A stretch of DNA of 62,706 nt from NCBI GenBank assembly GCA_017447185.1, contig JAFSOC010000034.1, forward strand, positions 1 through 62,706, given 5' to 3'. The translations under genes and the position numbers were made by a program. This document shows, piece after piece, positions 1-62,706 of the stretch. Position 1 is the first letter of the stretch. Every line of letters starts with the position of its first letter. The notes under the pieces were generated by a model that was not told the DNA's origin, ran no database searches, and saw nothing but the letters and a program-made list of their open reading frames with translations. This DNA is from Clostridia bacterium. Lineage in GTDB: Bacteria; Bacillota; Clostridia; Christensenellales; Aristaeellaceae.

Positions 1-106
1 CGCTGGGTCCTTGATGCGGCGGGATGACTGTGCTACTTACCCGGCTCGCTGGTCACCCTTGGGTGGTGGCCTGTTTGCTTTGCTTATCTCGCCTCCGATC
101 TTTTTC

Positions 107-137
107 CTTACAAATAGCTTGACTTTTTATTTGTAAG
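107..137. promoter_or_regulatory. AT-rich 10-bp inverted repeat
   Basis: CTTACAAATA at 107-116 and its perfect reverse complement at 128-137, separated by 11 nt. It is AT-rich, unlike the GC-rich terminator stems elsewhere in the window, so it may be an operator. No gene could be assigned to bases 1-260 apart from this repeat and the terminator that follows. Confidence 0.25.
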
Positions 138-164
138 CTTTTCTATTTGTTTTTCTTTTTCGTT

Positions 165-219
165 TTTTAAACAGAAAGGGGCCGACGGATTCCGCGCTTT
201 CGCGCGATCCATCGGCCCC
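165..219 (-). terminator. Terminator of the zinc-ribbon gene
   Basis: Arms at 178-190 and 207-219 pair with one mismatch (GGGGCCGAYGGAT type), and the loop can form an extra GC hairpin. On the minus strand the stem is followed by a T-rich stretch (165-177), as expected for the transcript ending at 261. Confidence 0.8.
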
Positions 220-260
220 AATCGACCCTTCATCCGGCCCAATTACCGGGTGGTTGCTAT

Positions 261-743
261 TCACATCTTTTTCTTCAGTTTCACTTCGTAAATGCTTATT
301 TGTTCCCGCTGTCTCTTGATCTCCACATCCATGTTTTCATTCAGGGATTCGCAGATGGAAATCACTTTGTCCGGCGTGAGCAGGTAAATTCCGAATGTTT
401 CCAGCTGATATCCCCTCAGTCCTGTTTCCATGAGCTTCACCGGATCCGCCGGATCCAGCTTCACCCGCTCGTATTTCGCGGGAGCTGCCTGATTGCTTTC
501 CGTATTTACCATGCTTACCGGGGCATCCGGGCATCGCCCTGTGCTGGCGATCATCCTCCGGATGGCATTCGCCACCGCAAAGTTCCGTAGTTCGCTGGCA
601 GGCAAGTTCAACGTGAGTCCTTCATTCCCAAAGGCAAGGAATCTGTGCCCGCATTCACATTCTATCTGTTCATCCACCATGGTCATGTTCCGAACATGCT
701 GCCTGAAGCAGTTCTGACAAACAAAAATCTGCTTCGGTTCCAT
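261..743 (-). CDS. Zinc-ribbon domain protein, 160 aa, function unknown
   Basis: I do not recognise a named family. The N-terminus has two cysteine pairs (C9-x2-C12 and C29-x-C31), a zinc-ribbon arrangement. The remainder is soluble and charged, with a lysine-rich C-terminus; there is no signal peptide or membrane segment. The ATG at 743 was chosen because AAGGGAG lies at a normal distance upstream; an in-frame TTG six codons earlier is less likely. The gene follows the LexA-like repressor by 14 bp and shares its transcript, so it may act with it or be controlled by it. The zinc-binding reading rests on cysteine spacing only. Confidence 0.75.
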   Translation of the reverse strand: MEPKQIFVCQNCFRQHVRNMTMVDEQIECECGHRFLAFGNEGLTLNLPASELRNFAVANAIRRMIASTGRCPDAPVSMVNTESNQAAPAKYERVKLDPADPVKLMETGLRGYQLETFGIYLLTPDKVISICESLNENMDVEIKRQREQISIYEVKLKKKM

Positions 744-757
744 TGAATTGGCTCCCT

Positions 758-1375
758 TCAAATGTCTTTCAGGATTTTGAAAGCAACACCCTGTACAGTA
801 AATTTTCGTCCGAAATTTCGATCTTTGGGCTCCCAGTCCTTATTTTCTGCCCAGAGGAAAAGGCCTTTCTTATCCCGGCGCAGACGCTTCAGGGTATTTC
901 CTTCGCCTTCCACCCATGCAACAACGATATCACCCTCATTTGCTTCTGTTTGTTCCCGACAGATGACTACATCTCCCTGGGAAATTCCGGCGTCTGTCAT
1001 GGATTCCCCGTGAACTTTGAGGGTGAAGTATTTTCCTTTCTTTCCGTTTGTGAAAACATGGGGCATTGTGTAATACTCATCTATTGCGCCTTCATTGTAT
1101 TCCCCGGGGCCGGCAGAGACTCCCTCCAGGTAATTCCGGGAAAAGGTTTCTCTTTCCTGAATCTTTCTCAGTTTTTCTGTCGTGAGTTCTCCGTTCCGGT
1201 AAATAACTAATCCCATCTCGTCCATCGACCGCAGGTAGCGAATGACGGTGACGTGACTGATATGAAACTGATCCCCGATCCGTCGCATGGAAGGTATTTC
1301 CCCGCCATGGTCCAGCGCGTAGTCTTCCACAAAGTCCTGGATCTTCTGCATCAGTTCCGGATTCTGAGAGCGCAT
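758..1375 (-). CDS. LexA-like repressor with S24 autoprotease domain, 205 aa
   Basis: N-terminal winged-helix-like DNA-binding region (about residues 1-65) and a C-terminal LexA/S24 self-cleaving domain. The catalytic serine is in GESM (S125) and the lysine in TLKRL (K163). A candidate Ala-Gly scissile bond sits at A88-G89 in a linker. Such repressors cleave themselves when stimulated by RecA-ssDNA or related stress. The N-terminal half is not typical of housekeeping LexA, so I give no gene symbol. The ATG at 1375 is preferred over one at 1417: it has a G-rich Shine-Dalgarno, whereas the upstream ATG falls at the predicted transcription start. It forms an operon with the zinc-ribbon gene. A perfect inverted repeat just upstream of its promoter may be its operator. 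Confidence 0.85.
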   Translation of the reverse strand: MRSQNPELMQKIQDFVEDYALDHGGEIPSMRRIGDQFHISHVTVIRYLRSMDEMGLVIYRNGELTTEKLRKIQERETFSRNYLEGVSAGPGEYNEGAIDEYYTMPHVFTNGKKGKYFTLKVHGESMTDAGISQGDVVICREQTEANEGDIVVAWVEGEGNTLKRLRRDKKGLFLWAENKDWEPKDRNFGRKFTVQGVAFKILKDI

Positions 1376-1422
1376 TCTTTCTTTACCCCCGTCTTCTATC
1401 TGTACCGGCTGGTACATTCAGG

Positions 1423-1451
1423 ATTATACGGATGACAAGGAGACGTGTAAA
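1423..1451 (-). promoter_or_regulatory. Promoter of the LexA-like operon
   Basis: TTTACA (complement of 1446-1451), a 17-bp spacer, and TATAAT (complement of 1423-1428). Near-consensus sigma-A promoter. Its transcription start falls near 1416, which supports the downstream ATG at 1375. Confidence 0.8.
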
Positions 1452-1471
1452 TACAAAAAAGCCATTCTTTT

Positions 1472-1501
1472 GTTTGAATCCCAAAAAATTGGGATTCAAA
1501 C
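1472..1501. promoter_or_regulatory. Perfect 13-bp inverted repeat, operator or terminator
   Basis: GTTTGAATCCCAA at 1472-1484, an AAAA spacer, and the exact reverse complement at 1489-1501. It lies about 20 bp upstream of the -35 of the LexA-like gene and 39 bp past the WYL gene. The stem is AT-rich and no T-run directly follows on either strand, so an operator is at least as likely as a terminator. Confidence 0.5.
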
Positions 1502-1539
1502 GCCGGAGCGGCTTCTGTTTCGATTCTTTGCCTGTTTAG

Positions 1540-2538
1540 TTATTCTTCGCCCTGTGCTTTCAGCAGGGCATGAAGAAAGCTCATATAATCCTTCTTCACT
1601 TCCTCCGGGCCAAGAATAGCTATCTCCCCGGCAAAGCCGGTCACCCAGGAAAAGAAGGTCCGTCCAGGCCTTACCTGGACATAAGCTCTGAAATGGTCTC
1701 CGTCCTGTTCCGGGGCAGTTTCCACATCCTCACCGAAGAAGTCCACAATGCTGGACATATGGTTGCTTTCGCAGCGCAGGACGACTTCCTTTGCTTCGCA
1801 TTCATCGGAGTGCATTCCGATATTTTCCTTGATGTATTGTTCCAGGTTAAATTCTTCTGTCTTTTCCGCAGGTATATCCACCTCTGTAACAGACCGCATG
1901 CGGTCAATCCGGAATTTAACAACCGTTTTCCGCGCTGGATTATATGCCGGAACATAGTAGCGGTTATTATCCAGGATCAAAGCATAAGGAGAAACAATAT
2001 ACTTTTTCCCATCATTCCTGAAAACCAGTTTCTTATTTATGTCATAATCTACATATAGAAAAGATATTTGCCGTTTTTCATGTATGGCTTTCAGGATAGT
2101 TGTAATAGCAGTATTCACATTATTGCTCCCGGTTTTTCGCCGTCCTTGAGCGTACACTTTTGAAGTAAGATCCTTCCGTACAGGAGCGGGAGCCAGGGAA
2201 GCAATCTTCCGGATCAACTGATCACTTTTCTGCACAGTAAAAAACTGAGCAAAAGAAACAGCATCAATAAGTGCACGCAATTCTGCAGCATCAAAAGATT
2301 GTTCCAGATAATACCCGTTAGCTTTCCCAATAGCCACAGTTTTTACCGGGATCCCTGCCTGTGCAAGAACTCTTATATCATCCGTAAAAGTATTTTTAGA
2401 TACCTGATATCCCTTTTCCACGTAAGCGGCCAAAATCTCATCCCGCATTAAAGGATGCCCCTCATCCGACCGTTCCATCAAATATAAATAAAGAAAAACG
2501 ATCCGACCCTTATTCATTATCTTACTAATCTCATCCAT
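1540..2538 (-). CDS. WYL-domain transcriptional regulator, 332 aa
   Basis: N-terminal DeoR/helix-turn-helix-like region (about 1-80), then a WYL domain (about 150-240) containing the segment around PYALILDNNRYYVPAY, and a C-terminal WCX-like extension. WYL proteins are ligand- or nucleic-acid-responsive regulators, often of DNA-damage, phage-defence or metabolic genes. The ATG at 2538 is preferred over one at 2592 because it follows GAGGAGG; the extra upstream codons would be made of a dispersed repeat. The promoter lies at 2660-2688, leaving a leader of about 115 nt that carries the repeat. The target is unknown; the neighbouring LexA-like operon is a possibility only by proximity. Confidence 0.85.
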   Translation of the reverse strand: MDEISKIMNKGRIVFLYLYLMERSDEGHPLMRDEILAAYVEKGYQVSKNTFTDDIRVLAQAGIPVKTVAIGKANGYYLEQSFDAAELRALIDAVSFAQFFTVQKSDQLIRKIASLAPAPVRKDLTSKVYAQGRRKTGSNNVNTAITTILKAIHEKRQISFLYVDYDINKKLVFRNDGKKYIVSPYALILDNNRYYVPAYNPARKTVVKFRIDRMRSVTEVDIPAEKTEEFNLEQYIKENIGMHSDECEAKEVVLRCESNHMSSIVDFFGEDVETAPEQDGDHFRAYVQVRPGRTFFSWVTGFAGEIAILGPEEVKKDYMSFLHALLKAQGEE

Positions 2539-2568
2539 CTCAATCTTCCTCCTCAAAAGGGTAAAGGG

Positions 2569-2636
2569 TACCACAGGGACGGAGGATACCATAGGGACGG
2601 TTCTCCTGGCTCCCTCCGAATCGCCAGCGCGAGCAG
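2569..2636. repeat. GGGACGGTT-type dispersed repeat, copy 1
   Basis: Contains two CCAYAGGGACGG units followed by a TTCTCCTGGCTCCCTCC segment, matching copies at 2705, 4153, 6763, 12868 and 13621. It lies in the 5' leader of the WYL gene. Confidence 0.75.
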
Positions 2637-2659
2637 CTGCGATTCCTCATAGTGTCCGC

Positions 2660-2688
2660 AAAATACCGCGCAACTTGTCGTTTGTCAA
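2660..2688 (-). promoter_or_regulatory. Promoter of the WYL regulator gene
   Basis: TTGACA (complement of 2683-2688), 17-bp spacer, TATTTT (complement of 2660-2665). The perfect -35 and spacing make it a good sigma-A candidate. Confidence 0.7.
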
Positions 2689-2704
2689 GTTTGAATAGAA
2701 AAAG

Positions 2705-2790
2705 TGTGCCACAGGGACGCTGGTTGCCACAGGGACGGAGGATACCACAGGGACGGTTCCTCCGGCTCCCTGAAGGTCGCCAGAGGAACG
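2705..2790. repeat. GGGACGGTT-type dispersed repeat, copy 2
   Basis: Three CCACAGGGACG units in tandem, followed by the TTCCTCCGGCTCCCTG motif and a GGTCGCCAGAGG tail. It is the longest copy and lies between the PEP mutase terminator and the WYL promoter. Confidence 0.8.
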
Positions 2791-2796
2791 AAAATT

Positions 2797-2816
2797 GCCA
2801 GGGATGATTCCCTGGC
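2797..2816. terminator. Terminator after the PEP mutase fusion gene
   Basis: GCCAGGGA (2797-2804), loop TGAT, TCCCTGGC (2809-2816). T-rich sequence follows on both strands, so it can end the minus-strand transcript that stops at 2823. Confidence 0.75.
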
Positions 2817-2822
2817 GTTTTC

Positions 2823-4118
2823 TTATTCTTCCGGTATCAACCGGATGATTTCCTTAAAGGGCATCAGATCCTTATCACATTCTTCTGCCCTGTGGTTTTC
2901 CAGAATCGTTTCCGCAGCTTTCTGAATAGCCGGGACTGCTGCGCGCATCAGTTGGTTGGCATAGATAACGATATTCGCTCCGCGCTGTTTCCATTCTTCT
3001 TCTTTTACACTGTTAAAGGAGGTAGGCACCAGCACGATGGGAGTCGTTTTATCTTCTTTCCGGAAAGCTTCCAGGAAGTCCATGATTTCCTGCGGGTCTT
3101 TCTTCCGGCTATGCATCATAATTGCATCAGCACCAGCATCCCGGAATGCTCTCGCCCTGGCCAATGCATCCTCCAGACCTTTTTCCAGGATCAGGGACTC
3201 AATACGGGCACAGATCATGAAGTCCTTCGTTCTTCTGGCTGCGCAACCGGCCCGGATTTTCTGGCTGAAGTGCTCGATGGAATCCTGGGTCTGAACCACT
3301 TCCGTACCGAAGAGACTGTTCTTCTTCAGGCCGGTTTTATCTTCAATGATGACCATGGATACACCCATCCGTTCCAGGGAGCGAACGGTGTATACAAAAT
3401 GCTCTGTCAGTCCGCCGGTATCTCCGTCGAAGATGATGGGTTTTGTGGTAACTTCCATAATATCGTCAATGGTCCGGAAACGGGAAGTCATATCCACTAA
3501 TTCAATATCCGGTTTTCCTTTTGCTGTGGAATCACACAGGGAGGAAAGCCACATAGCATCAAACTGACGGGCACCGCCGTTTTCATGAATGATGGTGTTT
3601 TCCACCACCAGACCGGTGAGGCCGTCATGGGCTTCCATGGCGGTGACGAAGCCTTTCATTTCCAGCAGCCGCTTCAGCCGGCCACGGCGGAGGTCCGGCA
3701 TAGCCAGATCTGCCCGCTGGCGCTTGTCGATCTCTGTATATTTTTCATCTGAACTGTAGGGAAATTCCACGAGTTTTCCACCATAGGAAGAGAGAATGGA
3801 AACTACTTCATCCCGGATAGGCTTCTGGAAACCCTGCTGCCAGTTGTCTCCGTGGACAACGATGTCTGGTTTCAGGTCCAGAAGGATATCTTTATAGGAA
3901 AGAGTTTTCTGTTCGACAACACGGGAAACCCCGGCAATGTTTTCGAACAGCTGTTTGCGTTCAATGCAGGGAACGAGGGGGAAACGTTTATAGGAGGCAA
4001 CAGCCTCATCGGAAAGTACACCGACGGTGAGGTCACCAAGCTGTTTTGCTTCATTTATAATTTTGATGTGTCCACCATGGATAATGTCTGTGGAAAAACA
4101 CATGTAGACGGTTGGCAT
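2823..4118 (-). CDS. Cytidylyltransferase-phosphoenolpyruvate mutase fusion, 431 aa
   Basis: Two domains. Residues 1-130 form a nucleotidyltransferase of the glycerol-3-phosphate/ethanolamine-phosphate cytidylyltransferase type, with HGGH (14-17). Residues about 150-431 form a PEP mutase/isocitrate lyase-superfamily barrel with DGDTGG (231-236) and EDK-x4-KNS (259-268), the signature of true PEP mutases, which convert PEP to phosphonopyruvate. The architecture suggests making a phosphonate (C-P) headgroup and activating a phosphonate or phosphate with CTP for transfer to a surface glycan or lipid. The decarboxylase and transaminase that usually follow are not in this window. The ATG at 4118 has AAGGAGG upstream; longer reading would translate a dispersed repeat. 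Catalytic class is confident; substrate and product are inferred. Confidence 0.88.
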   Translation of the reverse strand: MPTVYMCFSTDIIHGGHIKIINEAKQLGDLTVGVLSDEAVASYKRFPLVPCIERKQLFENIAGVSRVVEQKTLSYKDILLDLKPDIVVHGDNWQQGFQKPIRDEVVSILSSYGGKLVEFPYSSDEKYTEIDKRQRADLAMPDLRRGRLKRLLEMKGFVTAMEAHDGLTGLVVENTIIHENGGARQFDAMWLSSLCDSTAKGKPDIELVDMTSRFRTIDDIMEVTTKPIIFDGDTGGLTEHFVYTVRSLERMGVSMVIIEDKTGLKKNSLFGTEVVQTQDSIEHFSQKIRAGCAARRTKDFMICARIESLILEKGLEDALARARAFRDAGADAIMMHSRKKDPQEIMDFLEAFRKEDKTTPIVLVPTSFNSVKEEEWKQRGANIVIYANQLMRAAVPAIQKAAETILENHRAEECDKDLMPFKEIIRLIPEE

Positions 4119-4152
4119 TGCGGGTTGGCCTCCTTGTTTGGCTGAGGATGAC

Positions 4153-4212
4153 GCCATTGGGACGGTTCCTGTGGCACCCTTCGGGTCGCCACGGAGAAAC
4201 CGTCCCCATGGC
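4153..4212. repeat. GGGACGGTT-type palindromic repeat, copy 3
   Basis: Full hairpin form: arms at 4153-4167 and 4198-4212 are complementary with one mismatch, beginning GCCATTGGGACGG and ending CCGTCCCCATGGC. It lies between the 49-aa ORF and the PEP mutase fusion. Confidence 0.8.
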
Positions 4213-4239
4213 ATCCCCTCGTTGAGTTGGCGGATATCG

Positions 4240-4389
4240 TTACTGGTTGTTTTCCGCGGGATGACGGGAGCTGGTATCAACCAGTACTTCGTTTAATGCT
4301 TCCATCAGTCCATCAAAGAAGTTGAAGTTGGAAAAGTTTTCATTCATTTCCTGCTGGGAAATGGAGGATTTGATTTTGATCTCTTCCAT
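4240..4389 (-). CDS. Small acidic protein, 49 aa, unknown
   Basis: ATG at 4389 with AAGGAG at proper distance upstream, ending with TAA at 4240-4242. The predicted peptide is Asn/Glu-rich and has no signal or membrane segment. It is the first ORF ahead of the PEP mutase fusion, separated from it by a palindromic repeat. A -10-like TATACT (complement of 4424-4429) lies upstream without a clear -35. It could be a genuine small protein or a translated leader. Support is the ribosome binding site and position only. Confidence 0.5.
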   Translation of the reverse strand: MEEIKIKSSISQQEMNENFSNFNFFDGLMEALNEVLVDTSSRHPAENNQ

Positions 4390-4435
4390 GTTCTTTCTCC
4401 TTCGATGTCCGTATTGCTTCCTTAGTATAACATAA

Positions 4436-4462
4436 GAGCTGTGGCTTTAGAAGTCACAGCTC
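4436..4462 (-). terminator. Probable terminator of asnS
   Basis: GAGCTGTG (4436-4443) pairs with CACAGCTC (4455-4462). The 3' codons and stop of asnS form part of the stem-loop, and a short T-rich stretch follows on the minus strand. A weak terminator or mRNA 3'-end hairpin. Confidence 0.5.
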
Positions 4463-5826
4463 ATGGGGGTTCTGGCGTAGGGGATGACGTCGCGGATGTT
4501 TTCCACTCCGGTGAGGTAGATCAGCAGGCGTTCGAAGCCCATGCCAAAGCCGGAATGGGTGCAGCCTCCGAACTTGCGGAGGTTGACATACCAGTACATT
4601 TCCTCTTTGGAAATATGCAGTTCATCCATGCGCTTCGTCAGCAGGTCATACCTGGTTTCACGCTGGGATCCACCCATCAGTTCACCGGAACCGGGGACCA
4701 GCAGGTCCACTGCGGAAACCGTCTTTCCGTCATCGTTCTGGTACATATAGAAGGCTTTGATATCCTTCGGCCAGTTGTAGACGAAAACGGGGGAATGGAA
4801 ATATTCTTCCGTCAGATATTTTTCATGCTCTTTGGCAGTGTCTTCGCCGTACTTCGGCTCGAACTTGAAATCCCATCCGTTTTCCATGGCCTTCCGCAGG
4901 ATGGTGATCGCTTCCTCATGCGTCACCCGGGCGCAGGTGGAAGTCATCAGGGTCTGCAGCTTTTCAATCAGCCCGCCGCCGGAATACTGGTCCAGGAATT
5001 TCAGTTCGTCCGGGCACTTCTCGAGCACGGTCTTCACGATATCCTTCAGGAAATCTTCTTCCAGGTCCATCAGCTGGTTCAGGTCACAGAAGGCGATTTC
5101 CGGCTCAATCATCCAGAATTCTGCTGCATGGGTCTTGGTGTTGCTGTTTTCTGCACGGAAAGTAGGTCCAAAAGTATAAATCTTCGAGAAAGCCATGGCG
5201 AAGGTTTCGCCTTCCAGCTGGCCGGTCACGGCCAGCGAGGTGGGCTTGCCAAAGAAGTCCTCATCAAACTTGCCGGCTTTTTCCGGAGGCAGCGTGGTCA
5301 CAGTGAAAGTGTTACCTGCGCCTTCCGCGTCATTGCCGGTGATCAGGGGCGTATGAACATACACATATCCGCGATCCTGGAAATACGTATGAATGGCCAT
5401 AGCCGCAACAGACCGTACACGGAACACTGCCTGGAACAGGCGGGTACGGGGACGCAGGTAAGCGATCTCCCGCAGGAATTCCACGGTATGCCGTTTGGGC
5501 TGCAGCGGATAATCCTCGGGGCAGTCTCCCTCCAGGATGATTTCACTGGCCTGGATCTCCGGCGTTTCCGGATCCTTGTAGCTGGGAACCACTTTACCGG
5601 TGACCGTCACCGCGCTGCCCACGTGCAGCGCGGAAACAGAATCAAAATCCGGAAGGTTATTATCGTACACCACCTGGGGATTGCGGAAGCAGGTTCCATC
5701 AAAGAAGTCGATGAAACCCATGTTCTTCTGCTTCCGGTGATTGCGGATCCATCCCTGCAGGGTCACAGTTGTGCCCTGAAGTTCAGAAAGCCGCTCCTTG
5801 AGTTCCTTGGTGGTGATGACAGACAT
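4447..5826 (-). CDS. asnS: Asparagine--tRNA ligase, 459 aa
   Basis: Class IIb aminoacyl-tRNA synthetase that attaches asparagine to tRNA-Asn in the cytoplasm. An N-terminal OB-fold anticodon-binding domain (about 1-110) starts with the typical LQGWIRNHRKQKN motif. The catalytic domain shows motif 2 (FRAENSNT) and motif 3 (GFGMGFERLLIYLTG), followed by an IRDVIPYARTP C-terminus like that of AsnRS rather than AspRS. Length is normal. The start has GGAGG at a standard distance. It lies 21 bp behind the exported-protein gene at 5848-6675 on the same strand, so the two are probably co-transcribed. That gap is too short to hold a T-box leader. Confidence 0.97.
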   Translation of the reverse strand: MSVITTKELKERLSELQGTTVTLQGWIRNHRKQKNMGFIDFFDGTCFRNPQVVYDNNLPDFDSVSALHVGSAVTVTGKVVPSYKDPETPEIQASEIILEGDCPEDYPLQPKRHTVEFLREIAYLRPRTRLFQAVFRVRSVAAMAIHTYFQDRGYVYVHTPLITGNDAEGAGNTFTVTTLPPEKAGKFDEDFFGKPTSLAVTGQLEGETFAMAFSKIYTFGPTFRAENSNTKTHAAEFWMIEPEIAFCDLNQLMDLEEDFLKDIVKTVLEKCPDELKFLDQYSGGGLIEKLQTLMTSTCARVTHEEAITILRKAMENGWDFKFEPKYGEDTAKEHEKYLTEEYFHSPVFVYNWPKDIKAFYMYQNDDGKTVSAVDLLVPGSGELMGGSQRETRYDLLTKRMDELHISKEEMYWYVNLRKFGGCTHSGFGMGFERLLIYLTGVENIRDVIPYARTPMSCDF

Positions 5827-5847
5827 TGTTTTTTTCCTCCTGGGAAA

Positions 5848-6675
5848 TTAATAAGTATAGTTCCCGTCGCCCATCCAGCTGACAGACCAGTAGGCATCCA
5901 TGTCTTCCGGCGTGACCCAGCTGGCTTCTTCCTTGCTGGTTTCACCTTCTGCGTCCGTGTAGGACACAGTAAGAGGTTCTCCGTTAAAAGTGCTGTAGAT
6001 CCGCAGGGAAAGTTCTTCCGCGTCCGGTGCGGATTCCTGGCCCTCCGCGGTATACAGCCGGACCGAAGCGGTCATATCCCCGGATCCCGGGGATTCGATT
6101 TCCGCTGTCAGCGTACCGCCGGTGCGGTCCATTTCCTCCCGCAGGCGTTCCGTCTGCAGGGCAATCGCGGTTTCGCAGTCTTCCGGCCACAACACCAGGG
6201 TGTTCGCTGAAGCGTCCAGATCCTGCGCAGTGAGGGTGCAAAAGAACTGGTTCGGAACCTCTTCGTCTGCGTGCAGCAGCAGAACCAGTTCGGAAGAAGC
6301 CTCTCCGGCAGGCCCCTGCTGCCTGCTCTCATATCCGCACAGCACGCACGTGTTCCGGCGGAATACATGGGGAAATTCCGTTTCCGCGTTCTTCTCAATA
6401 TTCGTGGAAAGAACGGCGCCGCAGTCGTCACAAATCTCCTGAATGGTCGCCCGGCCGGAGACCAAATGATAGTCCGCGTTCAGGGGGCGATAGACAGGGG
6501 CGTCAAAGTAGTAATCCGTATGGGTATGTATATGCGCGCAAAGGTCCGTACTGGTTGCGAGCACAGGCAGCACAACCTCAGACTCATCAGCGTTTTCTTC
6601 CGCGCCTTCTGCAGAACAAACCCCGCAGGAGAAAAGGAAGAGCGCCGCCAGCAGCGCAAAAAGGATCCGTTTCAT
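5848..6675 (-). CDS. Exported protein with cysteine pairs, 275 aa, unknown
   Basis: Cleavable signal peptide (positive MKR start, hydrophobic 4-20; the FSCGVC segment is a possible lipobox). The mature part has CxxC-type cysteines (ICDDCG and CVLCGY, about 80-115), suggesting an extracellular zinc-ribbon. This recalls the C-x2-C modules of the exported proteins at 8751 and 54702. The C-terminal half is acidic and probably beta-rich. Start at 6675 follows TAGGAGG and a strong promoter at 6728-6756. It is immediately upstream of asnS. I recognise no named family. Confidence 0.75.
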   Translation of the reverse strand: MKRILFALLAALFLFSCGVCSAEGAEENADESEVVLPVLATSTDLCAHIHTHTDYYFDAPVYRPLNADYHLVSGRATIQEICDDCGAVLSTNIEKNAETEFPHVFRRNTCVLCGYESRQQGPAGEASSELVLLLHADEEVPNQFFCTLTAQDLDASANTLVLWPEDCETAIALQTERLREEMDRTGGTLTAEIESPGSGDMTASVRLYTAEGQESAPDAEELSLRIYSTFNGEPLTVSYTDAEGETSKEEASWVTPEDMDAYWSVSWMGDGNYTY

Positions 6676-6727
6676 GGTACCAAAGATTCCTCCCTATTAG
6701 CATGCTCGTACGGAGCGATGCTCCCCT

Positions 6728-6756
6728 ATTTTATGCATATATATAGGTAATGTCAA
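6728..6756 (-). promoter_or_regulatory. Promoter of the exported-protein/asnS transcript
   Basis: TTGACA (complement of 6751-6756), 17-bp AT-rich spacer, TAAAAT (complement of 6728-6733). Confidence 0.8.
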
Positions 6757-6762
6757 ATCGAG

Positions 6763-6833
6763 GGGAGCCACAGGGACGCTGGATCCCAGAGGGGACGGTT
6801 CCTCCGGCTCCCCTGCGGGTCGCCGGAAGGGCG
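6763..6833. repeat. GGGACGGTT-type dispersed repeat, copy 4
   Basis: GCCACAGGGACG unit, then GGGGACGGTTCCTCCGGCTCCC and a GGGTCGCCGGAAGG tail, closely matching copy 2. It lies in the divergent intergenic region between the exported-protein gene and rny. Confidence 0.8.
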
Positions 6834-6861
6834 CTTGACCGTACAAATAATTGCACAAGCG

Positions 6862-6890
6862 TTGACAATTGTTACAAAATCATGTAACAT
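6862..6890 (+). promoter_or_regulatory. Promoter upstream of the rny leader RNA
   Basis: TTGACA (6862-6867), 17-bp spacer, TAACAT (6885-6890). Perfect -35. Predicted start near 6897, about 240 nt before rny. Confidence 0.75.
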
Positions 6891-6896
6891 GGTTTT

Positions 6897-7081
6897 GTTC
6901 GGCTGCGCGGGGTTCCGCGCGCTGTTATCGATAGAGTTTTCCCAAATGTACCAACGCGGACCTGTCCGCGATGTGTTTTCGGGCGTCCCCTGGGGGACGA
7001 ACCGCATACCGATACCACCGGGATTGCCTCGGTCGAAGCAGCGTACAGCCGTGCGAAGCGTTAGTTTTCGCGCGGTTTTTT
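6897..7081 (+). ncRNA. Candidate structured small RNA or attenuating leader before rny
   Basis: About 185 nt running from a good promoter to an intrinsic terminator, with no convincing ORF. It contains three compact hairpins with 6-bp GC stems and 4-nt loops (6905-6920, 6955-6970, 6984-6999) and ends in the terminator at 7049-7081. CGGCTG at 6900-6905 can pair with CAGCCG at 7046-7051, which overlaps the terminator's left arm; that could close the RNA or compete with termination. Size resembles 6S RNA, but the chain of separate hairpins does not look like the 6S rod, and I match it to no known family. It may be a stand-alone sRNA or control read-through into rny. Confidence 0.5.
7049..7081 (+). 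terminator. Intrinsic terminator of the rny leader RNA
   Basis: CCGTGCGAA (7049-7057) pairs with TTCGCGCGG (7067-7075) with one G-U pair, followed by six Ts. Confidence 0.8.
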
Positions 7082-7136
7082 GTACGCCGGAAAACTGAAA
7101 ATGAGATTGAGACTCTGAAAGAAAGGGAGGGAACGT

Positions 7137-8699
<1,563 letters not shown>

Positions 8700-8720
8700 T
8701 TTAGTTGTTAGTTGTTAGCC

Positions 8721-8752
8721 AAGAAAAGCGAGCCTTGCGGCTCGCTTTTCTT
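8721..8752. terminator. Bidirectional terminator between rny and the convergent gene
   Basis: Perfect 14-bp stem: AAGAAAAGCGAGCC (8721-8734), TTGC loop, complement at 8739-8752. A-rich and T-rich flanks let it work in both directions. It overlaps the stop codon of the minus-strand gene. Confidence 0.85.
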
Positions 8753-10016
8753 ATGGGTCAGCGTTGAGCATTCTCTCCAGCAGGGACATTCCGGGTTCTT
8801 CCGGCCAGATTTTGGTGCCGGCCCGGGGAGCCCGGGCTTCGGGGTCGCCTTTCAGGTGGAGGCGGCGGGCCGGGAAGAAGCGGGAGAAGGGCGGGTATTT
8901 GTCTGTCGTGGAGTTGGATGGCGAACGCGGTTTCGGGGTCAGAGTGACCTTCGGGGGTTCTGTGGGCGGCGTGGTGTCAGTAGGCTGCTCGGCGATCACC
9001 GGGGGCAGCGTCACTTCCGGGGCCGGCGGGGCCGTGAGCTCCGCCTGGGGCTGGGGCACCGGCTGCACCGGCGAAACCTCCGCGGGCTCGGCCGGTTTTT
9101 CTGTCACCAGGATAATGGGCGCTTCTGTCGTCAGCTCCGTTCCGGCGGACTCGGGATTGTTCCGGATTTTCGGCACCGGCTCCTCCGGCGGCGTCACAGG
9201 GCCTTCCGGATCCGCCGCAGGTGCAGGGGGTTCCACATAGGTTATCGCCTGGGTGTTCTCCTCCTCCGCGGGCTTTTCCGGGACCAGGGACAGGACTTCA
9301 TCTGATCCGGACTGCTGCACCGGCTGCTCCGGAGCGGGCAGGACAGGTTCCGGATCGGAAGAGGTGCCCGTCACCGGTTTTTCCGGTTCGGTGTTTTCTG
9401 TTGCTTTGGTATTGGACACCGGCTGCTCCGGTTGGACGTAGACAATGGCTGCCGCCTCCTTCACCGGTTCCTCAGGTTGGACATCCGTTGCGGCGACCGA
9501 AGTGACGGTCGTCGTTTCGGTTTTACCGGTCTGGGGCTGCTCCGGTGTCTGATGGACGATCTGGACGGCCGGATCCGGGTCGGGGTTTGTGTTTGTGTTG
9601 GTGTCTGTGTTGTTATTTGTGTTGGTGTTGGTATTGGTATTCGTGTTAGTGGTCGTATTCGTATTGGTATTCGTATTGATGGTTGTGTCGACGGTTGCTT
9701 CTTCCCTGGCCTTGGGAGGATCTGTCTCTTTGGATTCGTTGGATGAAGGGGCGGGTTTCTCTTCTTCGTCCTCGTTGGGAGAGTTCCGGTAGGAATCCGG
9801 GACTTCCACGGAGCTGAACACGGTATTGCATCCCGGGCAGTAGTATTCCCGGACCTTTACGGTTCCCCCGTCCTTTTGCACAGTGATATCCCGCTGGGCG
9901 TAGGAGCTGGCTTCATAATCGCAGTTGTCGCAGACGAAGCCGGGGGACGCGGCGATAGTTAAGGCGGGAAGCAGCAGAAGGGCTGCTGTCAGGAAGGAAA
10001 GGAGCTTGCGTTTCAT
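8751..10016 (-). CDS. Exported zinc-ribbon protein with Asn-Thr and Pro-rich repeats, 421 aa
   Basis: Signal peptide (about 1-23), then a C-x2-C (CDNC) and C-x2-C (CPGC) pair within the first 75 residues, forming a likely zinc-ribbon. This is followed by an Asn-Thr dipeptide tract (about 112-145) and a long Pro/Glu/Thr-rich region to about 380. The C-terminus is basic. Low-complexity stretches of this kind usually span the cell wall. No catalytic motif is seen. Start at 10016 is just after a TAAAAT promoter; the ribosome binding site (CGAGG) is modest. I do not recognise a family. The dipeptide tract is encoded by imperfect GTRTTG-type DNA repeats and may vary in length between strains. Confidence 0.75.
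   Translation of the reverse strand: MKRKLLSFLTAALLLLPALTIAASPGFVCDNCDYEASSYAQRDITVQKDGGTVKVREYYCPGCNTVFSSVEVPDSYRNSPNEDEEEKPAPSSNESKETDPPKAREEATVDTTINTNTNTNTTTNTNTNTNTNTNNNTDTNTNTNPDPDPAVQIVHQTPEQPQTGKTETTTVTSVAATDVQPEEPVKEAAAIVYVQPEQPVSNTKATENTEPEKPVTGTSSDPEPVLPAPEQPVQQSGSDEVLSLVPEKPAEEENTQAITYVEPPAPAADPEGPVTPPEEPVPKIRNNPESAGTELTTEAPIILVTEKPAEPAEVSPVQPVPQPQAELTAPPAPEVTLPPVIAEQPTDTTPPTEPPKVTLTPKPRSPSNSTTDKYPPFSRFFPARRLHLKGDPEARAPRAGTKIWPEEPGMSLLERMLNADP
9586..9682. repeat. Imperfect 6-bp tandem repeats encoding Asn-Thr
   Basis: Roughly 16 imperfect copies of a GTRTTG/GTATTC-type hexamer on the plus strand, read on the minus strand as alternating Asn and Thr codons of the exported protein. 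Confidence 0.75.
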
Positions 10017-10069
10017 GCTGTAAAGTACCTCGCGTAAAACTGCTTTTTAAGTTGTTCAGGGATGTGTAT

Positions 10070-10099
10070 ATTTTACGCATGAAAACGGATTGGTTGCAA
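10070..10099 (-). promoter_or_regulatory. Promoter of the exported zinc-ribbon gene
   Basis: TTGCAA (complement of 10094-10099), 18-bp spacer, TAAAAT (complement of 10070-10075). Confidence 0.5.
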
Positions 10100-10130
10100 G
10101 CACAAGATATTGTGGGTTTAAAGGAGTTAT

Positions 10131-10159
10131 TTGCCCCTTTTTTGGGGATGTGATATAAT
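10131..10159 (+). promoter_or_regulatory. Promoter of the membrane repeat protein gene
   Basis: TTGCCC (10131-10136), 17-bp spacer, TATAAT (10154-10159). The predicted start near 10166 gives a leader of about 17 nt ahead of the ATG at 10183. Confidence 0.7.
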
Positions 10160-10182
10160 CTCGCGGGAGGTTGCAGACACCG

Positions 10183-12867
10183 ATGTTAATTGATCTTACC
10201 TGTCCGGCCGAAGTTTTTTCATCAGCTTTGCCCACGGAGGAGATTCCTGCCGTGAGCCTTGCGCTGTACAACCTGAGCGACCGGGTCATCGTCAGCGTGG
10301 AGGTGACGCTGAAGCTGCTCAGCGGCAGCGGCGCGGAGAAGGAGCGCGTGGTCTACCGGGCCCGGGCGCTGAACGGCCGGCCCCACAGCACCTTCCAGAT
10401 GAACGTTCCCTGCAATCCGGTGAGCGGGGCGCGGAGCGCGGATGTGACCATCGACAAGGTATGGTTCAACGATAACGCGGTATGGCGGCGGGAGAACAGT
10501 TCCTCCGTCGAATATACCAGCAACGCCCTGCCCGTAAGCAAGGCCCTGACGAACCTGCAGTTCGTAGCCGGCGAAACGGCGGTGGGTTTCCCCAGCCAGC
10601 AGGACGGCCTCTGGGTCTGCGTCTGCGGACGGCCGAACCCGGACAGCGAGGAATACTGCGCCCGGTGCCGGCGGGAGAAAAGCCTGCTCTTCACCCGGTA
10701 CAACCGGGAAGCGGTGGAAAAGCAGATCGCCCAGCGGGAAAAGCAGCTGGAATTGAGCACCCGGAGCGTCCGCGAGGACACCGCCCGGATGCAGCGCATC
10801 CGGGAAGAGGAATATGAACAGAAACAGCGCAGGAAGACGCGGCGGTGGCGCCTGGCCATTTTCATTCCCGTCTGCGCGTTCATCGCAGCGTTTCACCTGG
10901 GGTTCTCCCACCCCATGCTGCAGCTCTTCGCGGCGGACAAGGCCATCTCCGAGAAGCACTGGGAAAACGCGGAGCATTCCCTGAAAATCCTGGGATCCTT
11001 CCCCGGCGCGGAGCGGAAGCTGAAGGAAGTCCGCCGGGCCATGGCCATGGAAAAGGCGGACAACGCCCAGACGGCAGAACAGATGAAGGCAGCAGCGGAA
11101 AACCTGCGGGCCCTGGAGGAGGATCCGGAAGCTATACAGCGGGCGGAAGAGCTGGACCTGAAGCGTGCTGAAAACGCCATGGAGACCGGGGACACGGAAG
11201 CCGCCCGGGAAGCCGTGGAGATTTTCCCGGAGGAGGATCCCCGGCGGATTGCCATTGAAAACGAATGTCTGTATATAGAAGCAAAGGCGCAGATGGCTGC
11301 CGGGGACTATGAGCTCGCCCGGGAAGCCTTCCTGCTGCTTTACGGCAACCCCGCCTTCCCGGACACGGGAACCCTGGCGGCGGAATGCGTATACCTACCG
11401 GCGATGGAACTGCTGGAGCAAGGAAAATATGACGACGCCATCCAGGAGATGAGCCGGATCCCGGACTACGCCCCGAGCCGCACGGCAATCCTGGAATGCC
11501 ACTACCGGAAAGCCCAGGAAGCGGAATCCCTGGGCGACCTGGAGACCGCCAGCGCCGAGTACCTGATGGCCGGTCCGTATGAGGATGCGGAAGCGAAGAC
11601 CCAGGAAACGGTGTTCCTGCTGGCAGAGGAAAAATTTGCCGCAGGGGAAACCGCAGCAGCCCGGTCCCTCTATGCCTCCATCCCGGGATATCCCCCAGCG
11701 ATGGAGAAGGAAAAGGAAACCACGCTGATCATCGCGAAGGAAGCGATGGACAACCAGGAATACGAGCTGGCGGCGGAGTTGCTGGACACCCTGCCGGAAG
11801 GCTACGGCGACGCGGACGAGCTGATCCCCCGGGCAGCCTACCTGGCGGGCAGCGATGCCAGCCGGAGGAAAGACTGGGAGAAGGCGGTCAGCTTCCTGGA
11901 GCAGGCCGGGGATTACCGGGACGCCCCCAGCATGCTGGAGAAGGCGCTGGAGAGCCTGTGCAAAGCCAGGCTGGACGACGGGGACGGCGCAGGAGCGCTG
12001 GAAATTATTCCCCGCATCACCCACAGCAAATACTACAAAGAATATAAAATGGAAGCGGAATACCTGGACGCCATGGCGCAGATCACCCTGGGCGGGGATC
12101 CGGCGGAGCTGCAGAAGCGGTTTGAAGCCCTGGGCAGCTACAGGGATGCCGCCGACCGGGCAAAGCAGATGATCTACGCCCGGGCCATGAACGCGGAAGC
12201 CCTGGACGAGATTCTCACTGCGGCGAAGCTGTATGAGGAAGCCGGGAACTACCGGGACGCGAAGGCCAGGAGCCGGGACCTGTACGACAGCTACTACGGA
12301 GGGCTGGCGGAAAAAGTGAAGGCGGCCATGGACAGCGGGGATTACCCGCTGGCGGTCACCCTGCTGGAGACCATCGACAGGGAAGCATTGCCGGAGCAGT
12401 ATAAGAGCCTGCGGGAAGATTATGAGACCGCGTGCATCAGCGCGGGAGAGAAACTCTACCAGGCCGGAAGGCCCTATGAAGCGGCCCAGTATTTCCGCCT
12501 GGTGAAGGATGAAAGGAAAACGAAGAAATGGCTGAACGGAGCCTGCTACAGGATCATCGGGCAGTGGAAGAATAAGGAAGGGGAAATCCAGGCCGAGTTC
12601 CGGGAGGACAGCACCTGCGAGATCGCAGGAGAAGCCTTCGTCTTCCTGGTCTCCGACAGCTACACCCTGAAAACCGAAAAAGAAGGAGAAATGGAAACCA
12701 CCTTCCGCATCTCCAACTTAACGGATGAAAGACTGACCCTGAGGGATATGAGGGAAGGGCATACAGAAGTCTACGAGCTCACAAGGGTAGGAGCCGAAAC
12801 AGAAGCCGAAAAAGAAACCGAAGAAGAACCCGAAGCCGAAAAGGAAAGCTTCGAAGTCCAGGAGTGA
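10183..12867 (+). CDS. Membrane protein with zinc ribbon and TPR-like repeats, 894 aa
   Basis: N-terminal beta-rich domain (about 1-125), zinc ribbon CVCGRPNPDSEEYCARC (about 146-162), coiled coil, one transmembrane helix (about 220-242), then many helical repeats of the A..LY..AG.YRDA type to about residue 800. A small beta domain and an acidic Glu-rich tail follow. Repeats of this type usually serve as protein-interaction scaffolds. The N-terminal domain and zinc ribbon would be cytoplasmic and the repeats extracellular, or the reverse; I cannot decide. The ATG at 10183 has GGGAGG 12 nt upstream; a TTG at 10171 abuts that motif and is less likely. No named function. Confidence 0.8.
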   Translation: MLIDLTCPAEVFSSALPTEEIPAVSLALYNLSDRVIVSVEVTLKLLSGSGAEKERVVYRARALNGRPHSTFQMNVPCNPVSGARSADVTIDKVWFNDNAVWRRENSSSVEYTSNALPVSKALTNLQFVAGETAVGFPSQQDGLWVCVCGRPNPDSEEYCARCRREKSLLFTRYNREAVEKQIAQREKQLELSTRSVREDTARMQRIREEEYEQKQRRKTRRWRLAIFIPVCAFIAAFHLGFSHPMLQLFAADKAISEKHWENAEHSLKILGSFPGAERKLKEVRRAMAMEKADNAQTAEQMKAAAENLRALEEDPEAIQRAEELDLKRAENAMETGDTEAAREAVEIFPEEDPRRIAIENECLYIEAKAQMAAGDYELAREAFLLLYGNPAFPDTGTLAAECVYLPAMELLEQGKYDDAIQEMSRIPDYAPSRTAILECHYRKAQEAESLGDLETASAEYLMAGPYEDAEAKTQETVFLLAEEKFAAGETAAARSLYASIPGYPPAMEKEKETTLIIAKEAMDNQEYELAAELLDTLPEGYGDADELIPRAAYLAGSDASRRKDWEKAVSFLEQAGDYRDAPSMLEKALESLCKARLDDGDGAGALEIIPRITHSKYYKEYKMEAEYLDAMAQITLGGDPAELQKRFEALGSYRDAADRAKQMIYARAMNAEALDEILTAAKLYEEAGNYRDAKARSRDLYDSYYGGLAEKVKAAMDSGDYPLAVTLLETIDREALPEQYKSLREDYETACISAGEKLYQAGRPYEAAQYFRLVKDERKTKKWLNGACYRIIGQWKNKEGEIQAEFREDSTCEIAGEAFVFLVSDSYTLKTEKEGEMETTFRISNLTDERLTLRDMREGHTEVYELTRVGAETEAEKETEEEPEAEKESFEVQE

Positions 12868-12884
12868 GCCAGGGGGACGGTTCC
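12868..12884. repeat. GGGACGGTT-type repeat fragment, copy 5
   Basis: Short fragment GCCAGGGGGACGGTTCC directly after the stop codon of the repeat-protein gene. It matches the left end of copy 6. Confidence 0.6.
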
Positions 12885-12916
12885 AAATACTAAACTTTTC
12901 AGGAAACGGTGGAAGA

Positions 12917-14224
12917 ATGGAGAAGCGGAGAAGGATCACCGAGCTGGACGGGCTGCGGGTCATCATGATCTTCATTGTCAGCTGGTACCACATCTGGCAA
13001 CAGAGCTGGCTCACCCCCTATATCTCCATCCCATCTTTAAACATCTGGTGGTCCCTGGACTGGCTGGTGCGCAGCGGCTACGTCTGGGTGGACGGGACGG
13101 TGCTGCTGAGCGCCTTCCTTTTATACCTGCCTCTTGCACGACAGGAAGGCCGGGGAACCATCGATAACCCCAGCGACTTCTATTTCCGGAAGGCCAAACG
13201 CCTGCTGCCCGGATTCTGGTTCATCATCCTGGTGTTCTTCTTCGCCATGTGCCTGCCCTTTAATCTCTACCGCGGGGACGGCCCCTACATGGTGAAGGAT
13301 CTCTTCACCCACTTCACCCTGATCTTCCCCTTCTGGCGGGATACCTATATCTGGACGCCCCTGGGCGCCGCCCCCTGGACCCTGAGCCTCGTGGCCCAGG
13401 GCTACCTGCTGTTCCCCCTGATCGCCAAGGGAATGAAAAAGCATCCGGGCATCACCCTGGGCACCCTGGTGCTGCTGAGCTTCGGCTTCAGAAGCTGGTG
13501 CATCTGGGGCATGACGGATTATTCCATGGTGGTGAACTGCCTGGCCAACTTCCTGGATGTCTACGCCATAGGGTTCGGGGCGGCGATGGTGTTCAGCAAA
13601 TTGGAGAGGTTGTGGGCGGACCAGGGGGACGGTTCCAGTGGTCCCCTTGCAGGGGACCGCGGTGAAACCGTCCCCGCTGATCCGCGCGTGACTTCTGCTT
13701 ATTCGCGGAAACGTGCGGCTGCCGTACAGATCATTGCTACAATCATCTTCATCGGTTGTGTCGTCGGGGTATGCGAGATGCTGAAACTCCAGGCCCGGTC
13801 CTCCGGGCAGGAGATGCTGCAGAGGAACCAGATGATGTACCGGCCGGTGTTCGCCCTGGGCTTCGCCGGGATGGTGCTCTCGGCGCCCTTCATGTGGAAG
13901 CCGCTGCGGTGGCTGCTGGGGAATAAGGTGATGGTCTTCCTGAGCACCGTCAGCATGAGCTACTACCTGATCCACCAGACCCTGGCCGTGCACCTGAAGC
14001 GGCTGGGCTGGCCCCCCTCCGTCAGCGACACCCCGAACACCGTGGGCGAGCAGCCCTGGCAATGGCAGTATTCCCTGGCAGCCTTTGGATTATCGCTGGC
14101 TGCCGCGATCCTGGTGACGTATGGAGTCGAAAAGCCTGTAGGCAAGTGGATGCAGAAAATAAAGGACCGCAAACAGTGTCATCCTGAGCAAGGGCGTCAG
14201 CCCGCGTCGAAGGATCCCCGGTGA
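12917..14224 (+). CDS. Acyltransferase family 3 membrane protein, 435 aa, interrupted by a repeat
   Basis: OafA/acyltransferase-3-type integral membrane enzyme, which normally O-acylates surface polysaccharide, peptidoglycan or lipids. It has the N-terminal signature ELDGLRVIMIFIVSWYH followed by about ten hydrophobic segments. Two oddities are visible. Residues about 235-255 are encoded by a complete palindromic repeat (13621-13677) that keeps the frame open in a cytoplasmic or periplasmic loop. The last 15 or so residues come from a second repeat family (14177-14217) that supplies the stop codon. The original C-terminus may therefore have been replaced. Ribosome binding site GGTGGAAG precedes the ATG at 12917. 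Activity after these insertions is uncertain. Confidence 0.85.
   Translation: MEKRRRITELDGLRVIMIFIVSWYHIWQQSWLTPYISIPSLNIWWSLDWLVRSGYVWVDGTVLLSAFLLYLPLARQEGRGTIDNPSDFYFRKAKRLLPGFWFIILVFFFAMCLPFNLYRGDGPYMVKDLFTHFTLIFPFWRDTYIWTPLGAAPWTLSLVAQGYLLFPLIAKGMKKHPGITLGTLVLLSFGFRSWCIWGMTDYSMVVNCLANFLDVYAIGFGAAMVFSKLERLWADQGDGSSGPLAGDRGETVPADPRVTSAYSRKRAAAVQIIATIIFIGCVVGVCEMLKLQARSSGQEMLQRNQMMYRPVFALGFAGMVLSAPFMWKPLRWLLGNKVMVFLSTVSMSYYLIHQTLAVHLKRLGWPPSVSDTPNTVGEQPWQWQYSLAAFGLSLAAAILVTYGVEKPVGKWMQKIKDRKQCHPEQGRQPASKDPR
13621..13677. repeat. GGGACGGTT-type palindrome inside a coding region, copy 6
   Basis: Outer arms GGGGACGGTT (13625-13634) and its complement (13666-13675), inner arms GGTCCCC (13640-13646) and GGGGACC (13652-13658). 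Complete hairpin form. It is read in frame within the acyltransferase gene. Confidence 0.85.
14177..14217. repeat. GTCATCCTGAGC...GAAGGATCC repeat, copy 1
   Basis: Begins TGTCATCCTGAGC and ends GTCGAAGGATCC, an imperfect palindrome. Its complement appears at 42874-42909. It forms the 3' end of the acyltransferase reading frame. Confidence 0.75.
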
Positions 14225-14255
14225 TTCCAAAGCGTAAAGAATAATCCGCATCGCC

Positions 14256-14290
14256 CACGTTGTCATCCCGACCAACGTGGAGGGATCTCT
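14256..14290. repeat. GTCATCC-type repeat, copy 2
   Basis: CACGTTGTCATCCCGACCAACGTGGAGGGATCTC contains inverted CACGTTG/CAACGTG ends and the TGTCATCC start of the family. Located between the acyltransferase and the AraC-type regulator. Confidence 0.6.
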
Positions 14291-14345
14291 TTGTGCACTT
14301 CTCAACATCTCATGTGACAATCTGTCACGAAAAACAATACAACCG

Positions 14346-14374
14346 TTGACAAATAATGCGAAAGCGCCTATACT
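14346..14374 (+). promoter_or_regulatory. Promoter of the AraC-family regulator
   Basis: TTGACA (14346-14351), 17-bp spacer, TATACT (14369-14374): near-consensus. Confidence 0.85.
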
Positions 14375-14421
14375 TTACTCTGTATTTGTCAAATTTGGTA
14401 ATTTTTTATGGAGGAAGTGCC

Positions 14422-15327
14422 ATGAATTCGTATCTGCTCACGAATGTTCCGGAAAAACTGTCCTCCCTTGCGGTCGAGGGGACCCACAAGCCCGGGAGCC
14501 TCACCCAGGCCAGCGGCGCGTGGATCACTGCCGCAGGCGCTTTTGTGCTGGAGAAGGGGAACTACCCCCTGAACCCGCATGATCAATGGGTCTGGCTGGC
14601 CGTGGAGCGCGGCTCCATCGTCCTGACCTGGAACCAGCATGAGCTGGAGCTTTCCGCGGGAAGCACCTGCTTCCTCCCCGGCGGCAACGCGCCCGCCTCC
14701 ATCGGCACGGACGAGCAGACCCGCTGCCTGTGGATCGCGCTGGAAGGTCCCCTGAGCCCCATGGTGGTACGGAAGATGGGCGCCCTGCTGCACATGCCCC
14801 TGAAACAGGGAGCCCTGCCGAGCCAGATTTACCTCGCCGAGCAGATTGTGCAGGTCATCGTCCGCCACTCCGGCACCGCCGACGCCACCTACCAGCTGCA
14901 ACACCTGATGTACGGCATGATCGCCTCCCACTGGGGCCAGCCCGTGGCCATGGACGCCATGCTCTCCCATGAGATCGCCAAGGTCGTGGATACCCTCCGC
15001 GCCAATCAGTATAAAGACAACTTCTCCCTGGCGGATATGGCCGCCATCTCCCGGATGCCGATGGAAACCTTCCGCAAACGCTTCGTGGCGGAAGTGGGCA
15101 TGCCGCCCCTGAGCTACGTGCTCCACTGCAAGATGGAGCGGGCGAAGGAGCTGCTGCGGGACCAGAACTGTTCCGTCCGCCAGGCCGGCGCCGAAGTGGG
15201 CATGCAGGATCCCTACCACTTCTCCAAGCAGTTCAAGCACATCGTGGGGATTTCCCCCAGCGCCTTCATGAAGCAGGCCTCCGTGCCCAGCGCGACGATC
15301 CGCGGCGTGGCACCGAAGAAAAAATAA
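14422..15327 (+). CDS. AraC-family transcriptional regulator, 301 aa
   Basis: N-terminal cupin-like sensor domain (about 30-110, with the IVLTWNQHELELSAGSTCFLPGG segment) and a C-terminal pair of helix-turn-helix motifs (about 185-285). The second motif, MQDPYHFSKQFKHIVGISPSAF, is the hallmark of AraC/XylS proteins. Such regulators usually bind a sugar or related ligand and activate nearby transport or catabolic genes; no obvious target lies next to it. The ATG at 14422 follows GGAGG; an upstream ATG at 14356 would lie before the predicted transcription start. It has its own promoter and terminator, so it is monocistronic. Confidence 0.92.
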   Translation: MNSYLLTNVPEKLSSLAVEGTHKPGSLTQASGAWITAAGAFVLEKGNYPLNPHDQWVWLAVERGSIVLTWNQHELELSAGSTCFLPGGNAPASIGTDEQTRCLWIALEGPLSPMVVRKMGALLHMPLKQGALPSQIYLAEQIVQVIVRHSGTADATYQLQHLMYGMIASHWGQPVAMDAMLSHEIAKVVDTLRANQYKDNFSLADMAAISRMPMETFRKRFVAEVGMPPLSYVLHCKMERAKELLRDQNCSVRQAGAEVGMQDPYHFSKQFKHIVGISPSAFMKQASVPSATIRGVAPKKK

Positions 15328-15336
15328 AAGAGATTC

Positions 15337-15367
15337 AAAACGGGGTGTCGGTAGACACCCCGTTTTT
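15337..15367 (+). terminator. Terminator of the AraC-family gene
   Basis: CGGGGTGTC (15341-15349), GGTA loop, GACACCCCG (15354-15362), then five Ts. Confidence 0.9.
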
Positions 15368-15381
15368 ATATTTTCATTCTT

Positions 15382-15409
15382 TTGACAAAACGCCTTCTTA
15401 TGCTATAAT
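15382..15409 (+). promoter_or_regulatory. Promoter of leuS
   Basis: TTGACA (15382-15387), 16-bp spacer, TATAAT (15404-15409). The start near 15416 leaves about 26 nt of leader, which excludes a T-box. Confidence 0.85.
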
Positions 15410-15441
15410 TGCTTCATTATTTAATGAATCAGGTGAAGGGC

Positions 15442-17865
15442 ATGGAGCACATTTACGACCCGAAGACGATTGAACCGAAATGGCAGAAATACTGGGAGGA
15501 GCATGAAACGTTCAAAACGGACGTGCATGACTTCAGCCGGCCGAAATTCTACGCCCTGGATATGTTCCCGTATCCCAGCGGCGTGGGCCTGCACGCGGGC
15601 CATCCGGAAGGCTACACAGCGACGGATATCGTCAGCCGGATGAAGCGGATGCAGGGCTACAACGTGCTGCACCCCATGGGATACGACAGCTTCGGCCTGC
15701 CGGCGGAGCAGTATGCCATCTCCACCGGCAACCATCCGGAAGGATTCACGGCGCAGAACATCGCCACCTTCTCGAAGCAGCTGAAGGAGCTGGGCTTCGA
15801 CTATGACTGGAGCAAGATGATCGCCACCAGCGACCCGGAATTCTACCGCTGGACCCAGTGGATCTTCAAGCAGCTGTACCTGGACGGATACGCCCAGTAT
15901 ATCGACATGCCCGTGAACTGGTGCGAAGAGCTGGGCACCGTGCTGTCCAATGACGAAGTCATCGACGGCAAGAGCGAGCGCGGCGGCTACCCGGTGGTCC
16001 GCAAGAACATGAAGCAGTGGGTCATCAACCAGCCCGCCTTCGCGGAAAAACTGCTGGAGGGCCTGGAGGAAATCGACTGGCCGGAAAGCACCAAGGACAT
16101 GCAGCGCCACTGGATCGGCAAGAGCGAGGGCGTTGAAGTAAAATTCCAGATCGTCGGCGGCGGCGAGTTCAGCATCTTCACCACCTGTATCGAGACGATT
16201 TACGGCATCACCTTCATGGTGCTGGCCCCCGACGGGCAGCTGGTGCAGGACCTCATGCCCCGCATCCGGAACCAGGAGGAAGTCAAGGCCTATATCGAGG
16301 AGACCCGCAAGAAGAACGATATGGACCGCACCGAGCTCAACAAGGGCAAAACCGGCTGCCGCCTGGAAGGCGTCAAGTGCATTAACCCGGTCAACGGCAA
16401 GGAAGCGGAGCTGTTCATCGGCGACTTCGTCCTGGCCAGCTACGGCACCGGCGCGGTCATGGCCGTTCCGAGCCACGACCAGCGCGACTTTGAATACGCC
16501 ACGGCCCATAACATCCCCATGATCCAGGTTATTTCCGGCGCGGACGTGAGCGAGCACGCCTTCGAGAAGCACGACTACCTGGGCAAGGGCTGCAAACTCA
16601 TCAACAGCGAAGAGTTCACCGGCCTGACCGTGGAGGAAGCCAAGGAAGCCATCACCGCGAAGCTGGAGAAGATGGGCGTGGCCAAGCGCACCGTCAACTA
16701 CCACTTCCGCGAGTGGATCTTCGCCCGCCAGCGCTACTGGGGCGAGCCCGTGCCGGTGGTGCACACGGAAGACGGAAAGATCTTCCCCCTCCCGGATGAC
16801 GAGCTGCCGCTGGTGCTCCCCGAGCTGGAGGACTATAAAGGACAGAACGGCAAAGCGCCCCTGGAGAACGCCACCGAGTGGAAGCAGTACGACCGCCACG
16901 GCGTGAAGGGCAAGCGGGAAACCAGCACCATGCCCGGCAGCGCCGGCAGCAGCTGGTACTACATGCGCTACATCGATCCCCACAACAGTGAAACCTTCGC
17001 GGACTATGAGCTGCTGAAGCACTGGCTGCCGGTGGATCTGTACATCGGCGGACCGGAGCACGCCGTGGGCCACCTGATGTACAGCCGCATCTGGAACCGC
17101 TACCTCTACGACAAGGGCCTGAGCCCCGTAAAAGAGCCCTTCAAGAAGCTGGTGCACCAGGGCATGATCCTGGGCGAGAACGGCATCAAGATGGGCAAGC
17201 GCTTCCCGAAATACGTGGTGAACCCCAGTGACATCGTGAACCAGTACGGCGCGGACACCCTCCGCCTGTATGAAATGTTCATGGGCCCGCTGGAAGTCTC
17301 CAAACCCTGGAGCCCCCAGGGCGTGGAAGGCGCAAGGAAATTCCTGAACCGGGTCTGGACCTTCTTCACGAATGAGGACAACTGGACCAAAGAGAACGAC
17401 GGCGCCCTGGACCGGGTCTTCCACCAGACGGTGAAGAAGGTTTCCGGCGACTTCGAAAGCCTGGGCTTCAACACGGCCATCTCCCAGATGATGATCTTTG
17501 TGAACGCCTGCTACAAGAACGGCACCTGCCCGAAGGCCTATGCCGAAGATTTCGTGAAGATGCTCAGCTGCATCTGCCCGCACATCGGCGAGGAAATGTG
17601 GCAGATCCTGGGCCACGAAGGCAGCCTGGCCCTCGAGCCCTGGCCCACATGGGACGAGGAAAAGATTAAGGAAGACACGATCCAGATCCCCGTCCAGGTC
17701 AACGGCAAGGTAAGAGCCACGGTGGATGTGGGCGTGGAAGAAGGGCAGGAAGCTGTCCTCGAAAAAGCCCACCAGATGAAGAACGTCCAGACCTACACCG
17801 AAGGCAAGACGATTGTGAAGGAAATCTACGTCAAAGGCAGAATTGTCAATATCGTGGTCAAGTAA
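15442..17865 (+). CDS. leuS: Leucine--tRNA ligase, 807 aa
   Basis: Class Ia synthetase that charges tRNA-Leu. HIGH-type motif HAGH at residues 51-54 within PYPSGVGLHAGHPEGYTATD. The CP1 editing domain (about 220-400) is present, including a YGTGAVMAVPSHDQRD segment. The tRNA-binding C-terminal domain is complete. The position of the KMSKS loop reads KMGKR (from K583) and is followed by FPKYVVNPSD instead of the usual SKGNVVNP. Length matches bacterial LeuRS. The ATG at 15442 is preferred because AGGTGA precedes it and because earlier in-frame codons lie at or before the transcription start. Confidence 0.97.
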   Translation: MEHIYDPKTIEPKWQKYWEEHETFKTDVHDFSRPKFYALDMFPYPSGVGLHAGHPEGYTATDIVSRMKRMQGYNVLHPMGYDSFGLPAEQYAISTGNHPEGFTAQNIATFSKQLKELGFDYDWSKMIATSDPEFYRWTQWIFKQLYLDGYAQYIDMPVNWCEELGTVLSNDEVIDGKSERGGYPVVRKNMKQWVINQPAFAEKLLEGLEEIDWPESTKDMQRHWIGKSEGVEVKFQIVGGGEFSIFTTCIETIYGITFMVLAPDGQLVQDLMPRIRNQEEVKAYIEETRKKNDMDRTELNKGKTGCRLEGVKCINPVNGKEAELFIGDFVLASYGTGAVMAVPSHDQRDFEYATAHNIPMIQVISGADVSEHAFEKHDYLGKGCKLINSEEFTGLTVEEAKEAITAKLEKMGVAKRTVNYHFREWIFARQRYWGEPVPVVHTEDGKIFPLPDDELPLVLPELEDYKGQNGKAPLENATEWKQYDRHGVKGKRETSTMPGSAGSSWYYMRYIDPHNSETFADYELLKHWLPVDLYIGGPEHAVGHLMYSRIWNRYLYDKGLSPVKEPFKKLVHQGMILGENGIKMGKRFPKYVVNPSDIVNQYGADTLRLYEMFMGPLEVSKPWSPQGVEGARKFLNRVWTFFTNEDNWTKENDGALDRVFHQTVKKVSGDFESLGFNTAISQMMIFVNACYKNGTCPKAYAEDFVKMLSCICPHIGEEMWQILGHEGSLALEPWPTWDEEKIKEDTIQIPVQVNGKVRATVDVGVEEGQEAVLEKAHQMKNVQTYTEGKTIVKEIYVKGRIVNIVVK

Positions 17866-17889
17866 GGAGGCCCTGAGGGCCTCCTTTTT
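17864..17889 (+). terminator. Terminator of leuS
   Basis: AAGGAGGCCC (17864-17873), TGA loop, GGGCCTCCTT (17877-17886) and a T-run. It starts at the leuS stop codon. Confidence 0.88.
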
Positions 17890-17915
17890 CGTCCAAAATT
17901 CTTCAGAAAAATTTA

Positions 17916-17944
17916 TTGACATTGTAATATTTCCGTAATAGAAT
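17916..17944 (+). promoter_or_regulatory. Promoter of the SH3/peptidoglycan-binding protein gene
   Basis: TTGACA (17916-17921), 17-bp spacer, TAGAAT (17939-17944). Confidence 0.85.
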
Positions 17945-17991
17945 AATTCTGTACAACTATGTACGACATCATGATGCTGAGGTGAAACTCC

Positions 17992-20169
17992 ATGACAAGG
18001 ATCTGCCGCCGAATCCTGTGCTTTGCGCTGGTTCTGATGATGGGCGCTGCGCTGCTGCCGGGTCTGTTTGCCGGTGCTTTCGAAGTGTCCGCAAAGGCTG
18101 ACAGCACAACGCTGGGCATTGTCCTGAAGGACGACGTAAACGTCCGCGAGGCCCCCTCCATGAGCGGCCACCGCCTGTGCAAGGCCTGGAAGGGCACCGT
18201 CTGCGAAGTACTGGGCACCGAGAACGCGGAAGGCTATGTCTGGTACCATATCCATATCCAGGACCTGGAGGAGAAGTTTACCAAGTGGTATTACGCCTAC
18301 ATCCGCGGTGACTTCTTCCGTTACCTGACGGATGAGGAAGCGGCAGCCTACGATCCTTCCATCACCCTGCCGCCCTCCGGTGTGACATACACTCCCAAGC
18401 CGGTGGTCACCCCGACCCCCGCGCCCGGCGAGGAAGTCGCCCCCGAAGGCACCTACGGCACCATCAATGACTGGGGCGTCAATTTCCGTGTCGCCCCCAG
18501 CAGGACCGTCATCCGCCAGCTGAACAAGGGCACCCAGGTGAAGGTCCTGACCATCCCGGCGAAGATCGACCGGTCCCACTGGTACAAGGTGGAATACGAA
18601 GGCGTAGTCGGCTACATCATGTCCGTCTACCTGACCGTGGAATACATCGTTCCCACCACTCCGACCCCCACGCCGGATCCCTCCGTCCCCACAGAAGTTC
18701 CCACCGCGACCCCGACCCCCGCGCCGGGCATCGTTACCCCGACCCCGGAACCGGAAGATCCGGACGTCCTCGGCTATGTGAAAACCATCAAGGGCAGCGT
18801 GAACCTCCGCGCCTCCATCGGCGGCACGGTCATCACCACCCTTGCCAAGAATATGACCTATCCCTACCTGCTCGAGCCCGTGAAGCGCGGCAGCTACATG
18901 TGGTACTTCATCAAGGTTGTGAAGAACGGCATCACCTACCTGGGCTATGTGCGCGGCGACTGCGTGAAGAAGGTCACCCCGGGCCCGACGGCCACCCCGA
19001 CAGCGGTCCCGACGGCCACCCCGACCCCCACGCCCGGTATCATCACCCCCACGCCGGATCCGTCCATCCCGACCCCGACGCCCACGCCGGAACCCACCGT
19101 GACCCCCTCGCCCTATGAGCCCACCGGATACGTCACGACGATCATGAACGACGTGAATATCCGCAAGAGCCCGGGCGGCGATATGTTCACCACCGCCAAG
19201 AAGAAGGGAACCACCTATCCCTACTACGGCGAACCCACCGTGAAGAAGAACGTCAAGTGGTACAAGATCTACTCCGACGATTTCAAGACCAAGGATCATT
19301 ACGGCTATATCCACGGCAATTACGTGGACGTGTCCGACCCGAGCGGTAACACGCCGACCCCGGCGCCTGTGACCCCCACGCCCACGCCCACCGCAGCCCC
19401 GACCCTCACGCCGACCCCCGGCGGAGCCAACGAGGCGGAATATACGACCCTGCGTCCCGGCTCCAGCGGCACGGCGGTCCAGATGCTGGTGGATGAGCTG
19501 ATCAAACAGGGATACTACACCGGTGCCACCACCAGCAAATATAACTCCAAGGTGGAGAACGCTGTCCGCGACTTCCAGCGGGCCAACGGCCTCACCGCCG
19601 ACGGCATCGCCGGTTCCTACACGCAGCACGCGCTGTTCAACACCGTGCCCATCGGCACCGCGGACCGCAACAACCTGACCATGACCCTGTATCCGGCCGA
19701 ATTCATCGACTGGTGGACCGGCGGTATCCAGGATCTGTGGACCCGCGGCAGCAACTACAAGGTCTACGACGTGCAGACGGGCATCGTCTTCTGGGCGCAC
19801 CGCTGGGCCGGCGGCAACCACGCCGACATCGAGCCCCTGACCAAAGAGGATACCAAGCGCATCTGCGACATGTACGGCGTGAAATCAGCTGACGAAATCG
19901 TGGACTCCAAGCACTGGTACCGCAGGCCCTGCCTGGTGACCATCGGAACGCGGACCTTCGCCTGCTCGCTGTACGGCGTGCCGCATAACTATCCGGACGG
20001 CGACACCATCCCGGACAACGATTTCAAGGGCCAGATGTGTCTCTGGTTCTGGCGGTCCTACAACCACTCCAGCAAGAAACTGGATAAGGACCACAAGAAC
20101 GCCCAGATCAACGCCTGGGAAAACGCCCCCAACGGCCACATCGGCGAAATCCCCACCAACTGGAACTAA
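17992..20169 (+). CDS. Exported SH3-repeat and peptidoglycan-binding protein, 725 aa
   Basis: Signal peptide (about 1-36), four bacterial SH3-like domains separated by Pro-Thr linkers (TPTPTP), then a PG_binding_1 domain (about 485-550: LRPGSSGTAVQMLVDELIKQGYY, VRDFQRANGLTADGIAG). The C-terminal domain of about 170 residues is rich in aromatic residues and conserved-looking His and Asp (HRWAGGNHADIEP, GVPHNYPDGDTIPDND). Such architecture points to binding and perhaps modifying the cell wall. I cannot assign the C-terminal domain to an enzyme class; it lacks an L,D-transpeptidase HxxxxxxCG-type signature that I can see. Start follows GAGGTGA; it has its own promoter. Confidence 0.85.
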   Translation: MTRICRRILCFALVLMMGAALLPGLFAGAFEVSAKADSTTLGIVLKDDVNVREAPSMSGHRLCKAWKGTVCEVLGTENAEGYVWYHIHIQDLEEKFTKWYYAYIRGDFFRYLTDEEAAAYDPSITLPPSGVTYTPKPVVTPTPAPGEEVAPEGTYGTINDWGVNFRVAPSRTVIRQLNKGTQVKVLTIPAKIDRSHWYKVEYEGVVGYIMSVYLTVEYIVPTTPTPTPDPSVPTEVPTATPTPAPGIVTPTPEPEDPDVLGYVKTIKGSVNLRASIGGTVITTLAKNMTYPYLLEPVKRGSYMWYFIKVVKNGITYLGYVRGDCVKKVTPGPTATPTAVPTATPTPTPGIITPTPDPSIPTPTPTPEPTVTPSPYEPTGYVTTIMNDVNIRKSPGGDMFTTAKKKGTTYPYYGEPTVKKNVKWYKIYSDDFKTKDHYGYIHGNYVDVSDPSGNTPTPAPVTPTPTPTAAPTLTPTPGGANEAEYTTLRPGSSGTAVQMLVDELIKQGYYTGATTSKYNSKVENAVRDFQRANGLTADGIAGSYTQHALFNTVPIGTADRNNLTMTLYPAEFIDWWTGGIQDLWTRGSNYKVYDVQTGIVFWAHRWAGGNHADIEPLTKEDTKRICDMYGVKSADEIVDSKHWYRRPCLVTIGTRTFACSLYGVPHNYPDGDTIPDNDFKGQMCLWFWRSYNHSSKKLDKDHKNAQINAWENAPNGHIGEIPTNWN

Positions 20170-20189
20170 AAATTTTACTACTGCTATTC

Positions 20190-20218
20190 AAAGGGCAGGG
20201 CAGAATGCCCTGCCCTTT
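20190..20218 (+). terminator. Hairpin between the SH3 protein gene and radA
   Basis: AAAGGGCAGGGCA (20190-20202), GAA loop, perfect complement (20206-20218). The T-run is short, so radA may also receive read-through; no separate radA promoter is obvious in this 69-bp gap. Confidence 0.7.
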
Positions 20219-20238
20219 CTCCTGAAAGGATTGAAAGA

Positions 20239-21609
20239 ATGCCAAAACAAAAAACCGTCTTTGTCTGCTCCGCCTGCGGCTATGAAAGCCCCCGCTGGGT
20301 GGGCAAGTGTCCCGGTTGCAATGCCTGGAACACCCTGGAGGAAACCTTTCCCTCCACCCCCGAAAAAGGCCCGGCCAAATTAGCGGCCAACCAGCGGCCG
20401 GGCACCGGCGCCCAGGCAACCCTCATCCGGGACATTCCGGAGGACAGCGCCCTGCGCACCAGCACCGGCATCAGCGAACTGGACCGGGTGCTGGGCGGCG
20501 GCATTGTGGAAGGCGGCCTGATGCTCATCGGCGGCGACCCGGGCATCGGCAAGAGCACCCTGCTCCTCCAGGTGACCGACCAATTAGCCAAAGCCGGCCA
20601 GCGGGTGCTGTACGTCAGCGGCGAGGAAAGCGCAAGGCAGATCCGCCTGCGGGCCCGGCGCCTGGGCGTGGAGAGCGACGTCTACGTCCTCAGCGAGAAC
20701 GCCCTGGACGCCATCGAGGAGAAAATCCGCACCCTCCAGCCGGACACCGCCGTCATCGACTCCATCCAGACGGTCTACCGGCCGGAAATGGCCAGCGCCC
20801 CCGGCTCCGTCAGCCAGATCCGGGAGAGCACCAGCCTCATCATGCGCCTGTGCAAGGAGACGGGAACCAGCGTGTTCCTCGTGGGCCACGTGACAAAGGA
20901 CGGCGCCATCGCCGGCCCCCGGATGCTGGAGCACATGGTGGACGTGGTCCTTTACTTCGAGGGCGACCGCCAGCAGGACTACCGGCTCCTCCGCGCGGTG
21001 AAAAACCGCTTCGGCAGCGTGAACGAGCTGGGCGTCTTCCGCATGACCGGCACCGGCATGCAGGTGGTGGAGAATCCCAGCGAGGAGCTGCTGAGCCACC
21101 GGGCCAAGGGCGCCAGCGGAAGCGTGGTCTTCTGCGGCATGGAAGGCAGCCGGCCGCTGCTGTGCGATGTGCAGGCGCTGACCAGCCCCACCTTCTACGG
21201 AACGCCCCGAAGAGCCGTGAACGGCGCCGACGCCGGAAGGATGGCGCTGCTGCTGGCTGTGCTGGAGAAAAGGGCGAATTTAAGAACGTATAATCAGGAT
21301 GTGTATATCAACGTAGCCGGAGGCCTGGAGCTCAGCGAGCCCGCAGCGGACCTGGCCCTCTGCGCCGCCGTGGCCAGCAGCCTGAAGGACAAACCCGTAG
21401 GCCCGGAGATCGCGATCATGGGAGAGGTAGGCCTGGCGGGGGAGGTAAGAACCGTCCCCCAGTGCGAAAGAAGAATTTCAGAATGCGCGAGACTCGGCTT
21501 CACCACCCTGATCGTCCCGAGAACCAACGCCGGAAGGGTGAAAGCGCCCGAAGGCGTCAAAGTGATAGGCGTAGATACCGTTGCGCAGGCGTTGAGTGTA
21601 CTCTTCTAA
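20239..21609 (+). CDS. radA: DNA repair protein RadA, 456 aa
   Basis: RecA-like ATPase that helps process recombination intermediates (branch migration). N-terminal C4 zinc finger (C10, C13, C24, C27), Walker A GDPGIGKST (99-107), RadA-specific KNRFG motif, and a C-terminal Lon-protease-like domain (about 290-456). Length and order are those of the family. Ribosome binding site AAAGGA precedes the ATG at 20239. It follows the SH3 protein gene and is ended by a strong convergent terminator. Confidence 0.97.
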   Translation: MPKQKTVFVCSACGYESPRWVGKCPGCNAWNTLEETFPSTPEKGPAKLAANQRPGTGAQATLIRDIPEDSALRTSTGISELDRVLGGGIVEGGLMLIGGDPGIGKSTLLLQVTDQLAKAGQRVLYVSGEESARQIRLRARRLGVESDVYVLSENALDAIEEKIRTLQPDTAVIDSIQTVYRPEMASAPGSVSQIRESTSLIMRLCKETGTSVFLVGHVTKDGAIAGPRMLEHMVDVVLYFEGDRQQDYRLLRAVKNRFGSVNELGVFRMTGTGMQVVENPSEELLSHRAKGASGSVVFCGMEGSRPLLCDVQALTSPTFYGTPRRAVNGADAGRMALLLAVLEKRANLRTYNQDVYINVAGGLELSEPAADLALCAAVASSLKDKPVGPEIAIMGEVGLAGEVRTVPQCERRISECARLGFTTLIVPRTNAGRVKAPEGVKVIGVDTVAQALSVLF

Positions 21610-21647
21610 AAAGATGAGCTGTGCAGTTTGCACAGCTCATCTTTTTT
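21610..21647. terminator. Bidirectional terminator between radA and the ABC exporter genes
   Basis: Stem AAAGATGAGCTGTGCA (21610-21625), GTT loop, complement at 21629-21644, followed by Ts. It serves both convergent transcripts. Confidence 0.9.
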
Positions 21648-21656
21648 ATTTTTCCC

Positions 21657-23473
<1,817 letters not shown>

Positions 23474-23474
<1 letters not shown>

Positions 23475-25369
23475 TACGCGTTCACCTCACTTTCAGAGTC
23501 GTTTACATTTTTGCGATCGCCGTCATCAGAATCCGCATCGGGATGATAAGACTGTATCTCCTCAATCTGCTGATACAGCCCGGGCTGTGCGCTGAGTTCC
23601 GCCGGCGTGCCGAACTGGGCCACCTTGCCGTGATCCAGCACCAGCACCTTGTCCGCCTTGGACAGGGTGGTGATCCGGTGGGAAATCAGGATGATGGTGG
23701 CGGAGCCGAACCGCTTCTCCAGCGCGGAGCGGATCTTCGCGTCCGTTTCCGTATCCACCGCGGAGAGGGAATCGTCAAAAATCATGATCGGCGTGGACCG
23801 GGTCAGCATGCGGGCAATGGCCGCACGTTGCTTCTGGCCGCCGGACAGGGTGACGCCCCGCTCGCCCACGAAGGTATCGTAGCCCTTGGTGAAGCCGGTA
23901 ATGGTTTCATCCAGGCAGGCCGTGCGGGCCGCGGACTTCATTTCCTCCTCCGGCAGGTCCGGCGTGGTGATGCCCAGGTTCTCCCGCAGCGTCCGGGAGA
24001 AGAGGAAGGGCTCCTGCAGCACGATGCCGATATTCCGCCGCAGGTGCGACAGCCTGATCTTCCGGATATCCGTTCCGCCGACGGTGATCCGCCCGCCGTT
24101 TTCAGGAAGGGGATACAGCCGGTCCAGCAGGTACATCATGGTGGATTTTCCCGAGCCGGTGCCGCCCAGGATACCCAGGGTGGATCCGGCGGGAATCGTC
24201 AGGTCGATATCGTGCAGCATCTCCGGGCAGCCTTCATAGGCGAAGGTCACATGCTCGAAGCGGATGTCGCCGTCCATGGGCGGCTCCAGCGCATTCGGAT
24301 CGTCCTTTTCCTCTTCCGCGTCCATGATATAGCCGATACGGTCAATGCCGACGCCGGCCTTGGACATTTCGGAAATCATGCGGCCCAGCTGGCGCACCGG
24401 CCAGACCAGCATTCCGTTATAGGAAAGGAAAGCGATAAACTCGCCGGCGGTCATGGGATTTTCCTTCCGCAGGCAGAAGATCACGCCGAAGATGACCACC
24501 AGCATGATCTGCACGCCGGAGAGGATATCCGCCGAGCACCAGAAGAAGGCCATCAGCCGGCCCAGCTTCACCCACAGGTTCGTGTAGAAATTGTTCTGCT
24601 TTCCGAAGCGGTCCCGCTCATAGCGCTCCCGGCCGAAAGCCCGCACCACGCGGACGCCGGTCAGGTTCTCCTGCACCATGGCGGAGAGCTTGCCTTCGTT
24701 CTCGTCGCATTCCTGGAAGCCCTTGCGGAACTTATGATGGAAGAACAGGGAATACCAGACGATAATCGGCAGCGGAATCATGGCAATCAGCGTCAGGGGC
24801 ACGTTCATGCTGAACATGAAGATCATGGACATGATCAGCATGAACAGGATGCGCACCAGGACGATCAGCTGCTCGGAAATGAAGTTCCGCGTTGTGTCGA
24901 TATCCGATGTACAGCGCTGGATGATATCGCCGGTATGGTTCTGCATATGCCACTGGAAGGGCAGCCGCTCGATATGATTGAACAGCGTATCCCGCATGTT
25001 CTTCACCAGGGTTTCGCCGCCCCTTGCGTTGAACACACGGAAACAGTAGGTGGAAGCGGCCTTGAACAGGGCCACCACCACCACGGCCAGCGCCATGATC
25101 CACAGGTTCCGCCGCAGGTACTCCGGCCCGCCGAAGGCTTCCACCAGGGAGCGGACGAAGGGGCTCAGGTCGTCCATGGGCGCGGAGCCCACCACGTTGT
25201 CCACGGCGACGCGGACGATCTGGGGCATCACGGTTTCCGTGAAGCCGATGATCGCCGCGCAGAGCATGGCGATAATGAAGAAGGCTTTGCTTCCTTTTAA
25301 GAATTGGAGGATCAGTTTGCCCCGGCCCGGCCGGGGCTGGGGATCCGTTGTCTTTGTATTTGTTTCCAT
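23474..25369 (-). CDS. ABC exporter half-transporter with degenerate Walker B, 631 aa
   Basis: Partner of the 605-aa half. Six-helix transmembrane domain (about 25-330), Walker A GGTGSGKST (about 403), canonical LSGGQKQR signature, but Walker B reads IFDDSLSAVD with Asp in place of the catalytic Glu. Its ATP-binding site is therefore expected to bind but hydrolyse poorly, while its LSGGQ completes the active site of the partner. The start at 25369 has GGAGAG upstream. The two genes form an operon with a one-base overlap. Confidence 0.93.
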
Positions 25370-25441
25370 GGGAATCTCTCCTCAAATAATTGCAGGTCGT
25401 AAGATTCCTCGGATATTAGTCCGGACAATTCGGAAGAAAGC

Positions 25442-25477
25442 ATAAAATGCCCGCTTCCGGTTCTCCGAAAGCGGGCA
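25442..25477 (-). terminator. Terminator of the gap gene
   Basis: TGCCCGCTTYCGG-type stem (25448-25459 with 25464-25477) followed on the minus strand by TTTTA. Confidence 0.75.
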
Positions 25478-25556
25478 CATTAATCGCTACTTATCTAATA
25501 CTTCTGATGCATCCACCTTTCCGGCGGCGCAGGGAAACTTCAGTAATCTAAATTAA

Positions 25557-26588
25557 TTACTTCAGTTCGGCGAAGTACTTGATGGTGCGGACCATCTGGC
25601 TGGTGTAGCTGTTCTCATTGTCGTACCAGGACACGACCTGCACCTGATAGGTGTCGTCGTCGATCTTGGTGACCATGGTCTGGTTGGCATCGAACAGAGA
25701 GCCATAGGTCATGCCGATAATATCGGAGGAAACCAGTTTCTCAGTGGTGTAGCCGAAGGATTCGGAGCTCTGCGCCTTCATGGCGGCGTTGATCGCTTCC
25801 TTGGTGACATCCTTGCCCTTCACGACGGCCACCAGGATGGTGGTGGAGCCGGTGGGAACCGGGACGCGCTGGGCGGAGCCGATCAGCTTGCCGTTCAGTT
25901 CGGGGATAACCAGGCCGATGGCCTTGGCAGCACCGGTGCTGTTGGGCACGATGTTGGCGGCGCCGGCACGGGCACGCTGCAGGTCGCCCTTGCGATGCGG
26001 GCCGTCCAGGATCATCTGATCGCCGGTGTAGGCATGAACGGTGGTCATGATACCGCTCAGGATCGGGAAGTTGTCGTTCAGAGCCTTGGTCATGGGAGCC
26101 AGGCAGTTGGTGGTGCAGCTGGCTGCGGAGATGACCTTGTCTTCAGGCTTCAGGGTGTTGTGGTTGACGTTGTAAACGATGGTGGGCAGATCGTTGCCCG
26201 CGGGAGCGGAGATAACGACCTTCTTGGCGCCGGCTTCGATATGAGCCATGGCCTTTTCCTTGGAGGTGTAGAAACCGGTGCACTCGAGCACGACGTCTAC
26301 GCCCAGCTGGCCCCAGGGGCACTCTTTGGCATCCTTGATGGCATAGATGGTGATCTCTTTGCCGTCAACGATGATGGAATTCTCGGTCGCTTCGACGGTG
26401 TGCTTATTCTCGCCGATGACGCCGCAGTAGCCCTTCTGCGCGGTATCATACTTGAGCAGGTGAGCCAGCATGGCGGGGCTGGTCAGGTCGTTGATCGCGA
26501 CAACTTCGTAGCCCTCAGCACCGAACATCTGACGGAAGGCAAGACGGCCGATCCGTCCGAAACCATTAATTGCAACTTTCACTGCCAT
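25557..26588 (-). CDS. gap: Glyceraldehyde-3-phosphate dehydrogenase, type I, 343 aa
   Basis: NAD-dependent glycolytic enzyme that oxidises glyceraldehyde 3-phosphate to 1,3-bisphosphoglycerate. NAD-binding motif INGFGRIGR (7-15), active-site cysteine C158 in SAASCTTNC, and the conserved C-terminal [13 protein letters not shown]. Normal length. The ATG at 26588 follows AAGGAGG; upstream in-frame codons include the promoter region and are excluded. It has its own promoter and terminator. Only one glycolytic gene is present here, so there is no gap-pgk-tpi operon at this locus. Confidence 0.97.
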
Positions 26589-26640
26589 GGAAAAAAACCT
26601 CCTTAAAATGATCACGTTCTCGGAATCAGTTCCAACGGCT

Positions 26641-26669
26641 ATTCTACCTTTTTTCACGCGGATTTGCAA
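26641..26669 (-). promoter_or_regulatory. Promoter of gap
   Basis: TTGCAA (complement of 26664-26669), 17-bp spacer, TAGAAT (complement of 26641-26646). Confidence 0.65.
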
Positions 26670-26736
26670 CCTTTTTTTCCATGATTCCGGGATTTGCAAA
26701 AACCGGTCGGAATTGTTCCTGTTTTCCGCATTTTTC

Positions 26737-26765
26737 TTGACTTCAGCATGGATGAATGATATCCT
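26737..26765 (+). promoter_or_regulatory. Promoter of the sugar-isomerase-like gene
   Basis: TTGACT (26737-26742), 17-bp spacer, TATCCT (26760-26765), with a TG two bases before the -10. Confidence 0.65.
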
Positions 26766-26818
26766 TACTTTTACAGGCAAAACTCGCAATTTGATTATTT
26801 TGGAGGAGGATTCAACTC

Positions 26819-28303
26819 ATGGAAAACATCCCTGTTGTTAAACTCGGTCTGGTCGCCGTATCCCGCGACTGTTTCCCCATCGCCCTGAGCGAGAAGCGCC
26901 GCGCCGCCATCGCTGCGAAGCTGGCTAAGAAAAAGGTCAATTTCGTGGAGATCAAGACCACGGTGGAAAATGAAAAAGACATGCTGAAGGCTGTCGACGA
27001 ACTGAAGGCCAATGGCTGCAACGCCGCCTGCGTCTTCCTCGGCAACTTCGGCCCCGAAACTCCTGAAACACTGATCGCCAAGTACTTCGACGGCCCCTGC
27101 ATGTTCGTTGCGGCGGCGGAAGGCGACGGCGACATGATCAACGGCCGCGGCGACGCCTACTGCGGCATGCTGAACTGCTCCTACAACCTGGGCATGCGCC
27201 ACCTGAAGGGCTACATTCCGGAATATCCGGTGGGCAACGCGGATGAGCTGACCAAGAAGATCGTTGAATTCTTCCCGATCGCCCGCGTGATCCTGGGCCT
27301 GAAGAACCTCAAGATCATCACCTTCGGACCCCGTCCCCAGGACTTCTTCGCCTGCAACGCCCCGATCAAGGGCCTGTACGAACTGGGCATCGAAATCGAA
27401 GAGAACAGCGAACTCGATCTGCTGGTGAGCTACAAGGAGCACGCCGGCGACAAGCGGATCAAGAAGGTCGCTGCCGACATGGCCAAGGAAATGGGCAAAG
27501 GCAAGTACTATCCCGAAATGAACGAGCGCATGGCGCAGTTCGAACTGACCCTGCTGGACTGGGCAGAAGCCCACAAGGGATCCAAGCAGTATGTGGCCTT
27601 CGCCGACAAGTGCTGGCCCGCTTTCCCGAGCCAGTTCGGCTTTGAGCCCTGCTACGTGAACAGCCGCCTGGCTTCCCGCGGGATCCCGGTCAGCTGCGAA
27701 GTGGATATCTACGGCGCTCTGAGCGAATACATCGGCGCCTGCCTGACCGGCGACGCGGTCACCCTGCTGGACATCAACAACAGCGTGCCGGAATACATCT
27801 ACGACAAGGATATCAAGGGCAAGTTCAAGTACAGCCTGACCGATACCTTCATGGGCTTCCACTGCGGCAACACCCCGAGCTGCAAGATGTGCTCCGACCG
27901 GGCCATCAAGTACCAGCTGATCCAGCACCGCCTGCTCGAGCCCGAAGGAAGCGAACCGGATTTCACCCGCGGCACGCTGGAAGGCGACATCGCGGCCAGC
28001 CCGATCACCTTCTACCGCCTGCAGTGCGACAGTGACGGCATCGTCCGCGCCTACATCGCGGAAGGCGAAGTGCTGCCCGTGAAGACCCAGTCCTTCGGCG
28101 GCATCGGCATCTTCGCCATCAAGGAAATGGGCCGCTTCTACCGCCACGTGCTGGTGCAGAAGCGCTATCCGCACCACGGCGCGGTTGCTTTCGCCCACTG
28201 CGCGAAGCTGCTGTTCGAAGTGTTCAAGTACCTGGGCGTGCAGGACATCGCCTGGAACCAGCCCAAGACCCTGCCTTATCCCACGGAGAATCCCTGGGCG
28301 TAA
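26819..28303 (+). CDS. L-fucose/L-arabinose isomerase-family protein, 494 aa
   Basis: Full-length member of the FucI/AraA-like superfamily, which interconverts aldoses and ketoses with a divalent metal. Typical segments are seen: an N-terminal Rossmann-like half, CEVDIYGALSEYIG (about 297-310), LDINN and FHCGNTPSC (about 344-352), and a C-terminal QSFGG with a His-rich YPHHGAVAF region. It is not close enough to canonical FucI or AraA for a gene symbol, and no kinase, aldolase or transporter for a deoxysugar sits beside it. Start at 26819 has GGAGGAGG. It is monocistronic with its own promoter and terminator. Confidence 0.85.
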   Translation: MENIPVVKLGLVAVSRDCFPIALSEKRRAAIAAKLAKKKVNFVEIKTTVENEKDMLKAVDELKANGCNAACVFLGNFGPETPETLIAKYFDGPCMFVAAAEGDGDMINGRGDAYCGMLNCSYNLGMRHLKGYIPEYPVGNADELTKKIVEFFPIARVILGLKNLKIITFGPRPQDFFACNAPIKGLYELGIEIEENSELDLLVSYKEHAGDKRIKKVAADMAKEMGKGKYYPEMNERMAQFELTLLDWAEAHKGSKQYVAFADKCWPAFPSQFGFEPCYVNSRLASRGIPVSCEVDIYGALSEYIGACLTGDAVTLLDINNSVPEYIYDKDIKGKFKYSLTDTFMGFHCGNTPSCKMCSDRAIKYQLIQHRLLEPEGSEPDFTRGTLEGDIAASPITFYRLQCDSDGIVRAYIAEGEVLPVKTQSFGGIGIFAIKEMGRFYRHVLVQKRYPHHGAVAFAHCAKLLFEVFKYLGVQDIAWNQPKTLPYPTENPWA

Positions 28304-28310
28304 GTTTAGT

Positions 28311-28341
28311 AAAAAAGACTGCCACAAGGCAGTCTTTTTTT
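28311..28341 (+). terminator. Terminator of the sugar-isomerase-like gene
   Basis: AAAAAAGACTGCC (28311-28323), ACAA loop, complement (28328-28340), T-run. Confidence 0.9.
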
Positions 28342-28351
28342 GAGGTTATAT

Positions 28352-29575
28352 ATGCGCAAAGTAGTATTAGTCTCCCTGGACGCGTTCTTCTACGCCGACA
28401 CCTTCCGAATTTCCCCGGACGGCTTCCTTTCCCGCATGTTCCGTGAGGGCGCCTTCTGCCGCCGGGTGGAAACCATTTTCCCGGCCTTAACCTACCCGAT
28501 CCACGTGACCATGATCACCGGCTGCGAACCGGACAAAACCGGCGTGGGCCAGAACCAGCCGCCCCAGCCCGGCGTACCCCAGGACATGCGGGTCTGGTAC
28601 TGGGAGCGCAAAAACATCCGGGTGCCCACCCTTTTCGACGCGGTAAAATCCGCCGGCGGCCGCAGCTGCTCCATTTTCTGGCCCGTGGCCTGCCGCAACA
28701 AGGCGGCCCGCTGGTGCGTGCCGGAAGTGCACCCCCTGCGGGGCGAAAACCCGGTGATGAAGGCCCTGCGCTACGGCAACGCCGCCTTTGAGCTGCTGGC
28801 GGAAGCGAAATTCGGCTCCCTGCGGCAGGGCATCTCCGAGCCTGGGCTGAGCAACTTCGCCGCGGCAGTGGCCGCGAACGTGATCCGCCGCCATAAGCCG
28901 AAATTCTCCGCCATCCACTTCATCGACCTGGACGAAGCCCGCCACAAGCACGGCGTCTTCAGCCCGGAGGCCCTGGCGGCCCTGGAGCGGAACGACGCCC
29001 GCCTGGAGCAGCTCTGGCAGGCCATGCAGGCAACCCCGGGCATGGAGGACGCCCTGCTCATCGCCGTCAGCGACCACGGGCAGGAGGACATCACCGAAAC
29101 CGTGAACCTGACAAAGAAACTCGCAGAATACGGCCTGGATCGGGAACTCTTCGTCCAGAGCAACGGCATGAGCGCCTGCTTCTTCCCCGGCCCCGGATAT
29201 TCCGGCCACGCAGATCCCGAAAAGCTCCTGCCGCCGGACAAACTTGACGACCTGGGCATCTCCCGCCTGTACACCAGGGCGGACCTGGACGCGATGCACG
29301 CCGTGGAAGGCCCCCTCTTCGCCGCGGAAGCAAAGCCCGGCGTGGTTTTCTCCGACGCCCTGGACGAGGAAAAGCGGGAAGCTGCCACCCACGGCTTCGG
29401 CCCCGGCCGGGAGGCGGACCTGTGCCTCTTCGCCGTCCGCGGAAAAGGCATTAAGGAAGGTGTGGAAATCCCCGCTATGCATATGCGGGATGTGGGGCCC
29501 ACCATCGCCGGATTCATGGGCCTTGAGCTGCAGGAGGCCGACGGTATCGACCGCTCCGCCGAATTCCTGGCTTAA
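28352..29575 (+). CDS. Type I phosphodiesterase/nucleotide pyrophosphatase-like protein, 407 aa
   Basis: Alkaline-phosphatase-superfamily hydrolase. Metal ligands and nucleophile typical of NPP enzymes are visible: Asp in SLDAF (about 9), a Thr nucleophile in ALTYPIHVTMITG (about 49), DLDEARHKHG (about 192-201), SDHGQ (about 236) and a late ATHGFGPGRE His. No signal peptide, so it is likely cytoplasmic. Family members hydrolyse phosphodiester or phosphomonoester bonds in nucleotides or lipid headgroups; the substrate here is unknown. Start at 28352 follows GAGGT; it lies just behind the terminator of the isomerase-like gene. Confidence 0.88.
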   Translation: MRKVVLVSLDAFFYADTFRISPDGFLSRMFREGAFCRRVETIFPALTYPIHVTMITGCEPDKTGVGQNQPPQPGVPQDMRVWYWERKNIRVPTLFDAVKSAGGRSCSIFWPVACRNKAARWCVPEVHPLRGENPVMKALRYGNAAFELLAEAKFGSLRQGISEPGLSNFAAAVAANVIRRHKPKFSAIHFIDLDEARHKHGVFSPEALAALERNDARLEQLWQAMQATPGMEDALLIAVSDHGQEDITETVNLTKKLAEYGLDRELFVQSNGMSACFFPGPGYSGHADPEKLLPPDKLDDLGISRLYTRADLDAMHAVEGPLFAAEAKPGVVFSDALDEEKREAATHGFGPGREADLCLFAVRGKGIKEGVEIPAMHMRDVGPTIAGFMGLELQEADGIDRSAEFLA

Positions 29576-29605
29576 GTGTCATTTATCACCAAATTACTTC
29601 CCAAA

Positions 29606-29648
29606 ACCGCCGCACAGTGGGGATAAACCCCATTCCGGCGGTATTTTT
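29606..29648 (+). terminator. Terminator of the phosphodiesterase gene
   Basis: Outer stem ACCGCCG (29606-29612) with CGGCGGT (29636-29642), inner TGGGG/CCCCA, then ATTTTT. Confidence 0.85.
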
Positions 29649-29691
29649 CTGCCAAAATATGGCGCCAAAGTGTGGAATCCATGCCATAAAA

Positions 29692-29728
29692 TTGACAGAA
29701 AGGGAAAAAGATGTTAAATTGTGGATAA
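29692..29728 (+). promoter_or_regulatory. Promoter of the MBL-fold gene overlapping a DnaA box
   Basis: TTGACA (29692-29697), 17-bp spacer, TAAATT (29715-29720). A perfect DnaA box, TGTGGATAA, lies at 29720-29728, directly at the predicted transcription start, so DnaA binding could repress this promoter. Confidence 0.7.
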
Positions 29729-29766
29729 CGAAGGACAATGATCTCAATCAGGAGGCGGATTGCGTT

Positions 29767-30699
29767 TTGCCGAAATACCTTGTGACGCACTATTACCACA
29801 GCGGTTTTTCCGTTGCGTGCGAGGACGCGATCCTGGTTTTTGACTACTGGCGGGGCGAGAACGGCGAAGTGGACGAAACCATTGAGCTGACGCCGGAAAT
29901 CCTCAGCGCCTACCAGCAGATCTATGTGTTCATCAGCCACGACCATCCGGACCACCTGGACCCCATCGTCTTCAGCTGGAAGGATGTGCCCGGCATCCAG
30001 TACATCGTCTCCTCCGATATGCCGGTGGGCACCCGGGGGCGGCGCATGGCCCCGGGCGACACCGTGGATTTCTCCGACGACGTATCCGTCACCGCCTTTG
30101 ACTCCACGGATCCCGGCGTTTCCTTCCTGGTCTCCTTCAAGGGGCTGCAGGTTTTCCACGCCGGGGACCTGAATTTCTGGCACTGGCGCAACGAATCCAC
30201 CATGCGGGAGATTGAGGAGGCGGACATGGAGTTCCGCAAGGCCCTGAAGCCCCTCAGCGAGCACCCGGTGGACCTGGCCTTTTTCCCGCTGGATCCCCGG
30301 CAGGGCGCCATGTTTGAGGCGGGCATCAACTACTTCATCCTCACGATCCGCCCCCGGGTGGTGGTGCCCATGCACTATTTCCACCGGACGGAAGTGGCCA
30401 TGGAATATTCCCGCACCGCCTCCTGCCGCACGACGGAAGTGGTGGCCATGCCCGCCTACGGCGACCTGCTGGAGGTGGAGCTGGACGAGGAAGGTTACCT
30501 GAATCTCAGCTTCCCCGATCCGGAAGATTTCCTGGAGGAGGAAATGGACGAAAACGCCAACGCCTACGGCGACGAGGTGGATCCCCTGCTGGCGGAAGAC
30601 GATCCTTTCCTGGAAAGCGATCTGCCCCTGACCCAGCTGGCGGAGACCCCCAAACCCGAAGAAGAAAATGAGGACGAAAAAACCCTTCCGGAGGCTTGA
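29767..30699 (+). CDS. MBL-fold metal-dependent hydrolase, 310 aa
   Basis: Metallo-beta-lactamase-fold protein with the HxHxDH zinc motif (SHDHPDHLDP, about 57-62), a later GDLN aspartate and a downstream MHYFHRTE histidine, as in UlaG/RNase Z-like hydrolases. The C-terminus carries an acidic tail of about 60 residues (Glu/Asp-rich), which is unusual. The TTG at 29767 is chosen because AGGAGG precedes it and because the promoter start near 29727 excludes the long upstream frame. Substrate unknown. It faces addA convergently across the DnaA-box cluster. Confidence 0.8.
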   Translation: MPKYLVTHYYHSGFSVACEDAILVFDYWRGENGEVDETIELTPEILSAYQQIYVFISHDHPDHLDPIVFSWKDVPGIQYIVSSDMPVGTRGRRMAPGDTVDFSDDVSVTAFDSTDPGVSFLVSFKGLQVFHAGDLNFWHWRNESTMREIEEADMEFRKALKPLSEHPVDLAFFPLDPRQGAMFEAGINYFILTIRPRVVVPMHYFHRTEVAMEYSRTASCRTTEVVAMPAYGDLLEVELDEEGYLNLSFPDPEDFLEEEMDENANAYGDEVDPLLAEDDPFLESDLPLTQLAETPKPEEENEDEKTLPEA

Positions 30700-30712
30700 G
30701 CCGGAAGGGTTT
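30680..30712 (+). terminator. Terminator of the MBL-fold gene
   Basis: AAACCCTTCCGG (30680-30691) pairs with CCGGAAGGGTTT (30701-30712); the stop codon lies in the loop. It runs directly into the DnaA-box cluster. Confidence 0.8.
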
Positions 30713-30855
30713 CCACAATTTTCCACAGGTTTTCCACATCTTTGGAAAACTTTCCACGGAGGCCTGTGGGTTTCTGAAACCGTTGATTTTCCTCGCTTTT
30801 CCCCGGCGGGCAGAATTTGTCCCTTACAATATAACGCTTTTCACCCTGTGGAAAA
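30709..30855. other. DnaA-box-like cluster A
   Basis: TTTTCCACA at 30719-30727 and 30730-30738, GTTTCCACA at 30709-30717, CTTTCCACG at 30750-30758, and TGTGGAAAA (reverse orientation) at 30847-30855. The first four cores are spaced 10, 11 and 20 bp, close to whole helical turns, so bound protein would lie on one face. Located between convergent genes. Confidence 0.6.
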
Positions 30856-30884
30856 CACCCCGTTCCGATACATCCGGAACGGGG
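30852..30884 (-). terminator. Terminator of addA
   Basis: CCCCGTTCCG (30858-30867) pairs with CGGAACGGGG (30875-30884); on the minus strand it is followed by TGTTTTCC. The last bases overlap a DnaA-like box. Confidence 0.75.
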
Positions 30885-30900
30885 CGTACTTTTGGCCATG

Positions 30901-33900
30901 TTACGGATCCTCTCGGAGGACATTTGGCTCCTCCCAGGCATCCGTCAGATAAGCTTTCTGTTTTGAGATGGAATACAGCCAGGCCTCCTTCACGGGGCGG
31001 TTCGTCAGCCGCCGCACCGCTTCCGCGTACCACCGCAGCTGGGGCCGGTAGATTTCCATGAAATTCTGCTCATCGGTTACCTTATCCGTCTTGTAATCCA
31101 CAATCACCCAGCCCTCCCGCTCCCGGAAGGCGCAGTCGATGATACCCTGCACCAGCAGGTCCCGCTCCGGTTTCCGCAGGTTGAAGCTCCATTCCCGGTG
31201 CACGTCCCAGCCGGCCATCATCCGCTTGCCCAGGGGGGACCGCAGCCAGGCCGCCGCGTCCTTTGGGTTGATGACGGCGCCTTCTTCCTTCGTGAACACG
31301 TTCCGGCCCACCAGGTCCTCCTTCATCCGCTGCAGGGCCTCCTCCAGCCGCCCGTCCCCCACGGCCCGGACGATTTCCAGGTCGATCAGGGAAAGGAACT
31401 TGTGGATCAGGGTTCCGCGCCAGGCGGCCCGCTTCTCCGGCGGCGGGGAAAGGAAGGAGAAAGTATCCCCCACGGTGGTACGCTCCAGCGCCACGCTGAA
31501 ACGCTCCGGAATCCGCTTGTCCTCCGGGGTTTCCTCGTCCTCTGCGGCAAGATCCCGGTCCGCCCGCTGCAGCAGCCCCGTAACGGAACGTTTCTGCATT
31601 TTGCTGAGCATGGGTTTCGGAGGATAATCTTTCCACACATCTTCCACAGGGGGTGCGGAAAGCAAGGAATCAAGCCAAGCCACAAACTGTGGATGACTGC
31701 CTCTTTTTTCCACAGTTTTCTGCGATTCAACCGTGAAAGTGCTTATATTCCAAGGGGTTTCACCCTGTGGATAACCTGTGGACAGTTTTTCGGCATCCAG
31801 CAATGCGGGCACAATCCAGTCCATCAGGCAGGCCGCGGAAAGCACCCGGTGCACCCCCGAAGGCGCGTGCCAGAGCACCCGGTCTTCCCCCACGCTGATG
31901 AGGTACTCCCGCTCCTGGGCCCGGGTCAGCGCCACGTACAGGAGCCGGATTTTTTCCGCCCGCTGCTCCTTCTCCTTCTTCCAGGAGAAGATGGCCGTGG
32001 CCGCCGTATCCCGGCTGAGCCGCACGTCCGGCCGCTTGTATTTCAGGCAGATGCCCAGCTCCGCGTCCGTCATGAGCCCGCCTTCCGCCCGGTGGGACAG
32101 GGTGCTGTCCAGCCCCAGGCAGAACACCACGGGGAACTGCAGTCCTTTGGACTTGTGCATCGTCAGGATCCGCACCACGTTGTCCCCTTCCGCCAGGGGG
32201 GCGGCGGACTTCTGGTCCCCGCTGCCTGCCTGCTCCGACACATAGGCCAGGAACCGGTGCAGCGAAAAGACACCGGCGGCTTCCGCCTCTTCCGCCTTGC
32301 GGCAGAAGAGGGACAGGTTTTTCTGTTTCGTCCGGCCCGTTTTGCCGGATCCGGCCATGGCATAGTGATGGGAATCGCTGCAGAGGTACCGCACAAACTC
32401 GCTCATGGACTGGATGGTCATCATCTGCCGCCACTCCATGATTTTGTCCCGCACTTCGCGGCACCGGTCTCCCAGGGGCCCCAGGTCCTCCAGGGCGGCG
32501 TTGAACGCTTCATAGAAAGCCGCATCCCGGCCGGGTTTTTGCAGCCGCACCAGCGCCAGCTCCTCCTCCGTGAAGAAGAAGGGCGCGCTCATCAGGGTGG
32601 TCAGCAGCGCCTCGTCCCTGGTGGGATGGATCAGGTAGGTTAACAGCGCGACGAAGGCGGAAATCTCCGTCCGCTCATAGAAATCCGTTCCCCCGTCGAA
32701 GAATACGGGAATGCCCCGCTCCTCCAGCAGCCGTGCCAGCTCCGGCCCTTCCCGGCTGACCCTTGGCAGCAGCAGCACCATATCCCGGAACTCGAATTTT
32801 TCCTGCAGCAGCTCCCGTGCCCGCATGGCCACGCCGTCCGCCGCGATCTCCAGGGGTTTCCGTGTTTCGTTTTCGTCCGGCTGGAGCAGGTCCACCTGCA
32901 CCGGATGATACCCTTCGAAAGGTTTTCCGGGGATCAGCGCCTCCCGGTCCGTATAGTCCATTTCCGCCGTATCTTCCCGCATGATGTCCCGGAAGATGGT
33001 ATTCGCCGTCTCCAGGATCTCCGGCCGGGAGCGGAAGTTGGTCTGCAGGTTCAGCAGTTCCCCTTCCGAGTCCGGCCGGTCATACCATTCCACCCGCCGC
33101 TGGAACAGCTGGGGGTCCGCCAGGCGGAAGCGGTAGATGCTCTGCTTCACATCGCCCACCATGAACAGCCGGCCGTCCTCCGAGGACAGCCGCTGGATGA
33201 TCTCATCCTGCACGGCGGAAACATCCTGGCATTCATCCACAAATACCTTCGTCCACCGGGACCGCACCGAGGGCCCCGCCTCCGGATCCCGCAGGACCTT
33301 CAGGGCATACTGCTCCAGGTCGCTGAAATCCAGCAGCCGCAGCTTCGCCTTCCGCTGGGTGAACAGCTCCGCCGTCCGGTGGGTCAGCACCTTCAGTCCC
33401 TGCAGCGCCCGCTTCAGGTTACCGAAGTCCCGGGCCACCGTCTCCGCGTCGGGTCGGATCAGGGGGGTGATCTCTTCCGCGATTTCCTTCAGCTGATTGC
33501 GGTAATCGTTGTACCGCTCCTTCCAGTCGATCTCCAGGGAGTTGAGCTTGCTCCAGGGAGGCATGCGCATAAAGCCGGCGTTCAACTGCTCTTCGGGGAC
33601 TTCTTCCCCTTCCGCCCACAATTGTTTCACGTGAAACAATTCGCTGTCCGCTTTCCAGACGGCCCGGTAGGCTTCGCAGTGCTCCGGCGCTTCGAACATC
33701 AGGTACTGCCGCCGCAGGAGCATCTGCGCGGTCATGAGTTTTTCCTGCACGATCTTCGCCGCGCAGGCAAACCAGGGATGGCTGTCGTCCGGCTTCTCCG
33801 GAATATTGTCGCAGGAAGTATCCAGCCACTGGAAAGGATCCGGCAGGGACATCATGAAGGTATGTACGTCCCGGACGATCTCCTCCGTGGCCCGCTGGGT

Positions 33901-34368
33901 GAAACAGGTTTTCCAGTAAGCGTAGTCCGGATCCCCAGATTTCTGCAGGGCGGCGCAGGCGGAGCGGAAGGCCTTGGAGAAAAGCTCGTTGGCCCTCGCC
34001 TGTTCGCAGACGGCGAAGAAGGGGTCCGCTCCCGCCGCCTGGAACTCCTGCCGGATCAGCCGCTGGCAGAAGGCATGGATCGTGCAGATCTCCATCAGGT
34101 CCAGCCGCTCCAGGGCACGGCGAAGCCGCAGGTCCGCCCGGCCCTCCCGGAGCCGTTCCCGGATCTTGGCTTTCATTTCCGCAGCGGCGGCATTGGTGAA
34201 GGTGACCACCAGGAAGGATTCCGGTTCCGGCCGGTCCTCCCGCATGATCATCTGGACGATGCGCTCGATCATGACCGCGGTCTTTCCGCTGCCGGCGGCG
34301 GCGGAGCATATGATCTTTTTTGATTCGGAGAAAATGACATCCTGCTGCTGTTCTGTCCAGTTTGGCAT
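30901..34368 (-). CDS. addA: ATP-dependent helicase/nuclease subunit A, 1155 aa
   Basis: UvrD-like superfamily 1 helicase fused to a RecB-type nuclease, the motor subunit of the AddAB double-strand-break resection complex. Walker A AAGSGKT (24-30), helicase motifs including VDECQDVSAVQ and QTNFRSRPEIL, and the nuclease motif GWVIVDYKTDK near the C-terminus. Length is normal. Start at 34368 follows GGAGGTGA. addB, usually adjacent, is not in this window; instead the gene follows dnaN-recF. A parS site is embedded in its reading frame (encoding part of ELFHVKQL), and a cluster of DnaA-like boxes lies in its 3' third. Confidence 0.95.
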   Translation of the reverse strand: MPNWTEQQQDVIFSESKKIICSAAAGSGKTAVMIERIVQMIMREDRPEPESFLVVTFTNAAAAEMKAKIRERLREGRADLRLRRALERLDLMEICTIHAFCQRLIRQEFQAAGADPFFAVCEQARANELFSKAFRSACAALQKSGDPDYAYWKTCFTQRATEEIVRDVHTFMMSLPDPFQWLDTSCDNIPEKPDDSHPWFACAAKIVQEKLMTAQMLLRRQYLMFEAPEHCEAYRAVWKADSELFHVKQLWAEGEEVPEEQLNAGFMRMPPWSKLNSLEIDWKERYNDYRNQLKEIAEEITPLIRPDAETVARDFGNLKRALQGLKVLTHRTAELFTQRKAKLRLLDFSDLEQYALKVLRDPEAGPSVRSRWTKVFVDECQDVSAVQDEIIQRLSSEDGRLFMVGDVKQSIYRFRLADPQLFQRRVEWYDRPDSEGELLNLQTNFRSRPEILETANTIFRDIMREDTAEMDYTDREALIPGKPFEGYHPVQVDLLQPDENETRKPLEIAADGVAMRARELLQEKFEFRDMVLLLPRVSREGPELARLLEERGIPVFFDGGTDFYERTEISAFVALLTYLIHPTRDEALLTTLMSAPFFFTEEELALVRLQKPGRDAAFYEAFNAALEDLGPLGDRCREVRDKIMEWRQMMTIQSMSEFVRYLCSDSHHYAMAGSGKTGRTKQKNLSLFCRKAEEAEAAGVFSLHRFLAYVSEQAGSGDQKSAAPLAEGDNVVRILTMHKSKGLQFPVVFCLGLDSTLSHRAEGGLMTDAELGICLKYKRPDVRLSRDTAATAIFSWKKEKEQRAEKIRLLYVALTRAQEREYLISVGEDRVLWHAPSGVHRVLSAACLMDWIVPALLDAEKLSTGYPQGETPWNISTFTVESQKTVEKRGSHPQFVAWLDSLLSAPPVEDVWKDYPPKPMLSKMQKRSVTGLLQRADRDLAAEDEETPEDKRIPERFSVALERTTVGDTFSFLSPPPEKRAAWRGTLIHKFLSLIDLEIVRAVGDGRLEEALQRMKEDLVGRNVFTKEEGAVINPKDAAAWLRSPLGKRMMAGWDVHREWSFNLRKPERDLLVQGIIDCAFREREGWVIVDYKTDKVTDEQNFMEIYRPQLRWYAEAVRRLTNRPVKEAWLYSISKQKAYLTDAWEEPNVLREDP
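31629..31785. other. DnaA-box-like cluster B inside addA
   Basis: Six sites in 157 bp of coding sequence: CTTTCCACA (31629), TCTTCCACA (31640), TGTGGATGA (31688), TTTTCCACA (31706), a perfect TGTGGATAA (31766-31774) and TGTGGACAG (31777). This density is not expected from GC-rich coding DNA. Confidence 0.5.
33623..33638. other. parS centromere site, inside addA
   Basis: Exact match to the bacterial parS consensus TGTTTCACGTGAAACA, extended to a 20-bp perfect palindrome (33621-33640). ParB (Spo0J) binds such sites near oriC to organise and segregate the chromosome. Confidence 0.95.
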
Positions 34369-34413
34369 TGTCTCTCACCTCCGAATCGTGATTAGTTTTT
34401 AGTTGTTAGAAAT

Positions 34414-34429
34414 TGTTTCACGTGAAACA
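34414..34429. other. parS centromere site, recF-addA junction
   Basis: Second exact TGTTTCACGTGAAACA, again within a 20-bp palindrome (34412-34431). It lies between recF and addA and touches the recF stop codon. Confidence 0.95.
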
Positions 34430-34430
34430 A

Positions 34431-35597
34431 TCAACTGAAGTCCGGTTCTTTGAGGATCGGTTTTTCTTCTTCAAGGCCAGGATTCGTTAATTCAAGCTGT
34501 GCTTTGCCATTGATCGAGGAAACGTGGTAGATCCGCTTATCCGACTCCAGCTCCAGGTCCGTCTCATCCGTACAGGTAATAAACGTCTGGTAATCGCTGA
34601 TCTCGCTGACCAGCCGCATCCGCCGTTCCTTATCCAGCTCGCTCATCACGTCATCCAGCAGCAGCACCGGCGGTTCCCCGCTCATCTGCCGCAGTGCCTT
34701 CATCTGCGCCAGCTTCAGTGACAGCGCCGCGGTCCGGATCTGCCCCTGGCTGGCATAGACCTTCATATTCTTCCTGTTCAGCGACAGATTCAGGTCATCC
34801 CGGTGGGGCCCGGCGGACGTGATTCCGAGCCTTAAATCTTCCTCCCGGTTCTCCCGCATCACCCGCACAAAGTCTTCCTGCACATTCCCGGATTCCCGGA
34901 AGGCGGAATGATACCCGGCCTGGAATTCTTCCTCCTCCCGGCCGGAGATCCCGCGATAGGTTTCCGCTGCCAGCCTCGACAGCAGTTCCACCACCCGGAT
35001 CCGCTCCTGCACGATGACTTCCGCCGGACCAGCCATGGCCTGCTCAAAAACCTCCAGCAGACCGAAATTCGGCCGCTGATTCCCCCGCATATTCTTCAGG
35101 AGGGCATTCCTTTGCTCCAATCCCGATCTGTACTGCTGCAGCGCAATAAAATAACCCCGGTTCACCTGGGAAATCATCATATCCAGGTACCGCCGGCGTA
35201 CCGACGGCCCTTCCCGGATCAAGCCCAGATCCTCCGGCGAAAAGATGACGCACTGCAGGCAGCCCATCATATCCGAGAACCGTTTGATCTGCTTCTGATC
35301 CAGCAGGATCACTTTCTTCGCGGCCTCATTCGGCACCAGGCGCACGGAGATCTCCCGCTTCACGCCCCCGGACCGCACGTCCACGCCGCATGCCGCAAAG
35401 CTCTCCCCGATCCGCACCGCGCTCTGGTCCCCGGTGATCCGGTGGCTCTTGCCAAGGGCGCAATAATGAATGGCCTCCAGCAGGTTCGTTTTGCCGGAGC
35501 CATTCGCGCCGAAGAACAGATTGACCCCTTCGTGAGGGGTCAATACAGTTTCCTCGTAATTTCTGAAATTACGGAGAGTCAGCTTTTCAATAATCAT
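34431..35597 (-). CDS. recF: DNA replication and repair protein RecF, 388 aa
   Basis: SMC-like ATPase that loads RecA at gapped DNA with RecO and RecR. Walker A GANGSGKTN (30-38), ABC-type signature region and Walker B VLLLDDVMSELD near 315. An extra C-terminal segment of about 20 residues follows the usual end. The ATG at 35597 overlaps the dnaN stop codon by one base (TAATG), implying translational coupling. Order dnaN-recF is the classic origin-proximal arrangement. Confidence 0.96.
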   Translation of the reverse strand: MIIEKLTLRNFRNYEETVLTPHEGVNLFFGANGSGKTNLLEAIHYCALGKSHRITGDQSAVRIGESFAACGVDVRSGGVKREISVRLVPNEAAKKVILLDQKQIKRFSDMMGCLQCVIFSPEDLGLIREGPSVRRRYLDMMISQVNRGYFIALQQYRSGLEQRNALLKNMRGNQRPNFGLLEVFEQAMAGPAEVIVQERIRVVELLSRLAAETYRGISGREEEEFQAGYHSAFRESGNVQEDFVRVMRENREEDLRLGITSAGPHRDDLNLSLNRKNMKVYASQGQIRTAALSLKLAQMKALRQMSGEPPVLLLDDVMSELDKERRMRLVSEISDYQTFITCTDETDLELESDKRIYHVSSINGKAQLELTNPGLEEEKPILKEPDFS

Positions 35598-36712
35598 TAT
35601 TGGAACGTTCTTACCGGCAGAATCAGGTAAATGAAATCGTCGCCGTTTTCAGGAACCACCACGCAGGGGCTGATATTGGAATTGAACTTCATGCACAGGT
35701 TCTCATCCGACACATTGCGGATCACATCCGTAATATACCTTGCGTTGAAGGCGATATCGATATCATCGCCGTTCAGGGTGGCATCCATCTCTTCCTCCAC
35801 ATCGCCCAGCTCGGCGTTGGAGGTGATCTTCAGCACATCGCCCTTGAAGCTCATGCGGATCAGGTTGTTCTTGCCTTCCCGGGCCATGAGGCTGGCGCGG
35901 TCGATGGCGTCCTGCACGCTGATGCGGTTGGCCTTCGCTTCCGTCTTGAAATCGGCCGGAATGATCCGGCGGTAATCGATATACTCGCCCGCCAGCAGGC
36001 CGCTGGTCAGCCGGATATTGCCGAAGGTGCACTGCATCCGGTTCCGGTCAAAGAGCATGGTGCAGAAAGCATCGTCATCCGGCAGGATGCGGCTCAGCTC
36101 GTTCAGCACCTTTCCGGGAATGATGGCCTTCACCACGTCCACCCCGTCCGGCAGCTCAAAGGGCTGGAACACCTTCTGCATGGCGAGGCGGAATCCGTCC
36201 AGCGCCACCAGCCGCGCTTCGGAATGGCTGACTTCCAGCAGGGAGCCGGTCAGGATCTGGCGGCTCTCATCCGTGGCAATGGCAAACACCACCCGGGAAA
36301 TCATATCCCGCAGGCGGTTCTGCGGAATTTTCACCACGGAACCGGTCTTCAACGACTCAATCTCCGGATACTCGTCCGCGTTCATGATCGCCAGGTTGCT
36401 GCGGTTCTTCATACAGCGGATCACCGCCGTGCGGTTATCCGTCACGGACACGTTCACGTCGCCCACCGGCATCTTGCGGATCAGCTCGGTGAAGAGCTTG
36501 CCGGGCAGCACCGCCTGGCCCTCTTCCTTGATCACCGCGGCATTGGTGTATTCAATCACCAGGGACCCGTCGGAGCAGGTCATCCGCACCCGGTCATCCG
36601 CGGCATCAATCAGGATGCCTTCCAGAATCTGCTTCGGGGACCGGGCGGACAGCGCCCGGGTAACCGTGTTCAGGCCTTCGAGAAGGTCCTGGGAGTTCAT
36701 CGTGAAGATCAT
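35597..36712 (-). CDS. dnaN: DNA polymerase III subunit beta (sliding clamp), 371 aa
   Basis: Ring-shaped processivity clamp of the replicative polymerase. It has three repeated clamp domains and the typical end YLILPVRTF. The N-terminus MIFTMNSQDLLEGLNTVTRALS fits the family. Start at 36712 follows GAGG. The gene begins directly beside the AT-rich candidate unwinding element, so its promoter must lie within or close to it. dnaA, normally just upstream, is absent from this locus. Confidence 0.97.
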   Translation of the reverse strand: MIFTMNSQDLLEGLNTVTRALSARSPKQILEGILIDAADDRVRMTCSDGSLVIEYTNAAVIKEEGQAVLPGKLFTELIRKMPVGDVNVSVTDNRTAVIRCMKNRSNLAIMNADEYPEIESLKTGSVVKIPQNRLRDMISRVVFAIATDESRQILTGSLLEVSHSEARLVALDGFRLAMQKVFQPFELPDGVDVVKAIIPGKVLNELSRILPDDDAFCTMLFDRNRMQCTFGNIRLTSGLLAGEYIDYRRIIPADFKTEAKANRISVQDAIDRASLMAREGKNNLIRMSFKGDVLKITSNAELGDVEEEMDATLNGDDIDIAFNARYITDVIRNVSDENLCMKFNSNISPCVVVPENGDDFIYLILPVRTFQ

Positions 36713-36730
36713 CGATCCATCAACCTCGCT

Positions 36731-37060
36731 TCAAAAGAAAAGATATAACGTATATATAATATACATAATCGTAGTAGTAGCAGGACCTGTGGAAATCGGG
36801 GAAAACCACAGGAAACCCTTGATTTTCCTGTCTTCCGGCTGTGCATAAACTGTGGAATCTTATCCACTTTTTTTGGCCCGTCTGTAGATATTCCATACCC
36901 GCGGACCGAAATCCTTCTTTTTTCCCGCTCCCCGGAACCCTTTCCGGAGGGTGTTTCAGCATCTCAGAGCGGAAAACCCGCCTGCTGACGGGAAAATCTG
37001 AAGAAGTTTTCCACAGAATCCACCGAATTTATCCCCTGTGGATAACTTCACTGTGGAAAC
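36731..37060. other. oriC: Candidate chromosomal replication origin (oriC)
   Basis: From left to right: an AT-rich tract (36731-36770), TAG-TAG-TAG (36772-36780, a DnaA-trio-like run), a GC-rich 7-bp spacer, and a DnaA-like box TGTGGAAAT (36788-36796). Further boxes are TGTGCATAA (36840), TGTGGAATC (36851), TTATCCACT (36860), TTTTCCACA (37007), a perfect TGTGGATAA (37037-37045) and TGTGGAAAC (37052). This order matches the basal unwinding system described in Bacillus subtilis next to dnaN. Two parS sites within 3.5 kb support origin proximity. Bases 36869-37006 of this gap show nothing else. Confidence 0.72.
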
Positions 37061-37071
37061 CCGGAAAGCCT

Positions 37072-37605
37072 TTATTTCGTGGAAAGTACGGACTTGTTCT
37101 TCACAAAATAATCCACACCGGACCACAGCGTCAGGGCCACGGAAACCCCGGTCAGGATGCCCGTATACCAGGTGGCGAAACAGGCTTTATTGAAGAGCAA
37201 AATCGCCGCAATGGTCACCATCTGGAAGGTGGTTTTCCATTTGCCGATCTTGCCGGCGGCAATCACCTTGCCCTGGCCCACGGCCACCATGCGCAGTCCG
37301 TCCACCGCCAGTTCGCGGCAGAGGATGATCAGCACGACCCAGGCTTCCATCATGCCGTTGCGGACCAGCATCACCAGCGTGGTCAGCACCAGCAGCTTAT
37401 CCGCCACCGGATCAATGAACTTGCCGAAGTCCGTGACCATGTTGTACTTGCGGGCGATATGCCCGTCCAGCAGGTCTGTCAGGGAGGCCAGGATAAACAG
37501 CACCAGCGCCACGATTCGGCAGGTATCGTCATTCAGATACAGCAGCACCGCCACTGCCGGAATACACAGCACCCGGGCGATACTCAGTTTATTCGGAAGG
37601 TTCAC
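37072..37605 (-). CDS. pgsA: CDP-diacylglycerol--glycerol-3-phosphate 3-phosphatidyltransferase, 177 aa
   Basis: Membrane enzyme that makes phosphatidylglycerol phosphate, the first committed step to phosphatidylglycerol and cardiolipin. The CDP-alcohol phosphatidyltransferase motif is complete: D44-x2-D47-G48-x2-A51-R52-x8-G61-x3-D65-x3-D69. Several hydrophobic helices are present and length is typical. It starts at a GTG (37605) that overlaps the rimO stop by four bases, so the two are translationally coupled. It occupies the place where dnaA would be expected next to dnaN. Confidence 0.95.
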   Translation of the reverse strand: MNLPNKLSIARVLCIPAVAVLLYLNDDTCRIVALVLFILASLTDLLDGHIARKYNMVTDFGKFIDPVADKLLVLTTLVMLVRNGMMEAWVVLIILCRELAVDGLRMVAVGQGKVIAAGKIGKWKTTFQMVTIAAILLFNKACFATWYTGILTGVSVALTLWSGVDYFVKNKSVLSTK

Positions 37606-38918
37606 AGCATTACCCCCTTCAGGTCATAATCCCCGGCTTCCGTGATCTTCACGGGGATGAACAGGCCGGGTTCCGGCACGGTATTGCCGCAATTCACATA
37701 AATTTCGCCGTCCGTCTCCGGCGCTTCCCGGCTGGAGCGGCCGAGGCAGACGCCTCCGTTCCCCGCGGCGGTGACCAGCACCTGTTCCACAGTGCCGATG
37801 CGGGCCTCGTTGCGGCGGCGGGAAATCCCCTGCTGCAGCTCCATCAGGCGCATGAAGCGCTCCTGTTTGACTTCCTCCGGGATCTGGTCCGGCATTTTTG
37901 CTGCCGGCGTATCCTCCTCCGGCGAATAGGTGAAGGCGCCGAGGCGGTCGAACTCCGTTTCGGCCACGAAATCCAGCAGCTCCTTGAACTGATCCTCGGT
38001 TTCCCCGGGGAAGCCGACAATAATACTGGTCCGCAGGGTGAGCCCCCGGTCCCTCGCTCCCCGGACGCAGCGCAGGATATCCTCCCTGGTTCCCCGGCGG
38101 TGCATGCGGCGGAGCAGGTCCGCGTTGATATGCTGCACGGGAATATCCAGGTAGGGGCAGATGTTCGGCGTATCTGCCAGCACATCCAGCAGCTCCTCGC
38201 TGGTTTCATCCGGATAGCAGTAGAGCACCCGCAGCCAGTCCACGCCGTCGATAGCGGCAGCTTTGCGCATCAGGTCCGGCAGGGTGGTATGGGCATGGGT
38301 TTCGGTGCCGTAGCGCGTCGTATCCTGGGCAACGAGAATATGCTCCCGGACGCCCCGGGCGGAAAGCTCCCGGATTTCCGAGAGGATCTGCTCCTCTCCC
38401 CGGCTGCGGTAGGGCCCGCGAATCAGGGGAATGGCGCAGAAGGTGCACCGGTTGGAGCAGCCCTCGCCGATGCGCACATAAGCGGAATAGGCGGGCGTGG
38501 TCAGCACCCGGGAATGCTCGCAGTAGCTGAGATCGTCCTGGCAGGCGCTCTGGCGCTGGCCCTGCAAGGCCTTGCGGATCAGGGCGGGCAGCTGCGCGTA
38601 CTGGTTGACCCCCAGCAGCAGGTCGATCTCCGGTATTTCCTCCAGCAGGGATTTTTCATACCGCTGGGCCAGGCAGCCGGTGACCACCAGCAGGCGGCAG
38701 CGGCCGGATTCTTTATACTGGGCCATCTCCAGGATGGTATTGATGGATTCTTCCTTGGCGGATTCGATGAAACCGCAGGTATTCACCATGAGGATATCCG
38801 CCTGCTCCGGATCGGGCGTGAAGACGAAGCCGTCCTCCTGCAGGAGGCCCAGGGCCGTTTCCGTATCCACCCGGTTCTTGTTGCAGCCAAGGGAAATCAC
38901 ACCGACAGAAAACGGCAT
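37602..38918 (-). CDS. rimO: Ribosomal protein S12 methylthiotransferase RimO, 438 aa
   Basis: Radical-SAM enzyme that methylthiolates Asp of ribosomal protein S12. N-terminal MTTase cysteines C12, C48 and C82; radical SAM cluster C154-x3-C158-x2-C161 in CSNRCTFCAIPLIRGPYRSR, the RimO (not MiaB) version; TRAM domain at the C-terminus. The ATG at 38918 follows GAGGAGG. A TATACT -10 (complement of 38957-38962) lies upstream with no clear -35. The rimO-pgsA order is common in Clostridia. Confidence 0.95.
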   Translation of the reverse strand: MPFSVGVISLGCNKNRVDTETALGLLQEDGFVFTPDPEQADILMVNTCGFIESAKEESINTILEMAQYKESGRCRLLVVTGCLAQRYEKSLLEEIPEIDLLLGVNQYAQLPALIRKALQGQRQSACQDDLSYCEHSRVLTTPAYSAYVRIGEGCSNRCTFCAIPLIRGPYRSRGEEQILSEIRELSARGVREHILVAQDTTRYGTETHAHTTLPDLMRKAAAIDGVDWLRVLYCYPDETSEELLDVLADTPNICPYLDIPVQHINADLLRRMHRRGTREDILRCVRGARDRGLTLRTSIIVGFPGETEDQFKELLDFVAETEFDRLGAFTYSPEEDTPAAKMPDQIPEEVKQERFMRLMELQQGISRRRNEARIGTVEQVLVTAAGNGGVCLGRSSREAPETDGEIYVNCGNTVPEPGLFIPVKITEAGDYDLKGVML

Positions 38919-39048
38919 GCGGATCCTCCTCTCTTTGAACAGCTTTACTTCACTGAAGTATAGCATATTTGGCGGCTGTTTTCTAGTGACTTGTTTGCGG
39001 GTTGTAGTGTATAATGATCGGGATGCTTACGGTGGAGGAAACTTGCAC

Positions 39049-41655
39049 ATGAAGGACACATTTCTGCTGGTGGACGGCAACAGCCTGATGCACCGGGCTT
39101 TTCATGCTTTGCCCCTGATGGATGCGGACGGGGTTTATACGAATGCGATTTACGGATTTTTCGGGATGCTTTTGAAGGTAATCCGGGAGGAGCAGGTGCA
39201 GTACCTGGCGGTGTGCTTTGACGAGCACGGCCCCACCTTCCGCCATACGGTGTACGCGGACTACAAGGCCGGCCGCAGCGAGACCCCGCCGGAGCTGCGG
39301 CAGCAGTTCGGCACCATCCGCACCCTGCTGGACGAAATGGGCATTCAGCGCTTCGGCATCCAGGGCTGGGAGGCGGACGACCTGCTGGGCACCCTGAGCC
39401 GCCTGGGCGAGGACGCAGGCGTGGCGCCCCTGCTGCTGACGGGGGACCGGGACGCGCTGCAGCTGGTGGGCGGCGGCACCCAGCTGATGTTCACCCGCAA
39501 GGGCATTTCCGAAACCATCCGCTTTGACGCGGCAAAGGTCTATGAGGAATACGGCTTCACCCCGGGCCAGGTGACGGACTGGAAAGGCCTGGCCGGCGAC
39601 TCCAGCGACAATATCCCCGGCGTGCCCGGCGTGGGCGACAAAACCGCGGTGAAACTGCTGCAGGAATACGGCACGCTGGAAAACGTGCTGGACAACGCGG
39701 GCAATGTGAAGGGAAAACTGGGCGAAAAGCTGGCCGCCTTTGCGGACCAGGCCCGTTTCAGCAAGGAACTGGCCACCATCCGGCGGGACGCGCCGGTGGA
39801 TTTCTCCCTGAACGCCTGCGTGCTGCCGGATCTGAAGCAGATTATTCCTTCCCTGCAGAAGCTGAAGCTGTTCAGCCTCGTAAAAAGAATCAATTCCGAC
39901 GGCGATGCCGCCGCGGCCGCAGCCAATGACCGGCCGGAGGAAGAAAACATCCTGCCCTTCGTGAAAATCGAATTCGGCAAGGCCACGGAGCTGGATACGC
40001 CGGAGGCCATCCGGACCTGGATCGCGGCAAATGTGACCGCGGAAAACCCGCTCTGCCTGCATGCGGGAGAACTGGCCATGAGCCTGGCGGTGCAGACCGG
40101 TGAAAACACCGGCGCGCTGGCGCTCATCGCCCTGGGCGGCGACCTGCTGACCCCGGGGCTGGACCCGGTGGAAGTGCTGCAGGTGCTGGCCGGGGAAATC
40201 AAAAAAGGCAACGCAGTTGTCCATGACGGAAAAACCTGGCTGCGGCGGCTGGACAGCGCCGGCGCCGAGCTCCCCGAAAGCTTCTTCTGGGACACCATGC
40301 TGGGGGCGTACCTGCTGAACCCGCAGGAGAAGAGCTACCGGCTGGGGGCCCTGTGCCCGGAGATGCCGGAGGACGCGGGCACGGTCTGCTCCCTGCAGGC
40401 CTGGCAGCGCAGGCAGGTGGAAGCCGACGGCATGACCGCCCTGATGAACGAAATTGAGCTGCCCCTGAGCTTTGTGCTCTACCGGATGGAGAAGGCCGGA
40501 TTCACGGTGGATACGGACTTCCTGCGGGAGCTGGGGGACAAATATACGGCGGAAATCAACCAGCGGAAGAACGAAGTGATCGAAGCCACGGGCGGAACGC
40601 CCTTCAACCTGAACAGCCCCCAGCAGCTGGGCGAGGTGCTGTTCGAAAAAATGAACCTGCCCCACGGCAAAAAGACCAGCAAGGGCTATTCCACGTCCGC
40701 CGAGGTGCTGGAAGGCCTGCGGTGGGACGCGCCGGAGGTGATCGAGCCCCTGCTGCGCTACCGGCAGCTGGCGAAGCTGAACGGAACGTATGTGGAAGGC
40801 CTGCTGCCCCTGGTGGACCGGGCGGGCCGGGTGCACTCCACCTTTGACCAGACGGCCACGGCCACGGGGCGCATCTCCTCCTCGGAGCCGAACCTGCAGA
40901 ACATCCCCGTGCGCACGGAGGAAGGCAAGGAAATCCGCCAGGCGTTCCTCCCCCGGGAGGGCTGGATCCTGCTGGACGCGGACTACAGCCAGATCGAGCT
41001 GCGGCTTATGGCCCACTTCAGCGGCGACCCGGCCATGGTGGACGCTTTCCAAAAGGGCGAGGATATCCACGCCCGCACGGCCGGGGAAATCTTCGACGTA
41101 CCGCCGGAATTCGTGACGCCGGAGCTGCGCAGCCGGGCGAAGGCGGTCAATTTCGGCCTGATCTACGGCATCAGCGGCTTCGGCCTGAGCCGGAACACCG
41201 GCGTCAGCCGCCGGGAGGCCGGGGACTTCATTGCCAAATACTTTGAGAAATACCCGGGCGTGAAGCGCTTCATGGACGAGAGCGCGGCGGAAGGCATCCG
41301 CCTGGGCTATGCCCGCACCATGATGGGCCGGAGGCGCTACCTGCCGGAACTGAAGAGCCCGAAGACGCCCATCCGGGAATTCGGCAAGCGGGCCGCCATG
41401 AACACGCCGGTGCAGGGCACCGCGGCGGACATCATCAAGCTGGCCATGGTGCGGACGGACAAAGCCCTGCGGGAGGCCGGGATGCAGAGCCGGCTGATCC
41501 TGCAGGTGCACGACGAACTGCTGCTGGAATGCCCGCCGGAGGAAGCGGAGAAGGCCGCGGAAATCCTGCGGGAGGCCATGGAAGGCGCGGCGCAGCTGAA
41601 GGTGCCGCTGGTGGCGGAAGTGCACCGGGGCCAGAACTGGGCGGAAGCCAAGTGA
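39049..41655 (+). CDS. polA: DNA polymerase I, 868 aa
   Basis: N-terminal 5'-3' exonuclease/FEN domain (about 1-290) with DGNSLMHRAF, a central 3'-5' exonuclease-like domain, and a family A polymerase domain with motif A DYSQIELR (D645) and motif C VHDEL (D822). The central domain lacks the DxE-type catalytic residues, so proofreading is probably absent, as in Bacillus. Start at 39049 follows GTGGAGG; a TATAAT lies at 39010-39015 with a weak GTGACT -35. It is divergent from rimO and transcribed away from the putative origin. Confidence 0.97.
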   Translation: MKDTFLLVDGNSLMHRAFHALPLMDADGVYTNAIYGFFGMLLKVIREEQVQYLAVCFDEHGPTFRHTVYADYKAGRSETPPELRQQFGTIRTLLDEMGIQRFGIQGWEADDLLGTLSRLGEDAGVAPLLLTGDRDALQLVGGGTQLMFTRKGISETIRFDAAKVYEEYGFTPGQVTDWKGLAGDSSDNIPGVPGVGDKTAVKLLQEYGTLENVLDNAGNVKGKLGEKLAAFADQARFSKELATIRRDAPVDFSLNACVLPDLKQIIPSLQKLKLFSLVKRINSDGDAAAAAANDRPEEENILPFVKIEFGKATELDTPEAIRTWIAANVTAENPLCLHAGELAMSLAVQTGENTGALALIALGGDLLTPGLDPVEVLQVLAGEIKKGNAVVHDGKTWLRRLDSAGAELPESFFWDTMLGAYLLNPQEKSYRLGALCPEMPEDAGTVCSLQAWQRRQVEADGMTALMNEIELPLSFVLYRMEKAGFTVDTDFLRELGDKYTAEINQRKNEVIEATGGTPFNLNSPQQLGEVLFEKMNLPHGKKTSKGYSTSAEVLEGLRWDAPEVIEPLLRYRQLAKLNGTYVEGLLPLVDRAGRVHSTFDQTATATGRISSSEPNLQNIPVRTEEGKEIRQAFLPREGWILLDADYSQIELRLMAHFSGDPAMVDAFQKGEDIHARTAGEIFDVPPEFVTPELRSRAKAVNFGLIYGISGFGLSRNTGVSRREAGDFIAKYFEKYPGVKRFMDESAAEGIRLGYARTMMGRRRYLPELKSPKTPIREFGKRAAMNTPVQGTAADIIKLAMVRTDKALREAGMQSRLILQVHDELLLECPPEEAEKAAEILREAMEGAAQLKVPLVAEVHRGQNWAEAK

Positions 41656-41684
41656 TTGTGTTTTCCCGGCGGACATGATACAAT
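41656..41684 (+). promoter_or_regulatory. Promoter of the FakA-C-like gene
   Basis: TTGTGT (41656-41661), 17-bp spacer, TACAAT (41679-41684) with an extended TGA before the -10. It begins just inside the polA stop region. Confidence 0.6.
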
Positions 41685-41724
41685 ATTCGCGATTTTTTCG
41701 ATGAGACGGGAGGAGCAATGGAAA

Positions 41725-41976
41725 ATGCTGGAATTCAAGTTTGACACTCAGCTGCTGATTGAGGGGCACGACCTGGACGAGGATGCCATCAACGACTACA
41801 TTACCCAGAACCTGAAGGGCGACTGCCTGCTGGCCGTCGGCGATGACGAGCTGATCAAGATCCATTTCCACACCAACGAGCCCTGGCAGCTGCTGGAATA
41901 CGCCGCCAGCCTGGGCGAGATCTACGACGTGGTCGTGGAGAACATGGAACGGCAGGAGCAGGGTTTACAAGGTTAA
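41725..41976 (+). CDS. Stand-alone FakA/YloV C-terminal-like protein, 83 aa
   Basis: Resembles a segment of the C-terminal domain of FakA/YloV (fatty-acid kinase) and DegV/DAK-related proteins: GDCLLAVGDDELIKIHFHTNEPWQLLEYAASLGEIYDVVVENM. The kinase and linker domains are missing; it starts cleanly with GGGAGGAG and ATG at 41725, so it is a small protein rather than an obvious truncation. It may regulate the fatty-acid kinase or bind its partner. It lies 7 bp before an XRE/S24 regulator and is probably co-transcribed. Confidence 0.75.
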   Translation: MLEFKFDTQLLIEGHDLDEDAINDYITQNLKGDCLLAVGDDELIKIHFHTNEPWQLLEYAASLGEIYDVVVENMERQEQGLQG

Positions 41977-41983
41977 AAAGGCT

Positions 41984-42715
41984 ATGAGCAGACTAGGTGA
42001 TTTAATCCGCACGGAGCGCGTGCGGCAGAAGCTGACGCCGAAGCAGGTGGCGAAGAAATGCGGCGTGAGCGAGAGCTACCTGCTGGCCGTGGAGGCCGGG
42101 ACGCGGATCATCGCGGACGACCAGGCCCGGCGGATCCTGAAGGCCATCGGCCTGAAGCAGCAGACGGAAGCGGAATTCACGCTGGACGATATCGCCGCCA
42201 CGGTAGACCTGGTGCAGGTGCAGCCGAAAATGGCCGCCGCCGTCGCTGCAAGGAAGCCGGAAAAAAAGGAAGCGGAAGTCGTCGCCACCTCGGTGGAGGA
42301 GAGCGTGGCCGGCAGCGTCTGGCTGGACGCGCTGGCCAGCGTGCTGAAGCGGGTGCCGGTGATGAACGCCGTCATGAAGCCGGTGAGCTACAAGCTGGTG
42401 CCGGTGGAGAACGGCCGCATCGAGGGCGCCAACCCGGAGAAGGTTTTCTTCTACCTGGCGCCGGACGACAGCATGCGGGGATTCCGGATTCACCGGGGCG
42501 ACATCGTGCTGACGGTGCCGGCCAACAGCCCGGTGGACGGGTCCATTATGCTGCTGAACTACAACGAGCACCGGTATCTCCGGAAGATCAAGGTCCTGGA
42601 CGATCACACCGTGATGCTCCAGCACTACGACCGGGAATACGAAGCGGAAACCGTGCCGATCAATGAGATTGGTTTTATCTCGCGGTGCGTACAGGTGACC
42701 TTCGAACTGCAGTGA
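41984..42715 (+). CDS. XRE-family regulator with S24/LexA-like C-terminal domain, 243 aa
   Basis: N-terminal Cro/CI-type helix-turn-helix (about 5-60), a hydrophilic linker, and a C-terminal S24-like fold with PDDSMRGFRIHRGDIVL (Ser about 163) and YLRKIKV (Lys about 200), matching the Ser-Lys dyad of LexA/CI-type autoproteases. No clear Ala-Gly cleavage site stands out. Such proteins are often stress- or prophage-type repressors, but no prophage genes are nearby. It follows the 83-aa gene by 7 bp. Confidence 0.85.
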   Translation: MSRLGDLIRTERVRQKLTPKQVAKKCGVSESYLLAVEAGTRIIADDQARRILKAIGLKQQTEAEFTLDDIAATVDLVQVQPKMAAAVAARKPEKKEAEVVATSVEESVAGSVWLDALASVLKRVPVMNAVMKPVSYKLVPVENGRIEGANPEKVFFYLAPDDSMRGFRIHRGDIVLTVPANSPVDGSIMLLNYNEHRYLRKIKVLDDHTVMLQHYDREYEAETVPINEIGFISRCVQVTFELQ

Positions 42716-42720
42716 TTGCA

Positions 42721-42774
42721 AAAAGGAGTTGTCTCAAAATGATCTGAGAGGATCATAAGAGGCAACTCCTTTTA
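42721..42774 (+). terminator. Terminator of the XRE/S24 gene
   Basis: AAAAGGAGTTG (42721-42731) pairs with CAACTCCTTTT (42763-42773); an inner ATGATC/GATCAT stem lies between. Confidence 0.8.
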
Positions 42775-42805
42775 TAGTGCAGAATTTGGTTCCAGCTGCA
42801 GAACA

Positions 42806-42909
42806 GATCTCTCGACTACGCTCGAGATGACATTCCTGCTTGAGCTTGTTATCCTGCAGCGGGAAGCGTAAGGGGATCCTTCGACGCGCTTCGCTTGCTC
42901 AGGATGACA
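42806..42909. repeat. Two dispersed palindromic repeats (GATC/GATGACA family)
   Basis: GATCTCTCGACTACGCTCGAGATGACA-type unit at 42806-42832 (CTCGA inverted ends), and GGATCCTTCGAC...GCTCAGGATGACA at 42874-42909, the reverse complement family of the repeat at 14177-14217. They fill the gap between the XRE gene and the DUF1015 gene. Confidence 0.75.
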
Positions 42910-42924
42910 TGTGGGGGTGATGGC

Positions 42925-44178
42925 TTAGATCTGTTTAGCCTCCATATAAAATCTCTTTTCATCCGCTTCGCCCATCGAGAACGTCTTTCTCGGGAGGACT
43001 CCCAGCTTCTTCACATCATTGAAGAAGCTGTTTTTGTCTATTTCAGGAAGCAGGAATCCGATGGCCTGCGGCTTGCCCGCCAGGGCCCTCAATGATTGCT
43101 CCCCGTGAATATAATCAATCTCCGCCTCCGGATGCCTGGCCAGGAAATCATCCAGGAACTTCTGGATCGTCTCGCAGGGAATCGCACCTTCCGGCTTGCC
43201 GACCGTCACCACCTGATCTCCTGCGGCGCAGACCACCGTAAACCGATGCCCTTCCGCCGCATCCAGCGTCATGCCGCGCTTCCCGGCATATTCTTGCCAG
43301 TCGCGCAGGAGCTCCGCCGGCTCCACCCCGGTGACCACCCGGTGAATCGGCTCAAACAGCAGGGCATTGTCATGAATATTCACAATCTCGCACAGGGCAT
43401 ACCGCGCCGGATGATTTGCCTGTTCCTCCGCCGACAGCCCCTGCTTCAGCTCTTCCCAGTAGGCCTTGGCCGTGGCCAGGGAATGATTCCCGTCCCCCAC
43501 CGCCAGCAGCAGCGGATCCGCACCCAGTTTTTCCAGCAGCGCGGAAAGGGCATCATCCACATGCTGCAGGTCTTCGTCCTTCTCCACGGCCCAGCCCTTC
43601 AGGTGGCCGCCGTTCATCATCAGGTCGAAATCATACAGCTTCCGCAGGGAATTTTCCTTCGCCTGCAGGGGCTCCAGCACCGTCCGCTCCGGATCGTCGA
43701 TCAGGATCATGATATGCGTCAGCTCCACCGGCGCGCCGCGGCGGATCACCAGCCGGGGAGGCAGGCGGGAGGCAATGGTCTGCTCCGTGGGCCGCACCAG
43801 CGGCAGGGAGCCTTTTTCAAAGGAATACTGCTCCAGGTCCACCGCGCAAACGAGCCCCAGCCGGCTGCCGGCGGGCACGGTCCGCTCGCAGAGCACGAAT
43901 CCCGGATCCACGGCGGGGGCCAGCAGCCCCTCCCGCAGGTAATCCGCCATAGCGGCATGGATTCCGGGGATCAGCTGTTCGCTTCTTTTCAGGTTCATCT
44001 CCGGCAGGATCAGCCGGAGGGCCGACGGCGCGCTCCCCACGGTGTCATACGCCTTCCGCCAGTATTCCGGCTCGGAGGTGTACTGGTCGCAGGCGATGCA
44101 GGCCCAGGTCTCCGGCGGAACGGAAGCGGCGGGCAGCAGGATGCGCGCGGGGCGGATACCGATGCGGTCAAAGGACAT
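42925..44178 (-). CDS. DUF1015 family protein, 417 aa
   Basis: Whole-length member of the DUF1015 family, recognised by its N-terminal region (PPETWACIACDQYTSEPEYW), the conserved LLLAVGDGNHSLATAKAYWE segment (about 228) and the C-terminal FYMEAKQ ending. Soluble, probably cytoplasmic. Function is not established for the family, though its genes often neighbour serine or D-3-phosphoglycerate metabolism genes; no such gene is here. Start at 44178 follows GGAGG. Confidence 0.9.
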   Translation of the reverse strand: MSFDRIGIRPARILLPAASVPPETWACIACDQYTSEPEYWRKAYDTVGSAPSALRLILPEMNLKRSEQLIPGIHAAMADYLREGLLAPAVDPGFVLCERTVPAGSRLGLVCAVDLEQYSFEKGSLPLVRPTEQTIASRLPPRLVIRRGAPVELTHIMILIDDPERTVLEPLQAKENSLRKLYDFDLMMNGGHLKGWAVEKDEDLQHVDDALSALLEKLGADPLLLAVGDGNHSLATAKAYWEELKQGLSAEEQANHPARYALCEIVNIHDNALLFEPIHRVVTGVEPAELLRDWQEYAGKRGMTLDAAEGHRFTVVCAAGDQVVTVGKPEGAIPCETIQKFLDDFLARHPEAEIDYIHGEQSLRALAGKPQAIGFLLPEIDKNSFFNDVKKLGVLPRKTFSMGEADEKRFYMEAKQI

Positions 44179-44263
44179 AAGCGGATTCCTCCTTGCATTT
44201 CAGCGATTGCTTCCCCATCCTACCACAGGCGGCGCCGGGATACAACGCGCCCGGGGCAGGAAA

Positions 44264-44842
44264 TCAGAATTTGAACACAATGCCCACCACGGCGGAAATG
44301 GCAATGAAAATCGCGGGATGCCATTTCTTCAGCTTCTTATGCCGCTGGGCCAGGAACAGCACCACCCCCAGGGCGATGGCCTTCCAGGCGAACAGGTCCC
44401 CGAAGGCGTGGGTGGCCTCGAAGGCGGCCAGGTTCACCAGGGAAACCTTTGCCACGTTCAGCCCCGCCACGGTGATCATGGCGATGGAGGCGGGGCGCAG
44501 GCCGTAGAGCGCGCCCTCCACCAGTTTGCTGGAGCGGAACCGGTTCAGGAACCGGGCCACGATCAGGATGATGACCACCGAAGGGATGGCCAGGGCGATC
44601 GTCGCCAGGATGCCGCCGGGGACGCCCGCGGTCTTGAACCCGGCATAGGTGGACATATTGATGCCGATGGCGCCGGGGGTGGATTCGGAGATGGCGATCA
44701 TATCCGCCACATCCGCGGCGGTGAACCAGTCCGGATGGTTGGCGGCAATTTCATAGAGGAAGGGCAGGGTGGCCAGGCCGCCGCCGATGGAGAACAGGCC
44801 GGTCTTGCCGAATTCCAGCATCAGGTTCAGGAGGATATTCAT
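44264..44842 (-). CDS. Chromate-type transporter subunit, 192 aa
   Basis: Half-length CHR-family (ChrA domain) membrane protein with about six hydrophobic segments. Family motifs present: FGKTGLFSIGGGLATLPFLYE near the N-terminus and ISESTPGAIGINMSTYAGFK (about 60-80). Half-size CHR proteins work as pairs, and its partner lies immediately upstream with an ATGA overlap (44839-44842). The true substrate is often not chromate and is unknown here. Confidence 0.9.
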   Translation of the reverse strand: MNILLNLMLEFGKTGLFSIGGGLATLPFLYEIAANHPDWFTAADVADMIAISESTPGAIGINMSTYAGFKTAGVPGGILATIALAIPSVVIILIVARFLNRFRSSKLVEGALYGLRPASIAMITVAGLNVAKVSLVNLAAFEATHAFGDLFAWKAIALGVVLFLAQRHKKLKKWHPAIFIAISAVVGIVFKF

Positions 44843-45423
44843 GCGTCTCCCCCCTTCTGCGCTTCTGCGTTCTTCCGGTTCTTCCACAGGGAGATCAGGA
44901 GCCCCGCCACGCCGGCGGAGATCACCAGCACCACCGTCGGGACCTTGAAGGGCAGGAAGGTGGAGCAGACGCTCAGGGCCAGGATAATGATATACAGCGC
45001 GAAGGTGATCACATCCACCACCGAGGATTTCCACAGCCGGATCACAGCCTGGACGATCAGCACGCAGACGCACACCCGGATGCCGGCAAAGGCATGCTGC
45101 ACAATTTCAATGGAGGCGAAATTCTGCAGGAAGGCGGCGATCACCAGAATGATGGCAATCGGGCCGGTGAGGAATCCCAGCATGGCGGCCAGGGCCCCCG
45201 GAACGCCTTTCCGCTTCGAGCCGATGAAGGTGGAAACATTCAGCGCGATGAGCCCGGGGGTGCACTGGCCGATGGCGAAATAATCCCGCAGCTCGTCCAT
45301 GGTGGTCCAGCCGCGCTTGGTCACCAGCTCCCGCTCCAGCAGGGGCAGCATGGCATAGCCGCCGCCGAAATTGATAAACCCGATCTTCATATAGACCAGG
45401 TACAGGTCCAGCAGGTCTTTCAT
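44839..45423 (-). CDS. Chromate-type transporter subunit, 194 aa
   Basis: Second half-length CHR protein: KIGFINFGGGYAMLPLLERELV near the N-terminus and FAIGQCTPGLIALNVSTFIG, the family's conserved P-G motif. Start at 45423 follows GGAAAGGAAGG. A TACAAT -10 with extended TG (complement of 45464-45469) is probably the promoter of both subunit genes. The two subunits are expected to assemble as an antiparallel pair. Confidence 0.9.
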   Translation of the reverse strand: MKDLLDLYLVYMKIGFINFGGGYAMLPLLERELVTKRGWTTMDELRDYFAIGQCTPGLIALNVSTFIGSKRKGVPGALAAMLGFLTGPIAIILVIAAFLQNFASIEIVQHAFAGIRVCVCVLIVQAVIRLWKSSVVDVITFALYIIILALSVCSTFLPFKVPTVVLVISAGVAGLLISLWKNRKNAEAQKGGDA

Positions 45424-45580
45424 GAAGTGCCTTCCTTTCCGCCGCTTTTCGCGGTTCCCCGCTATTGTAACAGAAGAGCGGACGAAAAAAAACTGTACAA
45501 AACACAGGATTTGTGGGAACATATAGGTGACTGTGAACGTCAATATAAATGGAACCCATAAGAAACAGGAGGATGCGAGT

Positions 45581-46879
45581 ATGAAAAAGATGATTCGTAA
45601 ACTGGCTGCACTGGCGCTGGCGCTGGTAATGGTACTTGGCTGCGCGGCCGCTTCCGCCACCACGGTGGATGTTGCCTTTAATATGGACGGCGAGTCCGCC
45701 AAGACCGTGATGGGCGGCTTCGGCATGCCGGAGCAGCAGCTGGGTACGGTGGAAGGGATTGCCAAGCTGCTCTCTTCCCTGGGCGTGAAAGTGATCGCCC
45801 TGTCCGACGGGTTTGAGCTGGACCTGAGCCTGGCCGGCACCGAAGCGGTGAAGGTGGGCATGGCCTCCATTGAGGGCGGCGCCGCCCTGGTCACCAACCT
45901 GCTCCCCAACTATTACCTGACCGTGAAGAATGAAACCGTGCAGCAGCTGCTGCAGCAGGTGATGCAGAATGTTCCCGGCCTGGGCGCCCTGATGGGTGGC
46001 AACGCCGCGGGCATGGCGGGCGTGATCCCGCAGAACCTGTCCGCCTATCTCCAGGATATCAGCGCGGCGCTCACGGGCGCCATGGTTCCCGGAACCCCGG
46101 CCCAGGGCACCTACGAGCTGGAAGGCTACACCTTCGACACCTATGTACCCATGTCCATTGATATGCCCAAGCTGAAGGAATCCGTGAAGAAGACCCTGGG
46201 CGAAATGTTCAAGGATGAATCCATCACCAGCATGATCACCACCATGACCGGTGCCATGGGCAGCTCCGCTCCTTCCGCCGACGACCTGAAGAAGGGCGCG
46301 GAAGACTTCGTCGACAAGCTGCCGGATACGGTTACCCTGGAATCCTATGCCAGCAGCACCAACCCCGGCGTGACTTACGTGACCGGCGATGCCTTCTATG
46401 AAGGCAAGACGGATCCCGCCTTCACCCTCAAGGTGCTGAACGCGGACGGCGACGTGACCATCATGTTCACCGTGACCGAGACAGAGCTGGCCATCACCCT
46501 GGCCATCTCCCCCAACCACGCCATCCTGCAGGTGAATGCGGGCGACAATCTCCACCTGGTCCTGGACGGCAAAGTGGAAATGGGCGACGAACAGGTCTTC
46601 ACCCTGGATGTGTATGTGAACACCGAAGCCCCGCTGGCCACCGTCACCGTGAAGATCGGACAAAACGGCGAGCGCACCCTGCCCGTGGAACAGGGCGAAA
46701 AGACTGAGCTGACCGTGGAGGACATGATGGCCGGCAAGATGCCGGAAACCTTCCAGACCGATCTCTATTCCGGCATTATGCCGCTGCTGTCCAACCCGGA
46801 CATCACGCAGCTGTTCACCCTGATGAACCCCGTCTCCACCGTGACCGTGGAAACCCCCGTGAGCGTGGACGGCGAATAA
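45581..46879 (+). CDS. Exported protein, 432 aa, paralogue of the 49607-50722 product
   Basis: Signal peptide (MKKMIRKL then a hydrophobic stretch ending ASA). It is a long secreted protein without cysteines beyond the signal or any catalytic motif that I can see. Its middle, from AYLQDISAALTGAMVPGTPAQGTYELEGYTFDTYVPMSIDMPKLKE, aligns with the product of 49607-50722 (matching GEYQFDGYNFDTLIPVTVDVPKIKE), so they share a domain. Start at 45581 follows AGGAGG. No LytTR-type repeats are seen upstream. Function unknown. Confidence 0.75.
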   Translation: MKKMIRKLAALALALVMVLGCAAASATTVDVAFNMDGESAKTVMGGFGMPEQQLGTVEGIAKLLSSLGVKVIALSDGFELDLSLAGTEAVKVGMASIEGGAALVTNLLPNYYLTVKNETVQQLLQQVMQNVPGLGALMGGNAAGMAGVIPQNLSAYLQDISAALTGAMVPGTPAQGTYELEGYTFDTYVPMSIDMPKLKESVKKTLGEMFKDESITSMITTMTGAMGSSAPSADDLKKGAEDFVDKLPDTVTLESYASSTNPGVTYVTGDAFYEGKTDPAFTLKVLNADGDVTIMFTVTETELAITLAISPNHAILQVNAGDNLHLVLDGKVEMGDEQVFTLDVYVNTEAPLATVTVKIGQNGERTLPVEQGEKTELTVEDMMAGKMPETFQTDLYSGIMPLLSNPDITQLFTLMNPVSTVTVETPVSVDGE

Positions 46880-46998
46880 GTTTTCCGGTTTTTTCCTGAA
46901 AAACTGCCACCTATACCCGGTGGCGCGTATCAAAGAATGCAGGGGGCGGCCACGCCCCTGCAAATAAAAAAAATCCAAGGTAAAGGAGATAAAAGACT

Positions 46999-47421
46999 AT
47001 GCGTAAACTGATTTCTGTCCTGATGGCCCTGATGATGGTATTCGGCATTGCCGCGGCCTGCGCGGAAGACGGCGCGGAACTCGGTGAACAGGCTCCCGTC
47101 CTGGGCGGCGAGATCGTCGGCGGCTGGGCCGCTGCGGAAGTCACCGAGATCACCTCGGATGAACTGGCTGTCTTCGACAAGGCGCTGGAAGGCCTGATGG
47201 GCGTGAACTACGAGCCCGTGCTGCTGCTGGGTTCCCAGGTGGTTGCCGGAACGAACTACGCGTTCCTGGCCAAGGGTACCGTGGTGTATCCCGATGCGCA
47301 GCCTGCCTGGTACATCATTTACGTCTGGGAAAATCCCCAGGGCGAAGTGGAACTGCTGGACATCGTGAACCTGACCCTCAGCGTTCCGTCCCTGAACGCG
47401 GCTGAACAGCCCGCGGAATAA
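46999..47421 (+). CDS. Exported cystatin-like protein, 140 aa
   Basis: Signal peptide (about 1-22). The mature part shows the three landmarks of cystatin cysteine-protease inhibitors: an early Gly-Gly (41-42, in IVGGW), a helix region with F59 and A62, and the QxVxG hairpin as QVVAG (80-84) in GSQVVAGTNYAFLAKG. A later aromatic hairpin (WYIIYVWENPQG) fits the second binding loop. A small single-domain secreted inhibitor is therefore plausible. Start at 46999 follows AAAGGAG. It is convergent with another gene carrying the same domain. Inhibition has not been shown; resemblance is by motif. Confidence 0.75.
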   Translation: MRKLISVLMALMMVFGIAAACAEDGAELGEQAPVLGGEIVGGWAAAEVTEITSDELAVFDKALEGLMGVNYEPVLLLGSQVVAGTNYAFLAKGTVVYPDAQPAWYIIYVWENPQGEVELLDIVNLTLSVPSLNAAEQPAE

Positions 47422-47439
47422 TCATCCACAGGAATCCCG

Positions 47440-47467
47440 AAGGGACCGGCCGATGGCCGGTCCTTTT
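47440..47467 (+). terminator. Terminator of the 140-aa cystatin-like gene
   Basis: AAGGGACCGGCC pairs with GGCCGGTCCTT across a GAT loop (one bulged G), followed by TTTT. Confidence 0.8.
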
Positions 47468-47490
47468 CCTGTGCCCCGGGACTCTGGACC

Positions 47491-47528
47491 AACAACAACG
47501 GCCCCGCATCCGCGGGGCCGTTGTTGTT
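47491..47528. terminator. Strong bidirectional hairpin between the two cystatin-like genes
   Basis: Perfect 17-bp stem: AACAACAACGGCCCCGC (47491-47507), ATCC loop, complement at 47512-47528. It ends the minus-strand gene at 47541. GC-cores of the same type occur at 50860 and 56410. Confidence 0.8.
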
Positions 47529-47540
47529 CTGGCTTTCATT

Positions 47541-48218
47541 TCAGACGCCAAGCGCCAGATCTGTAATGCTGAGGACACTTACGGATCCTTCCAGATCCTG
47601 ATACAGATAAACAATGACCCATGTCGTGCCCTTGTTGATCTCACTGGCTCTGCAAAGAACAGCATAATTGGTCCCCGCAACTACCTGTGTGCCAAGAACC
47701 GCCACCGGAGTATATGCGATCGTAATGGTTCCGGTCTGGTAACTGTCCATCGCCTGCCAGAACATGTTGTTGATCTCATCGGTGATTGTCGTCAGGTCTT
47801 CAGCGACGCTCCAGCCGCCAGCAAGTGCACCGGTTTCCGGGATTTCAGGTGTTCCGCTGTCAGGTTCGGATCCTTCTTCCGGTTCAATGGGCATATACAT
47901 GGTCAATGTCATACCGTTATAGTCGCCACTGAACTGATGAACTTCTTCATTCCATTTCAGGGAGATTTCTTCGCCATCGGCTGTGAGTACCAGTGTTTCA
48001 CCGTCAAATGTCCAGGTGCCTTTTTTGCTTTCATTCTCAACCATTACTTCAAAGGTGTTATCTTCATAGATGAAAATGGTCTGCTCCATAATCGCGTTAT
48101 CACCCAGGGCATAGAACAGATTCCAGTCGCTGATCAGAAAACTATCCTGCTCAGCATGAGCATAAACCAGGCCAAGAGAGAGAGTAAGAATCAGAATAAA
48201 CGACAACAGTTTACGCAT
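47541..48218 (-). CDS. Exported two-domain protein with C-terminal cystatin-like domain, 225 aa
   Basis: Signal peptide (about 1-22). An N-terminal beta-rich domain (about 45-112, alternating KGTWTFDGETLVLTADGEEISLKW pattern, lipocalin-like) is joined by an acidic linker to a cystatin-like domain. That domain repeats the features of the 140-aa neighbour: GG at 134-135 (LAGGW) and QVVAG at 178-182 in GTQVVAGTNYAVLCR. It is preceded by LytTR-type direct repeats and a -10 at 48285-48353, immediately downstream of the first LytTR-DUF3021 module, so it is a likely target of that system. Confidence 0.78.
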   Translation of the reverse strand: MRKLLSFILILTLSLGLVYAHAEQDSFLISDWNLFYALGDNAIMEQTIFIYEDNTFEVMVENESKKGTWTFDGETLVLTADGEEISLKWNEEVHQFSGDYNGMTLTMYMPIEPEEGSEPDSGTPEIPETGALAGGWSVAEDLTTITDEINNMFWQAMDSYQTGTITIAYTPVAVLGTQVVAGTNYAVLCRASEINKGTTWVIVYLYQDLEGSVSVLSITDLALGV

Positions 48219-48284
48219 GAGAAATACCTTCCTTTCAAAATTAAAAATATTTAACGTGCTTGCTTCCCGCTTTCTGCTGTTCTC

Positions 48285-48353
48285 ATTGTACCATAGAAAG
48301 CGCCCGGAAGGACATCTTCCGGGCTGAGCGGTTGTTTCCCGTGTCTGAACGGT
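48285..48353 (-). promoter_or_regulatory. LytTR-type promoter P1 for the two-domain cystatin-like gene
   Basis: Direct repeats ACCGTTCAG (complement of 48345-48353) and ACCGCTCAG (complement of 48324-48332), period 21 bp, matching the LytTR consensus of two 9-bp repeats with a 12-bp spacer. A TACAAT -10 (complement of 48285-48290) lies 34 nt from the proximal repeat. No consensus -35, as expected of an activator-dependent promoter. Confidence 0.72.
48303..48323 (-). terminator. Hairpin between LytTR repeats and the -10 of P1
   Basis: CCCGGAAG (48303-48310), GACAT loop, CTTCCGGG (48316-48323). It follows the first LytTR module on the minus strand and occupies the -35 position of P1; the T-run is short. 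Confidence 0.55.
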
Positions 48354-48396
48354 TTACTTTTTCACATTATGATGCGTCCCACTAATGACTCATTGG

Positions 48397-48576
48397 TTAT
48401 TTCTCCTTGCTGCCAAAAAGGGAATAAATCACGCCTGAAATGACGCCGCTGATTGCAACTGCGATCCAGCTGTGAGACCAGTCGTTTCCAAGTACGCCCC
48501 AGATGAACATGACAATAACGCCAATCGCATTGATAACAATCGGAAGCTTTTTGGGATCGATATTCTTAAAATCCAT
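48397..48576 (-). CDS. Small membrane protein, 59 aa
   Basis: One clear hydrophobic helix (PIVINAIGVIVMFIWGVLG) and a second weaker glycine-rich hydrophobic segment (IAVAISGVISGVIYSLF). The ATG at 48576 has AGGAGG 9 nt upstream. Third gene of the first LytTR-DUF3021 operon, 32 bp behind the DUF3021 gene; the second module lacks it. Function unknown; it could modulate the membrane inhibitor. Confidence 0.65.
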   Translation of the reverse strand: MDFKNIDPKKLPIVINAIGVIVMFIWGVLGNDWSHSWIAVAISGVISGVIYSLFGSKEK

Positions 48577-48608
48577 AACCTTTGTCCTCCTGATATAAAT
48601 ATGATTTG

Positions 48609-49019
48609 TTAACTGTTTCCGGACTTCCATTTAATCAGTTCGTCGTTCATTTCCCGAATCTGCCGTCTGTAGGACAGGTACTGGAGCAGCCAGATCAGAA
48701 TATATACGGCAACCATCGCACCCACCACAATCCAGAAGACAGGATCGCTCAGGCTGAACCAGCCCATAGAGATCACAAGAAGAAAATACAGCGCAAAAAC
48801 CAGCAGAAAATGTGTGGCGGTGGCCCGGGCAATGCTCCATTTTTCAATGCCGTAAACAACGGAGCTGCCCATCGCGACCGCGCCGTAAATGCCGCCTATA
48901 ACAATATGCGCGAAAGCGCCTTGCAAAGGCTGTGAATCCAACAGTACGAGACAGATGACGATGGCGGCGCCGATCACAAAGCCAGCCAGGCCGAGCAATG
49001 TCGCTTTTTTCCACAGCAT
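48609..49019 (-). CDS. DUF3021 membrane protein of LytTR module 1, 136 aa
   Basis: Four predicted transmembrane helices (starting near ATLLGLAGFVIGAAI) and a basic C-terminal tail, matching DUF3021. In LytTR regulatory systems of streptococci (HdrRM, BrsRM), a co-encoded membrane protein holds the LytTR regulator inactive; the same role is inferred here. Start at 49019 follows AAGGAGG and lies 4 bp after the LytTR stop. It is clearly paralogous to the product of 61528-61950 (shared MLWKKATLLGLAGFVIG start and KWSIARATATHFLLVFALYFLLVISM core). Confidence 0.88.
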   Translation of the reverse strand: MLWKKATLLGLAGFVIGAAIVICLVLLDSQPLQGAFAHIVIGGIYGAVAMGSSVVYGIEKWSIARATATHFLLVFALYFLLVISMGWFSLSDPVFWIVVGAMVAVYILIWLLQYLSYRRQIREMNDELIKWKSGNS

Positions 49020-49023
49020 ACGC

Positions 49024-49506
49024 TTATTCCTCCTTTCCTGCTTCAATGCGGCTCAGTGCCTGATGGATTACTCGGACATATCTTCGCGCCGCCCAGGTGA
49101 TGCTTCCGTCATCAAAACGGATATAAACGGTACCGGTTGTGCTGAAATCAAAACTTGCAATCTTCCGTATATTGGCAATCTCAAAACGGCTGATCCGGAT
49201 AAATCGGTCCGGATTCAACTGCTGTTCCAGAAAAGAAAGGCTTTTGTTTGATTCATATACTTCCTTACCGACACAGATCCTGACTTTTCGCGCCTCCACA
49301 TACGCACGGGTAATATCCCGTTGACTCAGAAGTTCCATTTCGCTGTCCCGGTATCCGACAATCAGCGGATAGCTGCTGTTCGTACAGGTTTCAATGGCAT
49401 GGACAATATCTTCCACACGCTGCGTCTTCCGGTCTGTACGAATCAGGATAACAGGATCATGGCATTGCGGATCAATCTGAATCTTGATTTCCACAGGATT
49501 CTTCAT
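49024..49506 (-). CDS. LytTR-family DNA-binding regulator, module 1, 160 aa
   Basis: Small regulator with an N-terminal region resembling the product of 61956-62438 (MKxPVEIKI) and a C-terminal LytTR domain (about 60-155, with RFIRISRFEIANIRKI and GTVYIRFDDGSITWAARRYV). There is no receiver domain, so activity is probably controlled by the DUF3021 partner. The ATG at 49506 follows GAGGTG. The paralogue has exactly the same length (160 aa). Predicted target sites: LytTR repeats at 48324-48353, 50803-50832 and 50891-50920. Confidence 0.88.
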   Translation of the reverse strand: MKNPVEIKIQIDPQCHDPVILIRTDRKTQRVEDIVHAIETCTNSSYPLIVGYRDSEMELLSQRDITRAYVEARKVRICVGKEVYESNKSLSFLEQQLNPDRFIRISRFEIANIRKIASFDFSTTGTVYIRFDDGSITWAARRYVRVIHQALSRIEAGKEE

Positions 49507-49570
49507 GCTACACCTCGTTACGTGCGCAGCGCACACTGTTCTATTTCTTAAGATGATTCCAAGAAACAGC

Positions 49571-49599
49571 GTGATTGCATGTTTTTCTGCGGATGATAA
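49571..49599 (-). promoter_or_regulatory. Probable promoter of LytTR module 1
   Basis: TTATCA (complement of 49594-49599), 17-bp spacer, AATCAC (complement of 49571-49576). Spacer and -35 match the module 2 promoter, but the -10 is degenerate, so basal expression may be low. Confidence 0.45.
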
Positions 49600-49606
49600 G
49601 CAATTG

Positions 49607-50722
49607 TTATCTATGGATAAATGCCAGGGTGCTGATGATCTCCTGCGCTTCAGCTTCCGCTGTTTCGCCATCCAGCCAGAAGGCAATTTCCACATACTGA
49701 TCCCCATCATCAAAGAGATAGTTCAGTGTGGTGTATTCCTTCCCGTCATAAGTTTCTTTAGCCCGATACCATGCCACATCAATTCCATTGATATTCTTAC
49801 CGGTGACCACTTCAAATGCGTTGTATTCCGCGGCTTCCTGCTCTGCATACGCAGCCAGGCTGTCCGGCCGGCCGGCCTTGGTAAACTGATAGACATCGAA
49901 GTCCAGCAGGGTTTCATCACTGCGCATATAGGCAACCATGTCATCCCTGATATCCGCCTCGGTTCTGTTTCCTTCTGTAAAGCTGTCCGGAATCCTGATG
50001 GTATAGACAGAAGTTCCAAGTCGATATACGGCAGGCTCTCCTGTTTCTGACATAAAATCGATCACCAGATTCGTTTCGCCCTGTTTGTATTCCAGGCGAA
50101 TACCTCCATCTGTCAGAATCAAACCTGCTACGATGCTGTGCTCATGGTCCAGAAAACTCATCGTATAATTCTTTTCATCCTTGCACAGCATGGAATACTC
50201 ATAGGAAGGTTCTTCTTTTCCTGCACAGACTGCCCTGCCTGTCACATAGAACGGAATTGAATTCTCACCGTTCTGATAGTATTCCGCAGTTACCTCATCC
50301 GGAAAATGCGTTTCAAATTCATCCAGGGCTGCTCTCAGGTTTTCAGGAGTAAACTCTTCTCCGCCGGCCTGCGGCAATCCCTGCAAAGAGGCAAGCACCG
50401 CTTCATCCTTCAGCAAGTCTTCCTTCAGACCATGGAAAGCTTCCTTGATCTTGGGGACATCGACCGTTACAGGAATTAATGTATCAAAATTGTAACCATC
50501 GAACTGGTATTCACCTTTCACAGGTTCTCCCGGTACAGCCGCTTCCGTACAAACCTGCATAAAGGACGAGATGTATGTCGACAGAGAGGTGGGCATAATA
50601 CTCATGGTACCCTCTCCAGATTCATTAACAGCTGCTGTTCCGGCTGATGCTGCGACATTTGTCAAAATCATAGCCAGGAATATAACGATTGCTATTATTC
50701 TTTTTGTTCTGAAAATGCTCAT
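49607..50722 (-). CDS. Exported protein, 371 aa, paralogue of the 45581-46879 product
   Basis: Signal peptide (about 1-28). From about residue 45 it shares the STYISSFMQ...EYQFDGYNFDTLIPVTVDVPKIKE domain with the product of 45581-46879. The C-terminal half is a separate alpha/beta region (IRIPDSFTEGNRTEADIRDDMVAYM, NINGIDVAWYRAKETYDGKEYTTLNYLFDDGDQYVEIAFWL), resembling small lipoprotein-like domains of Clostridia. Function unknown. The gene lies upstream of LytTR module 1 and has its own LytTR-type promoter P3. Confidence 0.75.
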   Translation of the reverse strand: MSIFRTKRIIAIVIFLAMILTNVAASAGTAAVNESGEGTMSIMPTSLSTYISSFMQVCTEAAVPGEPVKGEYQFDGYNFDTLIPVTVDVPKIKEAFHGLKEDLLKDEAVLASLQGLPQAGGEEFTPENLRAALDEFETHFPDEVTAEYYQNGENSIPFYVTGRAVCAGKEEPSYEYSMLCKDEKNYTMSFLDHEHSIVAGLILTDGGIRLEYKQGETNLVIDFMSETGEPAVYRLGTSVYTIRIPDSFTEGNRTEADIRDDMVAYMRSDETLLDFDVYQFTKAGRPDSLAAYAEQEAAEYNAFEVVTGKNINGIDVAWYRAKETYDGKEYTTLNYLFDDGDQYVEIAFWLDGETAEAEAQEIISTLAFIHR

Positions 50723-50762
50723 ATGAGTATCATCCCTCCATTATTCAATTGATTATGATTCT

Positions 50763-50832
50763 CTTATAGCACAAAAGAATACAAGATGCTCGTCTTTTTC
50801 GCCTAAGCGGTTATTATAGAAGCATAAGCGGT
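50763..50832 (-). promoter_or_regulatory. LytTR-type promoter P3 for the 371-aa exported protein
   Basis: Direct repeats ACCGCTTAT (complement of 50824-50832) and ACCGCTTAG (complement of 50803-50811), period 21 bp. A TATAAG -10 (complement of 50763-50768) lies 35 nt from the proximal repeat. Confidence 0.65.
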
Positions 50833-50890
50833 AAAAAGCGTTTTATCGGGGCGGGCCTTCCGCGGGGCCGTTGTTTATCTGCGGGCATAA

Positions 50891-50959
50891 ACCTTTCAGC
50901 CGCGTAAAACGACCGTTCGGACAAAAACCGTTGCTTTCCGGTGCGGATTCGTTCAGAAT
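50891..50959 (+). promoter_or_regulatory. LytTR-type promoter P4 for the exported-protein operon
   Basis: Direct repeats ACCTTTCAG (50891-50899) and ACCGTTCGG (50912-50920), period 21 bp. A CAGAAT -10 (50954-50959) begins 34 nt from the proximal repeat, the same spacing as P1 and P2. It is divergent from P3; together they fill the 338-bp gap 50723-51060. Confidence 0.6.
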
Positions 50960-51060
50960 GAACCTATCAACAACAACTGATATTTCCGGTATTCCCCAAC
51001 CAGAGCGCGGCGGAAGGGAGCGGCGTTTCCTGTTCCCCGCGGAGAGGAGAACGGTTCAAA

Positions 51061-52380
51061 GTGAAAAAGAAGGTATTGCTGGCGGCTGTGCTTGTGGGCC
51101 TGCTTCTGCTGCAGGCGGTTTTCGCGGGCCTGGCGGAGGGGCAGCCATCCCTGTCCCTGGACCCGGCGGAGATCACCCTGGACAAGGGCAAATCCCAGAA
51201 GCTGAAGCCCGTGGCGGAGAATGTGGAAAACGCGAGGAAAATCAAATACGCCTGGGAATCCTCCGATCCGGCGGTGGCATCAGTGAACAACGGGGGCGCG
51301 GTGAAGGCGGCGGACGCCGGCACCGCGGTCATTACCTGCACCGCAACCCTGCCGGACGGGAACGTGCTGACGGCGACGGCGTCCGTGACGGTGCGGATTC
51401 CCGTGAAAGGGCTGAAGATCACGACGAAGGCGAATACGGCCTTCCCCGCCCGGGAAAGCCTGCAGCTGGAATACACCCTGCAGCCGGAGAACACAACGGA
51501 CCGCGCCGTGGCCTGGACCAGCTCCGATGAGGGGATCGCCACGGTGGATGAAAACGGCGTGGTAACCGGCGTGGCGCCCGGCAAGGTGACCATCACCGGC
51601 ACGGCGGCGAACGGCAAAGGCGCCAAGGTGAACCTGCAGGTAACCCCGGCGGTGATCCAGGGGAAACAGCTGGAGATCCAGGGCGCGGTTTACCATCCGG
51701 AGACCGGGATGCTGGAGGTGACCTGGGTGAACACCGGCAGCGGCATCGCCGGGGCGGAGCTGCGGATCAATCCCCTGGACGGGGAGGGAAACCCGGTGCT
51801 CATCGGCGAGGGGTATATTGAAGAGATCCCCCTGGAGGAGCGGGTGCTGCATACTTCCATGCCCGTGCCGGCGGGGGAAACGGTGACCGTCTCCCTGCAG
51901 ACCGGCAGCGCGTATCCCGCCGCGGCGCAGATGGAGATCGCCGTGGACCGGATCACCCGGGAGGACGGCAGCGTACTGGAGCTGCCGGATAACCGGCTCT
52001 GCTGGTATTCCACGGCGGCGGGGGCCTACACGGCAGGCCCGGAAAGCGACGAACCTTACCAGGCGCCGGAGGAGGATATACAGACCGCGGCGGATGTCCG
52101 GTTCGGCTTCCGGGCGTTGGCGGTGCCCGGGGAGCTGGCGGCGGCCTACGGGTTCCCCCGGGGCGGATTACTGGTCACGGAGATCGGGGAAGGTTCCGCC
52201 GCGGAGGCCATGGGCCTGGAAACCTGGGACCTGGTCTTCGGCGTCAACGAAACGGGTTATGACGGGGAACTGTACATTCTTCCGCAGGCAGCGGCCGCCC
52301 TTTCCCGGGGCGAAGCCGTCACCCTGTGGATCGCGCGGGACGGGGAAGTCCTGACCATCGACCTGGAGCCCGGAGAATAA
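51061..52380 (+). CDS. Exported Big2-domain protein with C-terminal PDZ-like domain, 439 aa
   Basis: Signal peptide (about 1-26), two bacterial Ig-like (Big2) domains (about 30-120 and 121-205, each with a VAWTSSDEGIATVDENGVVTGVAPGKVTIT-like pattern), a beta-rich middle, and a PDZ-like C-terminal region (GGLLVTEIGEGSAAEAMGLETWDLVFGVN). No protease triad accompanies the PDZ. Likely a cell-surface binding protein. GTG start at 51061 follows GGAGAGGAG. First gene of a five-gene operon of exported proteins behind P4. Confidence 0.82.
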   Translation: MKKKVLLAAVLVGLLLLQAVFAGLAEGQPSLSLDPAEITLDKGKSQKLKPVAENVENARKIKYAWESSDPAVASVNNGGAVKAADAGTAVITCTATLPDGNVLTATASVTVRIPVKGLKITTKANTAFPARESLQLEYTLQPENTTDRAVAWTSSDEGIATVDENGVVTGVAPGKVTITGTAANGKGAKVNLQVTPAVIQGKQLEIQGAVYHPETGMLEVTWVNTGSGIAGAELRINPLDGEGNPVLIGEGYIEEIPLEERVLHTSMPVPAGETVTVSLQTGSAYPAAAQMEIAVDRITREDGSVLELPDNRLCWYSTAAGAYTAGPESDEPYQAPEEDIQTAADVRFGFRALAVPGELAAAYGFPRGGLLVTEIGEGSAAEAMGLETWDLVFGVNETGYDGELYILPQAAAALSRGEAVTLWIARDGEVLTIDLEPGE

Positions 52381-52404
52381 GGGCGGAGAAGAGGAGGAAA
52401 CACC

Positions 52405-52923
52405 ATGAAGAAAATCATCAGCCTGCTGCTGGTGCTGGCCTGTGTACTGGGCCCGGCCGCCGGCGCCTTCGCGGAAACCGGATTTGAAACCATCTACGGC
52501 CTGTTCTGCAGCGAGGAGGCCTTCGGCCCGGTCTACGAGGAAAAAAACCGGGACGAGGAAATGGAATATGAAGCTCAGGCGAATGAAACCCTGGGGGAGG
52601 AGGAAGCGGTGAAATTCTGCTTCGTCATCTTCTACTTCGCCCCGGAGTATGACGATACGGAGGTCTGGCTCCTGGGGGAGAACGCGGAGGGCGCCGGCAA
52701 GCTGGTCAAATGGAGAAGCGATTATGAGCAGGGTGCCACCATCATGATGTTCATGCTGAGCAAATTCGCGGATTTCCGCGGGGCCATCGCCCGGGACGTG
52801 GATTTCGCCATCGCCTATTCCTTTGACGGCGGGCAGACCATGAACACCTATGACACCGTGGAGGCGGCGGAGGAATTCACCAATATGATGGAGACCGCCG
52901 CGGCCACCCAGGGCATGGAGTAA
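52405..52923 (+). CDS. Exported acidic protein, 172 aa, unknown
   Basis: Signal peptide (about 1-23); the mature protein is acidic, with two cysteines and a mixed alpha/beta pattern. I recognise no family. ATG at 52405 with GAGGAGG. Second gene of the operon, 24 bp after the first. Confidence 0.7.
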   Translation: MKKIISLLLVLACVLGPAAGAFAETGFETIYGLFCSEEAFGPVYEEKNRDEEMEYEAQANETLGEEEAVKFCFVIFYFAPEYDDTEVWLLGENAEGAGKLVKWRSDYEQGATIMMFMLSKFADFRGAIARDVDFAIAYSFDGGQTMNTYDTVEAAEEFTNMMETAAATQGME

Positions 52924-52956
52924 GGAAAACCGGACAAACAGCGGGAGGAACCGGAT

Positions 52957-53436
52957 ATGAAAGAAACCGGCAGGAAGAAACACGGATGGACAAGAAGGCT
53001 GCTGTGCGGAATGCTGCTGCTGTGCCTGGCGGCCGGCGCCGCGGCGGAGGGCTGGCCGGAACAGTCCATGAAGGACGGCGAGGGAAAAACCATCAAGACC
53101 GTGCCCACCGGGGACGGCAAAACGGAGGTCTGGGAGTTCATCGGCATCTTCGGCAGCCCGGCGGAGGCGCTGAATGTGGTGGGCCTGAAGGAGGATGACG
53201 AGGAACAACCCGGGGAGCGCCTGGTGGAGATCGCCGGAAAGAAGATCAAGGCGAAGAAGAAAAAGAAGAAGGGCGATCTTCCCCTCCTGTGGGGCGACGA
53301 CTGGAACTGGACCCTGAAGAAGGGGAAGGTGCCCGTCCGGCGGAAGAAGAAGAACCAGGCGCTGGACGTGGTGGACTACACCCCGCCGGACCGGCCCCTG
53401 ATCTATATCCAGGAAAACCGGGCCAGCGGCCGATAA
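52957..53436 (+). CDS. Exported basic protein, 159 aa, unknown
   Basis: Signal peptide after a basic N-terminus (MKETGRKKHGWTRRLL). The mature part contains a highly basic lysine stretch (about 97-109) and a second basic patch near 128-133, so it may bind anionic wall polymers. The MKDGEGKTIKTVPTGDGKTEVWEFIGIFGS segment resembles the start of the mature 563-aa product of the operon (a GDGxYExWxxxG pattern). ATG at 52957 with GGGAGG. Third gene of the operon. Confidence 0.68.
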   Translation: MKETGRKKHGWTRRLLCGMLLLCLAAGAAAEGWPEQSMKDGEGKTIKTVPTGDGKTEVWEFIGIFGSPAEALNVVGLKEDDEEQPGERLVEIAGKKIKAKKKKKKGDLPLLWGDDWNWTLKKGKVPVRRKKKNQALDVVDYTPPDRPLIYIQENRASGR

Positions 53437-53455
53437 GGGGAAGGGGGAAAGCAGG

Positions 53456-54688
53456 ATGAGAAAAATGTTTTGTTTGCTGATCGCCCTTGCCCTGGCCATG
53501 GTGTGGCTGCCGGCGGCCGGCGGGGAGGGCGCTCCGGGGGCTGGGAAGCCCACGGGTACCGTGCTGCCCATTGTGGAAAGCGAATCCGTGACCCGGGAGT
53601 GCTTCTTTGCCAACGGCACCCCCATCACCATCCGGGAACCGTCGGCGGATACCACGGGCTGGGTGCATGATGAGGAAGTGCAGGCCGCAATGGAGGACGG
53701 GTTCTCCCCGAAAAAGAAACCGAACCCAGGTTCCCTCATCTCCTGGCAGGAAGGGGAAACCACGAAGTATGTGTATATCTCCGGTAACGGCAAGATCTTC
53801 GGCGGCAGCCTGAACGCGGACGTGCAGGCGGAGGTACAGATCACCGTGCAGGGAACGGACGTGCGGAAGGGATTCCCCAACGCCTCCTTCCTCTTCGGCG
53901 GCGGGTACGGCGGGGATATCCTGGGCAGCGTCACCATCACCCTGGAAGAAAGCCAGATGATGTATGTCTACGGCGGCGGATACAACGGCAGCGTCACCGG
54001 GGACGTGACCATCCGGTCCACGGGAACCAACTGGTCCCTGGACATGGTGGGGGGCGGCCTGGCCAGCTCGAAGACCGCGGACGCGGTGGCGGACGTGGGC
54101 GGAAATGTCCTCCTGGACCTGCGGGGGATCACCATCAGTTATATGGATACCCTGGTCTGCGGCGGCCTGGCGGAATCCATTTCTCCCTTCACCGCCCGGG
54201 CCAATGTAGCCGGCAGCGTCACGGTGTACGCCGAGGGACGGAATGTCTACCAGGTGTGCGGCGGCGGGGAGGCCTACCGGACGAATGAAAACTGCGGCTG
54301 GCCCACGGCGGACGTGGGCGGGGATATCTCCCTGGAGCTGCGGGACAGCCGGGTCCGCTGGTACCAGGACAAGGCGTCGACCCTGCTGGGGGGCGTGTTC
54401 GGCGGCGGCCTGGCCCACTGGGGCGAGGCGACGACCGGCGGCAGTGTGGAAGTGATTGTGGGGAACACCCTCTTTGACAAGGAAGCCATGGGCGTGGTGC
54501 TGGGCGGCATGGCCGAGGGCAAAGGCGCCGTGGCGGACGTGGAAGGAAACGCGTCGGGCCGGGTGCTGTCCGGGGCCGATCCGGCCCGGGTGGTCCGGGG
54601 CGGCGTGGAATACCTGGAGGGCGCCGCGGAAGTGAAGGGCGACATCACCTGGAGCTACACCCTCCGGGACGGCCTGCTGGATTACTGA
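53456..54688 (+). CDS. Exported glycine-rich beta-repeat protein, 410 aa
   Basis: Signal peptide (about 1-22) and then a series of repeats built around GGG (FGGGYGGDILGSVTITLEES, YGGGYNGSVTGDVTIRSTG, VCGGGEAYR..., FGGGLAHWGEATTGGSVEVIVG), each followed by a beta-strand. This pattern fits a right-handed beta-helix or adhesin-like fold on the cell surface. No LPXTG-type anchor is seen. ATG at 53456, 20 bp after the previous gene, with a GGGG-rich ribosome binding site. Fourth gene of the operon. Confidence 0.72.
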   Translation: MRKMFCLLIALALAMVWLPAAGGEGAPGAGKPTGTVLPIVESESVTRECFFANGTPITIREPSADTTGWVHDEEVQAAMEDGFSPKKKPNPGSLISWQEGETTKYVYISGNGKIFGGSLNADVQAEVQITVQGTDVRKGFPNASFLFGGGYGGDILGSVTITLEESQMMYVYGGGYNGSVTGDVTIRSTGTNWSLDMVGGGLASSKTADAVADVGGNVLLDLRGITISYMDTLVCGGLAESISPFTARANVAGSVTVYAEGRNVYQVCGGGEAYRTNENCGWPTADVGGDISLELRDSRVRWYQDKASTLLGGVFGGGLAHWGEATTGGSVEVIVGNTLFDKEAMGVVLGGMAEGKGAVADVEGNASGRVLSGADPARVVRGGVEYLEGAAEVKGDITWSYTLRDGLLDY

Positions 54689-54701
54689 GGAGGTGCAGCG
54701 A

Positions 54702-56393
54702 ATGAAACGGCATTGGAAACGGATCCTGGTTTCAGCCTTCCTGGCGGCCGTGCTCCTGCTCTGCGCCGGTTTCGGCATCGGGCAGCGCGCCGCCCGGGCG
54801 GAGGAAAACAGCGGCATGAAAACCTATACGGACAGCCAGGGCCGGCGGTTCCGGGTGATTCCCCTGGGGGACGGCCGGTATGAGCTGTGGATGATGACGG
54901 GGGTAAAGAGCGACGAGGAGCTCACCGCCGAACTGGAGTGCAAGCATCTGAACATTTTCTGGGAAAAGGGCAACGGACAGTTTCACTGGCAGCACTGTCC
55001 GGACTGCGGAAAGACCTTTGAACCCCTGGCCCACGTCTATGACCAGATTACGGTGAAAAAGAAGGCCACCTGCACGGCCAACGCGGTGCTGGAGCGCAAA
55101 TGCGTCTGCGGCCGGGTGGATACCGGGAACACGGCCCCCGCCCGGGGGGATCCGGCGGAATACTTCGCCCATCACACCTGGGGATCCGGCTGGCAGCACG
55201 ACCGTTTCGGCCACTGGCAGGTCTGCACGGTCTGCGGTGAAAAAGGAACCGAAACCGCCCACGCGATCCGGAACCTGGCGGTGGACCGGGAACCCACCTG
55301 CCTGAACAACGGATGGGTCAGCTTCGACTGCGCGGTGTGCGGCGAGCATGTCAGCAGCCTGGAAGCGGCGGATTTCATTGTGGAGAAATATCCGGAGCTG
55401 GCGCAGTACCGGGCCCTGGGGCATGATTTCTCCGGCCCCCTGAAGGTGGCCCATGGCGACAAAAAGCAGACGGAGCGGAAGGGCGGCACCCATGCGAAGA
55501 GCTGTACCCGCTGCGGCACAGCGGACCTGCTGAACGCCACCCCCCACAGCTGGGCGGAGTATACCATCAGCAACGGCACCTGCGAGGATGAGAAGGACCC
55601 GGTGGTCATCGGCGGCACCTGCGAGTGCGGGGCAACGCTGGAGTTGACCTATACCCGGCACCACAAGTACGTGAAGGACTCCAGCAACGATGTGCAGCCC
55701 ACCTGCACGGAACCGGGCAAACTGAACGGGGAGCGCTGCGTCTATTGCGGCATTTTCGGGAATTATGACTTCGCGGAACCCCTGGGCCACGACTGGATCG
55801 AGGAAAAGGAGAAATACGTGGAGCCCACCTGCACCACCATGGGCGAAAGCCACTGGTACTGCTGGCGGTGCCTGGCGGAGGAAACCCGGCCGATCAAAAC
55901 CCGGAGCCAGTCGGGCCAGCACGAGTTTGTGCGGCACGATATCCAGACGGCGGAGTGCTGCGGCAAGGGCTGGTATATCATGGTCTGCAAGATCTGCGGC
56001 GAGGACGACAAGCAGGGCAACTACTATGTGGACAAGCTGCCCCACGATACCTACACCACCACCAAGAAGATCGGCCGGGTAATGGACGGAACCACCCGGG
56101 ACGGCACTCCCATGGTGGGCCAGGTGTGGGAATCGGTGACCAAATGCCACCACTGCCATGAAACCCTGGGCCGGGACGAGTGGACGGTCTGGAAATCCCT
56201 GCGGGGGAACCGGTACCAGATTTACGACTTCCGGAAAACCACTCCGCCCCGGGATACGAAGGACATGGAAGTGGTGACCGGCCAGATGGCCAGGGACGGC
56301 GGCACCTATTTCGAAAGCGAGATCCAGAAGGCCTTCGGCAAAAAGATCAAAGAGAACCAGAAGAAATACGAACTGCTGGATGTCAGGAAATGA
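54702..56393 (+). CDS. Exported multi-zinc-ribbon repeat protein, 563 aa
   Basis: Signal peptide (about 1-33), followed by at least eight C-x-C or C-x2-C knuckles (CPDCGK, CVCGR, CTVCGEKG, CAVCGEH, CTRCGT, CECGA, CVYCG, CWRC, CKICGED, CHHC), often in the ATCTxxG...CxxCG-type repeat known from secreted Clostridia proteins. Likely a metal-stabilised extracellular binding protein; no enzyme motif. The ATG at 54702 has GAGGAGG 8 nt upstream. Last gene of the operon, 13 bp after the glycine-rich gene. Confidence 0.8.
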   Translation: MKRHWKRILVSAFLAAVLLLCAGFGIGQRAARAEENSGMKTYTDSQGRRFRVIPLGDGRYELWMMTGVKSDEELTAELECKHLNIFWEKGNGQFHWQHCPDCGKTFEPLAHVYDQITVKKKATCTANAVLERKCVCGRVDTGNTAPARGDPAEYFAHHTWGSGWQHDRFGHWQVCTVCGEKGTETAHAIRNLAVDREPTCLNNGWVSFDCAVCGEHVSSLEAADFIVEKYPELAQYRALGHDFSGPLKVAHGDKKQTERKGGTHAKSCTRCGTADLLNATPHSWAEYTISNGTCEDEKDPVVIGGTCECGATLELTYTRHHKYVKDSSNDVQPTCTEPGKLNGERCVYCGIFGNYDFAEPLGHDWIEEKEKYVEPTCTTMGESHWYCWRCLAEETRPIKTRSQSGQHEFVRHDIQTAECCGKGWYIMVCKICGEDDKQGNYYVDKLPHDTYTTTKKIGRVMDGTTRDGTPMVGQVWESVTKCHHCHETLGRDEWTVWKSLRGNRYQIYDFRKTTPPRDTKDMEVVTGQMARDGGTYFESEIQKAFGKKIKENQKKYELLDVRK

Positions 56394-56409
56394 TTCCGGC
56401 AAAAGCAGG

Positions 56410-56440
56410 AGGCCCCGCATCCGCGGGGCCTTTGTCTGTT
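56410..56440. terminator. Terminator at the convergent operon end
   Basis: AGGCCCCGC (56410-56418), ATCC loop, GCGGGGCCT (56423-56431), then a T-rich stretch. It can also serve the minus-strand gene ending at 56448. Confidence 0.85.
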
Positions 56441-56447
56441 TTGGTTC

Positions 56448-58901
56448 CTATCGCTTGTCCCGGTCCACCTGTTCCAGGAACAGGAGTCCTATGAATACAT
56501 ACAGTAATGTAAAGCCGATGAGGATTCCCCAGTTGAGCCACACGTTCGCCGCGGTGAAGGCGTACTGGTCCTTCTGCAGCTGGGAGGCGGTGAGCTGGCC
56601 TACGGTGTGGTTCACTTCGTCGATGGACAGCACCTTCTGCACCCGGGAGACCAGGCTGTCCGGATCCTTGTTGTTCATGGTGTTCAGGGCGGTGAGCAGC
56701 ACGGAGGATTCCTGGCCGTTGTAGTCGGAAACGGTGCAGACCGCCTGGATGCCCCACTTGGTGATGGTGCCGTTGGCCAGGGCCTGGCCCATGCTGTCCA
56801 GCGGGATGATGAAGTTGGCGTACACCAGCTGGATGATGAGCACGAAAGGCATCACCGTCATGGCGGAGATGGGCGTGTGCACGATACAGGAGATCATGAG
56901 GCCCAGCATGGCGGAGCAGTAGGTGATCAGGAACATGGTGATGAACAGGTCCAGCACGAAGCTGCCGGTCACCGCGCTGACGGAGGGCATGTGCACGCCG
57001 AACACCAGGAAGATCACGATACAGATGATCACCTGGAGGATGCTGATGCCCGCCTGGTAGATCATGTGCGAAGCGAGGTACGAGGATATGTGCAGGCCGG
57101 CCCGGTGTTCCCGCTTGATGATTCCCCGCTCCTTACAGACCACCTGGATGGAGTTGAACACGCCGTTCCACAGGCACACGCAGGTGATGGCGAAGGCCGC
57201 GTAGGAGGTGCCTTCCATGTTGATGAACATCCGCTTGCCGATGACGTACACCACCAGGTAGGCGGTGATGGCCGACAGGGGAATCACCTTCCAGTTGCCC
57301 TCGTTGATGAACATCCGCAGGTGCTTGCCCAGGAAGATGGGAATCTGGGCGGCCCGGCTCTTGTAGCGGACCTGGGCCAGCTCCTCGGAAGCGATCTCGT
57401 CGGAAGTTTTCGCCCCGGCTTCCCGGAACACTTCCTCCGTCTGTGCGGCCTGCTCCTCCTGGTAGGCCTTGTATTTCTCAATGAATTCGTCCGCCCGGCC
57501 TTCGCCGCCCTCGTTCGTCGCGTTGATGCGCTTGACCACGTTTTCCAGGGTGTCGGCGCCGAAGAATTCCTTCGCCTCCGGAATGCTGCCGTAGAAGGCC
57601 AGCTGGCCCACCTGGTTTTCCGTGCTCTTGGCCAGGACGATCACCTTGTCAAACAGGTTGGCGACCCGGTCCGGGGCGTGGGTGATGACCAGCACCATCT
57701 TGCCCTGGCAGGCGATGAGCCGCAGGTTTTCCATCAGTTCCCGGGCCATGATGCCGTCGAGGCCGGAGTCCGGCTCGTCGAGGATGAACAGGTTCGGACT
57801 GGCGATGAATTCCGTACAGATGGACAGGCGCTTTTTCTGGCCGCCGGAGAGCTTTTCCACCAGCGTATCCTCCCGGCCGGAGAGGCCGAAGGTTTCCAGC
57901 GCCAGGCGCACCTTCCGCTTCTTTTCCTCCGGGCTCAGGTTGGAGGGCAGCCGCAGGTCCGCCGCGTTGCTGACGGTCATCAGCACCGTGTCCTCCTCGC
58001 GCATCAGGTTATCCTGGGGCACGAAGCCGATCCGGTGCTTCACCTGTTCATACTGCTGGTAGTAGTCGATGCCGCCCTCGGTGATGGTGGCCTTCGCCTT
58101 TTCATAGCCGGTGACCGCGTTCACAAAGGTGCTCTTGCCGGCGCCGCTGCCGCCCAGGATCATGACCATGTTGCCTGGCTCGATGGACAGGCGGATATCC
58201 TTCAGCAGCGTATATTTCTTCAGGGAATTGGTGACGGTCCGCTCGTCGATGGCGATGTTCAGCCCGCCCTCCACGGTAAGCAGGCCGTACAGAAGGCCCG
58301 AGCCCTCGAAGATGAACCGGGTGGAGCCGATCATCAGGCAGTCGTCAAACTGCAGGGCGGTGGCTTCCTGCACGTTTTTCCCGTTGAGCATCAGGTTATC
58401 CACGCCGATGTCCTTCAGGGCCCAGCGGCTGTCCTCATATTCCAGGGTCATGGCCGCGGGGGCGCCGTTGCCGGAAGCGTTCTCGATGGTCACGGTGTGG
58501 CGGCCGTCATCCATGTTGATGAACTGCCAGTCCGTGGAGGAGGCAAACTCCTGCAGGAACACGGCGGTCAGCATCCGGTCGTTGGACAGGCGGATCACCG
58601 TATTGTCCTGCAGCTCGCATTCCTCCCCGCAGGGCAGCAGTTTGCCGCCCACGAAGGTGAACACATTCGGGCTCAGGTTTTTGCAGATCCATTTCCCGTC
58701 CTCATAGCGGATTTCCATCTGCTCCGGATCCAGGAAAGGATACATCAGCTGCAGGCTGGAGGTGGTGAACACATCCATCTCCTGCTGGCCCCTGATCAGG
58801 GCCTGGTCAAAGATCACGTACTGCCGGGGCTTCTCCTGCGCTTCGAAGAAGACCAGGCCGGCCGGGATGTCCGGCCGCGCGGAAGTATGTATTTCGCTCA
58901 C
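56448..58901 (-). CDS. FHA-like-ABC-2 membrane fusion transporter, 817 aa
   Basis: Domain order: an N-terminal pair of FHA-like beta domains (about 1-210, with SPNVFTFVGGKLL and NLMLNGKNVQEATALQFDDCLMIGSTRFIF, resembling FHA folds), an ABCG-type ATPase (Walker A GGSGAGKST about 250, LSGGQKK, Walker B LFILDEPDSGLD), and a C-terminal ABC-2 membrane domain with six helices (about 560-815). This FHA-ABC architecture is known from actinobacterial Rv1747-like exporters and from some Firmicutes. It starts at a GTG (58901) overlapping the upstream stop by four bases. Substrate unknown. Confidence 0.85.
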   Translation of the reverse strand: MSEIHTSARPDIPAGLVFFEAQEKPRQYVIFDQALIRGQQEMDVFTTSSLQLMYPFLDPEQMEIRYEDGKWICKNLSPNVFTFVGGKLLPCGEECELQDNTVIRLSNDRMLTAVFLQEFASSTDWQFINMDDGRHTVTIENASGNGAPAAMTLEYEDSRWALKDIGVDNLMLNGKNVQEATALQFDDCLMIGSTRFIFEGSGLLYGLLTVEGGLNIAIDERTVTNSLKKYTLLKDIRLSIEPGNMVMILGGSGAGKSTFVNAVTGYEKAKATITEGGIDYYQQYEQVKHRIGFVPQDNLMREEDTVLMTVSNAADLRLPSNLSPEEKKRKVRLALETFGLSGREDTLVEKLSGGQKKRLSICTEFIASPNLFILDEPDSGLDGIMARELMENLRLIACQGKMVLVITHAPDRVANLFDKVIVLAKSTENQVGQLAFYGSIPEAKEFFGADTLENVVKRINATNEGGEGRADEFIEKYKAYQEEQAAQTEEVFREAGAKTSDEIASEELAQVRYKSRAAQIPIFLGKHLRMFINEGNWKVIPLSAITAYLVVYVIGKRMFINMEGTSYAAFAITCVCLWNGVFNSIQVVCKERGIIKREHRAGLHISSYLASHMIYQAGISILQVIICIVIFLVFGVHMPSVSAVTGSFVLDLFITMFLITYCSAMLGLMISCIVHTPISAMTVMPFVLIIQLVYANFIIPLDSMGQALANGTITKWGIQAVCTVSDYNGQESSVLLTALNTMNNKDPDSLVSRVQKVLSIDEVNHTVGQLTASQLQKDQYAFTAANVWLNWGILIGFTLLYVFIGLLFLEQVDRDKR

Positions 58902-59848
58902 TCTGCTCCCTCCTCCTCTGCCGGCTGTCCAAAGGCGTCATAGATCGGCGTCAGGTCCATTTCCTTCGCCTTCTCCACCAGCTTATCCACGATGTCCATG
59001 GCCCGGTGGAGGAGCCCTTCCACGTCCGGATCATTGGACAGGCGGCTAAATTCCTCCCGGAGAACATCGTCCAGCTCCTTGCTTCCGTTGGTGATCTGCA
59101 GGAGCACGGTCCACACATTTTCGTTGCTCATGATCCCGAGGAGCGCGCCGTTGACTTCCGCTTTCAGGTCCGTCAGCCGGAGCATCTCCGACAGGAGCCG
59201 GCCGGTGAAGGATTCCCGGTCCAGGTGGCGCTTCTCCGCTTCCCGGGAAAGGACGCCCGCGGGGGCGTCCGCCTCCTTCTGAAGGATGTCCTTCCCCTCC
59301 TGCATCAGGCTGTCAATGGTCTTCAGCGCACTGGAGACGGTACCCTCGTTGACCATGTCCATGAGTTCGTGCAAGTTTTTCTGGAATCCCGGATCGGATT
59401 CCAGCGCCGCGGCGGATTCCCGCAGCGTCTGTCCGTCTTCGGAGGCCTTGAAGTTGCGGATCACGCCCACGACGCGCTCGCCGCTGTCCCAGATTTTCCC
59501 GACGCCCACCAGGTCCTCCTCCGTGAGCCCCAGCTCCAGCAGGATCTTCATGGTCACGTCCCGGTTCTGGAACATCCACACCAGCACCCGGAGCACCACC
59601 TCATGCATGACCTTGTTGAAATCCTCGATCCGCATCAGGCTTTGCACATCCTCCCGCAGGCTCAGCTGCACCAGCTGGAGCAGCAGGCTGCCGATGGAGT
59701 TCGCGGCCTCCCCCTCCCGGGTGACCACGGACTGCTGGATTTCAGCGTCCGTCCGGGCGGAGGGATTTTCCGCGGCGGCGGCCGTCATCCCGACGGCCAG
59801 GATCCCCGCCAGCAGGAGGGCCACGGCCCTCCGTATCATTTTCCTCAT
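58898..59848 (-). CDS. Exported helical protein coupled to the FHA-ABC gene, 316 aa
   Basis: Signal peptide (about 1-26) and a long, mostly helical, Glu/Leu-rich mature region with no cysteines or catalytic motifs. The stop at 58898-58900 overlaps the start of the FHA-ABC gene by four bases (GTGA), so the two are translationally coupled and probably act together, for example as an extracytoplasmic partner or cargo of the transporter. ATG at 59848 with GGGAGG. Family unknown. Confidence 0.72.
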   Translation of the reverse strand: MRKMIRRAVALLLAGILAVGMTAAAAENPSARTDAEIQQSVVTREGEAANSIGSLLLQLVQLSLREDVQSLMRIEDFNKVMHEVVLRVLVWMFQNRDVTMKILLELGLTEEDLVGVGKIWDSGERVVGVIRNFKASEDGQTLRESAAALESDPGFQKNLHELMDMVNEGTVSSALKTIDSLMQEGKDILQKEADAPAGVLSREAEKRHLDRESFTGRLLSEMLRLTDLKAEVNGALLGIMSNENVWTVLLQITNGSKELDDVLREEFSRLSNDPDVEGLLHRAMDIVDKLVEKAKEMDLTPIYDAFGQPAEEEGAE

Positions 59849-59957
59849 CCGGAATAATTCCTCCCTGCGCGGCCTCCCGGGCCGCGGTAATACATTCACC
59901 ATCATACTCCATCGGGCTGCAGAAAACAATCTGCAGTACGGCGGAAAAACCGGCCAT

Positions 59958-59989
59958 AAAAAACCTGCCGGGGCTTTGCGCTCCGGCAG
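59958..59989 (-). terminator. Terminator of the SH3 protein gene
   Basis: CTGCCGG (59965-59971) pairs with CCGGCAG (59983-59989); six Ts follow on the minus strand. Confidence 0.85.
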
Positions 59990-60006
59990 ATCGGATCCCT
60001 TAAGCA

Positions 60007-60522
60007 TTATTTCTTGTTCTTGACCAGGTACTTGGTTTTGACCCAGCCGATGCGGTTGCCGTTGAACCGGATGCGGCACCAGTTGACGCCGGCGGACAGC
60101 ACGGTTACCTTGGTGCCTCCCTCCAGCCGGTCCAGCAGGCGGGCCTTGATGGAGGCGGAGCGGCGGATGTTCACCGGGCCGATGCCGGATTTGATGTAGC
60201 GGGTGCCGGTGCCGATGGAGGAGCCGCCGCTGCTGCTCCCGCCGGAGGAGTAGGTGGACAGGTACTGTTTGTACATGTAGCCGACCTTGCCGTCCGGGGT
60301 ACGGACCCTGGCCCAGTATTTGCCGGATTTCAGGATCTCCACCCGGGTCCCGTTCCTGTACCGGCCGATAATCGCGCTGTCGCCGCTGGCCTCCTGCCGC
60401 AGATGCAGCACATCGTTGCTGATCACCACGCGGGCATAGGTTTCTGCAAAGACGACCTCCGGCACCGCTGCCAGCAGCAGCACCAGCGCCGCGAGACACG
60501 CAAATAAGCGCTTCATTTTCAC
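60007..60522 (-). CDS. Exported SH3-domain protein, 171 aa
   Basis: Signal peptide (about 1-26) and two bacterial SH3 domains (about 30-88 and 105-170) separated by a Ser/Gly linker. Each has the typical VNIRRSASIKARLLDRLEGGTKVTVLSAGVNWCRIRFNGNRIGWV pattern. It is related in architecture to the 725-aa SH3 protein at 17992 and likely binds cell wall or other polymers. The GTG at 60522 is preferred over an ATG at 60516 because GGAGG is 9 nt from it. Confidence 0.82.
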   Translation of the reverse strand: MKMKRLFACLAALVLLLAAVPEVVFAETYARVVISNDVLHLRQEASGDSAIIGRYRNGTRVEILKSGKYWARVRTPDGKVGYMYKQYLSTYSSGGSSSGGSSIGTGTRYIKSGIGPVNIRRSASIKARLLDRLEGGTKVTVLSAGVNWCRIRFNGNRIGWVKTKYLVKNKK

Positions 60523-60703
60523 AGGTATACACCTCCGCATATAATTCTGTTTGTGGGCACAGTTTATTGTAAAGCAACTTGTTTCGTCAAGGGCTCCGGG
60601 CCGGTGTAACCGCCCAAAATGGTCCTTTTTTGGGAAATATCAAAAATTGTAAGGAAAACATAACAAAAGTGTAACGGTTTTGGTTACATAAGCGGATGCA
60701 TAG

Positions 60704-60736
60704 AAAAAGGCTCCCTGTCACATCCGGCAGGGAGCC
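60704..60736 (-). terminator. Terminator of the 206-aa exported protein gene
   Basis: GGCTCCCTG (60709-60717) pairs with CAGGGAGCC (60728-60736); followed on the minus strand by TTTTTC. Confidence 0.85.
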
Positions 60737-60784
60737 GGCACATCATTTTTTGTTCATGACGCTCAGGATGGAGATTCTCCCGGC

Positions 60785-61405
60785 TTATGCCGCAGGCTCC
60801 AGGGCCTTTGTCAGGTCCTCATAGGTGTAGGATTTTTCATAAATGACCGAACCGTCCGCATTGAGATACCGGATCCCCATCACCACTTTGTTCACGTCGA
60901 TGCCGGAGCCGGTCATCTCCTCCATGGAGGTCTTCAGGTTCTGCATCGCTTCCTGGGTTTCAAAGGTGGCGGCAATGCTTTCGGCAATCGCTTTGGCATT
61001 ATCCTCGTCCGCCTGTTCCTTCATGGTATACACGGAAAACATTTCGTTCCCGGTCACCTGGACATCGATGGTCATCGGAAGATCTTCCGGAATCTTGCCG
61101 TTCTCATCCAAGAACTGCATGGAGCCGAAGAGCGTCCAGGCGCCCGCGGGCAGGCAATCCTCGAGGGTGATCTCCGCACCGCTGGCCTTCTTCGCTTCGA
61201 AGTCCTTTGCAAAGCCTTCCCAGTCGATCTGGTCCATGCCGGGAATCAGCTGCATGATGGCCATGAACACTTCCGTGTTGTCACCGGTGGATTCACCGGA
61301 CTCAGCGGACTCAGCGGACTCAGCGGATGCAAGGCCGGCGCAGCAGACAGAGAAGCACAGGATCAGCGCCAGAACCAGGGAAAGCCTACGAATCATTTTT
61401 TTCAT
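60785..61405 (-). CDS. Exported protein, 206 aa, LytTR module 2 target
   Basis: Signal peptide (about 1-28) then an SAES-repeat (61300-61325 region) and a mixed alpha/beta mature domain with GAWTLFGSMQFLDENGKIPEDLPMTIDVQV and a C-terminal MGIRYLNADGSVIYEKSYTYEDL. I recognise no family. The ATG at 61405 has AAAGGAG at 10 nt; an ATG at 61414 is too close to it. Promoter P2 with a perfect pair of LytTR repeats lies directly upstream, next to module 2. Confidence 0.78.
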   Translation of the reverse strand: MKKMIRRLSLVLALILCFSVCCAGLASAESAESAESGESTGDNTEVFMAIMQLIPGMDQIDWEGFAKDFEAKKASGAEITLEDCLPAGAWTLFGSMQFLDENGKIPEDLPMTIDVQVTGNEMFSVYTMKEQADEDNAKAIAESIAATFETQEAMQNLKTSMEEMTGSGIDVNKVVMGIRYLNADGSVIYEKSYTYEDLTKALEPAA

Positions 61406-61459
61406 GGGAAACATTCTCCTTTCAGGTTTACAGATTTATTCTGCTTTCAGAGTTAAATC

Positions 61460-61528
61460 ATGTTACCACAAAAAGAGCCCGGAAAGTTGCTTTCCGGGCT
61501 GAACGGTCGTTTTGGGCGTCTGAACGGT
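61460..61528 (-). promoter_or_regulatory. LytTR-type promoter P2 for the 206-aa exported protein
   Basis: Two identical direct repeats ACCGTTCAG (complement of 61520-61528 and 61499-61507), period 21 bp. A TAACAT -10 (complement of 61460-61465) lies 34 nt from the proximal repeat. The distal repeat abuts the DUF3021 stop codon. Confidence 0.75.
61470..61500 (-). terminator. Terminator of LytTR module 2, overlapping P2
   Basis: AGCCCGGAAAG (61476-61486), TTG loop, complement (61490-61500), with CTTTTT on the minus strand. It overlaps the proximal LytTR repeat by two bases and covers the -35 region of P2. Confidence 0.85.
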
Positions 61529-61950
61529 CAGTCAGCGTTTTCCCTGGACTTCCATTGATTCAGGTTTTCATTCATTTCCCTGATTTTCCGCCTGCAGGCA
61601 AGATACTGGATCAGCCAGATGATCACATAGGCGACGGCCATGCAGCCGATAATGATCCAGAAGAGGGGATCCTCCAGCCGGAACCACTTCATGCTGATGA
61701 CCAGCAGGAAATACAGGGCAAAGACCAGCAGGAAATGCGTGACGGTCGCCCGGGTGATGCTCCATTTTTCAATGTCGTAAACAATGGAACTGCCCATGGC
61801 CGCGGCACCGTATACGCCGCCCAGCAGGATATGCGGGAGATTCTTCCCGGACAGGCCTTCGGAGGATCCGGTCAGGATAAAAATGATACTGATGATTCCG
61901 CCGATCACAAAGCCTGCAAGGCCCAGGAGCGTTGCTTTTTTCCACAGCAT
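61528..61950 (-). CDS. DUF3021 membrane protein of LytTR module 2, 140 aa
   Basis: Four predicted transmembrane helices with the same core as module 1 (ATLLGLAGFVIGG, KWSITRATVTHFLLVFALYFLLVISM). Predicted membrane-bound inhibitor of the LytTR partner, by analogy with HdrM and BrsM. The ATG at 61950 follows AAGGAGG at 10 nt; it begins 5 bp after the LytTR stop. Confidence 0.87.
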   Translation of the reverse strand: MLWKKATLLGLAGFVIGGIISIIFILTGSSEGLSGKNLPHILLGGVYGAAAMGSSIVYDIEKWSITRATVTHFLLVFALYFLLVISMKWFRLEDPLFWIIIGCMAVAYVIIWLIQYLACRRKIREMNENLNQWKSRENAD

Positions 61951-61955
61951 CCGGA

Positions 61956-62438
61956 TCAATCCTCCTTTCCTTTGCCGAGGCGGGCCAGCACCTGCTGGAT
62001 CGCATGTACATACCTGCGGGCAACCCAGGTGACATTTCCGTCGTCAAAGACAAGATGCACCGTTCCGGCATTGCTGAAATCGAACCGGGCAATTCTCCGG
62101 ATATTCACAATCTCAAACCGGCTGATCCGGACAAAGCGGTCCGTGTTCAGGACGGTTTCCAGCCAGGACAGCGTTTTCCTGGAATCGTATATTCCCCCGT
62201 CGGTGCAGATCCGGACCTTCCGCGCTTCCACGTAGACGCGGATGATATCCCGCTGGCTCAGGAGTTCCATTTCGTTGTCATGGTATCCGGCGATCAGCGG
62301 ATAGCTGCTTTCGGTACACGCTTCAATGGCGTGGACAATGTCTTCCACCCTCTGGGTTTTCCGGTCCGTATGGATCAGAATGACCGGATCGTGGCATTCC
62401 GGATCAATCCGGATCTTGATTTCCACGGGATACTTCAT
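61956..62438 (-). CDS. LytTR-family DNA-binding regulator, module 2, 160 aa
   Basis: LytTR domain (about 60-155, RFVRISRFEIVNIRRI and GTVHLVFDDGNVTWVARRYV) after a short N-terminal region, with no receiver domain. It is a close paralogue of the product of 49024-49506, same length. The ATG at 62438 follows GAGGTGG. It has its own consensus promoter at 62506-62534. P2 directly downstream is its most likely target; cross-regulation with module 1 is plausible because the repeats are near-identical. Confidence 0.88.
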   Translation of the reverse strand: MKYPVEIKIRIDPECHDPVILIHTDRKTQRVEDIVHAIEACTESSYPLIAGYHDNEMELLSQRDIIRVYVEARKVRICTDGGIYDSRKTLSWLETVLNTDRFVRISRFEIVNIRRIARFDFSNAGTVHLVFDDGNVTWVARRYVHAIQQVLARLGKGKED

Positions 62439-62505
62439 GCTCCACCTCGTCACGCGCGCAATGCGCACTGCTCTGTCCCCTCTGATGATTCCGGGAAACA
62501 GCGCG

Positions 62506-62534
62506 ATTATAGCATGTTTTCCCGGGGATGATAA
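62506..62534 (-). promoter_or_regulatory. Promoter of LytTR module 2
   Basis: TTATCA (complement of 62529-62534), 17-bp spacer, TATAAT (complement of 62506-62511). Spacer sequence is similar to that of module 1, but here the -10 is perfect. Confidence 0.75.
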
Positions 62535-62580
62535 GCAGGATTGCAAAAACGGGGCCAAAAAGGCCGGAAACCGGTTCGAG

Positions 62581-62652
62581 AATTAAACGAACTCCGCCGA
62601 CAAAAAAGCAGCAGGTACGAGACCTGCTGAACCCGGCGGAGTTCGTTTAATT
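62581..62652. repeat. 72-bp nested inverted repeat with embedded terminator
   Basis: Outer arms of 19 bp (62581-62599 and 62634-62652) are perfectly complementary. Inside is an 8-bp hairpin CAGCAGGT/ACCTGCTG (62609-62616, 62622-62629). On the minus strand the inner hairpin is followed by CTTTTTT, so it is a terminator enclosed in a larger stem. No gene is seen in 62653-62706. Confidence 0.75.
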
Positions 62653-62706
62653 GCCGTTGGACTAAACCGCCCACGCGACAAGTATGGGAAAAGTAAAAGT
62701 CACAAC

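Follow-up and report, generated by a model that had tools for sequence, protein, structure and literature searches.

How are genes for exported proteins controlled when they lie next to two small modules, each pairing a LytTR regulator with a DUF3021 membrane protein? The question is raised by the window, the whole 62,706-nucleotide stretch of Clostridia DNA analysed here, in which an initial annotation had proposed a self-contained local LytTR regulon: four promoters with paired 9-bp repeats at fixed spacing, all leading to exported-protein genes.

Repeat pairs and regulator modules in the window

All four sites, each two 9-mers separated by 12 bp, were found where the initial annotation had placed them. 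On the minus strand they lie at 48353-48324 (ACCGTTCAG-N12-ACCGCTCAG, with a -10-like hexamer TACAAT at 48290-48285), 50832-50803 (ACCGCTTAT-N12-ACCGCTTAG, with TATAAG at 50768-50763) and 61528-61499 (a perfect pair, ACCGTTCAG-N12-ACCGTTCAG, with TAACAT at 61465-61460). The plus-strand site at 50891-50920 (ACCTTTCAG-N12-ACCGTTCGG) has TTGCTT at the -35 position and a weak -10, CAGAAT, at 50954-50959. The gap between site and -10-like hexamer is 33, 34, 33 and 33 nt for sites 48324, 50803, 50891 and 61499, respectively, which matches the distances of 34, 35, 34 and 34 given earlier, as those were counted from the last site base. Two of the four spacers are terminator-like hairpins, so those sites are also 3'-end elements of regulator units.

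Relative to the perfect repeat pair, sites 48324, 50803, 50891 and 61499 have 1, 5, 2 and 0 mismatches. As a chance control, no place with 0-2 mismatches turned up in 20 dinucleotide (Markov) shuffles of the window, and places with 3 averaged 0.05 per shuffle; the five-mismatch level of site 50803 is not improbable by itself (eight places in the window against 3.55 expected), and this site has no -35-like hexamer and no significant hairpin. Because the strict LytTR consensus fits both half-sites at 61499 only, matrices were used for scoring; window scores with one of them, the 'cla' matrix, are circular, since it was built from the window's own sites.

The first LytTR Regulatory System (LRS1) is arranged on the minus strand as site 50803, an exported gene, LytTR, DUF3021, a small membrane gene, site 48324 with its terminator, and an exported cystatin-like gene. 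A 371-aa exported protein (49607..50722) is the first gene of the putative operon. It is followed by LytTR1 (160 aa, 49024..49506), DUF3021 membrane protein 1 (137 aa, 48609..49022), a putative LytTR1 inhibitor, and a 59-aa membrane protein (48397..48576) with two hydrophobic stretches by eye and a holin-like match below cut-off, relatives of which stand behind sites in other genomes. Site 48324 lies at the 3' end of the unit, and a terminator-like hairpin (48302..48324, GCCCGGAAG-atgtc-CTTCCGGGC, with a modest T-run) separates it from the -10 of the target, a 225-aa exported protein (47541..48218).

LRS2 also lies on the minus strand. A promoter-like TTATCA-17-TATAAT (62534-62506) stands ahead of LytTR2 (160 aa, 61956..62438), which is 72.5% identical to LytTR1 and is followed by DUF3021 membrane protein 2 (140 aa, 61528..61950). 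The stop codon of the latter and site 61499 share one base, the codon's last and the site's first, and behind the site come a terminator-like hairpin (61476..61500, GCCCGGAAAG-caa-CTTTCCGGGC and a T-run), the -10 TAACAT and a target gene for a 209-aa exported DUF4854 (PF16146) protein (60785..61414). Both modules are real, as annotated, but the second runs past the end of the 14 kb assigned to them, to 62438. For autoregulatory sites, the intervals just ahead of LytTR1 and LytTR2 gave top scores of 7.5 and 9.3, not above background given 90% and 95% levels of 7.9 and 9.4 in random intervals, with only 268 nt before LytTR2 until the contig ends. Around LRS that lack a site, other repeats of 21-bp period were sought de novo; with several truncated rows mis-oriented, this returned nothing that we trusted apart from the position of the LRS1 site at +256. 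Within the window, Rfam gave no family at gathering score and a tRNA scan no match.

On the plus strand, site 50891 leads to a 439-aa exported Big_2 (Ig-like) protein (51061..52380) with a PDZ match below cut-off. Four ORFs of 172, 159, 410 and 566 aa (52405..56393), spaced 4-33 nt apart and with signal-like starts by eye, come next, and a terminator-like place at 56408-56433 follows them, with none before it on this strand. We infer that these ORFs are the rest of the operon; in one relative (G170, L269), a protein resembling the 410-aa one by eye stands behind its own site.

Specificity of the motif and position of sites in related systems

At up to three mismatches, the repeat pair occurs at 14 places in the 2.9-Mb genome and at one in a reversed control. 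All three places with two or fewer mismatches are in this region, and the 11 at three mismatches all fall inside open frames of at least 363 codons (stop to stop), none of the 11 having a -10 score of at least 4.9 at 31-36 nt. A degenerate pattern gave seven places at up to two mismatches, the four at 0-1 being the window's four sites; its reversed control also gave seven, with mismatch levels not given. Profile A4, built on 18 relocated sites out of 24 hand-chosen for stem analysis, recovered all four sites in the genome, with E values of 1.9e-16 and 1.3e-13 for two in its training set and 5.1e-4 (50891) and 3.3e-3 (50803) for the two outside it, and the next match, among the 150 of 688 first-look candidates scored, had an E value of 2.5. 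In the genome scan suggested by the initial annotation, these four are the only strong sites; they lie within 13 kb, next to the two LytTR-DUF3021 modules, and exported-protein genes follow them, which supports the idea of a local LytTR regulon. Calling it self-contained overlooks that the genome has three LytTR-DUF3021 pairs, the third on contig C4, where no convincing site was found for it.

Frequent occurrence of the motif away from exported-protein genes had been named as grounds for doubt. The bare pair is indeed common in coding sequence, and it is the pair with its spacer and -10 that is specific. In the family, 36 of 150 genomes carry the bare pair at up to two mismatches, with 51 places in all compared with nine in the reversed control. 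Among the 29 places examined, one per genome, 28 lie inside open frames of at least 100 codons, and the two with a good -10 at 31-36 nt (L058, L071) are both sites of the window type.

Two-component regulators of the LytTR type (AgrA and ComE, for example) also have the LytTR DNA-binding domain and 9-bp direct repeats in pairs, but they carry a receiver domain and are partnered by a histidine kinase. Unlike these, LytTR1 and LytTR2, both LytTR proteins by Pfam, have no receiver domain in that search; in LytTR1, PF04397 covers residues 56-151, with no other Pfam match at E<=0.1. Both window DUF3021 proteins match PF11457 above cut-off. The window modules belong to a known class, the LRS, a widespread sensory class that, as of a 2018 paper, had been characterised only in Streptococcus mutans, where the membrane protein is DUF3021 or DUF2154 in four of five systems (PMC6193735). 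That paper describes 9-bp repeats mostly 12 bp apart and mostly 10 bp before a -35 that is often 17 bp from the -10 (PMC6193735). These spacings predict about 33 nt from repeats to -10, as observed here, and this distance, like the 12 bp between repeats, is normal for LRS. The window modules share with S. mutans HdrRM and BrsRM the regulator gene upstream of the membrane-protein gene and this promoter geometry (PMC6193735). In HdrRM and BrsRM, bacteriocin target promoters also use such repeats, which stand at each regulator operon's own promoter as well, and this self-activation, considered general in S. mutans, is called a globally conserved feedback (PMC6193735).

Where the repeats lie is what sets the window's LytTR clade apart. 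We scored site position in 84 LRS at threshold 17, distinguishing sites downstream (in the family clade, at the DUF3021 stop codon), divergent (upstream of LytTR and facing away from it) and upstream of LytTR; the counts ignore kinship, L168 and L169 being nearly identical. L226, which appears twice, was counted once, L090 and L091, which have no LRS, were excluded, and matches on contigs already included, L224, L225 and L227-L249 were left out. Among 26 outgroup LRS of the same family (from 31 loci, as L087, L096, L114, L115 and L118 gave no row with both genes), 17 have an upstream site, 49-69 nt before LytTR, none a downstream or divergent one, and nine none. The 26 family members of the window's clade comprise 11 downstream, 11 divergent and two upstream sites and three rows without (one row being both divergent and upstream); one of these three is window LRS1, whose site lies further on. 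A further 32 clade members from other genomes gave 13 downstream, three divergent, three upstream and 16 none, three rows being double. The clade, a single group in the LytTR tree (56 of 79 rows, 100/100), occurs mainly in metagenome-assembled Clostridia of the ruminant gut.

In this clade, sites thus mostly mark targets rather than the regulator's own promoter. The other family LRS have the same LytTR-DUF3021 pair, repeat spacing and -10 distance, but the repeats ahead of their LytTR genes, though related, differ and often resemble ACCACTTAT. In contrast to HdrRM and BrsRM, the clade's repeats are mostly at targets and often at the 3' end of the regulator unit, with a hairpin in the -35 place. 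This relocation, often with a hairpin, is what differs from known LRS, and we found no report of LytTR repeats and an intrinsic terminator within one promoter in the open-licence literature, judged by titles and abstract starts.

Proposed regulation and alternative readings

From the sequence, we put at roughly 80% the probability that the window holds two paralogous LRS in which LytTR activates relocated target promoters and DUF3021 inhibits it, with one promoter fused to the regulator 3' end. The DUF3021 membrane protein would hold LytTR inhibited until some signal relieves it; freed LytTR would bind the 9-12-9 repeats and recruit RNA polymerase to a -10 33-34 nt downstream, turning on the exported-protein genes. 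The fused layout runs from the DUF3021 stop (in LRS1, after one more small gene) through repeats, hairpin in the -35 place and -10 to the target, such that basal transcription of the regulator would end within the target promoter and bound LytTR would be needed to express the target. In LRS1, LytTR1-DUF3021 should also rise on activation, because the site-led 371-aa target heads the regulator operon. No terminator-like match lies on the minus strand between 49607 and 49506, so that LRS1 may be reachable from site 50803 by read-through, which could keep positive feedback. Given this site-led upstream gene and the lack of a terminator-like match ahead of LytTR1, an earlier idea that feedback was lost in LRS1 was dropped. 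Of 15 regulator units examined, six (window LRS1, L150, L152, L153, L156 and L155, where the site is weak) have an exported gene upstream that is led by its own site, and no terminator was found between that gene and LytTR.

Whether the hairpin has a role of its own is a sub-question of this explanation, with overlapping odds. There is a little under an even chance that these are ordinary LRS with ordinary targets, the hairpin standing there through tight packing of an operon end and the next promoter, with no functional coupling. An operon end needs a terminator, and both window hairpins have a GC-rich stem and a T-run (weaker at 48324); at 61500-61476 and 48324-48302, they rank third and fourth among the 29 terminator-like matches listed in 47400-62706, shuffles of which gave 15.4. 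Divergent clade sites manage without one, and those in the family keep TTGnnn 17-18 nt before the -10 in 6 of 11 cases. A hairpin at z<=-1.8, a cut-off chosen after the values were seen, occupies the interval from repeats to -10 in 19 of 24 downstream sites versus 4 of 36 upstream or divergent ones (14 of 24 versus 2 of 36 at z<=-3.0). The five downstream sites without it are L151, L164, L185, L207 and L209, of which the last two stand 73-78 nt beyond the stop; the -10 of L226 is poor. In some hairpin sites part of a -35 is retained, such as TTGTTT in L090.

Several regularities speak against mere packing. In most hairpin sites, the stem begins where the second repeat ends, and the -10 follows at 33-36 nt across different bacterial groups. 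The arms covary as well, one pair being G-C in eight and A-T in 13 of 23 well-paired rows, in a set of 24 hand-chosen sites that mostly have a visible hairpin (L154, L164, L207, L209 and L226 excluded). Similar hairpins are also present where no LRS immediately precedes the site (L090, and L150 at 3038 and 1843; by eye, L259 and L269).

It is conceivable, if unlikely, that repeats, hairpin and -10 form one coupled element, in which the polymerase ending the regulator transcript stands on or beside the target -10. Regulator transcription might then block the target promoter as long as LytTR is not bound, or pass polymerase to the target; polymerase that stays on DNA after termination and restarts, usually in the reverse direction, has been reported (PMC6978322). 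In a coupled element of this kind, transcription itself, in addition to binding, would link the dose of the regulator to the output of the target. The clade offers a predicted regulon and a defined motif, and it provides a natural setting in which to test whether it matters that an activator-dependent promoter contains a terminator.

We consider it quite improbable that the sites bind another regulator, either the third LytTR on C4 or a non-LytTR protein, with the adjoining modules as bystanders. The broad consensus is common to LytTR proteins, the C4 pair exists, and two genomes, each about 89% complete, carry sites with no clade LytTR found: G124 (L090) has a site and a 64%-identical 225-aa protein, while nothing in it matches LytTR at E<=1e-12; G172 (L263) has repeats 11 bp apart before a 59-aa relative, its only LytTR being of outgroup type. 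Against this, profile matches track the LytTR clade across the 45 genomes of the genus. All eight with the clade have a match at E<=4.6e-10, including three (G152, G168, G186) that supplied no training site, versus none of the 37 without it, where the best E value is 0.0033. Many profile matches lie within a few kb of a clade LytTR, and the different repeats of the remaining family LRS also count against another regulator.

It is very doubtful that the hairpin serves mainly as a regulatory element in RNA and not as a terminator: its stem covaries and the repeats would belong to the regulator unit's 3' RNA, but in 20 of the 23 well-paired cases the nine bases that follow include at least four T, the window has no Rfam family at gathering score, and the hairpin lies upstream of the -10 and is thus absent from the target's own transcript.

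Target proteins

The product behind each of the four sites starts like a signal peptide, by a simple hydrophobicity rule and by eye, in agreement with the claim that all lead to exported-protein genes. The predicted regulon consists of secreted Ig-like, DUF4854 and cystatin-like proteins and small membrane proteins. Targets in relatives are not always exported and include an AIM24-family protein and, by eye, response-regulator- or transporter-like genes. The 371-aa protein has no Pfam or NCBIfam match, and NCBIfam gave none for five window proteins.

The 225-aa target, with no Pfam match and no cystatin match by sequence search, is predicted to combine a strand-rich domain with a C-terminal cystatin-like domain containing QVVAGTNY. 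In a fold search with a model of mean pLDDT 68, cystatins rank first, second and fourth amid unrelated proteins, none at E<=0.001. A sequence search with a 140-aa protein gave weak matches to oryzacystatin-I and a fluke cystatin at E 0.24. Cystatins carry a QxVxG motif and an N-terminal glycine; in an alignment for the 225-aa target, QVVAG occurs in eight of nine rows and QVAAG in the other, and GGW is found in all nine.

Class and probable duplication of the regulator modules

Four bipartite sites, each comprising two 9-mers separated by 12 bp and followed by a -10, had been described in the initial annotation, and a sequence check of the window found all of them present with exact coordinates (named here by position and strand as 48324, -; 50803, -; 50891, +; and 61499, -). 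The pairing of a LytTR gene with a membrane-protein gene has been described as LytTR Regulatory Systems (LRS; PMC6193735), and the arrangement in the window belongs to this class. In that source, LRS repeats are 9 bp long and mostly 12 bp apart, and the distance from them to a -35 is mostly 10 bp; the -35 is often 17 bp from the -10. These spacings sum to 33-34 nt, as at the window sites, and the fixed distance from site to -10 that the initial annotation had singled out is therefore a rule of the class.

Both window modules, LRS1 (LytTR1, 49024..49506, -) and LRS2 (LytTR2, 61956..62438, -), carry the Pfam domains LytTR (PF04397) and DUF3021 (PF11457). The LytTR proteins would bind the repeats and activate transcription, with DUF3021 presumably inhibiting them subject to some signal. 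Three such pairs occur in the genome; the third, a divergent one, is at L021:6655-7517 on contig C4, and no recognisable repeat site was found there. LRS1 and LRS2 are 72.5% identical in LytTR and 68% in DUF3021, and their DNA can be aligned both across the two genes (743 of 1002 bases) and across the repeats, hairpin and -10 (54 of 71). This alignment suggests duplication of the cassette together with its 3' promoter. Upstream of LytTR2, where the contig ends, terminator-like palindromes occupy 62594-62639.

Position of the site and the embedded hairpin

We scored site position around 84 LRS (threshold 17; locus L226 counted once) as downstream, at the 3' end of DUF3021; upstream, before LytTR; or divergent, facing away upstream of LytTR. 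Among 26 family LRS outside the window's LytTR clade, 17 sites were upstream, none was downstream or divergent, and nine LRS had none, several of these showing, on a looser look, weaker sites upstream at roughly the same position. Within the clade, the 26 family members included 11 with the site no more than 16 nt from the DUF3021 stop codon, 11 divergent, two upstream (one also divergent), and three with none within limits, among them window LRS1, where the site comes 256 nt later, past a 59-aa gene. Another 32 members of the clade, taken from other Clostridia (mostly labeled Lachnospiraceae or Eubacterium), gave 13 downstream sites (two of them 73-78 nt past the stop), three divergent, three upstream and 16 without a site, three rows having two. 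In a LytTR tree of 79 rows, 56 rows make up the window's clade, a single group (100/100) that sits on a long branch with upstream-type LRS around it. The clade is likely derived from upstream types, a reading that falls short of proof because the tree root is a midpoint. By eye, half-sites change from ACCACTTAT-like in upstream-type LRS to ACCGTTCAG/ACCGTTTAG-like in the clade.

Most downstream sites contain a stem-loop that starts where the second repeat ends and finishes before the -10. Scored against 100 base shuffles per spacer, with a cut-off (z<=-1.8) chosen after the values were known, a hairpin was present in 19 of 24 downstream sites (the exceptions being L151, L164, L185, L207 and L209) compared with four of 36 upstream or divergent sites (L157, L212, L093 and L095); a stricter z<=-3.0 gave 14/24 and 2/36. 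At least seven of nine stem pairs form in 23 of 24 relocated, hand-chosen sites, a level also reached in 6/41 other sites and, because eight registers are allowed, in 22% of spacer shuffles. Several pairs vary on both arms, one being G-C in 8 and A-T in 13. An independent terminator scan listed 29 terminator-like matches, with the two window hairpins in third and fourth place, and these hairpins may act as terminators in the cell. Among the family sites, to which scoring of -35-like hexamers was confined, those with hairpins mostly lack such a hexamer, L090 being an exception, and TTGnnn is kept 17-18 nt before the -10 in 6 of 11 divergent sites.

Specificity of the sites

When the genome (2.9 Mb, 88.66% complete) was scanned with the bipartite motif, as the initial annotation had proposed, the four sites stood alone by three methods, but the bare repeat pair was less specific. 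Three places genome-wide, all in the window, have at most two mismatches to a perfect pair; a degenerate pattern with 0-1 mismatch finds exactly the four window sites; and a profile spanning the repeats, the hairpin and the -10 matches the same four, the next match having an E of 2.5 (150 of 688 first-look candidates scored). No equally good place emerged by any of these. The profile was trained on 18 relocated sites, two from the window, and recovered 50803 and 50891, which were outside the training set. At three mismatches the bare pair occurs at 11 more places; each is inside a long open frame, and none has a good -10 at the proper spacing. Across 150 family genomes, the bare pattern with at most two mismatches occurs in 36, at 51 places versus nine in a reversed control; 28 of 29 places examined lie inside open frames of at least 100 codons, and a good -10 is present at only two of the 29, L058 and L071.

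Sites and clade LytTR also occur together in the genus set of 45 genomes, scanned with stricter filters (~113 candidates scored per genome). In all eight genomes with a clade LytTR (called at E<=1.2e-45), three of which contributed no training site, the profile finds a match at E<=4.6e-10, and the best match among the other 37 has an E of 0.0033. This match, in G172, resembles a real site and is placed before a relative of the 59-aa protein; G124 has a site and a target. A clade LytTR was found in neither G172 nor G124, for which incomplete assemblies may account.

Predicted targets

The predicted targets in the window are a 225-aa protein (47541..48218, -), a 371-aa protein (49607..50722, -), a 439-aa Big_2 protein (51061..52380, +), apparently the first of five genes that extend as far as a terminator-like place at 56408, and a 209-aa DUF4854 protein (60785..61414, -). 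A 371/450-aa family, the 225-aa protein and a 129-aa cystatin-like one, Big_2, DUF4854 and the 59-aa protein recur behind sites in relatives. Six of 15 regulator units examined (window LRS1, L150, L152, L153, L156 and, where the site is weak, L155) are headed by a target-type gene with its own site and no terminator before LytTR, which makes LytTR feedback through read-through plausible in these units.

The initial annotation had all four window sites leading to exported-protein genes; in relatives, exported targets are not universal. An AIM24/TIGR00266-family-like protein (profile-tested for L157 only) is the nearest good ORF at five divergent sites of one genus (L157, L159-L162). At 16 sites in relatives, of which L187 shares a contig with L164, a crude ORF picker marked L186 and L197 alone as signal-like; this picker chose an internal start at 50803 and missed a signal-like ORF at L194. 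The L186 flag was false, its ORF being ABC-ATPase-like.

A cystatin-like domain occurs in two neighboring exported proteins, the 225-aa target (47541-48218, -) and a 140-aa protein (46999-47421, +) in front of which no LytTR site was found; they have GGW and QVVAGTNY in common. The predicted structure comprises a signal helix and eight strands, followed by a helix and four more strands, and a fold search placed cystatins at ranks 1, 2 and 4 (best E 3e-3), mixed with carboxylases and others, with ricistatin at rank 18 (TM-score 0.73 by target length). Mean pLDDT is 68, so the cystatin assignment is a lead. One paper (PMC2784779) reportedly concerns prokaryotic cystatins, and bacterial cystatins as such are therefore not new.

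The product of 45572-46879 (+), for which no LytTR site was detectable in the window, is 28% identical over 267 aa to the 371-aa target and has relatives behind sites in other genomes. The 59-aa membrane protein (48397-48576, -), for which no family scored above its cut-off, has relatives in several genomes that come immediately after a LytTR site, some of them without any LRS seen adjacent (L259, L263). A large ABC transporter-like protein is encoded at 56448-58901 (-), its N-terminal part FHA-like by eye.
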